Assembly: GCF_037975245.1 (NCBI RefSeq)
Contig: NC_092571.1
Location: 23,503,564-23,567,563, forward strand
Source: Apostichopus japonicus
Taxonomy: Eukaryota > Echinodermata > Holothuroidea > Aspidochirotida > Stichopodidae
Reading direction: 5' to 3'
DNA: 64,000 nucleotides
The notes under the pieces were generated by a model. The model was given only the letters and a program-made list of their open reading frames with translations, made no database searches and had not been told where the DNA came from. Of the stretch, positions 1 to 64,000 are shown piece by piece. The position numbers were made by a program, and so were the translations under genes. Positions within the stretch are counted from its first letter, which is position 1. Each line of letters begins with the position of its first letter.

Positions 1-184
1 GTTTATGGTAGGCGAGAAATGAAGCTAAAAAAGAGCCGTACATTAACGAAGATGCATAAATGTAGGCATGAAAATATTCTTATCCCTGGCATTTGGTGGG
101 GGGGGGGGATATGGTGCATTACATCCCCTCCACCCATTTTCATGGGGGGATATATCCCCCCTCCACCCAGGATCGCCGCCCATG
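1..184 (+). mobile_element. Right end of inverted-repeat (hAT-like) MITE, truncated by window edge
   Basis: These bases closely match the right end of the complete element at 53898-54745, starting at about 54562, including the G-rich block and the terminal CATGGGCGGCGATCC repeat read in reverse at 170-184. The left end lies outside the window. There is no coding capacity; the small reading frames here are chance. Confidence 0.75.
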
Positions 185-535
185 GCCATATGTGATCCAT
201 TTTTCGACCTTAATAATAAGCAACATTTCCAGTAAATATGGACACAAAATGCACAATTTAGTATGGCTGGCATGTCATTTAGTGTTTATAGTGATAATAC
301 AAACACAATTACCATATATGTTTCTAAAACTATTATGCCGCCGAACTTCGCCAGAACCTTTTTTTGGCAAACAAAAAATAAAGCATACTGGAGGGGGGGG
401 GGGGGGGTTGAGCGATCACCGACAGCTCACATAAAGGTCGTCATCAATTTTTTTTTTTTTTTTTTTTTTGGTGACGGCCAATAGGGGGGGCGCGCGCCTG
501 TTGCGCCCCCCCCTGGATACGCCCCTGCCTTGAAA
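185..535. repeat. Homopolymer-rich stretch with a MITE-like end
   Basis: The stretch holds a 15-base G run (393-407) and a T run of about 22 bases (448-469). A short G/C stem near 484-513 is followed by GGATACGCCCCTG ending at 527. That ending resembles the terminal repeat of short hAT-like elements whose other end would read CAGGGGCGTATCC. I found no matching left end, so the element boundaries are unknown. Confidence 0.4.
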
Positions 536-3150
536 ATATGGAAACAAATAAACAAAGAGTAAGTGAGAGATTTGAGATCTCACTGGCCTTCATGATGACA
601 TCACAGATTCACGAAATGGCAGCTCCCAGAATGGATTGTTTAATTTGGATATCCCCCAAAAGGCACAAGATGTTTCTTAGCTGGTTGAGAACCGTTATAA
701 TGTTCGCAAAGATCTCTATCACAGAAACCACAGATGAAATTTGGGTTTGTGTCACCATTAATTAAATATCGTCATCGTAACAACTAAATTGTGCTTATAA
801 GACAAACTACAGGAATGCATTAAACGTAACGTATTGGTTATTATATGGAATGTCAACAGATGACAATGCATGGCGATTGTCTTATACTTGAATAACCTAA
901 TTGTATTGACCTTTGTTTGTGTGTATATTATATCAATTTGATGTTAGTGTTATATTTTTTAAGTGCAGCCAATCATACAGTATCACGTACCTTGGTTTAA
1001 GGTACATTGTACACAGACTTTACACCTCATATTAAAAAAATGAAAACAAAGTAAGCTCTTTGTCTTTTCGTTGATCAAAACAATTATATATTTTTTGGGG
1101 GAAAGTTTTGAGTGCATCAAATAAACACAGGTTGAATTGGCAACGTGTTGTTCGCCGTTACATTTCTGCTGTCCCCGAGGTCTTCAAAACCCTACAAAAG
1201 TGGCCCGTGTAATTTTACTATATCGGAACAATGTTTTTCAGTTGTACAAGCATAATTCAACTGAAATAATGAATTCCACAGATTGACCGGAAGTAAAAAG
1301 CTGAATGCTCAGTAGCATATGTCAATAGGGCATTCACTTATACAGGTCTATGGACACCTATGAACAACATACTGAGGCTGATTTGGGGTTTTGTTTTCGT
1401 CATTCTACCAATGACCAAACTTCAGGTTTAGCGATTTCTTAAGTTCTGTGACAAGAAATCAGCGCGGGCTCGGTGCCTGCATCATAGGTTATTCACATTC
1501 AAATTTTGTAGTGATCCGAATAACACGTACTACAACAAAACTCAACTCGAGCCAGCACATATACTGTAAATGATACTAACAAAGAACAAGGAATAGATCA
1601 AGTTTTATGTAAATATGCTATCTGTGAGTAACATCCTGCCAGTGATATTCATTCCTGTCTTATGCGATGGGCTTCCCAGAATTCCTTTTATTTAATAGCA
1701 GGTTGAACTATGTTATATTTTGCAGCGACCACAGTCATTAATGTCATTGGCCTTCTGACATCATATGGTAACAATACCATTTACAAAGGAACTTAAGTTG
1801 AGAGGTGATCAACTAGTTTTCGTTGTTGTTTTGTTGTTTGTTTTTATTACCAAAGATTCTTTCTAACCTAACGTTTCCGTCAAGAGTAGACAATACAAGG
1901 TACAGTCACTTGTACCATATCATAATACCATGATTGCCCGCTGTGTGGAGCGTAACCACAAAGGAATGTTTGTGCGACCATAGAATTAGCAAAGGAGAAA
2001 AAACTCGGGTAACTTTTTCTTTCCTGTGTCTTTGGCGAAAAATGGTGACTTCTGACAGTTGTATGTCGCCCACTTTTTGCTTGTATCGCATCGAACTTCA
2101 ACATTTCTATTGAAAAGTAAAGATCAATACAACTGTCCACGTAAATGGAGCGAGAGAGCCTCCCACCAACATATCCATGGACTTCAAAAAGTCGTCAAGT
2201 ACGAACTAAATGAAGCTGTACGAGTGTTTCTCTTTCTTTTATATTTCTATGGTTTCATATATGCGCGTATGTTTCAAAGCCACTTTGAAAGGAAGTGGGC
2301 GTTGATATATGTTCATGCTGTACGTACCAAATATTCTCATGAAAATTCTACAGGGTTTTTTCATTACACCCAAGATAACCGACGGATCGTCTTCACTCTT
2401 TGTTGATATTTTCACACGGAGACATCTTCTAACGTTGTTTTGGAGCCGAAAAGCTGGTAGACCGCATATATCAACACTGAAGTAATTGTTACCACTGCTA
2501 ACTCTACTGTTTGAATCCTAAAACGAAGTAGAAATGTTCTAACGTTAACACTGTAGCACTTACAAGTTACAGCCTAACTTCCCTAAGCTAGGCCTATACA
2601 ACGCAAAACGTATCTCTAGACCAGTCCTAACGTATACAGACTTGTGATTTGTAAAGGACTCTGAAATACTACACTTGTTTTAGGCTAGCCTACGGTGTGT
2701 GTAGCCTAATGTGAATATCGTAACGTATGATAGTCCTATGCTAGGTTGTAACTTCTGATCAACAATGGTGTGCAGTAATTAAATAGTAATGTCTTTCATG
2801 TAGGGTCTCTTAAGTAGGTTACTGAGTGTTGGCCCTAACTTAAGCTGTGGTTAGTACTAGAGGAACTGTGTTGGTGGTGCTTAATTCCTGACATCCAAGC
2901 AAAAGAAACTTAGAATTAGGCCCTTTAAATATTAGGTAGAACTAACTTTCACACCAACAAATTTATGAGCTCATGCTCTGCAGTTTTTGTTATAATGGAA
3001 AAGATGTTCAACAAACATAAGGACCAAAGAAAAGGTTGACAAAACAAACCTTAATAGTTTGTAACACTACATCAAGGAAGTTTGTGCAAGGCACATGTGC
3101 TCCCAACTTGGTGATCAAAGTGACACCGAAGTCTGCTCATTTACTGGCCA
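536..3150. other. Intergenic, no gene recognised
   Basis: Only short chance reading frames are present, the longest about 115 codons at 2059-2406 with no recognisable motif. I see no RNA gene or clear repeat. Base composition is AT-rich like the introns elsewhere in the window. Confidence 0.5.
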
Positions 3151-5340
3151 GATCACATATGTTATGAACAGTGTTGGATTTTCAGGAATTTGAGAAGGTT
3201 GTCCGAAGGACTACCAGTTTCAAAGGTTTTCAAAGATTTGGTAGTCTTGCAAAAAACTTGGTAGTCCTTCCAAATTTTCCACCAAATTTGAAAATGAACA
3301 CAAATAATACAAAACAAAACATTTTGGTGCTCAATCTGATTCTTTCAACCAAAGCTTTATTAGTTTAGCATATAACCATGTTATTGTATACTGTTTTCAA
3401 ACAGTGTTTGCAAGGCGTATCCCACCCGGTTCCTTATTTACTACCAGAATACTACGCAGTGTGATTTTTTTTGCAAACCGATGGTCATGCAAGATTTTCC
3501 CTTTGTGTTAGGCTACCATGTGGTCCAAGATAACAGCAATAAGAAAGTATATATTCCAGCATTGTTACGTACGCAGGATTCTGCGTCCTGGACCCAATGT
3601 TTTGGCCAGGGACGAAAAATCTTCAAATTGCTTGCAAACCCCAAGTACACACTCACAACTAGGTCAATGAAAAACATAATAAAACACCATTTTTGATTGA
3701 ACATCTTTCATTATTTCTTTTAAAAAAACCACAACTTCTTCTGACAAGAACCAAAAGTTCTCCTACTCCTACAGATCATTGAATTTGTTTGAAAATAAAT
3801 ATATCAAAACGATCAACTACAAGGTACAGGGTTACCAAAACTTCATTACGGAGATTTTCATGCTAAAAATAGACAATGATGCTTTACCAAGATTCCCGTG
3901 ATTTGATTGGCTAATAGTCCCTACCGATTGTCTGCAACATTCTTGCACTTTTAGTGCTCAATGAACACAAAGTAAGTTGTTTAACAACAATTACTTGCAA
4001 CGTTTACTTGCCCCTGTGTAGAGGTACTGTAACAAAGTTTGTGGTAAAGGCTATTATACAGTATGTGTGCACTCAAATATCATAACGTTAGGCCTTGTCT
4101 CATATTTGTTACGTACATTTTGACAACAATCACTGGTGGTACGAAGATGCACTTGAATTGTTTCTGAGACTATAACGTAATATTTTAATCATTGTTTTGA
4201 TCAGAAAATGTTATGAACTGAGACAATCTATGAATTTTGTGGGAAGCTTACATATCTGATCCTGAAAGGATATTTTATCTCACAGTATGTTTCTTTTCTC
4301 TGCAATAAGAGTTGCTAATGTGAAATGTGCATACATACCACAGTAGTTTCTTTTTCGCGGTCCAATTGACCACGGAGTTGGCGAGTAGGGAAGGACAAGG
4401 GCGGATGAAGGAGGGGGCTTGGGGTACAAATTGTTTGAAACGGCAGGGTGGGCGAAAGGAGGAGTGAGGCGGGCCGCCCCTGTCAAACACTGAAGCTAAG
4501 ACACTGAGCCATCTGCCCTATAATATTGTGTATAACATTCACAAAGTATAGGCAGTGATACTACACTAGTATTATTACAGTAGGTCATACAATAAACGTA
4601 ATTGGTGTTCGATGCAAACTTTTTCGGGGGCTTGCGTCCGTGGGACGCAAACTTTTTTTGCTAATAACATTACTGTATTCCATGGATACCTTATAACTGC
4701 GTCACAAATTCAGTGGTATAGGCTAGATTTCCCCAATTGACGTAGTGTGCTGTTAGGCAACCATGTGGTCGAAGATAACAGCAATAATGAAAGTATTCCG
4801 TGGATATCTTATAACTGTGTCACAAATTCAGCGATACAGGCTAGATTTCCCCCATTGTCCAGCAATGCATTTTCACTCGGCCTATAGACTGTCAGTGTCT
4901 GATCGACCGTTGTTACAACGTACACCGTTCAAAATGCATTGCACTGACATTTAGCCACGAGTGTCATTTGTTTTCTGGGTACATTATTAGAAACTATCGT
5001 TAGGCGACTTTATTAGTGTACAGATTTTTGCTAACGATGTTGTAAAGTTAATATATCGCGCATGTTTTTAAATAATTTAAGTATGGTTTGGGTGTTATTC
5101 AGAAACTATTTAATTAAATTGACTTTCATTTTTAATGAAATATATTTAGGCTCAATAATTCTTCAAAGTCTTCATTTGTTTTGGTCGTCCAAAGGACCAC
5201 CAAGCAGTGCAGCACACAACATTTTGAAAGATTTGGTAGTCCGACGTAATTTCTAGTCGTCTCGGACGACCGGACGACCGTGAAAATCCTACACTGATGA
5301 ACATCGCAAAATGTCATTGGTCAATTTTTGACATTAAGAT
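3151..5340. repeat. Intergenic stretch with degenerate low-copy repeats
   Basis: A block at about 4677-4750 recurs at about 4793-4860 as an imperfect tandem copy (shared core ATAACTG.GTCACAAATTCAG followed by GGCTAGATTTCCCC). A phrase around TTAGGC.ACCATGTGGTC.AAGATAACAGCAAT occurs at about 3509-3540 and 4753-4787. GTTGGATTTTCA near 3174 is nearly the reverse complement of TGAAAATCCTACAC near 5281, and both flank similar TTTGGTAGTC text. This may be a decayed inverted-repeat element. No gene was recognised. Confidence 0.45.
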
Positions 5341-6857
5341 TTGAGAACATTAGAAGCCCATGTCCGTACATCAGATGGGGACGTTAAATGGCGGTCCCGG
5401 GAACAGGAATGGGAGCGAATTCACACCCCTGTCTCGATACCCTCTGAACACTTATGGAAAAGATCTAACACGGATAGGGTCTCAAATAAGTTACTACATA
5501 AGGCTTCCTGATCCTTGGGACTCAAAAATTGTAGTAGATTTTGCCCAGCCCAGGTGTGAAAGCTTGCGTTTGTTTGTAGAATTGGTGTTGCCGTTTCAAG
5601 AGTACTGAGAGCAGACTTTACTGCACAACAAGCTAACAAAAACAGCTTCTGGATTGAAGTGCATGTAATGGCAAAAGAAATTGTGCTACATTTAAATGCA
5701 ACCCAGGTGCTTTGGATTATTTCAGGAATCTTTATTTAACTTGCACTACAGTAGTGGATCACTTAGATTGAGGTTCTTTATAGCACTTGCTGGTAGAGGA
5801 ATGAACTGTACAGTTTCAGTATGACATAGAATGACACTCTAGTTATTAGTAACGAGGGGAGGACAGTATGTGTGTCTGTACCTCTTAATGTGTGTATGCA
5901 ATTTCACAAGTGTGATTGGCAATTAATACAGGGTTGTTTGGCATGTTTCAAGTGCTAGGTCCGTCCAATGTTAGTTTTTAACTTGTACCGTGGTATTAAA
6001 GTCGTTAAATTCTCTTTGAGCAAGATCTCATGCAGTCGAATTGCTACAATAATAAAAAATAATAAAATTGTACTAATATTTAGCCATTCATCAGCAACGC
6101 TGCTCGAAGGGCTTTACAGGAATGGTCACTCTCACTCTGAGTTTTTTACTCAAAGATGTGTACTGAAGAATAAAGTAAATTTGTGGTGACCTGTTAAAGG
6201 ACTCTTTGTTTATGACATCAACATGATACCCAGGGAGGTTGTTTTGTAATATCATATTACATAGAGTAGTTTTATTTTAAAGTGATCAAAAGGAGAATAG
6301 AACTCTCCTCACTCCCTCACCTGTCTCCAAACACCAATTGCACTCTTATCTCTACCATGCTTGGATCTAATTGGTTACTTTATTGCACTACCTTCTTACA
6401 GTTGCTCTAACCTGTTTTTACCTCCATGCTCTAACCCAGTCCAGTCTACCACCTCATATAAAGTCAAGCTTTCAGTCTTTGAACACTTTGTGATACACTT
6501 AAACATTTGACCGTTCACCAGTTTATTGCAATATGTGATTTAAATGTAGTACACATCTGTACACAAAATACCAATCTTTAAGCCACCTGATTCTTGCAGT
6601 CAAAGTAACAAGTGATTGGTTTTATATTCTTTTAGTGTCTTCTTTGACAGCACTCTTCATCTAACTTCTGGCAGAATTAGAGACTGAGCGTAACCTAGGA
6701 ATGGATAGATCTGGTACAAGCGAGCAATAACAATGCCGAGCAAATAATTGAACTTACTGAATATTGAAAATTGTTTTGTGAACTTATTGTAAATATTCCC
6801 TTCACCAACAGGCAAGTATTTACTTGGAGAAGAGAGAAAAGACACCCAAGCATCAGG
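5341..6857. other. 5' flank of the TMEM47-like gene, no other gene recognised
   Basis: The phrase GGGGACGTTAAATGGCGGTCCC at about 5378-5400 resembles the body of tRNA-derived SINEs of marine invertebrates, but no clear head or tail remains. CCCTTCACCAACAG ending near 6811 looks like a splice acceptor, so the coding start at 6858 is probably preceded by a 5' untranslated exon whose upstream partner I cannot place. Confidence 0.4.
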
Positions 6858-7116
6858 ATGCAAGAAACAACCGAAACCACCGTCACGACCCGGGTGATAC
6901 GACCATTCAAGATTATAGCTACAATCTTAGTCGTAGTGGCCATAATCCTAATGATACCCGTGCTAGTCAGTCAAGTGTGGATAAAAGCAGGAACATACAA
7001 TCAAGGTCTCTGGACAGAGTGCTACAGTGGAGAACGCAAGGCTCCCACTGCCAGCCCACTACAACCAACACCATCAACATCACCAGAGCTCATCTGCTAT
7101 GGTGCGCAAAAGTCAG
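6858..7116 (+). CDS. TMEM47-like gene, coding exon 1
   Basis: Encodes residues 1-86 plus the first base of codon 87: the cytoplasmic N-terminus, TM1 and most of the first extracellular loop with GLW..C. The donor is TCAG/gtcagt at 7117. Confidence 0.8.
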
Positions 7117-10100
7117 GTCAGTGATAACTTATTCATTGCTCAAGGTTTATGTCTCGGTGTTTGGTGAATGTGTACACAAATTTCAATCTGTATGATAACC
7201 TAAGCTTATGGAGAGATACTTGTATCATGTGTATGAATGCAGATGTGGAACTATATAGCACCTGTGTGTAACTACTGTACACAAGAGAGCCTTGTGGTCA
7301 AGTGGTTAAGGGAGTGGACTGGTGATCTAAGGATTACAGGTTCGAGCCCTGGCCAGACCATTGCGTTGTGTCCTTGGGCAAGGCACTTTATCTCCATTGC
7401 CTCTCTTCACCCAGGTGTATTAATGGGGACTTGTGAGGTAACTTGTAAATATAGTTGCGTGTGCCGGTTTGTGGCTGCACCCTATGGGAAGTCCCCCGGG
7501 GGACACGTTGTTGTGGTGCATTGTGGTGCCCCAGGAGAGATTGATTGAATTGTGCACTCTTTAGTGTGTAGGTGTGACAAGTTACCAATGACCAAGGCTA
7601 AGTTGTACATACTATAGTACATTTAGCGCCTTTGAACAATTTGTGTTGATCTTGGCGCTTTATTAATGTCTTCTGATTGGTTGATTGATTGATTGATTGA
7701 CAAGGTTGGCCTATATGTGAATTGAGGATCAACATACTCATAACCGTTCTGGTTATATTTATATCTTTTACACATGTTTAAATACAACACAACTTGGGCC
7801 TGTTATTGTGCTATACATACATAACACTTGCTGCAATGACTGTGTGAGCTGAACATTCTTCTTATATTCAATACACATGTATATATACATACAAGCCTGG
7901 GCCCATGCAAGCACATACAAACAGTACTGTTGAAAAATTACATGTTAAAATTGAGAGAAGTTTATTGTACATAGAATAATTAGCTTATGATATTGGTAAT
8001 TACTTTGAAGTACAGAGAACAAATGTGGTTTTGTTTAACATGTTAGTATTAATACATACTGTAAATCTAAATTGTAAATCCATTGTTTATGAAAATATTG
8101 CACAATACAATACATTGTTGATGTTACTGTACTGTACATAGTGATGTTGACCCTAGGTTAGAGACAGCTGCTTGCATACCGTATGCTTTTTACCACTACG
8201 GTAACAATATAGACTTCATCAACAGGTTATAGAAAAATGAGGTTTCTGGTATTTGGTAGAATACAGAGTAGTTCTTCATTATATATAAACAAAATTAAAA
8301 TGGATCACTCAATAAAAGTTAAAATGGCCTGTTCTCTTGGCTCAAAAATAAAATTTCTCCTTCATTTTGGAGGAAAACTACTGCAAGTATCTCAAATGAA
8401 AATCATCCCACTGGTCTTCTAGTTTCTTTCCTGTCTTCAAGGTCATACAGTACAAGTTGAGCTGTATTAATTATCAGGCATGTGCTTTTACCGCAAATTC
8501 ACGGAATATGTGATTTCTTTTCTACCTCGGGACAAAAACTATTATCCTAACACACTGTAGCATACGCAAACTGGAGCCTATACCGCAATTTTTGCAAAGT
8601 TCCGTGATTTTGTTTTTACCCCAGGCTCATCCCTGAATTATACTGATTTTATTTTATTCTATAATCCTCTCTACAGCTTGGCTGAGTGCTGCTAAGGCCT
8701 TCACCCTCATCTCCCTTATCTTGACCGTGGTCGGTCTCCTTTGTGCTGCCTTAGCTCTCTGGAAGGGACGCTCTTACGCCATGTACTTTGTGATAGGAGG
8801 AATAATACTCATAGTAGCCGGTAAGTACTTTAATTTTAAGTGCTTCCGTATTTATTAAAGGGTGTGAAGACTCGCGCAAAAAGAAACGTCTAATACCGGT
8901 AATCTGACCTACTGTACAGTAGTATCGAATGAGGTGTAACAGAAGTGTTAGACACCACCATCGATCCCAGAAAATAGGCACACAGCTTGCTACCTTCGGT
9001 AATTAGACACATAGTGTACAGTCAGTACATACAGTTGCGGTCAATACCCACAGCACAGTGTACAAACGATACAGCTATGGACATCTCAGGTCCTGCTAAA
9101 GATAACAAGGTATCACGTTTCATTACTGTCTGCATTTTGTAGCGACAAGAAGAAAACTGCACTTGCAAGCAATGGAAAATTAACTTTTTCAGAGCGCGGC
9201 ACGCAGTTTGGGGCGAGTCTTCAATGCCTTTAAACTATCAAACCCTGAATAGAAAACTTCAGACCGTGAGTATCTTTGAGTTTGAGATCCTCAGTTTTTG
9301 AAAGGTTAAAAGTCAAGAGCTTGATTCTACTGTACTGCAGGAATCACTAGAGATAAACTCAACAGTTTAACGTAAACAAGAACAGTATTCTTTATGTCAA
9401 TGACAGCAAGTTTACAAAATAATTGACAAATTTAATGTGGGAGTTCAGACCCAAGTTTGACAGTATTTTAGATCAATTGTTTGTGTCTTTCTGTAAATTA
9501 TTTCCCGAACTCTCTGACCTCTTCCAACTTATTCGCAGACCTTCAAGAATGTTTAAGTTAGATCACTAAATGTTCCAGTGAGAAGGAAATTTAAAATGCT
9601 TTGAGGGTGGCGGTAAAACTCTTCAAATAAATAGCTGATTTTTAACTTTCAGGTACTGTACAGTATACAATATTTTTGAACAAGGGAGCTTTAATGGTTT
9701 ATCGAAATTCCAGCACTGTTCAAACATGAAAAATCCCATCAAAAAGCAGGATTTTAATCTAGACTTGTACAAGAAATTACTTCAAATAAAATAAAAACAA
9801 GGTTGGAATATTTTAGAATGGTTGCAGCTTTCTTTTGAATGTTTTCAGTTGTAAAATGAAAAAGGGTCTTGAGAATTGCCATAAATTGTTGATTATTCAC
9901 TAATTCAAGCTTTATTTGATGAAATGCCTTAGGAAAATGTCTTACTTTGATAAATCTGCATGCTACTTTCAATTAAAAAAAGCTTGCCCAGTAAATTGGA
10001 TGACAACAAATGAGAAGAAAGATCTAACAGCCAAGAATTCCTTTTCTATTGATCAGGATTTTATTTCTCATATCTGCTACCATGGGCAATTTCCTCCTTC

Positions 10101-10383
10101 CTAGAGACAGCATCTAGTCTGTTGGATATACGAATCCATCAAAAATTACCTTTATTTGTGCTTTACCCCCTCTCTAGCCGTTTGCATCCTTATCGTATTG
10201 ATCATCTTCCCTGTGAAGTTCATGGTCGAGGATGTCGTACCAAATAGAGGTGTCTGGGAGCTCGGTTGGGCCTGGGGATTGGCTCTCGGAATCTGGATAC
10301 TGCAATTGGCTGCGGGGCTGCTCTACATCTTTGCCCCCGACAAGGAAGAAATATACTACAGCGAAAAGACGTACTTCAGTTAA
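6858..10383 (+). CDS. Four-transmembrane claudin-superfamily protein, TMEM47/VAB-9-like (3 exons)
   Basis: Joining 6858-7116, 8677-8820 and 10178-10383 gives one frame of 202 residues plus stop, with GT-AG introns, both in phase 1. Four hydrophobic segments sit at about residues 19-38, 94-114, 121-147 and 165-186. The first loop carries the claudin-superfamily pattern W41...G50-L51-W52..C55...C80. The stretch FPVKFM after TM3, the aromatic WAWG before TM4 and an acidic, tyrosine-rich C-terminus (DKEEIYY) match the TMEM47/VAB-9 branch better than classical claudins, whose length (about 180-230) it shares. Members of that family sit at cell-cell junctions in the plasma membrane; function here is inferred from the family. 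I chose ATG 6858 because hydrophobic TM1 begins 18 residues later and an acceptor-like site lies just upstream. The loop is extended by a Pro/Thr/Ser-rich insert (about 62-76). No neighbour suggests an operon or shared pathway. Confidence 0.83.
7286..7700 (+). mobile_element. tRNA-derived SINE, family 1
   Basis: The head carries a tRNA-like A box (TGGTCAAGTGGTTAAG) and B box (GGTTCGAGCCC), about 40 bases apart. A conserved body follows (TGTCCTTGGGCAAGGCACTT ... CCAGGTGTATTAATGGGGAC), and the copy ends in a (TTGA)n tail. It lies in intron 1 of the TMEM47-like gene. ACAAG occurs at both edges and may be a short target duplication. It is not a functional tRNA gene: no acceptor stem pairs. Confidence 0.78.
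8677..8820 (+). CDS. TMEM47-like gene, coding exon 2
   Basis: Acceptor ctctctacag at 8676, donor gtaagt at 8821; both flanking introns are in phase 1. Encodes TM2 and the first half of TM3, with a short Trp-Lys-Gly-Arg turn between them. Confidence 0.82.
10178..10383 (+). CDS. TMEM47-like gene, terminal coding exon
   Basis: Acceptor ccctctctag at 10177. Encodes the rest of TM3, the second extracellular loop, TM4 and the acidic cytoplasmic tail, ending in TAA at 10381-10383. Confidence 0.83.
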
Positions 10384-10979
10384 TGGCTTGGAAACTGGTA
10401 ACAGCATATTGCAATGGTGTTTGGAGCTTAACACAGAAGATAAGGTATTAGAAAACGATACTCCTCTGTTCTACTTTCCTGGTTTACAACGTTGTGTCCA
10501 TGAATGACACTGGTATGGTATCTTCCTTTTCCACAACGATTTAATTTTCTGTATTTTAGTAGTTTGGGATTATTATTTTCCCATACACTTTACAAGCATT
10601 TCTAGCCTAGCATTACTGTACAATGTTTGCTATTTACATTAGTGAACGGTGAAGGGAGATCAGAAGATACTTGTGTCGTTTTCTTGCAATCACCGACATT
10701 CCCTCATAAGGGAGTCTGACATTTGATTATACAGCACGTGTTTAGCTTCAAGCCTATCGACTGCCTACCTTAGCCTACCTTAGGTAGCCACATCTTCTCT
10801 TCCAACTATTTGGACTCAATTGCTGTGGTTTGGTGTAAAGCCATTTTCTGATGTAGGCTCTACTGGCAAATTTTCTTCACATTTAGTATGGTACCTAGCA
10901 TGGATTGCCCAAAAAAGTTATATCACGAGTACAACACCATGAGTCCCGGTAACCGAAGTATGAGTGCAAGCACAATGCT
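10384..10979. other. 3' flank of the TMEM47-like gene
   Basis: Presumed 3' untranslated and downstream DNA. I found no unambiguous polyadenylation signal close to the stop. No second gene is apparent before the minisatellite. Confidence 0.4.
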
Positions 10980-12232
10980 CTAACTATATAATCTTGTACA
11001 GATATCTGTACTAGATTTCCAAAGTGCCCAAGTACAACTTTGTAATCTTGTACAGATATCTGTACTAGATTTCCAAAGTGCCCAAGTACAACTTTGTAAT
11101 CTTGTACAGATATCTGTACTAGATTTCCAAAGTGCCCGAGTACAACTATGTAATCTTGTACAGATATCTGTACTAGATTTCCAAAGTGCCGGAGTACAAC
11201 TATGTAATCTTGTACTGATATCTGTACTAGATTTCCAAAGTGCCCGGTACAACTATGTAATCTTGTACAGATATCTGTACTAGATTTCCAAAGTGCCGGA
11301 GTACAACTTTGTAATCTTGTACAGATATCTGTACTAGATTTCCAAAGTGCCCAAGTACAACTTTGTAATCTTGTACAGATATCTGTACTAGATTTCCAAA
11401 GTGCCCGAGTACAACTATGTAATCTTGTACAGATATCTGTACTAGATTTCCAAAGTGCCCGAGTACAACTATGTAATCTTGTACAGATATCTGTACTAGA
11501 TTTCCAAAGTGCCCGAGTACAACTATGTAATCTTGTACAGATATCTGTACTAGATTTCCAAAGTGTAAAAGTACAACTATGTAATCTTGTACTGATATCT
11601 GTACTAGATTTCCAAAGTGCCCAAGTACAACTATGTAATCTTGTACTGATATCTGTACTAGATTTCCAAAGTGTAAAAGTACAACTATGTAATCTTGTAC
11701 AGATATCTGTACTAGATTTCCAAAGTGCCCGAGTACAACTATGTAATCTTGTACAGATATCTGTACTAGATTTCCAAAGTGCCGGAGTACAACTATGTAA
11801 TCTTGTACAGATATCTGTACTAGATTTCCAAAGTGTAAAAGTACAACTATGTAATCTTGTACTGATATCTGTACTAGATTTCCAAAGTGCCAAGTACAAC
11901 TATGTAATCTTGTACAGATATCTGTACTAGATTTCCAAAGTGCCGGAGTACAACTATGTAATCTTGTACTGATATCTGTACTAGATTTCCAAAGTGCCGG
12001 AGTACAACTATGTAATCTTGTACTGATATCTGTACTAGATTTACAAAGTGCCAAGTACAACTATATAATCTTGTACTGAAATCTGTACTAGATTTCCAAA
12101 GTGCCCGGTACAACTATGTAATCTTGTACAGATATCTGTACTAGATTTCCAAAGTGTAAAAGTACAACTATGTAATCTTGTACTGATATCTGTATTAGAT
12201 TTCCAAAGTGCCCGGGTACAATTACAAGAACA
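10980..12232. repeat. 54-bp minisatellite, 23 copies, with a palindromic core
   Basis: I counted 23 copies of a unit containing TAATCTTGTACAGATATC, then TGTACTAGATTTCCAAAGTG. The core GTACAGATATCTGTAC is a perfect 16-base palindrome; about a third of the copies have a T that breaks it (GTACTGATATCTGTAC). Most variation falls in the few bases after AAAGTG (CCCGAG, CCGGAG, CCCAAG, TAAAAG, CCAAG). Because 54 is a multiple of 3, long frames stay open through the array in more than one phase on the minus strand (for example 10895-11899), repeating an 18-residue phrase. These frames lack any domain and are most likely by-products of the repeat. Confidence 0.92.
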
Positions 12233-13620
12233 AATCCGTGAGGACTAGTACAGGCACTTAGTGCAAGAACATGAGTTTAACAGCTGCAAGTATGTTACCA
12301 AGCAAAGACTGAATCATGCTATGAACTCTGTGTGCAACCCCTTACTGAACTATAAGTTAAATTATTACCATGTAGTGTCAGAATGGAGAAGCGACATGAA
12401 ATGAAGCGATAAATGTTTGAACAATGATGAGAGCCTTTTATAAATTAGTAATCTTTTTTAGTGAAATGGATTCAGGGGGGGGGGGGAATGTGATTGCCCT
12501 GAAATGTTCTACAAGAGGCTGCAAAACTATATTTGTAAATATTAACTTGCTTGCAAATTTCTCAGAGCATGCAGATTAAAGAATATGTCACATACAGTAA
12601 TGTGAACTTAAGAGCTTTTGCTGTTGGGTATACAGTAGCCTTTGGTAGATTTTGGTTTAATTTCTTTTTTTGTGAATTGGGACATAGGGTTTGGTACAAC
12701 TATTCTTTCACATGGTTGACATGTCTGCACTGAGATGATGATGATGAAGGGGGAAGGGTGGAGGGGGGCCTTCACCTCCCTCAATAGGTGAGAAAGTGGT
12801 CGGATGCTGAGGTACACTCTTGTCCGTTACTGACAGTTTACGAGCCTGCCTCGTAATTCTCTGTAATGCTCATCGTTAAGATAAGGAGCCTCAAGAACAC
12901 GGACGTTCATCGATGATATTCTCATGGTAGTATCATGGTAGTCACATGATAATCACATGGATGTGTGTTTTGTTAGGCCTCCTTGTGATTCATTTGATTG
13001 AACTAAACTAACTGCAATCTCCCAGTTTTCAAAGTTAATAGCCATTTCACACTGTCTCTGAAATTGACATGAGAGTCGGGGTACTTTGAAATTGGATGGT
13101 TTCATTCTACCTGTTGTATAGTAATTTATAAAGAATTGGTTTTTGCTCTCACTGGAAACAATGTTTAGCAATGTCTTGCAGTCTTGTAGTCATATCAACG
13201 GCGCTTATGTGTGACAGAATCAAAACTTGTGGCGAAGAGTGTTTTGTGGTGATGACGTGATAATAGGGGAACCTATTAGAACAGAAAAGACTTGATTGAA
13301 TGATGGCTTTCAATTTGACTTTTTTTTATTGAATTCCTTGATAATTTTTGACATTATAATCCCATAATCATGCTATTCATTTTCTTGACTTGTCCAAGTT
13401 TCAGTCCAAAATACCGAGAAAGAAAGCCCAAATTATTTGACTAGGATTTTGGAGTGGCATTTTGGCATGTACTAAGGTAGAAAGGTTTCTGAGGGATTGA
13501 ATTTTAAACTCAGTGTTTAAAGGGTTTGTTACAGTTGCTATGTGGATAATCATGGCCTGTTTGTCAGTGTGTGTGTCCTTAAGACTACAATTGAGCAAGT
13601 CGTCAGTCATATCCACACAA
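12233..13620. other. Intergenic, no gene recognised
   Basis: AT-rich DNA with a G run near 12476-12486 and a (GAT)n patch near 12732-12745. The small reading frames show no motifs. Confidence 0.45.
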
Positions 13621-13623
13621 GTT

Positions 13624-13864
13624 TGTTAGCTCAGTGGTTAACGACGGTGTCTCCCAATCATAAGGTCCCCAGTTCGAGTCACTCCAAGATTAATGTATGT
13701 CGTCCAGTTACAGAATTGTTGAAAATTGACAATTCATAATCATGGACGTTAAATATGAATATAAGAGACTGACTTCGGTCACCTTGCAGCTTTGATAAGC
13801 CAATGATGGCTTCTTAGCGAGTTCCTGTTGCAGGAGGATCTAAAATACATACATACATACATAC
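13624..13864 (+). mobile_element. tRNA-derived SINE, family 2
   Basis: The tRNA-like head has an A box (TAGCTCAGTGGTTAACG) and a B box (AGTTCGAGTCACTCC). The body shares CATAATCATGGACGTTAAATATG and the GAGTTCCTG...CAGG.GGATCTAA stretch with the copies at 26982-27216 and 42035-42270. It ends in a (CATA)n tail. Confidence 0.82.
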
Positions 13865-15567
13865 AAGTCTGACCGATTCAACATGTTGTAATTTATGGAC
13901 CGGCAGTTGGCGATATTCATGCATTTTGCGGTGGTTCAGGACCGAAACTGCCCAGTCTCAAAGAAGAAAAAGAAAAAAGAACCAATCACGTGTAAGCAAT
14001 TATGCATGTGATAGAAGCAAGTGGTAGTCATTGAAAGTAACTGTCCTTCATTTTGCCCTTATCATTATCATTATTGTGGCTTAAGGAATATCTAATACTA
14101 TAGGTCGCCTACAGTCCAGTTGTATTATGTGGTTTTTATTAGTCTACGTCAGTCGTGCAGGGCTCGACCAGCTCAATATTCTTCAAAAAATTTTGCCAAA
14201 AGTGAGGAGCAGTATGATAAAACATTGTTTTATAATGATGGGTCCACTAATTTGAATAATTACTGTACCGCTTAATTTGCATTTGGTCCAAGAAACATGG
14301 CAATCATGTTTTGTGATTAATTCCATCTTGCCAAAGACAAAACAAAATTAACTCACACAAGTAGAGTTACAGAATGTCCCTTTGGATCAAATATTTGTGA
14401 GTTGACATGTTGTCTGAAACATTCATAAAATATTAAAAGTCAACAGGTACAGTAGTTACAGATATGAACAGGGTTTATTTTCAGAAGGAATCTTGAAAAC
14501 GTCTGCGATGTATCAGAACACTAGTCGTTGTTGTTTCTTTTTGTACTCCATTCAGTAGTCACCAAAGAAAATACTCAGTCTTTTTTATAAAGTTCTCATT
14601 TTTATAAAGTTTTCAATTCACACTGCCCTCTATAATCCATTTATTTTATATGACCCCCTTCTCTCTATGTAAGAAGAAAGTGTAAATTATTTAAAGACCA
14701 ACAGACATATTTGTTTCTGCAAAATTCGTCTTGTATTCCAGTATGGTATTCACTAACTGTTGACCTTATGTATATTAATGTTGAAATCAGCATAGTACTT
14801 TTTCATCAACAACAAAATTGAAAGTTGTGTTAGGGTTGTACTGTATTCACATGGAAGGAACCGGTTTCCGTATTCTGACATGCTTCACTTTATCATGATG
14901 GGCCGTAGTTATAAAACATTACGTCCATATCAATAGCTTTTCTATCATTGTATTTTTGAAATAAGAATATTGTGCGTTTTTCATACAACTTAGCATGGTT
15001 TCCAACTTGAATTTCTTCCTTAAAATATATTCCAGTACTGCTTTAAGTCTGCCTGCCCCCTTTTTTTTTCTCTTTTTTTTTGGTGGGAGAGGAGGGGGTG
15101 GGGGGAGGGGGTAGGGGCTTGATATTAAATACTGACACAATCATGTGGCATCATGGGAATCACATACAGTAGGGAAACATGACTTTTTGTAACAGTTAAC
15201 CAAAATCGTACCAAAAATCTCAAAGTTGTGTGGCCAACTTTAAAAGTTTGCAGACAAACAGAAGCGCATTTACACTAACATTTGGGTTTTTTTCTTCTAT
15301 GACTCCTCTTGATTACTGCCTTTTTAAATTTTGGAGGTTTTAAATACTTTAAACCACTTGTATCCAGTTATATGGGAATATTCTATGTCTTGTAGGATAA
15401 TGCATTTTATACCAAGTTTCTTCCATATTTTAATCTGAGCTATTCAGCAAGATACAGTAGTTGTGTTAATTAGCCCTTAGCAAAGATTTAGCAGAGTTGC
15501 CAATGATAGTTTTTTTGGAATGAAAGGGAAAGGCTACAGTTATCTGTCTAACCTCAAGGTTAGATCT
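13865..15567. other. Intergenic, no gene recognised
   Basis: AT-rich, with a purine/pyrimidine-skewed patch at about 15055-15118 (C and T runs followed by G-rich DNA). I see no gene or RNA. Confidence 0.45.
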
Positions 15568-15575
15568 CTTTAATA

Positions 15576-15942
15576 CAGGGGTGGGCAACCTAAGGCCCGC
15601 GGGCCACATGCGGCCTGCCAGTGATTTTTTTGCGGCCCGTGAGATGTCTCAAGAAAAAGAAAAAAGTCAATCTATTTTACATCATCACAAAAAACAAGCT
15701 AGCTGCTTAGAATTTATCGGCACTAATGATGCTGTCAGGTAGGCCTATTAGCCCCATTAATTATCAACTGTACTGTATTGACATGTTTTTGTGAATACAG
15801 ATTAAGTACACACACCTATTGCTTGAAAGTCCTCGGAATCAAAGGTTTGAATTCAACAGCAGGTCGTTTGGTTAGGTGTGGCCCAGTCAATTTTTCACCC
15901 CTTTTATCTGGCCCATCCATTCAAAAAGGTTGCCCACCCCTG
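15576..15942. mobile_element. hAT-like MITE, 367 bp, with 8-bp target duplication
   Basis: Terminal inverted repeats CAGGGGTGGGCAACCT and AGGTTGCCCACCCCTG bound a non-coding body with GGCCCGCGGGCCACATGCGG-type text. The flanks ctttaata (15568-15575) and ctttaaca (15943-15950) are an 8-bp target-site duplication with one mismatch. The repeat sequence and 8-bp duplication are typical of hAT superfamily non-autonomous elements. Confidence 0.9.
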
Positions 15943-15950
15943 CTTTAACA

Positions 15951-16782
15951 GAACTCCAGTGGAGTAAAATGTCTACAATCTCTTTTACTTAATTGTTGTT
16001 CCAATATTTCATACTAATGTATGTATGGTACATTTCTTTGTCATATTTTTTTAGAAGGGAAATTAAGTTCAAGGATAACACAAAGTTTCATAGCAGGGTC
16101 AACGGTTTTTTAGTCATTTCTTCCAAATATGGAATCATGAAAAGACACAAATATTTATAAAAGTGACACCTGTTATTTCAAGTGCCATTGCTAATGTTAA
16201 AAAGCAAATTGGACAAGATATGTGTGATGGTTTTTCATGAGTGACTTATCTCGTTGACTGTGTGGAAATTGGGGCAAATGTCTCACAATTGAAAGTACAC
16301 ATGCAGGGTTTACAGGACACATTGTCTTTTTTATTTAAACGTTTTTTTTTTTTGCTTTTTCATCCATTTGTTGGCAAATTTCACTGAGGTTATTGTTGAT
16401 ATACGTCATACATGGGTCATGGACATATTTGAAAAAGCAAAATGGTGAAATTACGATGACAAAATACAGGGGTAACATAAACTTCATCACAATTTTGGTT
16501 CTCTGTATGTTTGTTTTTCTGCAAAGGGGTGTTTTTATTTTGGCAGCGATTAAAGCTTTTCACATTCTTGTGATTGCAGTAACGGACGCTTCTTGAAGAA
16601 TGAGCTGTTTGATTCTGTTACTGAAATCGATTTGGTGGTAATTTCAAAGTAATAGGAAATGTCACTATGTGTCTAACGTTTGTGTCTTTGTTCATATTCA
16701 TATCTCTTCAAATTTGTTAAAGAATGCATGTCCATGCTTGAAATGGTAGTATTAAACTACAATAGTGAAAGTATAATTTTGT
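15951..16782. other. Intergenic, no gene recognised
   Basis: AT-rich DNA. A short frame at 16393-16596 has a hydrophobic stretch but no supporting splice or family evidence. Confidence 0.4.
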
Positions 16783-16790
16783 ATTCTAAC

Positions 16791-17162
16791 CAAGGGCGTA
16801 GGAACCGGGGGTGCTGGGGGGGCGCCAGCCCCCCAGTGAAAAATATGGGGGTGGGCGGAAGTATCATTCCGCCCCCCGCTCCGCGAGTCAGAAAACCCCT
16901 TTTTCATTTCCAAATGAGAAAAAAATCTCATTTGGAGCACCAAATTGCATCTATAAGGCCAGGTGAAAATGCAAAATTATTTACAAAATGGATTGGGTGT
17001 TGAAGTGTGCTATATTGCACCAAATTGCATCTGAGGCCACCTGGAAATGCAAAAAAATTCCAAAGGGGAGGGGGACACCCCCTCCCCTTAGACCCCTCCC
17101 CAAGACCGGCCATCAGTCTTCAGCCCCCCCCCCCCACTCAAAAGTACCTTCCTACGCCACTG
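16791..17162. mobile_element. hAT-like MITE, 372 bp, perfect 8-bp target duplication
   Basis: Ends CAAGGGCGTAGGAA and TTCCTACGCCACTG are inverted repeats matching at 12 of 14 positions. The flanks attctaac at 16783-16790 and 17163-17170 are an exact 8-bp duplication. G and C runs lie just inside the ends. Internally, CACCAAATTGCATCT..GGCCA occurs twice (about 16938 and 17018). No coding capacity. Confidence 0.9.
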
Positions 17163-17170
17163 ATTCTAAC

Positions 17171-17812
17171 CATGTATTCTTAGATCCTGATATACATTTT
17201 GTTCTTTATTTATTATTAAGTTAATGTTAGTCATTCTTATGTAAATCACAAATGTTTGGCATAATGTGAATCATTGTTATGTAACTCATGTTAGCATGTT
17301 AAGGATGGCTGTCGTTTTGTATTAGAGTAACTAATGCATATTTTGTGAACATTTCTTGCCATGCATGATCTAAATGATTGAAATCGATTAATTGAAGATT
17401 GGCCTGACTGGGTTCAGTTTTTAAGGGAAACGTAAGTAAGTAAAACTTTATTGCTCCAAATAAGGAAATTAGTGTCTCGCACATAAAAGTGCGGAAACGT
17501 GATACTTATGAAATTAATCACTTAAAGCAGCTGGTTAATCTAGAACGTTTGCACCTCCCAGACATAAAGTGTATTTTGTTTGTATATAGCACACTTATAT
17601 TTACAAGAATTTTTTATTTACAAGAAAGTTTTGAAAAAAGGAAGAGTAGTGAGGCAGATTTGTTACCTTCCTAAACAATCAACGCTTAAGCCTTAAGTCT
17701 TCCATTATAGGTTTAGCTTACTCTGTAGTCTTTAGTATATCACAGATCCAGTAGCGAAGGCCGGCTTATATAATAGGCACCCTATACTGCAATCACAACC
17801 TACTCTTAAGGC
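17171..17812. other. Intergenic, no gene recognised
   Basis: AT-rich, no motif-bearing frame and no repeat boundary seen. Confidence 0.4.
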
Positions 17813-17819
17813 TGAGATT

Positions 17820-18031
17820 GCTACAAACGCCCAGCCTACTTCAATGGCCCAGCCTACTCGAAAGGCCCAGCCTACTCCATAGACCAAGTCTAAGTTACAA
17901 AGACCCATTCTACTCCAAAGGCCCAACCTACTCCAAAGACCTATCCTACCCCAGAGGCCCAGCTTACTCCAAACATTCAGCCTACTCGCGAGGCCTAGTC
18001 CAGAAAACCCAGCCTACTATAAAGGCTTAGT
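17820..18031 (+). repeat. 18-bp minisatellite
   Basis: About eleven degenerate copies of a unit close to AGGCCCAGCCTACTCCAA. The period is a multiple of three, so an open frame with Pro-Ser-Leu-type repeats appears at 17818-18030; I treat it as non-coding. Confidence 0.75.
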
Positions 18032-20292
18032 CTATACTTTGCATATCATAATGTTAGTGAAAGGTTCTTGTGTACCCATGGTGTTGCTGTTATTGACTAC
18101 TTGAGATGAAATATTGAGGAGTAGTTTTGACGGAGCAGCGCAACACAAACTGTACTTGAGTGATTCTGATGAGTGGAACATAGTCATGCCAAATAATAGT
18201 ACTGATAGTCAACCAGCTGCTTTAAATAATTCATTAGTTTGTATCCAATTGTCGAAGTGCCTTATTTTTGCGAATGTAAATATGTAGTAATAACATGAAT
18301 ATTCATTTAATCTTGTAGAGGTATAGGTGATATGTAATTTTTTAGGAAGATTTGTAAATTCACTCTGTGGTACACAGCGATGTATTCTATGTTTATTTAT
18401 GGTTGCACAGATTTAACGTCGTGTGTAACAGTACATATACTTTTGGCAAATACAATTTTCTTAGAATGAGCGGTTTCTTGTGCTTTACGCTATTTCCATG
18501 TTTCCAACATTGTTCTCTTTATCTCTCTCTCTGTTCCTCTTTATTTTGCTGACAATTTTCTAGAATGACTGACTTTAGTTGGACCAAATTAAAAGAAGAC
18601 AAAAGTTGCGCATTTATCACTTCTCGACAAACTTGAAGCAGCGGCGGGCTGACAGGTCGGGAAGTGAAGTGAGCCCCCCCCCCCTCTACCCCTAAGCAAA
18701 TCCATATATTTATCTTCTATTTTTTATAATATCATGGGTTGTACTAAGATGGGAACTGGACTTGGGCACTCTGTCTTGTGTACAGAATATGCCAACAACA
18801 AGCACTTTACTAGGTAACTCTCGGGATATTTATAAGACAGTGGTTAACCTTTAGAGCAGATTCATCTTATTGTAAATTAGTAGTTTTATTATACCTTTAA
18901 GCAGGATTGTACAGTCACTTAATGGAATAGCCACCCCAACTTGTTACTTTCATCACCTGGGTATATTTTCCGTTAGCTGCCGTCTATACGCAAAAGTTAT
19001 TGCTACGTCATATACATTATAGCGAGCTTTTGGAGGAGGGGGTGGAGAGGGGATCAATCATTCACACAAATACGTTCTATATACTGTGGGCTTTAGAAGC
19101 TAGAGATGATTTTACGTCACATATTTAAGGACTTCATAACAAAAATTGTACATTCATCGAGAAACAAAAGAGTTCATACGATGCTTGCTTGGGCAAATTT
19201 TCACTCACCATCACTGGTTTTCTGTATTGCTATATTTGAAGAACCATAAATCAAACTACAGTTGGTGATAAGCAGTTTAGAAATTCCTTGGTTAAATGTG
19301 AATAATACTCCGAACACTTCGTCATCAAACTTAAGGTTTTACTGTCTTAGGAGTAAATTTATTTTGTGTTTAATTATTTATGGAACATGCAAACACATAA
19401 TTTATCTTACAAAAACCAGGAAAACATTTAGATCATAAACCACAATTGAAATTACATCCACCCATCCCACTGCTGTAATAACCACAGTCTTACTGTTACC
19501 ATGAACCGAGACAAATTATCTCACATCTTTGCAGAAAAGGAGTAATGTTGTTGTGACCATTTGTGATTTTTTTCTAAACCGATCCCTACTAACTACACCT
19601 TCTCTGTGCACGCCTCGTGTCAATAATTGTGTGACTGACGCGTATACCGACAGAGGAAAGTATACGTTTGTAAAGAGGAGACAGGTTAGATTTCCTCTTA
19701 CGATATTTCTTTTCATTATCCTCCTATCCTTTAAAACGAAGTCATCCACAAATGTTGACTTTTATTCCTTTCACATCCGTCAGATGATTCAGACGGATCA
19801 AGCGATGTAGCCTTGTCGATCATTATTTAGGTAAAAACTTTTCTATTTTGTTCCCTTTAAATCCACTTTTCCTGACTTTATTTAGTGAGTATCATCTTTA
19901 GAGCACTTTAAATACGGTGGCTTGAATGTATACCAATGATCGTTAACTTGAAAACTCCATAAAAGGAGCGGTAAACAAAGAAGGCGATATTTGTTTGCGA
20001 AACTGTTCATACCATGTATGTAAACGAATAGATTACGGGTATCTAATTATAATAATAATAATAATAATTCATTTGGTTACTACTGAAAATCTTCAAGTTA
20101 GACAAAATCCACTGCTAAGATATTTAAAACTTGATACATTAAATATATAAACAAATTTGGAAGCTTTTTTCGTACTTAATGCTCAAAAAACTCTACATCT
20201 GTTGGTAGAAATAAGGAAAGTGAATGATGTACATATCCAGTAGAACTGATATTGTTTCAAGAATCAGAAAGACTGGGAAATTTCAACCATCT

Positions 20293-20368
20293 TTACGGAG
20301 AGATATCCTTCTCATATACGGCATCTTCCTTCTCCTTTACCCTACTCTCTGCCACTGGATGTACGTTC
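20293..20368 (-). CDS. SLC22 gene A, terminal exon 11
   Basis: Acceptor cttatag. Encodes a 24-residue charged cytoplasmic tail (…AESRVKEKEDAVYEKDISP) and the TAA stop at 20293-20295. Single copy here, in contrast to the tandem array at the equivalent place in gene B. Confidence 0.85.
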
Positions 20369-23300
20369 CTATAAGATAAAATAGATAAAAAAATCAGTAT
20401 AAAAAAAATTTGACCTGATGAGGCTAAACATTTCCTTTGGACAAACCCACAATGGAAATAATTGGTCACGAATCGGCGGGTGACTAGATCAATGCGATTA
20501 TAAAAGGGGTGACGCATGTCTCAATTTCTTAAAATATCAACAGTGAAAACAAAATTGAGATAATGAGTTAACTCATATTAATAAAAGTTCTCTCAATATT
20601 TTGAATTTGTGTTATTCAAGTAATAGTATTGGTTCGTGGCTTTGAATAAAACATATATCATACAACATTTCTAATCCCCTCCCCTCCCCCTCCTCACCTG
20701 CCACAACCCCCAGTGTACCGTGTATTTCAAGCATCTACTTGAACAGTAACAAAAACAACATTAAAAGCAGGCTTTGGTCCAAAGGGGTGTGATGTAGCCA
20801 TACTATAGAGATCTCATTTATATCCTAAATATATAGATGCTCCATTTCACGTCTAAAAGATTTTTTTGATCGGTTCGAGAGGGGGGGGGTCTCGGGAGGG
20901 TCCCCACGCCACTAACCCTACATGGGAGTCACTTCAACGACCCCAGGGCGAGACAACCTTTATAAAAAAAAAACCTGCATCCGCCCTTGTAAACGTCACC
21001 AGTGCTACATTTTGCTAAACATTTGAGAAATACCTTCCTGGTGATCTTTCATATTCACAATTTTTCCAGACATCGAAGAAGGCTAAATTAGACAAATCAA
21101 TGACTCAGTGAAGAAAAGGTTACGTTGAGGAAAGTGATCGTCAAACGTTTGTGTGAAGTTTGACCATTATTTGACTTCCTAGCATATTTGGGTTCAGACC
21201 GTTAAACTTACCTGTACAGAGCTTTCGTGTCCTGTATGGTAGCAGGGAGGGGTTTCCCCTTTGTTTCTGGCATGAGAAGGCAGAGAAGTCCAGCGATTAT
21301 TGAGCAAGACCCAAAGACCAAAATTGGAAGATGTGTCCAGACATTCTCTAAGAGGAGGATGAGAGGGGACAAGATACCGCCAACACGAGAAACTGTCGAG
21401 AAGAAACCTAATCCACTGTTCCTGGAAACGAGAAGAAAGACAAAAATGAATGAATCGGAAGGTATGTCTGACTCGAATAATTATCGCTTTGATTATATTA
21501 AGTGTATATATCATATCATCTGAATTAAGATTTATTTGGTACAAGTAGTCTGCTTAACTAAGATATTGAACGTTTTTGATACAATTTGTTCGTTTAACAG
21601 TTGTGCTGTTCAAGGCCCGAAAGTATCGTACATCAGTGTGCAACTGCGTCAAGCTTCATTGAGAGACATGAACTGAATACCAGGTACGAACTGTCATACA
21701 AAAGAAACAACTTTCCCAGAAGATTTTTTTTTCAGAAAACTACTTACCTCATGATGGTTGGAGTCAGTTCTGAAGCCCAAGAGTAAACAATGGAGAATGA
21801 CATGCTAATGAAGAACTTCCCCAACATAGCAACCAAAGCCCGCCATATTCCAAGAGCTGCACGAAAGAGAGAAAACGTTAGTGTAATAAAAAGAATGCCC
21901 TGGGCAAACTTTTGTTTTCAGTAATCATGAAAGGGGGACGTATTCTAAGCATTCTCTTGAAATTTGCATTCAATTCCCAGAACGAGTTTTTCTAGATTTT
22001 GATAGCTGAACCTGTCGCAATTTAGACCATTCAAAAGTGAACGGCCCATGTATGATGTTATCATGGAACTTTCGCCTTGCACATGTAGTTTTCAATGCAA
22101 CTATGTCGCCAATTTGCGGTCCTCGGTTATGGGGTAACTCCTTTCATTCTCTATACATTATCAGCTAACTGGTTTTACTATTCCGCACAGAGGCTTACAT
22201 TGGAGGTGCCCAAGTGACACACGAACCGAGATTCCTCTTTTTTTAATTCTTGTTACGTAACGCTATTTGTCTTTATGATCTATATCTTTTCAAAGTAATA
22301 AGTTACTCTTGATCGGGTTTTAATAAAGTTCGTCGTATACCGGTACCTATAGGCTATACTTATTTACTTACACCCTGAATGAAAAGGTGGTATAAATTAA
22401 ACATACAAGTTCGATACCGAAACCAACCTGTTATGACCGATAATTTCTATACGCTGACAAAGCAACGGTGGTAGGAATACAACCCACAAGCAAATTTTCC
22501 GCGGCCCCACGGTCTGCTTAAATGTCAAATGTGACCCCAGCAAATCGAAACAGTACTTTTTACCAACCAAATGACAGACTTACAATGAATTCACTGAATG
22601 GCAGACGCAAACAAAAACAACACGATACAAAGCAAAAACAAAGGGAAGAAATATAAATTTAACCGTGGTTGGCAAGATCAATTCTTGACCACCCCGGTGC
22701 AATGATGCATCATACTTACGTATTAACGGAGTTACACAACAGCATATCCCACCCAACAACATGACTCCACACGTGCTTCCTCTTCGTCCAAACCATTCGG
22801 CTACAAACATACAAAGGAAGTATGCTGGGATTTCAATTGTTCCAGAAATAAGAAACGCAATGTAAGGATCAATACCGAGAGAAGATGTACTTAAGGAGAG
22901 TCCATAGAAAACCAAACTCTGTACGATCCTGTTAAGAGAAACAAATAAGACCCGCTGATAAATTTGCTTACAGCACCAACCTCCACCACCCTCCTCCACC
23001 ACCCTCAACAACCCTCCACCACCCTCAACAACCCTCAACCACCCTCATCCACCCTCCACAAACCTGCACAACCCTCCAACACCTTCCACAACCTTCCATC
23101 CCTCGCAACCAACCTGAGTACTTAGTATAGCTGCATCAAATCGTAAAATTTCCGCATTTACCTTGCCTGCCAAACTTGGTCGCGTTTTAACACTGCGCCC
23201 TCGTCGACCTACATCCGGGCATCACCCAGTTTATCGTCTTTCCGATTCAATACAATTCTAAAGTAAAGCATCCCCCTTAGAAACAGGATTTTCACCTGTC

Positions 23301-26300
23301 TCGCACCGAATATATCATATTACAACCTATATGGCTGGCACTCGGGTAAAGAAATGGTTGAAAGAGATACCGTCACCGACAACTTGAAAAAAGCGAGAAT
23401 GGTCACTGGCAGGTTGGGCACAGGGACTTCTTAGGTCACTGGTTCGAGTCCTGTTCTATCAAATGCGATCTTTCTCTCTCTGATCAAGGATGATTTCCAA
23501 TACTTACCAATTAAAACTCATGTTCATCGTTATCAGGAAGATTGATCTGCTGCACACAAACTTCCGAACGGTTTGGAACATGCTATTCTGTTGATCTTCC
23601 TGTCACCATGAATGAAGAAAGTGTGATATGTAACATTGGTTTGAAGATACATTCTTACTTCTAAAGGGTCACAAATTTTACTCTTTGAACAGTTGAGTGC
23701 CCGCCAGTCAACTCCCAAGAGGGAATACTAACAACTTTAGCCTGTTGCATAGAGTGGAAGCACGTCTTACTCTTTTTGGGGAATACTATTGATTTTTAAA
23801 GGGCAATCCGATTGATCACAAACTAAATTACCACCGCTAATCCTCTGCCCCCCCCCCCACCCCGATGCCATCCGAGTAACTCGGTAACCGTTCTTAATAA
23901 GCTGGCGAAGATTTCCGCAGTATTACCAGATTTTAATGCAAATTTACCTCATTCGTCTGTTCAACCATTTTTCCAAAATTGTCTGACAGTGTCTTTCTAT
24001 TGACTTTGGCTATCTTTCTAAAGATATTCTCGGCAGATTCGAATCGCTTGTTGGATATCAACCATCTCGGTGACTCGGGAACGAATATTCTGGGTGTGAG
24101 ACAAACAGACAAATTAAAAGAATAAAGTATAGTGTTTATATCGTTATAATTATGTATAGTGCTATAGCAAACAATATAAATTATCGATAGCGTTGGTTTT
24201 AATCATGACTAAAACAACATATTATTACGACACCCTGCACGATGCCTCAGCAATATTCGTGCATTGTATTTTACGAACGCACTCTAGCCACCCCAACTTG
24301 GCATGATATATTTTCTAAAGAAAATGTGACATTTTGAGGGTGGGATTGTGGGGTGTGAGGAGGGGGGCTACGTCAGTGGGTCTCGTGATGTGATGAAGTG
24401 TTTAATGTACAGAATGATGCGATACTTACAGTGCCAAAATTAAAACAGGAATGTATGGTAGCGATATCACAAGCTGAACAATTCGCCAGTTTGGAATAAG
24501 GTAAGCAATTCCGGCGATGAGGTAGTATCCAATGGCGAAAAAGATAAAGGTAGTGTTCGACACTATTACCCTCTTGGAAGGAGCAACAAGTTCTACAACT
24601 GTAATGAAAAGAAATTTCATAAAACAATTATAAAATGAGCTGATATGTATTTTGAGAACCAAATGATAAAACTGAATGTGCTAACTTAGTTTAACAGTGT
24701 CACAGTTCGATATTACATCATTAATGTCTAGACAAACTGAATCACATTACAACCATAGTTTAAGAGATTTCTCATATTTATATTTTCTAATAATGTACAG
24801 AGCATTAAATTTATCTGCTCTTACGGTTTGAGAGAAAATCACATTCGAAAACGGATCTCCCCTACCACCTCCTGTAAGTTTACAAAAAATATTTAAACTT
24901 GAAAAGACAAAGAAAATGTTCTTTACTCACCTATGACGAAGCCAATCAGATTGATTCCTTTGGCAAAAATGCCAACGAAGAATCTTAACACAATGAACAT
25001 CCATATGTTCATCGAAAAGGTGTTTGCCACACCCATTAAGATCATTCCTGTGATGCATACAATAAAGGTCCATCTACGACCAAACCTGTTGTAGAAAATA
25101 AATGGAAAAACAAAGATCTTAGTTTCAATATTGCACAGGGGACTTAAATGATTCTATGATTTGTCAATGTGTATAATTTCATGTTGATAGTACACAAAGA
25201 GATAGGAAAAGCACACAACCAATACCGTTCCTATAATTTAAATATAAATATAAATATTTGCACCAATTATCGTAGAGTTAATTACTATTAACATTTCGCA
25301 TTATTTTTCCCATGGTGATATTTGAATTATGACCTTGTCAGTATATATTTTACTATCTATTGCGAATATGAGTCCATCATAAGTTGGGAATATGTTAAGA
25401 ATGTTTACATTCAGACTCAGAAAGATAAGACCACTCCTATATGGACTTCAGAATAGGATCAAAAGAGTCGTGGCGCAGCCCACCGTATCCCCTCTGTTTT
25501 TACACATAAATTCAAGAGTATTCCCTAACGAAAATGTTCGTTTAGAGTTAAATGAAGACCTCATTTATTACCTAAACGTTTTTTTTTTCTCTGAGGGAGG
25601 ACCCTCAGAACAACCTATATAGCAGTAATATTCCACCACGGTTGTAAATTCCCTTAAAAGGTCTTGGACCCACCGATGGCCCTTCCATAATGGTTGATGC
25701 CCCTACCTATAAATTAGTAGTGACGTAGTGACATTAGGTGCATTTCATTTTCACAGCTCGACATCCATGAATAAAAGGACGCATATATCATTCATAAACA
25801 AGGACTTTCCTATGGATATTTGCGAGGGATCAGCGAGGATCAGCAAGGATCAATGGGAAACAAGATGATGGTACGAGCAGGCAAGCCTATGCAAGATCAT
25901 GTGTGTGATTGTCATGGGAATATCGAATACAATGAATAAAATAAACATCAGAGTATATTGAAAAAGAAAACGTTGTGTACTTACACATCAGACATTATGC
26001 CTGGTAAAGCACTCCCAAACAAATAACCGACGAAGTAGAGGGATTGGGCTACGTTTGGCAGGTAATCCTTCCCACAAACTAGTTCAAACTGTAAGTATAA
26101 TAAAACAAATTAAAATATTTGATGGTTACGTGGATATGATATGTGAATGTTGATCAAATATGGTAAATATTATGATTGTTAACTATCGATAAAGGTACCA
26201 CCGTCATCAGCTTCATATATTATCCATGAGAATAATACGTTATCTTCACTTTACTGTCAGTGCTTGCAAGGTCGCCGATGGTCGATCCGGGAACTGGGGA

Positions 26301-29300
26301 TAGACAAGTCATCGGGTCCCATTTTGGAATCTTTATTTGTCCTTAAAGGTTATCAGTATTGTCCCATGAAAGGTTTGCAAGCCATTGAGAATGATACTAT
26401 ACTTTTAGAATGGCATTCAAATGATTCTTGAAATTTCAACAAGGGTTACCATTCTTTGTTTTTTTTTTTTTGGGGGGGGGGAGGGGTGGGATACTGATGA
26501 CATCTAATTCCATTTTGAACATGTATTCCGTATATACCGGACCACCTAATTGACCAAGGGGAGATACTCCCATATGACAACCTCTCCTAAGGCCTATAGT
26601 GCACCGATTGCATGAGACCAAGTACTACCAATATAATATTCAACATGTATCTATAGGAGAGCTGCATGCTTGCTGCGTTGAATTTATACAAATCTGACGG
26701 CATACTGTAGCAAAAATAAACATTAGCATGAAGAAAAATGACAGTTGTTATATATTCAAGAACATATACTGTACCTTGAATTATATTTGTGCCAATCTAA
26801 TTAAGTAGAAGGTTCTATTATATATTATGCTTATTAATACGAATTCCGTTGTACTGTAACTCTGGCCTGATAGTAGTAAATACACTGTACAGTAGTAAAT
26901 ACACTGAACAGGAGACAGTTACACTCTGGCTCTTGACCCAAAAAACACGTGTCTGTTTATTCATCCATTATTTTTGTGGATTGTTAGCTCAGTGCTTAAC
27001 GCCGGTGCCTTTCAATCATAAGGGCCCCCGTTCGAGTCACTCCCAGATTAATGTATGTCGTCCAGTTACAGAGTTGTTGACAATTAACAATTCATAATCA
27101 TGGACGTTAAATATGAATGTAAGAGAATGACTTCGGTCAGCTTGCGGATTTGATAAGCCAATGAGGCTTCTTCGCGAGTTCCTGCTTGCAGGGGGATCTA
27201 ATATACATACATACATTATACCCACGCATTGGAACCTCGAGGTGCTTTGTATAGTTACCCTTTCCATGATAGAAAAGCAGCGACAGCTGTACAGTAATTA
27301 TATGGAAAGTAGACATGTTACACATGCTGTAACGAGGTAACTAGGTCGACCCCGAATACATTGTCCTCCTTTCTTCCTTATGTTTATTATGAAAATTAGA
27401 AAACATTTTTGTTATCTTATATTTGCCAAGGCCCGTGTAATTGAACCAGGGCACGACTACAGCTGACCAGTATCTACAAATATGGCTAATTTTTCACTAG
27501 GGAAATAATTTTGCATGTGACGAGGTCTCCAACAGAGACTATTCCATAGCTGCGCTTATTGGTCGTTCAGTGTGCAGGCTTAAGTTCATGGCTATAGAAT
27601 ATTGAAGAGTTTTGAAAATTAGGTTACGACGATTGACTCAGAGTTGGAACGTGTTCAGTCAGGCCGGTAGGTGGCTGTCTGGAAAATACAACAAACATAT
27701 TATAAGCAAAATTAACCAAAATGCAAGCATACGGTCCATCTATAATTTTTTTTTTGTACCATGGTGAGGGGCCAGGGGAGTGAAGGGCAAAGGACGTACT
27801 TACATCTTGAATAATTGTACTCCTGAATGTACTCCTGTCGTACTCCCAACCTTCATCACAAGGAATCACTTCAAGCTCATTCGTGACGTTATCACCAAGA
27901 ACTATCGCTGTTTGTAGATCGATGTTTCCGACGTCGTATTTCGTACATTGTTCGTATTTCGTCGAATTGTCCTCGTCGATTATGATCGGTATGGACAGAC
28001 TTTTCTTAACATCCTCGCAGTTGAAATCAACATCATCTAAGTCAGTCGGACAATCATCGTTCACCCAAGATTTACACCAATGATCGCTCTTTCCAGCTGC
28101 AAACACCTGTAGGTATACGTGACAAGTGGACATCAGTAGGGGGATACATAACAGCGCCACAAGCAGTTTCTGATACAGACCAAAACTTCCGACCACCTTC
28201 TGTGTATCTTCAAAATTCATTGTGGTATCTGAGAAAGAAATAAACAGTTATTCTTTCATCATATCATTATTCTTACGTGAAAAGTGTGCCTTTTATATGT
28301 AGGTAGGTGTTAATATAGGTGGATATTTATTTTCGAACAAATACCGATTCCCAATTGTACCTCTATGTCTTTGTATATGTTAGTTAATCAGTTTAAAATT
28401 GACATTATGATGACTGAGTAAGTTTGTTATTTTACTGTTATATACTTAAATAAGGGGTTAATCAACGGTCTAGTGTGCGTTACTCACAGGATTAATGCAC
28501 GATCGGGGGATAATGCAAGCGATGCACGAGGGCGGAGCCCGAGTGCATCCATCGATAGCATTAACACCCGGAGTGCATTAATCATGTGAGTAACGCACGC
28601 TAGACCGTTGATTAACCCCGTTCATTCATACACTACCATTTGTGTGGGGGAAAAATCATAAAACAAAACATTTTTGGTTACATATAACCAAAGATTTATT
28701 AAAGTGATGCCCCATAATTTTACCGTGCGTTACTCACAGGATTAACCACGGTCAGCTGACCTGAATGGACCAATAGGATTTAGGAATCTTTACTAAGTAT
28801 GAATGAACATGTCATTCATCAGAAATGTACGTACTGAGTCTGTATAGAACCCTGCACACCTTTTAAAGTTTTGACGGAAGTTGGAATTGAGAACTTGTTT
28901 ATAAAGATGTCCATGCACAAACTTCCTAATGAGAGTCATTTCCTGGACGTTCTCAAAGAGTGAATGAATTCCCGGTCTTAGGGATTGAGATGGGTTTGTA
29001 TTCTTTACGTTCGTAACATTACAAGGAACAATCGTTCAAAAAGAATGGGTTTCGTGTGAGGTACTGAATTGTGAAATGCACACAGATGCTTTTAAAACAA
29101 TATTGCTTCTATTGAAATTTATTGTATTTACATCATTTTTGCTAAAATCATGTGTAGTATCTGTTCTTCTTGTATTGTAATACTCATCTGACGACGGTCA
29201 CAAAGCCTCGATTCAATAGGACTGGGGTTCAGAGTGGATCAATAGTATCTTGGTTTGGTTTTCGTGGTGCTCTTGGGTGATTCTTCTTATAAAGTATTTA

Positions 29301-31853
29301 CCGTGACAATAATGCGACTTAAAATGCCTAATGAACTGAAAATAGAACAATTGTACGGTAATACGAATCAATCCCGCCAACTGTGATATCATTGCTGGTA
29401 TATCAAATAAGCAGTTTTTTCTTAGCTTTTCTCCGATTAATCGTAATTCCGATCATACGTCTCGTTTTTTATAATTGAAAGAAGAAAAACTGTGGAGAAG
29501 CAAAGCAAATATTGCACACTTTAAGAGCAAGCTACCACAACGAATTTTAAAACAGATATCAAACATATTATCTTCTTCGTCTGTAAACATTGAAGCTACC
29601 AGAAAGAAGAAGGGCAGAATAACATTTAATTTTGTAGACGCTATGGCGGCCAGCACTGAACACCTCAATATTTTATCTCAAAATTTCAACTGTTATATTA
29701 TTTTTTTCTCTTAATTTTTATACCTTTAAATTATTAATTTTGTGCTCGACTTTCTCGACTTTTATTCAAATCCAAAAGTGGGAAGGCAGAAACATACCAC
29801 AGTTTTAAGTTGTTATTCGCTGGGAACCAGGCAAGAGAGTGTATTAGAAGAGAGTAGTTGATTTTCATGTTCGGGCTCTGCCAAGTTCAACTTTGACTTA
29901 GATGGGTACGGTAACATCGAGTCTAATGTTTGCCTTAGTGTCGTGGTTATGGTGTCAATAAGTGCTATTTAGATTCGAAAAGATTTCGGTGCCTTCTGTG
30001 GTTATTTACTTTCAAAGTCGGAGCCAAATTTATCACTACTTCAACTTGTTGGCTAACAATAGTTTTATTATGCATAGATATAGGCCAATACATTTTATAT
30101 AAATTGCTCAGTCCTTTGTTTAAGATTATTACATATATAAAAGTCGTTCTTTATTACTATATGGCAATAACAAGATGATGTGCCACAACCATTCGATTCT
30201 TTTGCCTAACGTCAATATATATATATGTGCTCCAAGTAAAAAGTACGGTACCTTGGATATATCTAATGTGGTCAAGGTTTAGTACAGTGGTTCCTAAATA
30301 TGGAGGCTCGAATGGGTGAAAAATCAATTTGACAGGAGAAAAGAAACTAGTCTGGCCACGATCTGATGGTAAAAGTGTGTGTGCGGACCCATAAAGCTTA
30401 GGTTTGAGCAGCCTTGTCGGTCTTTACTGTGCAATTTGTTCACTATATGTACAGTGGGCCATACTATACAGTATGTATAGTGGGCTAACGTTTGCTCCCT
30501 GGCCCTCGGAGAAAATCGTACTTTAGTTTACCCCGATGTGCTGCTATAGCAACATAACACTATTGGTTTTCTGGAAAACCATTATAAGCAAGAAATATCT
30601 TCGACAAATGTTAGTTCGTGTATAACGCGAATAACGTGTCGTAATACTTATACGTACCCTTTAGGTACACTAAGGTCATATGGTTGACATTAATTTCTGT
30701 TATTTGATACACAATATTTCATCTATGAAATATGTATAATATTCAACATATATGTAATATTTCACCTTATTCTGTTATTTGTGTGCATCAGTATCATTTG
30801 GAACACATGAGTTTGCTTCTGTTCATACCACAACAAAACATCCACGTGAGTATAAACTACCAGGGAAGGATCCAGGGAGTATCTCCCTCTCCTCCCCCAC
30901 CCCTACCCCTACTGAACACTTTTGATGATAACAGAGACCACCGTAAATATCCCTGTCTCCTTCCAGGGTGGCCTATATAGTCTTTATCCGGCATTTTTAA
31001 ACAAACACATTTTCAAGCAAAACTAAGCAATTAACGTCCGATAGTTGCGGAATCCTATAATTACATGGTTCTGTACTTTCATGCGTTCTAGAATTGGCTT
31101 CAGGGACGCAACCAGTGCCAATGCCAGCGCCCCCCCACCCTCCCTCCCCCTCCCCGTCCCCCCCCCTCCCCGCAAATGTGCATGTACCTCACCCTACCCT
31201 GGACAAATATTTTATCCACTTGGTTTGGAACCTCTGTGATAGCGTCATAGCCTAGTACTTTTAATATCGAAATGAGTGTTCGATTTCTGCTATACTTTTA
31301 AGAATGACTTAAGAGAATGGTGGTGTCCAGTTTGCTTGTAATAGCCTATATGCATGCTAACAACAGTAATTTTAATTCGTTGTAAGTCGGTAACGAAATG
31401 CGTCGACTATTATACCACAAGTTGACAACCACTTCATCGAATAGATCATGATAACTTGAATATCACACTAAACTTTACTGTTATTATTGCAATATTATTT
31501 TTTTTTTAAAGAAAAGTCACCCAAGATAAAGCCTTGACACCATATAAATTAATCCTCTCTCAACCCTAGTTCCCTTACATTGAGAGTGTAACCGTATCAG
31601 CATGATGATGTTACATTATGTCCTGCTAACAATGCCCTGGGTAACTTGCCTGATGTAATTATATAGTTTAGTCCTACTCGAGTCTTGCCACTATATACGT
31701 TTCTATTAAGGATTGGTCTAAAAGATTTCGAGAAAGTTTCGTTAGTCTCACTCGCTTCAAAGATTAAACGCTATAAAGCTGAATCTTCAATCAAATAAAA
31801 CATGATTATTTATCGGATAACTGTAAGAAATATGACATACCTGTTGTAGCCAT
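20293..31853 (-). CDS. SLC22-family solute carrier, gene A (11 exons, 567 aa)
   Basis: Exons, gene order: 31841-31853, 27804-28228, 25985-26088, 24931-25085, 24430-24598, 23948-24089, 23508-23599, 22720-22928, 21748-21856, 21212-21421, 20293-20368. All junctions are GT-AG and phases agree, giving 567 residues, the usual SLC22 length. Family marks: a large cysteine-rich first extracellular loop (Cys 56, 64, 75, 99, 128) with sequons at N92 and N118; CDEGWEYD at 128-135; FELVC at 147; SDVFGRRW (MFS motif A) at 179-186; PESPRW at 293-298; ELTPTIMR and PETKG late. This is a plasma-membrane, 12-TM major-facilitator carrier for small organic ions. R485 in TM11 (SRVGG) is the state of OAT and OCTN members, whereas OCT cation carriers have Asp; an anion or zwitterion is therefore inferred. 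The exact substrate cannot be read. Met8 is an alternative start. Confidence 0.9.
21212..21421 (-). CDS. SLC22 gene A, exon 10
   Basis: Acceptor tttccag, donor gtaag. Encodes TM11 (with R485) and TM12, then MPETKGKPLPATIQD, the usual family ending. Confidence 0.9.
21748..21856 (-). CDS. SLC22 gene A, exon 9
   Basis: Acceptor cgtgcag, donor gtaagt. Encodes TM10 with GKFFISMSF and the ELTPTIMR loop typical of the family. Confidence 0.9.
22720..22928 (-). CDS. SLC22 gene A, exon 8
   Basis: Acceptor ttaacag, donor gtaagt. Encodes YGLSLSTSSLG, TM7-TM9 and the EWFGRRG loop. A deleted orphan copy of this exon lies at 53192-53306. Confidence 0.9.
22977..23100. repeat. CCACCCTC-type minisatellite in intron 7 of gene A
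   Basis: Irregular tandem CCACCACCCTCAACAACCCT-like units. The matching stretch in unit B (about 37336-37412) is clearly shorter, so copy number has changed since duplication. Confidence 0.7.
23508..23599 (-). CDS. SLC22 gene A, exon 7
   Basis: Acceptor gacag, donor gtaagt. Short exon, residues 337-367, ending the intracellular loop and entering TM7 (FNW). Confidence 0.88.
23948..24089 (-). CDS. SLC22 gene A, exon 6
   Basis: Acceptor cacccag, donor gtaaat. Contains the SLC22 signature PESPRW (293-298) and the charged intracellular loop between TM6 and TM7. Confidence 0.9.
24430..24598 (-). CDS. SLC22 gene A, exon 5
   Basis: Acceptor attacag, donor gtaag. Encodes ELVAPSKR and the two hydrophobic segments of TM5-TM6 around IPNWR. 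Confidence 0.9.
24931..25085 (-). CDS. SLC22 gene A, exon 4
   Basis: Acceptor caacag, donor gtgagt. Begins with FGRRW of the motif A loop and encodes TM3 and TM4. Confidence 0.9.
25985..26088 (-). CDS. SLC22 gene A, exon 3
   Basis: Acceptor ttacag, donor gtaagt. Residues 147-181: FELVC then TM2, ending in the start of the MFS motif A loop (SDV). Confidence 0.9.
26982..27216 (+). mobile_element. tRNA-derived SINE, family 2 (unit A)
   Basis: Same family as 13624-13864: tRNA-like A and B boxes, shared body and a short CATA tail. It sits in intron 2 of gene A. The gene B copy at 42035-42270 is at the same site, so the insertion predates the segmental duplication. Confidence 0.85.
27804..28228 (-). 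CDS. SLC22 gene A, exon 2
   Basis: Acceptor ctttctcag, donor gtaagt. Encodes TM1 and the large glycosylated first extracellular loop through GWEYDRS (residues 5-146). Confidence 0.9.
28454..28619. repeat. Fold-back palindrome (about 166 bp)
   Basis: A 47-base arm starting GGGGTTAATCAACGGTCTAG (28454-28500) is the inverted repeat of 28573-28619 with two mismatches. The interior 28501-28572 is also largely palindromic (GATGCAC..GGGC..GCCC..GTGCATC). A partial arm copy (TGCGTTACTCACAGGATTAA) recurs at about 28725. It lies in intron 1 of gene A and has no counterpart in gene B. Confidence 0.88.
28620..31840. other. Intron 1 of SLC22 gene A
   Basis: No gene recognised. About 28937-31500 is homologous to the 49.5-51.4 kb part of unit B: the CTGGACGTTCTCAAAGAGTGAA stretch and the TTTAATATCGAAA.GAGTG block, single here but tripled in B. 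C runs lie at about 31131-31175. Confidence 0.6.
31841..31853 (-). CDS. SLC22 gene A, coding exon 1 (13 nt)
   Basis: ATG GCT ACA ACA G followed by donor gtatgt. Joined to the acceptor at 28229 it reads in frame M-A-T-T-D-T-T into the Met of exon 2, and the same structure exists in gene B. Upstream transcribed sequence would be 5' UTR. Confidence 0.65.
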
Positions 31854-32100
31854 ACGAGTCTACATCCAACAGCGTTGAACTGCAGCGTTAGAAGAAACCG
31901 TTATCTGCTCAAGTGCGCAGAAACTACATGTCAACAATGCCAACATTGTATACCTTACAGCATAAACGTAATTGCACCTTGTGTTACGGTACATGTAGGT
32001 CGATGTTCTTGTTCCGCTATCCATAATATTTCCCTTTACTTGAATATTTCACTTAGACTGTATATATGCACACTCCGTGCATAACGAAATAATGTATACG

Positions 32101-32235
32101 TACATGATATATATATATATATATACGTACATGATATATAAATATATATATTATATATATATTTATTTATTATATATATATTTATTATATATATATATTA
32201 TATATATATATATTTTTTTTTAATTAATTTTTTTT
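32101..32235. repeat. (AT)n-rich microsatellite
   Basis: Interrupted ATATAT and TATTTAT runs followed by T runs. It belongs to the AT-rich 32.07-32.95 kb stretch of unit A that is absent from unit B. A (GAT/GAC)n-like patch follows at about 32405-32480. Confidence 0.8.
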
Positions 32236-33439
32236 TTTTTAAATATTAAAAACACACTTCAAAATTTCATGGCTTATCATCGTATAACCATAAAAGCGAA
32301 AAAATCCCAGAAAGATCCTAAAACTTTCTTTACACGCATGTAGTAATGTTAATAATGATAGTTAATGGAATAGCGATGACCATGACAGTGACCATGAATG
32401 TGATTTCGACGATGATGATGGCAGTGACAAACGATTGTGACGATGGCGTTGGCGATGGCGATGACGACGATGACGATTTGCACAATGGTTGGAAATAAAG
32501 CAGTTATTCACAAATGACACACGCACTCCACGTTTATTACACTGTATTAGTGCAAAATATTCTTTATTCTCTTCTTATGCAAATGAAATACAAATAGAGA
32601 GTTCAGATTGTCAATGTTAGTTTCTCAACATGATATTTTCCCTAAAAATGTTAATTTAATGTTTCATTATTTCATTTGCAAGCCTTACTTATGTTGGTGC
32701 CACCAACTTGTGACGTATTCAAGGCAAGATACATCTGTTTTTACTATACACATTATTCTTAGATCATTGTCTTTCTGAAAAGTGACTAATTTCCAACGAT
32801 CTTACATGAAATATATAGACATATAAACATACAGTAAATATATACTGAAAATATTTCGCGTTGTGAACGTAACTTAGCCATCGAAGGGTAGTCTTGTTCA
32901 TGAGGAAGGTAATATGTTGTTGGTTGGAAGTTTAGAAGACCTTTAAAGGGGAGACGAAGCTGGTGGGTGTCCATTTGTGGTAGGGGGCGGGGGGGCAATC
33001 GTAGGAAGGAGCAGCAGTTACATATACTTTGGTGTTCTCTTGTATTTTGTCAACGTGCAGTTGTAACATATATATTGCAACTAGCACTTATCTTTACAGA
33101 ACTGGGACAGCTACATATTCCCAAGTTCCCAAGATGCTTAAATCGGGCAGGTGCTACTAACATGAATCTCTTTTTAGCACGAATACGACAAGGAAAAAAG
33201 TCGGTGGGAAAATTTTTGTCAATTCTTTCAAACAGTGACATTAGTGATCTCGATAGGGTATTGTTAATGAAGAGTTGTTAATTCACTCTGTGGTACGGGC
33301 ACACCGATGTATTCTTGGTTTATTTTATGGTTGCACATGTTTAACGTCCTGTGTAACAGTACATACTTTTCGCAAAATTAACTTTCTTAGAATGAGCGTT
33401 TCTTGTTCTTTACGCTATTCCATGTTTCCAACATTTTTA

Positions 33440-33445
<6 letters not shown>

Positions 33446-33479
<34 letters not shown>

Positions 33480-33486
33480 CCTCTCC

Positions 33487-33523
<37 letters not shown>
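33446..33523. repeat. (CT)n microsatellite
   Basis: CT runs broken by two CCACCT interruptions. Unit A has only a short CT patch at the matching position (about 18518-18545), so this expanded in unit B or shrank in A. Confidence 0.85.
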
Positions 33524-34289
33524 TCTTGAGAATTTTCTTGAATGACTTCCAGTGACCCAAAACTTTAGTTGGACACAATGAATGAATGTATTTGTTGTTA
33601 CCATTTGTGATATTTTCTAGACCGATCCATTCTAACTACACCTTCTTTGTGCACGACTCGTGCTCAATGATGTTGTTAGTGACGCGTATATTGACAGAGG
33701 AAAGTACACGTACATTATCCTCCTATCCTTTAAAACGAAGTAATCCACAAAATGTTGACTTTTATTCCCTTCACATCCGTCAGACGATTCAGACGGATCA
33801 AGCGATGGAGCATAGTTGATCATGATTTAGGTAAAATTTTCTATTTTGTTCCAATCAAATTTTTCATGAGTATCATCTTTAGAGCACTTTAAATACGGTG
33901 GCTTGAATGTACCAATAATCGTAAACTTGTAAACTCAGTAAAAGGAAGGATATACACAGAAGGCGATATATTGTTTGTGAAACTGTTCATACCATGCATG
34001 CAAACGAATAGATTACGGGTATCTAACAATAATAATGATTCCTTTGATTTCTTCTGAAATCTTCAAATTAGACAAAATCCACTGCTAGGTTAGGATTTTT
34101 TAAACCTTAATAAATGAAATATATATACAAATTCGGAAGATTGTTTTTTTTTCCTATTTAATACTAACTCACAAAACAAACCCCATATACATCTGATGGT
34201 CGCAGTAACGAAATTATATATGATGTAAATTCTTAGAAATTGAATGTTGTTTCACGAATCAAGAAGACTGGGAAATTGCAACCATCTTT

Positions 34290-34697
34290 AGGCAGAATTA
34301 TCCTGAACATGAACAGCATCATACATCTCCTTTACCCCACTCTCTGCCACTGGATTATGGAGAGATATCCTGCTCATGAGCAGCATTTTCCTTCTCCTTC
34401 AGCCCACTCTCTGACACTGGATTATGAAGAGATATCCTGCTCATGAGCAGCATCTTCCTTCTCCTTCAGCCCACTCTCTGACACTGGATTATGAAGAGAT
34501 ATCCTGCTCATAAGCAGCATCTTCCTTCTCCTTCAGCCCACTCTCTGACACTGGATTATGGAGAGATACCTGCTCATAAGCAGCATCTTCCTTCTCCTTC
34601 AGCCCACTCTCTGACACTGGATTATATAGAGATATCCTGCTCATAAGCAGCATCTTCCTTCTCTTTAACCCCACTCTCTGACACTGGATGCACGTTC
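34290..34697 (-). repeat. 67-bp tandem array derived from the last SLC22 exon
   Basis: Successive CACTCTCTG landmarks at 34338, 34405, 34472, 34539, 34605 and 34672 give spacings of 67, 67, 67, 66 and 67. On the minus strand each unit re-encodes the tail phrase PVSESG(V/L)KEKEDAAYEQDIS followed by its own stop codon. The copy furthest from the gene is degenerate. Unit A has a single copy, so the exon end was amplified in B. Confidence 0.9.
34622..34697 (-). CDS. SLC22 gene B, terminal exon 11
   Basis: Acceptor ttctag, stop TAA at 34622-34624. This is the gene-proximal unit of the 67-bp array. It has a diverged ending (ATA TAA) compared with the TCA TAA of the units behind it. Confidence 0.82.
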
Positions 34698-37600
34698 CTA
34701 GAAAATAAAAATAAAAAACATTTCAGAATAACATAAGTTTTACCCTAATGAGGCTAAACCTTTCTTTTGGACATCCCCATGATGGACAGATTGGTCACGA
34801 ATTTGAAGGGTGACTAGAACAATGCGGTAATTTTACGTGTGACGCGTGTGTATTAACATTTCAACAGTGAAACAGAACTGAATGAGATAATGAGTCAACT
34901 CGAGTCATGAACACTTCTCTCTTTATTTTTTGAGTTTGTGTTTTTTTTAAAGTAACAGTGGTCGTTCCCTGCTTTGAATAAACATATATCACACAACATT
35001 CCTAATCCCCTAACTCCCCCCCCCCCACCCCCCGCCTTCTACGACCCATTTGTACAGTGTAATTTAAGCATCAGCTGGCACGGTAACAATAATAACATTA
35101 AATCAGGCGCTGGTCCAAAGTGGTGTGATGCTGCCATACTAGCACCACTATAGAGATCTAATTTATATCCTAAATATATATGCCCCAGGTAACGCCTAAA
35201 ATATATAAGGGCCGGGATGGGGTTGGTCCCCATACCACTCCCCCTACATGGCAGTCACTTCAACGACCCCAGGGCTACACAACCTTTATAAAAAAAATCC
35301 TACATCCGCCCTTGTAAAACGTCATCAGTGCTACTTTTTGCTAAAGCCTTTGAGAAATAATCTTCCTGGTGACCTTTTAACTTCACATTTTTTCCAGACA
35401 TCTAAGAAGGCTAAATTAGACAAATCAATGACTCAGTGAAAAAAGATACATTGAGGAAAGTGATCGTCAAATGTTTGTTTGAAGTTTGAACATAATTGAC
35501 CATTATTTGACTTCCTAGCATATTTGGGATCAGACCTTTAAACTTACCTGTACAGAGCCTTTGTGTCCTGAATGGTAGCAGGGAGGGGTTTCCCTTTTGT
35601 TTCTGGCATGAGAAGGCAGAGAAGTCCAGCGATTATTGAGCACGACCCAAAGACCAAAATTGGAAGATGTGTCCAGACATTCTCTAAGAGGAGGATGAGA
35701 GGGGACAAGATACCGCCAACACGAGAAACTGTCGAGAAGAAACCTAATCCACTGTTCCTGTAAACGAGAAGAAAGACACAATGAATGAATCGGAAGATAT
35801 GTCTGACTCGAATAATTATCGCTTTGATTATATTAAGTTTATATATCATATCATCTGAATTAAGATTTATTTGGTACAAGTTGTCTGCTTAACTAAGATA
35901 TTGAACGTTTTTGATAAAATTTGTTCGTTTAACAGTTGTGCTGTTTCAAGGCCCGAAAGTATCGTTCATCAGTGTGCAACTGCGTCGAGCTTCATTGAGA
36001 GACATGAACTGAATACCAGGTACGAACTGTCATACAAAAGAAACAACTTTCCCAGAAGATTTTTTTTTTCAGAAAACTACTTACCTCATGATGGTTGGAG
36101 TCAGTTCTGAAGCCCAAGAGTAAACAATGGAGAACGACATGGTAATGAAAAACTTCCCCAACATAGCAACCAAAGCCCGCCATATTCCAAGGGCTGCACG
36201 AAAGAGAGAAAACGTTAGTGTAATAAACCGAAAGCCCAGGGCAAACTTTTGTTTCCAGTAATCATGAAAGGGGAACGTATTCTAAGCATTCTCTTGAAAT
36301 TTGCATTCAATTCCCAGAACGAGTTTTTCTAGATTTTGATAGCTGAACCTGTCGCAATTTAGACCATTCAAAAGTGAACGGCCCAGGTATGATGTCATCA
36401 TGGAACTCTCGCCTTGCACATGTAGTTTACAATGCAACTATGTCGCCAATTTGCGGTCCTCGGTTATGGGGTAACTCCTTTCATTCTCTATACATTATCA
36501 GCTAACTGGTTTTACTATTCCGGGCAGAGGCTTACATTGGAGGTGCCCAAGTGACACACGAACCGAGATTCCTCTTTTTTTAATTCTTGTTAGGTAACGC
36601 TATTTGTCTTTATGATCTATATCTTTTCAAAGTAATAAGTTACTCTGTAACTTTTACCGCAAACGGTGATCGGGTTTTAATAAAGTTCCTCGTATACCGG
36701 TACCTATAGGCTATACTTATTTACTTACACCCTGAATGAAAAGGTGGTATAAATTAAACATACAAGTTCGATACCGAAACCAACCTGTTATGACCGATAA
36801 TTTCTATACGCTGACAAAGCAACGGTGGGAGGAATACAACCCACAAACAAATTTTCCGCGGCCCCACGGTCTGCTTAAATGTCAAATGTGACCCCAGCAA
36901 ATCGGAACAGTACTTTTTACCAACCAAATGACGACTTACAATGAATTCACTGAATGGCAGACGCAAACAAAAACAACACAATACAAAGCAAAATCAAAGG
37001 GAAGAAATACAAAATTTAACCGTGGTTGGCAAGATCAATTCTTGACCAACCCCGGTGCAATGATGCATCATACTTACGTATTAACGGAGTTAAACAGCAG
37101 CATATCCCACCCAACAACATGACTCCACACGTGCTTCCTCTACGTCCAAACCATTCGGCTACAAACATACAAAGGAAGTAAGCTGGGATTTCAATCGTTC
37201 CAGAAATAAGAAACGCAATGTAAGGATCAATACCGAGAGAAGATGTACTTAAGGAGAGTCCATAGTAAACCAAACTCTGTACGATCCTGTTAAGAGAAAC
37301 AAATAAGATCCGCTGATAAATTTGCTTACAGCACCAACCTCCACCACCCTCCACAACCCTCAACCACCCTCAACGAACCTCCACAACCCTCCAACACCTT
37401 CCACAACCCTGCATCCCTCGCAACCCACCTGAGTACTTCTGACCCTTATAGCTGCATCAAATCGTAAAATTTTCGCATTTACCTTGCCTGCCAAACTTGG
37501 TCGCGTTTTAACACTGCGCCCTCGTCGACCTACATCCGGGCATCACCCACTTTATCGTCTTTCCGATTCAATACAATTCTTAAGTAAAACATCCCCCTTA

Positions 37601-40600
37601 GAAACATAATTTTCATCTGTCTCACACTGAATATCTCATATGACAACTTATATGGCTGGCACTCGGGCCAAGAAATGGTTGAAAGAGATACCGTCACCGA
37701 CAACTTGAAAAAAAAGCGAGAATGGTCACTGGCAAGTTGAGTACAGGGACTTCTTAGGTCACTGGTTTGAATTCTGTTCTATCAAATGCGATCTTTCTCT
37801 CTCTGATCAAGGATGATCTGCAATACTTACCAATTAAAACTCATGTTCATTGTTATCAGGAAGATTGATCTGCTGCACACAAACTTCCGAACGGTTTGGA
37901 ACATGCTATTCTGTTGATCTTCCTGTCACGATGAATGAAGAAAGTGTGACATGTAACATTGGTTTGAAGATACATTCTTACTTCTAAAGTGTCAGAAATT
38001 TTACTCTTTGAACAGTTGAGTGTCCGCCAGTCAACTCCCAAGAGGGAATACTAACAACTTTAGCCTGTTGCATAGAGTGGAAGTACGTCTTACTCTTTTT
38101 GGGGAATACTATAATTGATTTTTAAAGGGCAATCGTATGGATCACAAACCAAATTACCCCCACTCATCCCCTCCAATCCCCTCCCCCCCCCCCACCCCGA
38201 TGCCATCCGAGTAACCCGGTAACTGTGCATAATAAGCTGGCGAAGAATTCCACAGTATTAACAGATTTAATGCAAATTTACCTCATAGGTCTGTTCAACG
38301 ATTTTTCCAAAATTGTCTGGCAGTGTCCTTCTGTTGACTTTGGCTATCTTTCTAAAGATATTGTCGGCAGATTCGAATCGCTTGTTGGATATCAACCATC
38401 TCGTTGACTCGGGAACGAATATTCTGGGTGTGAGACAAACAGACAAATGAAAAGAATAAAGTATAGTGTTTATATCGTTAAAATTATGTATAGTGCTAAT
38501 ATTATAGCAAACAATACAAAATATCGATAGCGTTGGTTGTTTGTGATGACTGGAACAACATTATATTACGACACCCTGCACGATGCCGCACGAATATTCG
38601 TGCATTGTCAAGGGCGGCGGAACCCGGGGGGGCACAGGTGGCACGTGCCCCCCCCCACTTTTCCTCAGGTTAAAAATGTGCCCTTTTTCTACATAAAAAT
38701 TGAGGTGTCTCAAGTTATCAAGAGGCCAGGGAACCAGAATGAACACTCGGGAAGGGCCGTTTCCGGCCATCTGAGGGGTTTGTAAAACCAATAATTTTCT
38801 TGTACGCTCCGCGCCAACCGATGGTGGTGCTCCGCTCAGATAGTCGTGCATACAGCTTTGCAAATCCTGGCTAAGCCCGTGACTTTTAATGAATTTCTGT
38901 GGGTCAAACTCAAAGCTATTTCAAATGCAAAAAAATTGTTAAGATATTAACAAGAAATAAACTCTAATTCGGAAGATTCCTACATTAGCAACTAGCATGA
39001 TTTCACCTCATTTTGTCTCAAAAGAAGACTTGTTCCTTGATTCCCAATTTGCACATTGGATATTGCAGTGCTAGTATGCATATTTTCCTTGAGGGGGGGG
39101 GTGGGGGCGTTGATGGAGTGATGTGTATACGCAAATAAGATAATACAATAAGAGTTATAAAGGGTACTAAATATAAGGCTGCATCAGTCCAATCGAATTT
39201 CTGCAAAGTGCCCTTTGATGTCGGTGCCCCCCCCCCCCCCAGATTAAAAGTGCTTCCGCCGCCCTTGTGCATTGTACTATACGAACGCACTCTAGCCACC
39301 CCAACTTGGTATTATATATTTTCTAAAGAAAATGTGACATTTTGGAGGTGGGATTGTGGGGTGTGAGGAGGGGGGCTACGTCAGTGGGTCTCGTGATGTG
39401 ATGTAGTGTTTAATGTACAGAATGATGCGATACTTACAGTGCCAAAATTAAAACAGGAATGTATGGTAGCGATATCACAAGCTGAACAATTCGCCAGTTT
39501 GGAATAAGGTAAACAATTCCCGCGATGAGGTAGTATCCAATGGCGAAAAAGATAAAGGTAGTGTTCGACACTATTACCCTCTTGGAAGGAGCAACAAGTT
39601 CTACAACTGTAATGAAAAGAAATTTCATAAAACAATTATAAAATGAGCTGATATATGTTTTAAGAACCAAATGATAAAACTGAATGTGCTGACTTAGTTT
39701 AACAGTGTCACATTTCGATATAAAATCATTAATGTTTAGACAAAACTGAATCACATTACAACCATAGTTTAAGAGATTTCTCATATTTATATAATATAAT
39801 CTAATAATGTACAGAGCATTTAAATTATCTGCTTTTACGGTTTGACAGAAAATCACATTCGAAAACGGATCTCCCCTTCCACCTCCTGTAAGTTTACAAA
39901 AAATATTTAAACTTGAAAAGACAAAGAAAATGTTTTTTACTCACCTATGACAAAGCCTATCAGGTTGATTCCTTTGACAAAAATGCCAACGAAGAATCTT
40001 AACACAATGAACATCCATATGTTCATCGAAAAGGTGTTTGCCACACCCATTATGATCATTCCTGTGATGCATACAATAAAGGTCCATCTACGACCAAACC
40101 TGTTGTAGAAAATAAATGGAAAACATAGTTCTTAGTTTCAATATTGCACAGGGGACTAAAATGGTGCTATGATTTGTCAATGTATATAATATCATTTTGA
40201 TAGTACACAAAGAGATAGGAAAAGCACACAACCAATACCGTTTCTATAATTAAACTATCAATATAAATATTTGCACCAATTTATCGTAGACTTAATTATT
40301 ATTATTAACATTTCGCATTATTTTTATTATTATTATTTTTCCCATGGTGTTATTTTGACTTATGACCTTGTCAGTATATATTTTACTATCTATTGCGAAT
40401 ATGAGTCCATCATAACTTGGGAATATGTCAAGAATGGCTCAGAAAGATAAGACCACTCCTATATGGACTTCAGAATATGATCAAAAGAGTCGTGGCGCAG
40501 CTCACCGTATCCCCTCTGTTTTTAAATTCAAGAGTATTCCTTAACAAAAATGTTCGTTTAGAGTTTAATGAAGACCTCATTTATTGCCTAAACGTTTCTA

Positions 40601-43600
40601 TTTTCTCTGAGGGAGGACCCTCAGAACAACCTATATAGTAGTAATATTCCGCCACGGTTGTAAATTCCATTAAAAAGTCTTGGACCCACCGCTGGCCCTT
40701 CCATAATGGTTGATGCCCCTGCCTATAAATTAGTAGTGACGTAGTGACATTAGGTGCATTTCATTTTCACAGCTCGACACAGCTCGACATCCATGAATAA
40801 AAGGACGCATATATCATTCATAAACAAGGACTTTCTTATGGATATTTGCGAGGGATCAGCGAGGATCAGCAAGGATCAATGGGAAACAAGATGATGGTAC
40901 GAGCAGGCAAGCCTATGCAAGAACATGTTTGTGATTGTCATGGGAATATCGAACACAATGAATAAAATAAACATCAGAGTATATTGAAAACGAAAAAGTT
41001 GTGTACTTACACATCAGACATTATGCCTGGTAAAGCACTCCCAAACAAATAACCGACGAAGTAGAGGGATTGGGCTACGTTTGGCAGGTAATCCATCCCA
41101 CAAACTAGTTCAAACTGTAAGTATCATAAAACAAATTAAAATATTTGATGGTTACGTGGATATTATATGTGAATGTTGATCAAATATGCCAAATATTATG
41201 ATTGTTAACTATTGATAAAGGTACCACCGTCATCAGTTCATATATTATCCATGAGAATAATACGTTATCTTCACTTTACTGTCAATGCTTGCAAGGTCGC
41301 CGATGGCCAATCCGGGAACTGGGGATAGACAGGTCATCGGGTCCCATTTTGGAATCTTTATTTGTCCTTAAAGGTTATCAGTATTGTCCTATAAAAGGTT
41401 TGCAAGCCATTGAGAATGATTATAAACTTAGACAATTTAATGTCTCAGTATGGATTTTAGAGTGGCATTCAAATGGTTCTTGAAATTTCAACAAGGGTGA
41501 CCATTATTTGCCTTTTGATTTATTTATTTTTGTTGGAGGGGGGATACATGATGAAATCTTATTACATTTTAAACATTTATCCCGTATATACCGGACCACC
41601 TAATTGACCAAGGGGAGATTCTCCCATATGACAACCTCTCCTAAGGCCTATAGTGCATCGACTGCATGAGACCAAGTACAACCAATATAATATTCAACAG
41701 GTTTCTATAGGAGAGCTGCATGCTTGCTGCGTTGAATTTATACAAATCTGATGGCATACTGTAGCAAAAATAAACATTAGCATGAAGGAAAATGGCAGTT
41801 GTTATATATTCAAAAACATACTGTACCTTGGATTATATTTGTGCCAAGCTCATTAATATAATAGAGGGTTCTATATATGATGCTTATTAATACGAATTCC
41901 GTTGTATTGTAACTCTGGCCTGATAGTAGTTAAATACACTGTACAGTAGTAAATACACTGTACAGGAGACAGTTACACTCTGGCTCTTGACCAAAAAACA
42001 CGTGTCTGTTTATTCATCCATTATTTTTGTGGAGTGTTAGCTCAGTGGTTAACGCCGGTGCCTTTCAATCATAAGGTCCCCGGTTCAAGTCACTCCCAGA
42101 TTAATGTATGTCGTCCAGTTACAGAGTTGTTGGCAATTAACAATTCATAATCATGGACGTTAAATATGAATGTAAGAGAATGACTTCGGTCAGCTTGCGG
42201 CTTTGATAAGCCAATGAGGCTTCTTCGCGAGTTCCTGCTTGCAGGGGGATCTAATATACATACATACATTATACCCACGCATTGGAACCTCGCGGTGCCT
42301 TGTATAGTTACCCTTTCCACTATAGAAAAGCAGCGACAGCTGTACAGTAATTATATGGAACGTAGACATGTTACACATGCTGTAACGAGGTAACTAGCTC
42401 GACCCCGAATATATTGTCCTCCTTTCTTCCTTATGTATATTATGAAAATGAGAAAACATTTTTGTTATCTTATATTTGCCAAGGCCCGTGTAATTGAACC
42501 CGGGCACGACTACAGCTGTCCAGTATCTACAAATATGGTTAATTTTTCACTAGGGAAATAATATTGCATGTGACGAGGTCTCCAACAGAGACTATTCAAT
42601 AGCTGCGATTATCGGTCGTTCAGTGTGCAGGGTTAAGTTCATGGCTATAGAATATTGAAGAGTTTCGAAAATTCGGTTACAATGATTGACTCGGAGTTGG
42701 AACGTGTTCAGTCAGGCCGGTAGGTGGCTGTCTGGAAAATACAACAAACATATTAAAAGCAAAATTAACCAAAATGCAAGCATACGGTCCATCTATAGTT
42801 TTTTTTTTTTTTTGTACCATGGTGAGGGGTCAGGGGAGTGAAGGGCAAAGGACGTACTTACATCTTGAATAATTGTACTCCTGAATGTACTCCTGTCGTA
42901 CTCCCATCCTTCATCACAAGGAATCACTTCTAGCTCATTCGTGACGTTATCACCAAGAACTATCGCTGTTTGTAGATCGATGTTTCCGACGTCGTATTTC
43001 GTACATTGTTCGTATTTCGTCGAGTTGTCCTCGTCGATTATGATCGGTATGGACAGACTTTTCTTAACATCCTCGCAGTTGAAATCAACATCATCTAAGT
43101 CAGTCGGACAATCATCGTTCACCCAAGATTTACACCAATGGTCGCTCTTTCCAGCTGCAAACACCTGTAGGTATACGTGACAAGGGGCCATCAGTAGGGG
43201 GATACATAACAGCGCTACAAGCAGTTTCTGATACAGACCAAAACTTCCGACCACCCTCTGTATATCTTCAAAATTCATTGTGGTATCTGAGAAAGAAACA
43301 AACAGTTATTCTGTGAATATCATATAATTATTCTTGAGTGAAAAGTATGACATTAAAATGAGGAAATATTTAAATTCGAGAAAACCGATTCCCATTTATA
43401 GCTCTCTTTCTTTGTTACTGTTAATTAATTTTACATTATTTACAATACGATGACCGAGTAAATTTTTAATTTACTGTGTATTGTGTATTGTTTTGTGTGT
43501 GTTGTGAACACCAATTTCCAACCGAATGCATTCTCCTTTCTTTTGAATGCAAAAGAAAAATGCATTTACTACTATTTGAGAGTGTCCACAATGACATATA

Positions 43601-46600
43601 CACATATATCTATATTCTATATATAACAACTTGACTTAGTGCCTAATGATCTTGGATACTTGTACATTCCTGACACTGTACATTTCCTTCAAATTATATT
43701 TATTGCATGTGGTTTCCCCATACTTAGTGCAGAATCCTATTGCTTTTGCTGAATATTAATGGCTCTATGGAGTTCTGTTTATGACACTGTATTTCTTACT
43801 GGTTAAAGATTGTCCTCTAAGGTAGCAATGATTATTTATATTACTACTAGGCAAGTAATTGCATGTAGGGTCTTCACTCTGGTTTCTGTGTAGATTTCAC
43901 ATCTCAAACCATACCCGGGAAACAGTGGATCTCAAATTTGCTATAACCGTAAGAGTAGAAAGGAACTGAAAACTGTTGTGCATTCTGGTGCATGTTAATT
44001 GTAGAAAACAGTATTGCACCTTGTGCAATAGACCGGTGTGCATCCATACCACAATGTTCATCAACTATTGAATGTTATCACATCGTTCAGGTTAAAGAGC
44101 AAATAACAATATATCTCCTTTGCAACATTGTCAGTAGAGACGATGATGAGGAATACGACCACCTTGATGATGTCCTGAAGATGAGCGAAAACGGGCAGCT
44201 GTTTGAACAAAATGGGAAAGCAGGTAATATATGTGTTGATGCAGTCAAGCCATATCAACTGTGATACTTGACTGGCCTCCCTGCTTCATCAACTTAACTC
44301 CTTTTTAATGAGCTCTGAAGGAAGCATGACTTTGGGCAATTTAAAGAGGAATGGCACAAATTGGTAAAAGCTCCTAAAAAGCCAACAAATGTTCCTGGAT
44401 TTCGAGACGTGGAAAGAGGCAGAAGAGAATTTTCCAGAAGAAACAAAGAGAGACAGGCCTCTGCATTTCATTGACTATCCCCTTCATAATGTCCCTCAGC
44501 AACTGAAGAGTAACTGCAGTCTCCTGAAGGCTAAGGAAGAGAACAATGGCCTATCAAGACCATACACAATTGGAAGAGCAAGTTGTGTGTTGAGCCAGCT
44601 GGACCCAAGGGCAATATAACCTTGCCAACAATGCAGTTGCCAGATGCATTCAAAGGATTTCCTTTGGTTGTACATAATATGCCAAAGGTTTGTTAACCCC
44701 GGAAAGCTACTTTGATTTCAGATTCAGACTGCAGCTATGAACAAGTTACTGTCATAATTTTGGGTCAGTTCATGTCAAATCAACAGAGGCCTCCTTCCTT
44801 CAAGTTTGAATGCATTTTTTTATTCATGTTGATTATTTAATGTCTGAAATTTCAAATGCTGTAAAAGACGTGAAATCAGTCATCCAATTTAGCAAATTCT
44901 GAGCAAAATTTAGGGCCCCTTTAGTAGCGACCATGGTTTGCTGCTAGGTGTGGCCATATTCTAGCAACCGAAATGTCTCGAACATTTTGTGTTTTGTCCA
45001 ATATCTGCATGCCCTTGAGACATTGGGCGACACACTATATCAGTTTCAGCCAATCTGAGAGGGTCGCCGTGGAATCGGTCAAAAATCTGTTGATTTGGCA
45101 TGGCTTGACCCTTTTGTCTTTTTCATATGTAAGCAGATATTCTAAACTTATCTGGGCTATTCTGATTGTGTCTGTGACACTGCATGCACATTTTGAACCA
45201 AGTTTATTAAGACATTACAAATGTTAGTTTTGTGCAACCAATTAAGCAATGTATCAACCTAGTTCTAGAATCATAACATATGTTGTGTTCTCTCTCTCTC
45301 TTTAATTTGCAATACTTTTTTTACACAGCTAGGTGCAATTTAGATTAACAAATTACTGTTTGAAGAAGGTTGGTTGTTTCTACTCTGAGTATCGAGTTTG
45401 CTATTATTACTCTCTTCTTATACATATAGATGGGTGATCCATTTAAGTCACCTAAACAGACCTAAGACCTTTAACAATCATCTACAATACGAACAGCATA
45501 TGGGTGATTATTCCATCAAATATTGGTGGTAAAATTAGAGTACACTTAGAACCCACGATACTAGTCACATTCACAAACAGTAATTTGCATTTGTGGAATT
45601 AGGGACATGCATCACTGTTACTGCAAAATAATCATCACTGATTGTTAAATGGTTGGTTTGCGTGAATTTCTTTATTTGACTTAATGAAAAGAGGTGAGAG
45701 CTCTGTATTGCATATCTAGGATTGAGTAGGGGGGTTTATTAAAAAGTACTTATCTCTACGAGCTTAGTCAACAATGGTTAATACTCATCAATATTTTCTT
45801 AATTTTTTTATGGGGATGGATATGTGAAGATGTATAGAGGTTCACAAACAAGGCTGTTTCCCTTAACCTGAATATTGTGATCAGAGATTTTACGTTGGTG
45901 GTGATGTGTCCAGCAGCAGATTTGCAGATTATTATTCTTTTACTTCATGTAAGATATAACCTACTAAAATTCAGTTTATGGTCATATACCTAAAAGATGA
46001 CATGAGTTAGTACAAACAAAGAACACTTTTCTCATTGGGTTATTTTTTGTCTCAAATTTATATATCTGCAGTATTATTACAATGCATTTGCCTTTTTAAC
46101 TCACATTTTGAAGGTTTATAGACAATGACAGTCATAGCGTAGTTTTTTCCTTTATATATACTATAGTATTATACCCGAGTGCAAACGTTATTAAAGCAAT
46201 ACAATTTCTGATAAAGTTGTCAATGTTGAACAAAAGTGTTTCCTTCTTCAGATAAAAGTCAGGTTAACCTAGTTGCTAGAAACCCTAAATTCAATAAACA
46301 TACTGGAAAAAAAAGTAGAAGTTGTAACGCATCAACATCATTACACCTACTGCTGGTTTGAAAGATTGATTATTATGAATCGAAAATTATTTTAAACGTT
46401 CTTGAAACTTGATATGGCGACTCCGATAATATCGTCGCCTTTATCACCTCAAACATAGAGCATCAGTCTCTGAACCAGCGGGGCACGAGGACCCACAATT
46501 CCGTCACACGCAGCTCCGTTGATTCGTCAAGAAATAAATTCAAATTAATCGTGTGGGCTGCTGAATGAACCCTGCCGTGGAACCTGGGCTTAAAAAAATG

Positions 46601-49600
46601 AAGCAACTAAAAATGTTATGAAATAATACCTCCATTATGTCCACGCCAAGTTCAAATAAAGGTCACGCAGGTCAAAGCAAAGCAACGTTGCCCAGCGATA
46701 ACAAGTTAGAATTTGAAGTATTTTAATATCATTTAGCGAACAATCGTAGATCGGCTACGCAAAACAATGCGTATCACTTACTTAAGAATTAACCTGCTCT
46801 GTACGTTTTCAATTATAAACTCCCCGCCCCCCCCCCCCCTCTTACTCAGCTAAAATGAAGTTAAAATTCACTTTTGTTTCTACCTTTTGAACAACATTAA
46901 CTTGGTTTATATCGGTGGATTGACAGCCAGTATTTTTTTTTTTTTTTTTGAAGTTTATATCATGTACTGCCTAGTCTTGTTCACAAACGGTGATGTAACG
47001 TCATATGATTGGCCAAGTATAGGGCAATCTCCAAGTATGCTGCAATCGGGGCATTAAATTTGAGTGGTAGGCAGTGGCGGCGCCAAGGGGGGGGGGGGGG
47101 GGGGCTTTAGCCCCCCACCCCCCACTGAAGTAGTCAGCCCCCCATTAGCCCCCCCCCCCCACTGAAATAGGCAAAAAAAAAAACCTCATTGAAACAATAT
47201 AGCCTACCCAAATTTTGTCAGCCATAACGCAGTGCTACAATGGTCAATGGAAATTTTGATGAATTTTTCACATGAAAATAGTCAGTGACTCAGTTGTGGT
47301 GCAGAAAGCCTTGTTTTGGTGACTGATAAAACAAATCAGAATCCAGCTTTATCCGCCAGGTGTTGATGAGTTGTTTCTCAATTATTTTAGTGATACGAAA
47401 ACTGTGAATTGGTATCTTCCATTCTAATTTGACTAAAGTTACTCACAAAAAAATGCATATTTTTGGAGAAATTTTCAGGTGACAAAAGCCTCGCTAAATG
47501 CCACCATTTTGCATGTAGGCCTTTCCAGGATTGGGAAAAATTTCACCCCCTCCCCTTATACCCCTCCCCCAGGACGGCGATCACTCAATCTTGTAAGCCA
47601 CCCAAAAAATTGGCTCAGCCCCCCCCCCCCCTTAGCCTCCCCATCTAAATATTCCTGGCGCCGCCACTGGTGGTAGGGGCACCAACTATTTAAGGAGGGG
47701 CAGCATATTTGTGTCTTGTAACTTGTGAAGTTTCTCAAACACATGCTAATATATATTTAGTGGCACAGACGGGGGAGACACCTCACCCCACCTCCACTAT
47801 CCCCGAAAACATGTGTCCCAAATTTGGGAGGAAAAACTAGTCAGAAATTCGACGTATAGGTAAAAGTGTCAATGATTTCAGTTTTAAGTGTTAATGTAAT
47901 GGTCATGTGATCTTGGAAATAAGCAAAATTATCAGGGATACTGAGATAAATACTAAAGTGGCATTCCAGGTCAGTACATGTGGTAACTGGATTGAGTTAT
48001 TTTTAAATCAAGCTTCATTTGGCACATTTCACAAACTGGTTCCAGTTTGACGTATAAAGGAGCTACACTTATATCAGCAGGCGTTCCCTAAGCATGCGTA
48101 CCACAGTACTTTGAAATAAAATATTTAAAGAAAAAAAAACACCTAAGATAGAGGCTTTGCACGAAAACCAAACAACTTTAATTGATATAAGCAAGGGCGG
48201 CGGAACCGGGGGGCACAGGGGGCACGTGCCCCCCGCCCACTTATCTTCAGGTTAAAAATGTGCCCTTTTTCTACATAAAAATTGAGGTGTCTCAAGTTAG
48301 CAAGAGGCCAGGGAACCAGAATGAACACTCGGGAAGGGCCGTTTCCGGCCATCTGAGGGGTTTGTAAAACCAAAAACTTTCTTGTACGCTCCTCGCCAAC
48401 TAATGGTGGCGCTCCGCTCAGATAGTCGTGCATACAACTTTGCAAATCCTGGCTACGCCCCTGACTTTTAATGAATTTCTGTGGGTCAAACTCAAAGCTA
48501 TTTCGAATGGAAAAAAAATTGTTAAGATATTAACAAGAAATAAACTCTAATTCGGAAGATTCCTACATTAGCAACTAGCATGATTTCACCTCATTTTGTC
48601 TCAAAAGAAAACTTGTTCCTTGTTTCCCAATTTGCACATTGGATATTGCAGTGCTAGTATGCATATTTTCCTTGAGGGGGGGGGGGGGAACTTGATGGAG
48701 TGATGTGTATACGCAAATAAGATAATACAATAAGAGTTATAAAGGGTACTAAATATAAGGCTGCATCAGTCCAATCGAATTTCTGCAAAGTGCCCTTTGA
48801 TGTCGGTGCCCCCCCCCCCCCAGATTAAAAGTGCTTCCGCCGCCCTTGGATATAAGAGAAGACAAGAAGCTATTGCATGAGTATCTGCAAACTAAAATAC
48901 GTCATCAACATTTTTTTCTTTCTTTTTTACTAAACTAGTAACTGCCAGAACCAGATTTACAAATCGGATAAAAAAAACTGCTATGATCGTTACATTATAA
49001 GTTTGCATTGGCTGATTAATTAAGTAAACTTGACTGTCAATAGTTTGGTAAATCTGGTCACCAGCATTTTCGCCGGCCGAGCTATTTTATACTTTGCAAT
49101 TATTCCTTTGAGCCTTCTGTTTTATATAGACCTATAAATACTACGTGACATACGTTGACAGTGCCTGTGATGATTATATCTCACATATGCAGCTGAACAT
49201 AAATGGGTACTTTCTTAACATAAGTCACCCCCCAGAGACTAGAACCTGGGCACGAAAGACCAAACAACCAAACTTAAATAGGTGATTTAGAACAAAGAAA
49301 AGAGTCAACGTACCTTATTTATACCAGGCTAAGCGCTTGCGGGTCAGTGCCTTAACTACTGTACTTTCCAAGTTGAGCTTCCAATGACATGAACATCTTT
49401 GACAGGTGTGCGCTTCAGTAATGCATTGCATGTAGAATCTTTTTAGCCATACTTTGGCAGATTTGTAAACACTATTTATAAGAGTCCAAATATTTCTTCA
49501 TTAAAGTCTTTTCCTGGACGTTCTCAAAGAGTGAACTGAATTCCCGGTCTTAAGGGATTGAGATAGTTTTGTATTCTTTACGTTCGTAACATTACAAGGA

Positions 49601-51737
49601 ACAATCGTTCACAAAGAATGGGTTCCGTCACGGTGAGGCATACTGAATTGTGAAACGCATACAGATGCTTTTAACACAATAGAGTTTCTATTGCAACTTA
49701 TTGTAATTACGACATTCCGGCTAAGATCATGTGTAGTATCTGTTCTCCTTGTAGGGGAATCGTGATACACATCTGACGACGGTCACACGGTCTCGATGCA
49801 ATGGTTCTGATGTTGAGAGCGGATCAGTCGTTCGGCTGTTTGGTTTTTAATGTCCAGGTTCTTTCTTGGGTGACTTTTCTAAAAAAAAAAGTATCTGCTC
49901 CCTTTCTTAGGACTCGTGATACTCATCTGACAATGATCATCAAGCCTCGATTCAATAGGACTGGGGTTCAGAGTGGATCGATAGTATCTTGGTTTGGTTT
50001 TCGTGGTGCTCTTGGGTGACTCTTCTTATAAAGTATTTACAGTGACAATAATGCGACTTAAAATGACTAAATGACTGAAAGTGGAACAATTGTACGGTAA
50101 TACGAATCAATCCCGCCAACTAGGATTTTTTTTTTGTACTTAACAAGCAGTTTTTTCTTAGTTTTTCTCCGATTAATCGTATTTTCGTGCATACTTTTCG
50201 TTTTTATAATTGAAAGAAGAAATTTATGTTGCAGCAGCAAGCAAATATAGCAACAGTTTGAGAGTAAGCTACTACCAAATATGACAACACCAAAATATGG
50301 GCATTTGCCTGTCAGAAATAGTCCCAACGCAGCCCCCCCCCCACTCCCCCTGAGGGTTCATGTACCTCACCCCTACCCACTAGGATGGGAAACACTGTAA
50401 CAGCATCATAGCAAACTTTTAATATCGAAAGGAGTGGTCGATTTCTGCTATACCTTTAAGAATGAGTTAAGAGAATGGTGGTGTCCAGTTTGCTTGTTAC
50501 AGCCTATATGCAGGTTAACATCAGTAACTCTAGTACGTAGTAAGTCTTTAACGTAATGAGTGGACTAATATCCCGCAAGTTGACAACCACTTCATCGAAG
50601 AGATCAGGATAATTTTAATGTCACGCTTTAAACGTCTTTACTTTAATGCAATATTTTTTGTCTGTCATAAACAGTCCCAATGCCAGCCCCCGCCAACCCC
50701 CCCCCCCGCCCATCAGGGTGCATGCACCTCACCCTTACCCATAACGTTGGGGGAAGTGTGACAGCGTCAGAGCCAACTTTTAATATCGAAAGGAGTGGTT
50801 GATTTCTAGTATACCTTTAAGAATGATTTAAGAGAATGGTGGTGTCCAATTTGCTTGTAATATACCCTTTTATGCAAGTTAAAAGCAGTAGTTCTAGTAC
50901 GTGGTAAGTCGGTATCGTAATGCGTCGACTAATATACCACAACTTAACAACCACTTCATCGAAGAGATCAGGATAATTTACTGTCACACTAAACGTCTCT
51001 ACTTGAATGCAATATTTGTTGTCTGTCATAAACAGTCCCAATGCCTGCTTCCCTCCCATCAGGTTGCATGTACCTCACCCCTACCCACCTGAAATTGGGA
51101 AAATGTGACAGCATCATAACCTACCTTTAATATCGAAAGGAGTGGTCGATTTCTGCTATACCTTGAAAAATGAGTTAAGAGAATGGTGGTGTCCAGTTTG
51201 CTTGTAATAGCCTATATATGCATGTTAACAACAATAATTCTAATACGTGTTAAGTCGGTAACGTAATGCGTCGACTAATATACCACAAGTTGACAACCAC
51301 TTCATCGAACAGATCAGGATAATTTTAATGTCACACTATAAACTTCTTAACCTTATTATTGCAATATTGTTGTTTAAAAGAAAAGTAACCCAAGATATAG
51401 CCTTGGCACAAAATAAATTGATCCACTCTCAACTATACTTCACTTACTTTGGGAGTGTTACCGTATCAGCATGATGATGGTACATTATGTCCTGCTAACA
51501 ATGCCCTGGGTAACTTGCCTGACGTAATACTGTAGTTTAGTCCTACTCTAGTCTTGCCATTAAACATAAATCCGTTACTATTACTGATCGGTCTAAACGG
51601 TTACGTTTCGTTACAGTTCCATTTGCGGCAAAGAATAAAGGCTAGTATGTATCGTATAAAGCTGAATCTTCTATCAAATAAAACATGATTATTTATCGGA
51701 AAACTGTAAAAAAATATGACATACCTGTTGCAGCCAT
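34622..51737 (-). CDS. SLC22-family solute carrier, gene B (11 exons, 567 aa)
   Basis: Exons, gene order: 51725-51737, 42862-43286, 41011-41114, 39945-40099, 39438-39606, 38282-38423, 37831-37922, 37078-37286, 36085-36193, 35548-35757, 34622-34697. Lengths and phases equal those of gene A, splice sites are intact and no frame break was found, so it looks functional. The protein is nearly identical to A (five differences in the first 146 residues) and should have the same 12-TM carrier fold and membrane location. Notable differences: the signature PESPRW reads PESTRW (T296); exon 3 has GMDYLP for GKDYLP; the tail reads SESGVKEKEDAAYEQDISI. Intron 1 is about 8.4 kb, against 3.6 kb in A. TM11 keeps Arg485. 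Same-substrate duplication or early divergence cannot be told apart from sequence alone. Confidence 0.9.
35548..35757 (-). CDS. SLC22 gene B, exon 10
   Basis: TM11 with SRVGG (Arg485), TM12 and PETKGKPLPATIQD; acceptor tttacag. Confidence 0.9.
36085..36193 (-). CDS. SLC22 gene B, exon 9
   Basis: TM10 and ELTPTIMR; GKFFITMSF where A has GKFFISMSF. Confidence 0.9.
37078..37286 (-). CDS. SLC22 gene B, exon 8
   Basis: YYGLSLSTSSLG, TM7-TM9 and EWFGRRG. One Phe to Tyr change relative to A near the start. Confidence 0.9.
37831..37922 (-). CDS. SLC22 gene B, exon 7
   Basis: Same 92-nt exon as in A, phase 0 to phase 2; acceptor gacag, donor gtaagt. Confidence 0.88.
38282..38423 (-). CDS. SLC22 gene B, exon 6
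   Basis: Carries PESTRW in place of the family PESPRW, then the intracellular loop; a few other substitutions relative to A, for example TYE for TNE at the end. Confidence 0.9.
38609..39267. mobile_element. hAT-like MITE, 659 bp, in intron 5 of gene B
   Basis: Inverted ends CAAGGGCGGCGGAA and TTCCGCCGCCCTTG match perfectly in the outer part. The flanking tgcattgt at 38601-38608 and 39268-39275 is an exact 8-bp target duplication. The same intron in gene A has a single tgcattgt (24260-24267) with no element: an empty site. It is nearly identical to the copy at 48192-48848. No transposase frame. Confidence 0.95.
39438..39606 (-). CDS. SLC22 gene B, exon 5
   Basis: TM5-TM6 region with APSKR and IPNWR. 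One Ala to Val change relative to A (AGIVYLIP). Confidence 0.9.
39945..40099 (-). CDS. SLC22 gene B, exon 4
   Basis: FGRRW loop, TM3 and TM4. Differs from A by FVKG for FAKG and by one Ile/Leu change. Confidence 0.9.
41011..41114 (-). CDS. SLC22 gene B, exon 3
   Basis: FELVCGMDYLP then TM2; donor gtaagt, acceptor acag. Confidence 0.9.
42035..42270 (+). mobile_element. tRNA-derived SINE, family 2 (unit B)
   Basis: Same insertion as 26982-27216 in unit A. The tRNA-like head is better preserved here (TAGCTCAGTGGTTAACGCCGG, GGTTCAAGTC). Confidence 0.85.
42862..43286 (-). CDS. SLC22 gene B, exon 2
   Basis: TM1 and large extracellular loop. Same boundaries as gene A exon 2, with a few substitutions near TM1 (…LLMAPCHV against LLMSTCHV). 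Confidence 0.9.
43500..47063. other. Unit B-specific DNA in intron 1 of gene B, left part
   Basis: No counterpart in unit A. An exon-like segment at about 44131-44221 (acceptor-like ACATTGTCAG, donor-like GCAG/gtaata) encodes a short acidic stretch (DDDEEYDHLDDVLKMSENG). A 76-codon frame follows at 44389-44619. I do not recognise either. The rest is AT-rich without motifs; T and C runs occur at about 46820-46950. Confidence 0.4.
47072..47669. mobile_element. hAT-like MITE, 598 bp, with 8-bp target duplication
   Basis: Ends CAGTGGCGGCGCCA and TGGCGCCGCCACTG are perfect inverted repeats. The flanks gtggtagg (47064-47071 and 47670-47677) are an exact 8-bp duplication. Long G and C runs lie inside both ends. 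Non-coding. Confidence 0.94.
48192..48848. mobile_element. hAT-like MITE, 657 bp, same family as 38609-39267
   Basis: Same ends (CAAGGGCGGCGGAA, inverted at the right) and nearly the same body. The flanks gatataag (48184-48191 and 48849-48856) are an exact 8-bp duplication. Two nearly identical copies about 9.6 kb apart imply recent activity. Confidence 0.95.
48857..51716. repeat. 5' part of intron 1 of gene B with tandem duplications
   Basis: From about 49507 the sequence again matches unit A. A stretch around TCTGACGACGGTCAC...CTTGGGTGACT is present twice (about 49760-49880 and 49920-50030). The block with CCTCACCC.TACCC and TTTAATATCGAAAGGAGTGG is present about three times (starts about 50322, 50671, 51031; period about 350-360), against once in unit A. 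No gene recognised. Confidence 0.7.
51725..51737 (-). CDS. SLC22 gene B, coding exon 1 (13 nt)
   Basis: ATG GCT GCA ACA G with donor gtatgt. Reads in frame into exon 2 (M-A-A-T-D-T-T-M). The flanking sequence is conserved with unit A around 31841-31930, which supports a real first exon. Confidence 0.65.
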
Positions 51738-51928
51738 ACGAGTCTACATCCAACAGCGGAACTGCAGAGTTAGAAGAAATCGTTATCTGCTCAAGTGCGC
51801 AGAAACTACATGTCAACAATACCAACATTGTCTACCTTACAACATATACGTCATTGTACTTTGTGTTACGGTACATGTACAGCGATGTTCTTGTTCCGCT
51901 ATCCTTAATATTTTCCTTTACTTGAATA

Positions 51929-52330
51929 ACAATAAAGGAGTTTACCCCTGTTCGACCTCGCAAGAGGTCCTACGGGGGATAATATTTAAGTTTTGTAGAA
52001 TAGACACTTTTTTTTTTCTTTTTTTTTCTAGGGAAAGTTGTCTATTATTCAAACAGGGAGATGCTGAGAAGTGAAGTATTGTTCGATTAACATTGTTAAG
52101 AAGCCATAAATACACAGGAGGTCGGAGCTGAGGAGCCAATTAGGTATGGATCACTAAAGGGGGAGGAATTTCTAATTAAATGGGAAATAGAAGACAGAGC
52201 GGTTTCTATTGTTTGGGTCGGAAGTGGTTGCTACTTAGTTGGAGTTTTGGAGTTGTACTTAGTGTATAAGTACACCTGGAGTTTGGGGGCTAGACCCCCT
52301 TAGGAAATGGACTTTCTAAAGGGGAGAGGC
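51929..52330. mobile_element. 402-bp insertion with 12-bp target duplication
   Basis: The flanking tttacttgaata occurs at 51917-51928 and 52331-52342, whereas unit A has it once (32035-32046) with no insert. The insert has no clear inverted ends or tail. It includes T-rich runs at about 52007-52030 and the phrase GGGGGCTAGACCCCCTTAGG. Class unknown. A long duplication fits target-primed retroposition better than a hAT element. Confidence 0.75.
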
Positions 52331-52470
52331 TTTACTTGAATATTTTACTTGGGACTATATATATGTATGCACACTCCGTGTCCAGTGTGGGGGGGGGGGG
52401 GGGTGGTGGGGGGAGGGCAAGGGCAAGGGCAGGAAGCAGCAGCAGTTTCAGTGACATAAGTGATCTCGAT

Positions 52471-53165
52471 GGGGCATTTCGATCACCTGTTCAGAGGATA
52501 ATGTGGTTTGTAACATTAAAGTGCAGGTGTAGCTATGTACGATAAAAGTATTATCACGACCCCCTTTAAATCCACATTATGTATGCATATATAGTTAATG
52601 GTGATGAAACAGAATAACGGCAACATGAAAGTGTCAATCGTATTTGTTTCTCTTAACTCTATGCATACAGCATTGGCTACTATTATGGTCTCCAGGGGGA
52701 AATATTTATAAATCTTAATAACTAACAAATCCAGTCACTTTTGGCAATAGGAACTCAGGTATTTTGGAAAGGTATTGAAATGAGGTTTCTAAAAATGTCT
52801 TTGTTTTTCAGAATTGTGCTAATTTTGTATGCAAATATGCAAATGAGGTCATTCTATAGAAACTGTACGTTGCTTTTCCCATTATAAATAATTTTGATGA
52901 AATCTTTTGGACTTTTGATAGTTTGATGAGTTCAAGACATGTTATTTCATAACTTAAACATAAGTTGACGTTTGAATGTGAGAGATATGACTGATTTTTT
53001 GACGTTTTGTTAAATTTTCTTTCGCGAATATATGTTAAATTAAAATAAATTATAATATTTTACGAGCTTTCAAATTTAGGATTTATATCAAAGGCATGGT
53101 CTTCATGCTGGTCAAGGGCTCTTCTGGGGTGATAAGTAGAGGCTGTTGTGCCTACACATCATCTT
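52471..53165. other. Intergenic, beyond the duplication
   Basis: AT-rich, no gene seen. Confidence 0.4.
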
Positions 53166-53191
53166 TGACATCTTATTTGTTCTCTTAACAG

Positions 53192-53306
53192 GATCGTACA
53201 GAGTTTGGTTTACTATGGACTCTCCTTAAGTACATCTTCTCTCGGTATTGATCCTTACATTGCGTTTCTTATTTCCGGAACAATTGAAATCCCAGCATAC
53301 TTATAC
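53192..53306 (+). pseudogene. Orphan, internally deleted SLC22 exon 8
   Basis: After an intact acceptor (ctcttaacag) the sequence encodes IVQSLVYYGLSLSTSSLG… as in exon 8 of A and B. It stops matching after EIPAY and resumes at the exon's last bases, so about 94 of 209 nt are missing and the frame is broken. The donor is gttagt instead of gtaagt. Flanking intron sequence is also homologous (about 53170-53350). It lies on the strand opposite to A and B and no companion exons were found nearby, so it is a relic. Confidence 0.88.
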
Positions 53307-53897
53307 GTTAGTATGATTCACCGGTGTGGAAACGAATTGATCTTGTGATATATTTTGCGCGGTCTGTCATTCAGTTAATACATTGTATATAACATTTGAT
53401 TTAAGGCAGGGTATAAAAATAAATGGCTTGTATCTCAAGATTCATATGTGAAGAATTTGGAAACAGAAAAGTCTCCGTTTACCAAAGGAATGAATTATTA
53501 CTCAAAATGAGATCATAATTGATCCCAGTATACGACACTCTCTTAGATCGTTCGTCACCAAGTGAAGATTAAAAAGCGAGTACTTCATTAAATTTGATTC
53601 AATACTCAGTATTTCGACGTCCCAGAGGCTTGAACACAGAAAACAACATGTGAAAGGCGAGAGTGGTTCTAACACCATTATCAATTGAAGATGATACCGT
53701 ACCGATGGAGCGAGTAACTACATGTAAATAATCTCAAGGTATATTAAAAATATCAAGGGTGGAGACACATACCGTGAGCAACAAACAATAAAACAGTTCT
53801 TTTTTCTCTTTCGTTCTGAACCGACGAACACAAACTCAAGGATATGAAGTACACCTGCATTTTTATAACATCATATCCAAGGGTTTTCGCTTGTCTG

Positions 53898-54745
53898 CAT
53901 GGGCGGCGATCCGTACTTCCGAGTGGGGGGGGGGGGGGGATATGACCTTGTTGACTATCTAAGCGTAGCGCCACCATGAGTTGGCGCGAAGCGTACATGA
54001 AAATTTTGGGACTTACAAACCCTCTAGATGGCCGGAAACGGCACTTCCCGAGGTTTCCAAGCGGCATATACCAAACTTTAAAATAGGGATATCATGTCCG
54101 AAATATCTCATAATCAGGATCCAAAATACTTTTTTTTTAATTTCGGGTGTTATTTTGGGAAAATTGCCCCTGTCAATCTTGTTTCAGGCGCTACGTTAGA
54201 ATGTTCGATAGCTCTTTTATATTATTCGATGAAGAAAATGGCCTCATGCAGGCTATTATAGGCCTATATACATGCAATACACAATTACACATAGTTACAT
54301 TCCTAGGTACCGATTGCTAGGGCATCCAGGTGAAACGTGTATTAAGCATTACCCTGGTAACATGAGATTCTCAGCTGTTCGAGGGAACATGTACGTGTGT
54401 AGGCCTACTATAGGGCCTATATGAATACTATGAGGGTGCATATATGTACTATATCAATACCGTGGGCGCAATAATACATTTTGTTGTTATAGGGCCAATG
54501 AAGCCTACAGTCAACTATTTTTGCTTTATAAAGACGGTTTATTTGAAAAGATCGCACTGCGTTTATGGTAGGCGAGAAATGAAGCTAAAAAAGAGCCGTA
54601 CATTCACGATGATGCATAAATGTAGGCATGAAAATATTCTTATCCCTGGCATTTGGTGGGGGGGATATGGTGTATTACATCCCCTCCACCCATTTTCATG
54701 GGGGGATATATCCCCCCTTCCCCCCCCCCAGGATCGCCGCCCATG
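53898..54745. mobile_element. hAT-like MITE, 848 bp, perfect ends and target duplication
   Basis: Ends CATGGGCGGCGATCC and GGATCGCCGCCCATG are perfect 15-base inverted repeats. The flanks cttgtctg (53890-53897 and 54746-54753) are an exact 8-bp duplication. An internal stretch around GATGGCCGGAAACGGCACTTCCC is the inverse of one in the 38609 and 48192 elements, so the families are related. The right end matches window positions 1-184. Confidence 0.94.
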
Positions 54746-55009
54746 CTTGTCTGTATGTTATAGCCCTGTTACTTTTGAATACCCACCATCCGAATATACA
54801 TAGACATCTAAATATTGTATCGTAGAATAAAGTGGCCACGTTTTCAGATTGATGATGGAACATACCCTCCCACCTATCGGATTGAACCGCCCATAGATAA
54901 GACCTGACTATTTATGTCATTTATTCTAACCAAAGTTTCGTCGTAAAATGAAGACAGCCTTACTTAACATAAAGGCAGTATAGGTCGTTAATATTTGTAA
55001 TAGTGACAA

Positions 55010-55440
55010 GTTATATTTTGGTTGGTGATACTAACGTTCACGTTGTTGACTCTGTTAAACTATTGAGGGTTCAGCTTGACACTAACTTGTCTCAGAAAAC
55101 AACATAATTCTGAGAAATGCAGGATTGCTAGTGGCAACCTTAAGAAAATCAGACAGATTCGTAAGTTCCTTGACTGTGAATTTTCTAAATCTGTGGTCTT
55201 GGGTCTCGTAATATCTCATCTTGACTATTGTGATGCGTTACTGATCGGTTTACCTGCCTCTACCCTGCTTCCCTTACACTCCAAACAAAACCAAGCTGCA
55301 AAATTGATTCTGTGCAGAAGAAAATATGACAGTACCAGGGACTGTCGTTTCGCTTTACATTGGTTCCCCATTGAGCAACGCATTACATTCAAGGTTCTTT
55401 GTTTGATTTATAAATGTATTAATAAACAGGCCCCACGATT
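55010..55440 (+). pseudogene. Fragment of a LINE (CR1/Jockey-type) reverse transcriptase C-terminus
   Basis: The frame from 55076 has the hallmarks of the region following the catalytic RT core in these LINEs: K.R.IRKFL, SHLDYCDALLIGLP, NQAAKLIL, LHWFPIEQRITFK.L.L.YK. Just upstream in another frame, VGDTNVHVVDSVKLLRVQLD matches the preceding part of such proteins, so there is at least one frameshift. The catalytic motif and the endonuclease are absent. Dead 5'-truncated fragment. Confidence 0.75.
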
Positions 55441-55859
55441 ATTTGTGTAAGATGCACACAATTGAAACAATATTTCTAGGCACTAAGAAGAGCGGTAAAA
55501 ACCTCTCTAGATTGTGTAAGGGGACAGCTTTTATTTTACCCTTAAATTATTGGTATATTCAAAAATCCCAAAAGAGAATCGCAAACCTACTGGTACCAGG
55601 CAGTTTTCTCACACATCAGCCCTGCATGAACCACAAACCGAATTCTAAAGTCGTGAAGAAAGGTGTCTTTTCTTACGTTTTTGAAGGAACCCTGAAAATA
55701 TCCTGCAGGTGAGCTCCAAAAGTCTCATTTTTCGAGAAAACAATAGTGATAAAACAAATTAGTTCATTATTCTTAAGAAGATAAATAAGTAAATCGGAAT
55801 ATTTTGGATTAAAGTGTGATAATTTGATCTATTTGAAAGTTACGTTTACAAAAGTCGGC

Positions 55860-56830
55860 AGATATTATTTATAACTCATTTGTCCTTATCAAACTGTCTT
55901 CGAAAAAACCCACTATATAAATGTGCAAGAGAGCGACAATATCACTTTTCAAGAGTGTATAGAATTAAATGATTTTTTAAGATTTTTTTAATTAATTAGT
56001 CTTAATCAAACTGTCTTCAAAAAACCCACTATAGATGTGCAAGAGAGCGACAATCTCACTTTACAAGAGTGTATAGAATAAAATGATTTTTTTTCAAGAT
56101 TTTTTTATGATTTTTTAATTAATTTATCTGAATCAAACTGTCTTCGAAAAACCTACTATAAATATGCAGGAGAGCGACAATCTCACTTTTCAATAGGGGA
56201 TAGAAAAAATGATTTTTAAATTTTTTATTTTTTTTTATTAATTTGTCTTAATCAAACTGTCTCGAAAATCCCACTATAGATATGCAAGAGAACGACAAAC
56301 TCACTTTGCAAGAGTGTGTAGAATAAAATGATTTTTTAAAGATTTTTTTATGATTTTTTTAAAATTAATTTGTTTTGATCAAACTGTGTGCGAAAAACCT
56401 ACTATAGATGTGCAAGAGAGCGACAATATCACTTTTCAAGAGTGTATAGAATAAAATGATATTTTAAAGATTTTTCTAAGATTTTTTTAATTAATATATC
56501 TAATTCAAACTGTCTCGAAAAACCCACTATAGATGTGCAAGAGAGCGACAATCTCACTTTACAAGAGTGTGTAGAATAAAATGATTTTTTTCAAGATTTT
56601 TTTATGATGTTTTTAATTAATTTATCTGAATCAAACTGTCTTCGAAAAACCTACTATAAATCTGCAGGAGAGCGACAATCTCACTTTACAAGAGGGTATA
56701 GAATAAAATGATTTTTAAAGATTTTTTATGATTTTTTTAATTAATTTGTCTTAATCAAACTGTCTCGAAAAACCCACTATTGATATGCAAGCGAGCGAAA
56801 ATCGCACTTTTCAAGGGTGTAGATGAATAA
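55860..56830. repeat. Satellite of about 124 bp in a four-unit higher-order arrangement
   Basis: Eight copies, marked by CAAACTGTCT and GAGAGCGACAA, with AAACTG landmarks at 55891, 56008, 56135, 56254, 56381, 56507, 56633 and 56757. Copies 1/5, 2/6, 3/7 and 4/8 share diagnostic variants, so a block of about 497 bp has been duplicated as a whole. It lies upstream of SLC22 gene C. Confidence 0.9.
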
Positions 56831-57313
56831 AATGTCTACCGCGTTAAGTTTATAGAATGTTCTCTTGTCGTTTTCTCTGAGGGCGCAATGACGTAACGTA
56901 TACAAAACTTGATTTTGAAATATATTTTTCTTTTTAATTGAACGAATTTTTAATCAGTTTAAATATTGATTTTGTGTTGCGCGTGCGCGAAAAACAATCA
57001 TGTGTTAATATATAATATTTGATGTAAAAATGCCAATCAACATTATGAATATTCCTTATTAGGAAGATGACTGATATAAAGAGTTTTTGCTCCGTGTCGT
57101 TATTGATGTATTTATTTTTATGAGAACTTTCTTATATTATAATTTGTTTATATTAGAACAATTTCTTTCATTCCGTTGTAACAATGAAGATGACGTATAC
57201 ATACTCTTAACTTACCGATTTTAAGAATAACTTAAAAGGAAAAGCCATAGATTTTGGGATTGTACATAACTTTGACTGCGTTCATCTCGTCTTCTTTCGT
57301 CCTCTAACGACAG
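56831..57313. other. 5' flank of SLC22 gene C
   Basis: CCTCTAACGACAG ending at 57313 is a plausible splice acceptor, 7 nt before the ATG. In A and B the acceptor is 8 nt before the equivalent Met, so a phase-1 upstream coding exon of the A/B type would be out of frame here. No upstream exon was identified. Confidence 0.45.
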
Positions 57314-57320
57314 ATGCACG

Positions 57321-63737
<6,417 letters not shown>

Positions 63738-64000
63738 GTAAGACTTTAAACAACATTATAGGAAATTGCATACAAATAGTTTGACAGACTTTATACAGAG
63801 GGATATACTCCACATAATGGTTCATAGATTTAAACCAGTTTTGTAGCTGCTTTTGATAAACATTTTCGATGCTATGCGATAAAATACAATAACTATTTAT
63901 AAGTTTATATAGTCACAGCTCATTTCAAATACTCTAGAAAAAGTTTGACAATCTTTTTTAAATTTTCTGGTTTAAGTTAAAAGTTTTATTACTACTGTAA

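Follow-up and report, generated by a model that had tools for sequence, protein, structure and literature searches.

In Apostichopus japonicus, an SLC22-like gene, here termed gene B, has the end of its last coding exon repeated head to tail in six units of about 67 bp. We favor, at a probability of roughly 0.85, the reading that this array is a 3'-UTR minisatellite that arose through tandem duplication of the coding end and whose units 2–6 are harmless. The array lies on the minus strand (34687–34288) of the window, i.e., the whole 64,000-nt stretch of contig NC_092571.1 (23503564–23567563) that was analyzed, and its first unit begins 10 nt inside exon 10 (Table 1). Because the unit ends with a stop codon, the protein would still end in the first unit, and the additional copies would reside in the untranslated part of the message.

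The host gene has an open frame with GT-AG boundaries at all nine introns. Its protein matches the Pfam family MFS_1 (2.9e-29) and also Sugar_tr, and the best match among solved structures is SLC22A6 (E 1.2e-79, residues 1–545 of 560), a near-full-length similarity that is consistent with membership in the SLC22 transporter family. The next gene, gene A, is the paralogue of gene B: the starts of the two are about 15 kb apart, and the proteins differ at 22 of 560 residues. In 250-column windows, exons 1–9 with their introns are about 89–99% identical (A 28228–21029, B 43286–35357). Beyond exon 9, identity is 72–79% in intron 9 and exon 10 and 85–92% in part of the 3' flank; upstream of exon 1 it is 52–73%. 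The dS between the genes is 0.07 in the core and 0.51 in the tail, the latter on 25 codons. This pattern resembles the outcome of a gene conversion that covered the gene bodies and stopped before the tail exon. In addition, intron 4 of gene B contains a segment of about 659 bp (38609–39267) that has no counterpart in gene A and a 96% identical copy at 48192–48848; it looks like a mobile insert.

Table 1. Features of genes A and B and of the array; all coordinates are positions in the 64,000-nt window.
Feature	Position	Strand	Remarks
SLC22-like gene B	34622..43278	minus	10 coding exons, 560 aa
Gene B exons 1–5	43278-42862, 41114-41011, 40099-39945, 39606-39438, 38423-38282	minus	
Gene B exons 6–10	37922-37831, 37286-37078, 36193-36085, 35757-35548, 34697-34622	minus	
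Gene B exon 10, coding part	34622..34697	minus	10-nt head (34697-34688) plus unit 1 through TAA; tail R-NVHPVSESGVKEKEDAAYEQDISI and stop
Unit 1	34621..34687	minus	67 nt; stop at 34624-34622
Unit 2	34555..34620	minus	66 nt, 1-nt deletion
Unit 3	34488..34554	minus	67 nt
Unit 4	34421..34487	minus	67 nt
Unit 5	34354..34420	minus	67 nt
Unit 6	34288..34353	minus	66 nt to its TAA; diverged
AATAAA	33761..33766	minus	context same as that of the gene A AATAAA at 19766
Paralogous gene A	20293..28220	minus	10 coding exons, 560 aa
Gene A exon 10	20368-20293	minus	one copy of array unit

Three lines of evidence establish that the array is real, with the six units and the spacing described in the initial annotation of this DNA. 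TRF reports a repeat at 34299–34689 with a period of 67, 5.9 copies, 93% matches, and a score of 635. The unit starts (the higher coordinate of each unit in Table 1) are spaced by 67, 66, 67, 67, and 67 nt. Finally, lag 67 gives the best self-match among lags 50–90 (247 of 320 sites), compared to only 109–120 of 320 sites at these lags in all ten first-order Markov controls. The single copy that the same annotation had given for gene A was likewise borne out.

Exon 10 of gene B is preceded by TTTTATTTTCTAG. The copied segment ends precisely at the stop codon, and exons 1–9 read in frame to the stop of unit 1. As judged from this frame, unit 1 is expected to be the sole unit that is translated, and RNVHPVSESGVKEKEDAAYEQDISI would be the only tail of the gene product. 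At its far end, unit 6 continues into the 3' flank common to gene A (TAAAGATGGTTG). The proposal that a coding exon has become a minisatellite describes the end of this exon, which was copied, but not its acceptor and first 9–10 nt, which are not part of the unit. Likewise, the view that every unit re-encodes the tail and a stop codon applies to five of the six. In unit 2, a 1-nt deletion (CAGGATATC to CAGGTATC) removes the stop from the tail frame, which continues into unit 3. The deletion also creates a weak donor-like site, CAG/GTATCT, of 4.6 bits; two of 29 real donors (from 20 of 27 SLC22 loci plus the nine of gene B) score lower. The gene-proximal unit does use a last codon of its own, ATA, although this codon also varies among the units behind it, with TCA, TCA, CCA, and GCC in units 3, 4, 5, and 6. 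Since 67 is not divisible by three, read-through was predicted to change the tail, and reading through the stop of unit 1 would indeed yield the unrelated SSVREWAEGEGRCCL.

The relationships among the units, compared over 66 aligned sites, bear on how the array formed. Units 2–5 differ from one another at 1–3 sites and from unit 1 at 5–7, while unit 6 differs from units 1–5 at 13–15; all six units are distinct in sequence. The gene A copy differs from units 1–5 at 10–11 of the 66 sites and from unit 6 at 14. At sites 7 and 41, unit 6 has the base of gene A and units 1–5 do not, which suggests that units 1–5 descend from one changed proximal copy or were homogenized. The picture suggested by these comparisons is that of a homogeneous interior with older edges. 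Values of dN and dS among the units (21 codons each, with unit 2 omitted for its gap) are too noisy to infer selection. To its left, unit 1 is bordered by sequence that matches the exon head and the intron; to its right, unit 6 is bordered by sequence that matches the 3' flank of gene A. Such borders are expected of an internal tandem duplication. Gene A exon 10 reads GAACGTACATCCAGTG...CCGTAAAGATGG, and the inner unit junctions of the array read TAATCCAGTG. From these junctions we infer that the copied piece began close to the exon start and closed with the stop codon, and that its breakpoints have one base in common.

A tandem duplication within gene B would account for this anatomy. The initial event would have copied a 67-nt piece that begins 9–10 nt into exon 10 and takes in the whole stop codon as its end. 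The breakpoints ...CA/TCCAGTG and ...TAA/AGATGG would be joined to ...TAA/TCCAGTG, and their shared base would be compatible with slippage or end joining. Extra copies would then have piled up in the 3' UTR with the protein unaltered. Interior copies 2–5 would have expanded or been homogenized, and edge copies 1 and 6 would have retained or gained private differences.

The 3' end of the message is compatible with this course of events. Behind all six units, about 520 nt past the array, lies an AATAAA in a region (B 33895–33710) that is 91.9% identical between the two genes. This word is a probable poly(A) signal behind the entire array. Further AATAAA-like words occur nearby, e.g., ATTAAA at 34162, which is likewise behind the array, and one of these may set the exact 3' end instead. 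In all likelihood, the array sits in the 3' UTR of the gene B message, where its five extra units would add 333 nt relative to a single unit. Folded as a whole, the array RNA is more stable than 100 shuffles (z -3.76), while the seven single-unit folds, from the six units and the 67 nt of the gene A exon, gave z values from -1.12 to 0.86. The single folds do not stand out, so the stability of the whole array may reflect mere repetition, although a structural role of the array RNA is conceivable.

The array is the only one of its kind recovered in a search of the genome (671,581,487 bases, 671.6 Mb, in 35 contigs), in which the best candidates were scored. Among these, the matches to the array query were the array itself and the gene A copy, and a query of 83 nt, with matches admitted up to E 10, gave seven, all of them array units or the gene A exon. 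We also applied TRF to nine stretches of 5.5–6.3 kb, covering nine of 56 SLC22 matches. No tail-like array was found in them, but this control is weak, as a last exon was recognized solely in locus L033. In this locus, the next-best paralogue by exon 9, the last exon is probably single and has the tail RNSQPVEMKQAPEKETTDSQPNSKNVV. The repeats with periods of 59 (L033) and 63 (L036) are A+T-rich. Within the window there is a third SLC22-like gene, gene C (57321–63734, plus strand). About 20 kb past the window lie an exon 9 that matches and a last exon that is probably single, both possibly parts of gene C. An isolated SLC22 fragment between genes B and C (53181–53303, plus strand) resembles part of exon 7. 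The window contains other tandem arrays at 10982–12221 (a 54-bp unit in 23 copies with 94% matches; the unit aligns to its own reverse complement as well), at 50305–51338 (361-bp units), and at 55965–56834 (127-bp units).

The array could alternatively be a stop-bearing coding minisatellite that acts as a C-terminal tail reservoir: the tail of the transporter would be swapped or doubled by exchange at the proximal edge, or now and then by splicing. Taken together, we regard this as unlikely. In the variant that does without alternative splicing, which we consider quite unlikely, unequal exchange would shift the gene-proximal unit and thereby yield different tails. The units differ in their last codons as such a reservoir would, and the deletion in unit 2 lets units 2 and 3 share a frame. 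If unit 2 came first, the product would have a doubled tail, ...PVSESGLKEKEDAAYEQVSLHNPVSESGLKEKEDAAYEQDISS, of 48 residues instead of 26, counting from the Tyr that precedes the junction of exons 9 and 10. On the other hand, this scenario draws on one assembly, and the distinctness of unit 1 from units 2–5, at the 5–7 sites given above, points to infrequent exchange at the coding edge. Were it true, an allele without unit 1 would encode the doubled tail, and if alleles change the first unit, the gene would offer a simple system, occurring in nature, in which a transporter tail can change rapidly.

Splicing of exon 9 to later units, which would make these tandem alternative terminal exons with alternative C-termini, is very unlikely. 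We scored sites with a matrix of 35 acceptors: the nine of gene B and 26 from 27 SLC22 loci, a set that excluded L003 and L004 (genes A and B) and L009 and to which L021 contributed none. The true exon-10 acceptor, scored with itself left out (34 acceptors), reached 9.8 bits and lies upstream of units 2–6. All 56 AGs in the array were scored. The 26 that would retain the tail frame reach 2.3, 2.3, 1.7, and 1.3 bits, with the remaining 22 below zero, and one of the 35 real SLC22 acceptors is lower than the best two. The suggestion of spare tail exons made in the initial annotation is therefore poorly supported. What does speak for splicing is that each unit junction has a CCAG after a short pyrimidine stretch, and that these five sites score in the low range of real acceptors (4.3, 3.5, 5.4, 5.4, and 6.7 bits in gene order, with 4, 2, 7, 7, and 11 of the 35 below them). 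Their use would, however, shift the frame and give unrelated tails: products 1 and 2 both end in SVREWAEGEGRCCL, product 3 in SVREWAEGEGRCCS, and products 4 and 5 in SVREWAEGEGKCCS and SGREWGKGDV, respectively. The AG at 34302, at the end of unit 6 (5.3 bits), would produce another unrelated tail. A GAGCAG/GATATC acceptor in units 1, 3, 4, or 5 would cross the next junction and regain the tail frame, yet it falls under the same limit of 2.3 bits. Of the 3566 AGs on the minus strand of the window, 495 score at least 2 bits and 182 at least 5; such scores are common, and the acceptor-like sites of the array are thus not remarkable, although a matrix score leaves room for weak use of them. The +1 frame is open from unit 1 into unit 3, since the early +1 stop of units 2–6 is missing only from unit 1; we looked for a strong route into the +1 frame of unit 1 and found none.

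Two other matrices were set aside. The first, with 18 sites, was built from genes A and B only, i.e., from two near-identical genes; it gave -1.1 to 2.1 for the junction sites and, for the true site, 12.9 with itself included and 3.0 with its pair left out. The second comprised 20 acceptors; some of its minus-strand loci were misoriented, and 11 of the 27 loci gave an acceptor. With this faulty matrix the junction sites scored 7.2–9.6 and the true site 9.1. As the matrices disagree, the ranking of acceptors depends on the training set.

Tandem repeats are places at which mis-assembly is possible. That an assembly artefact produced the array is nevertheless highly implausible, as its roughly 400 nt are far shorter than a HiFi read (mean 14.7 kb as given in part of a report on an A. 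japonicus HiFi assembly, PMC10344927) and its six units, no two of them quite the same, are told apart by variants.

Seen as a 3'-UTR minisatellite, the array is genuine, and its explanation would be ordinary: a tidy curiosity. It is also a clean case of a coding end that would have turned into a 3'-UTR minisatellite with the end point of the protein unaltered, because the duplicated piece stops exactly at the stop codon. A literature search judged by titles and the starts of abstracts yielded nothing on the gene B array, nor a match for a tandemly duplicated, stop-bearing terminal exon as a 3'-UTR minisatellite. Among known systems, tandem alternative (mutually exclusive) exons are head-to-tail exon copies. 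The end of an exon is copied head to tail in gene B as well, but units 2–6 have neither intervening introns nor a strong acceptor. The zinc-finger array of Prdm9 offers a second likeness, a coding-sequence repeat unit with a distinct first unit: in the available part of PMC3890296, its first-position repeats are distinct from the others, and repeats carrying stop codons sit in the last position, which implies that the array is translated. By contrast, five of the six gene B units close with a stop, and translation is expected of the first alone. Units of a coding minisatellite are translated serially in one frame; in gene B, a stop closes unit 1 and the period of 67 is not divisible by three. 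A further likeness is to SLC6A3 (DAT1), which carries a 40-bp VNTR in exon 15, within the 3' UTR (PMC9776373, in part). Both are solute-carrier genes with a minisatellite in an exon that is 3' UTR in DAT1 and probably so in gene B, where units 2–6, tens of base pairs each, follow in tandem behind the stop of unit 1. In gene B, which was read in one assembly, the unit differs in that it duplicates the coding end of the host gene itself, complete with the stop codon.
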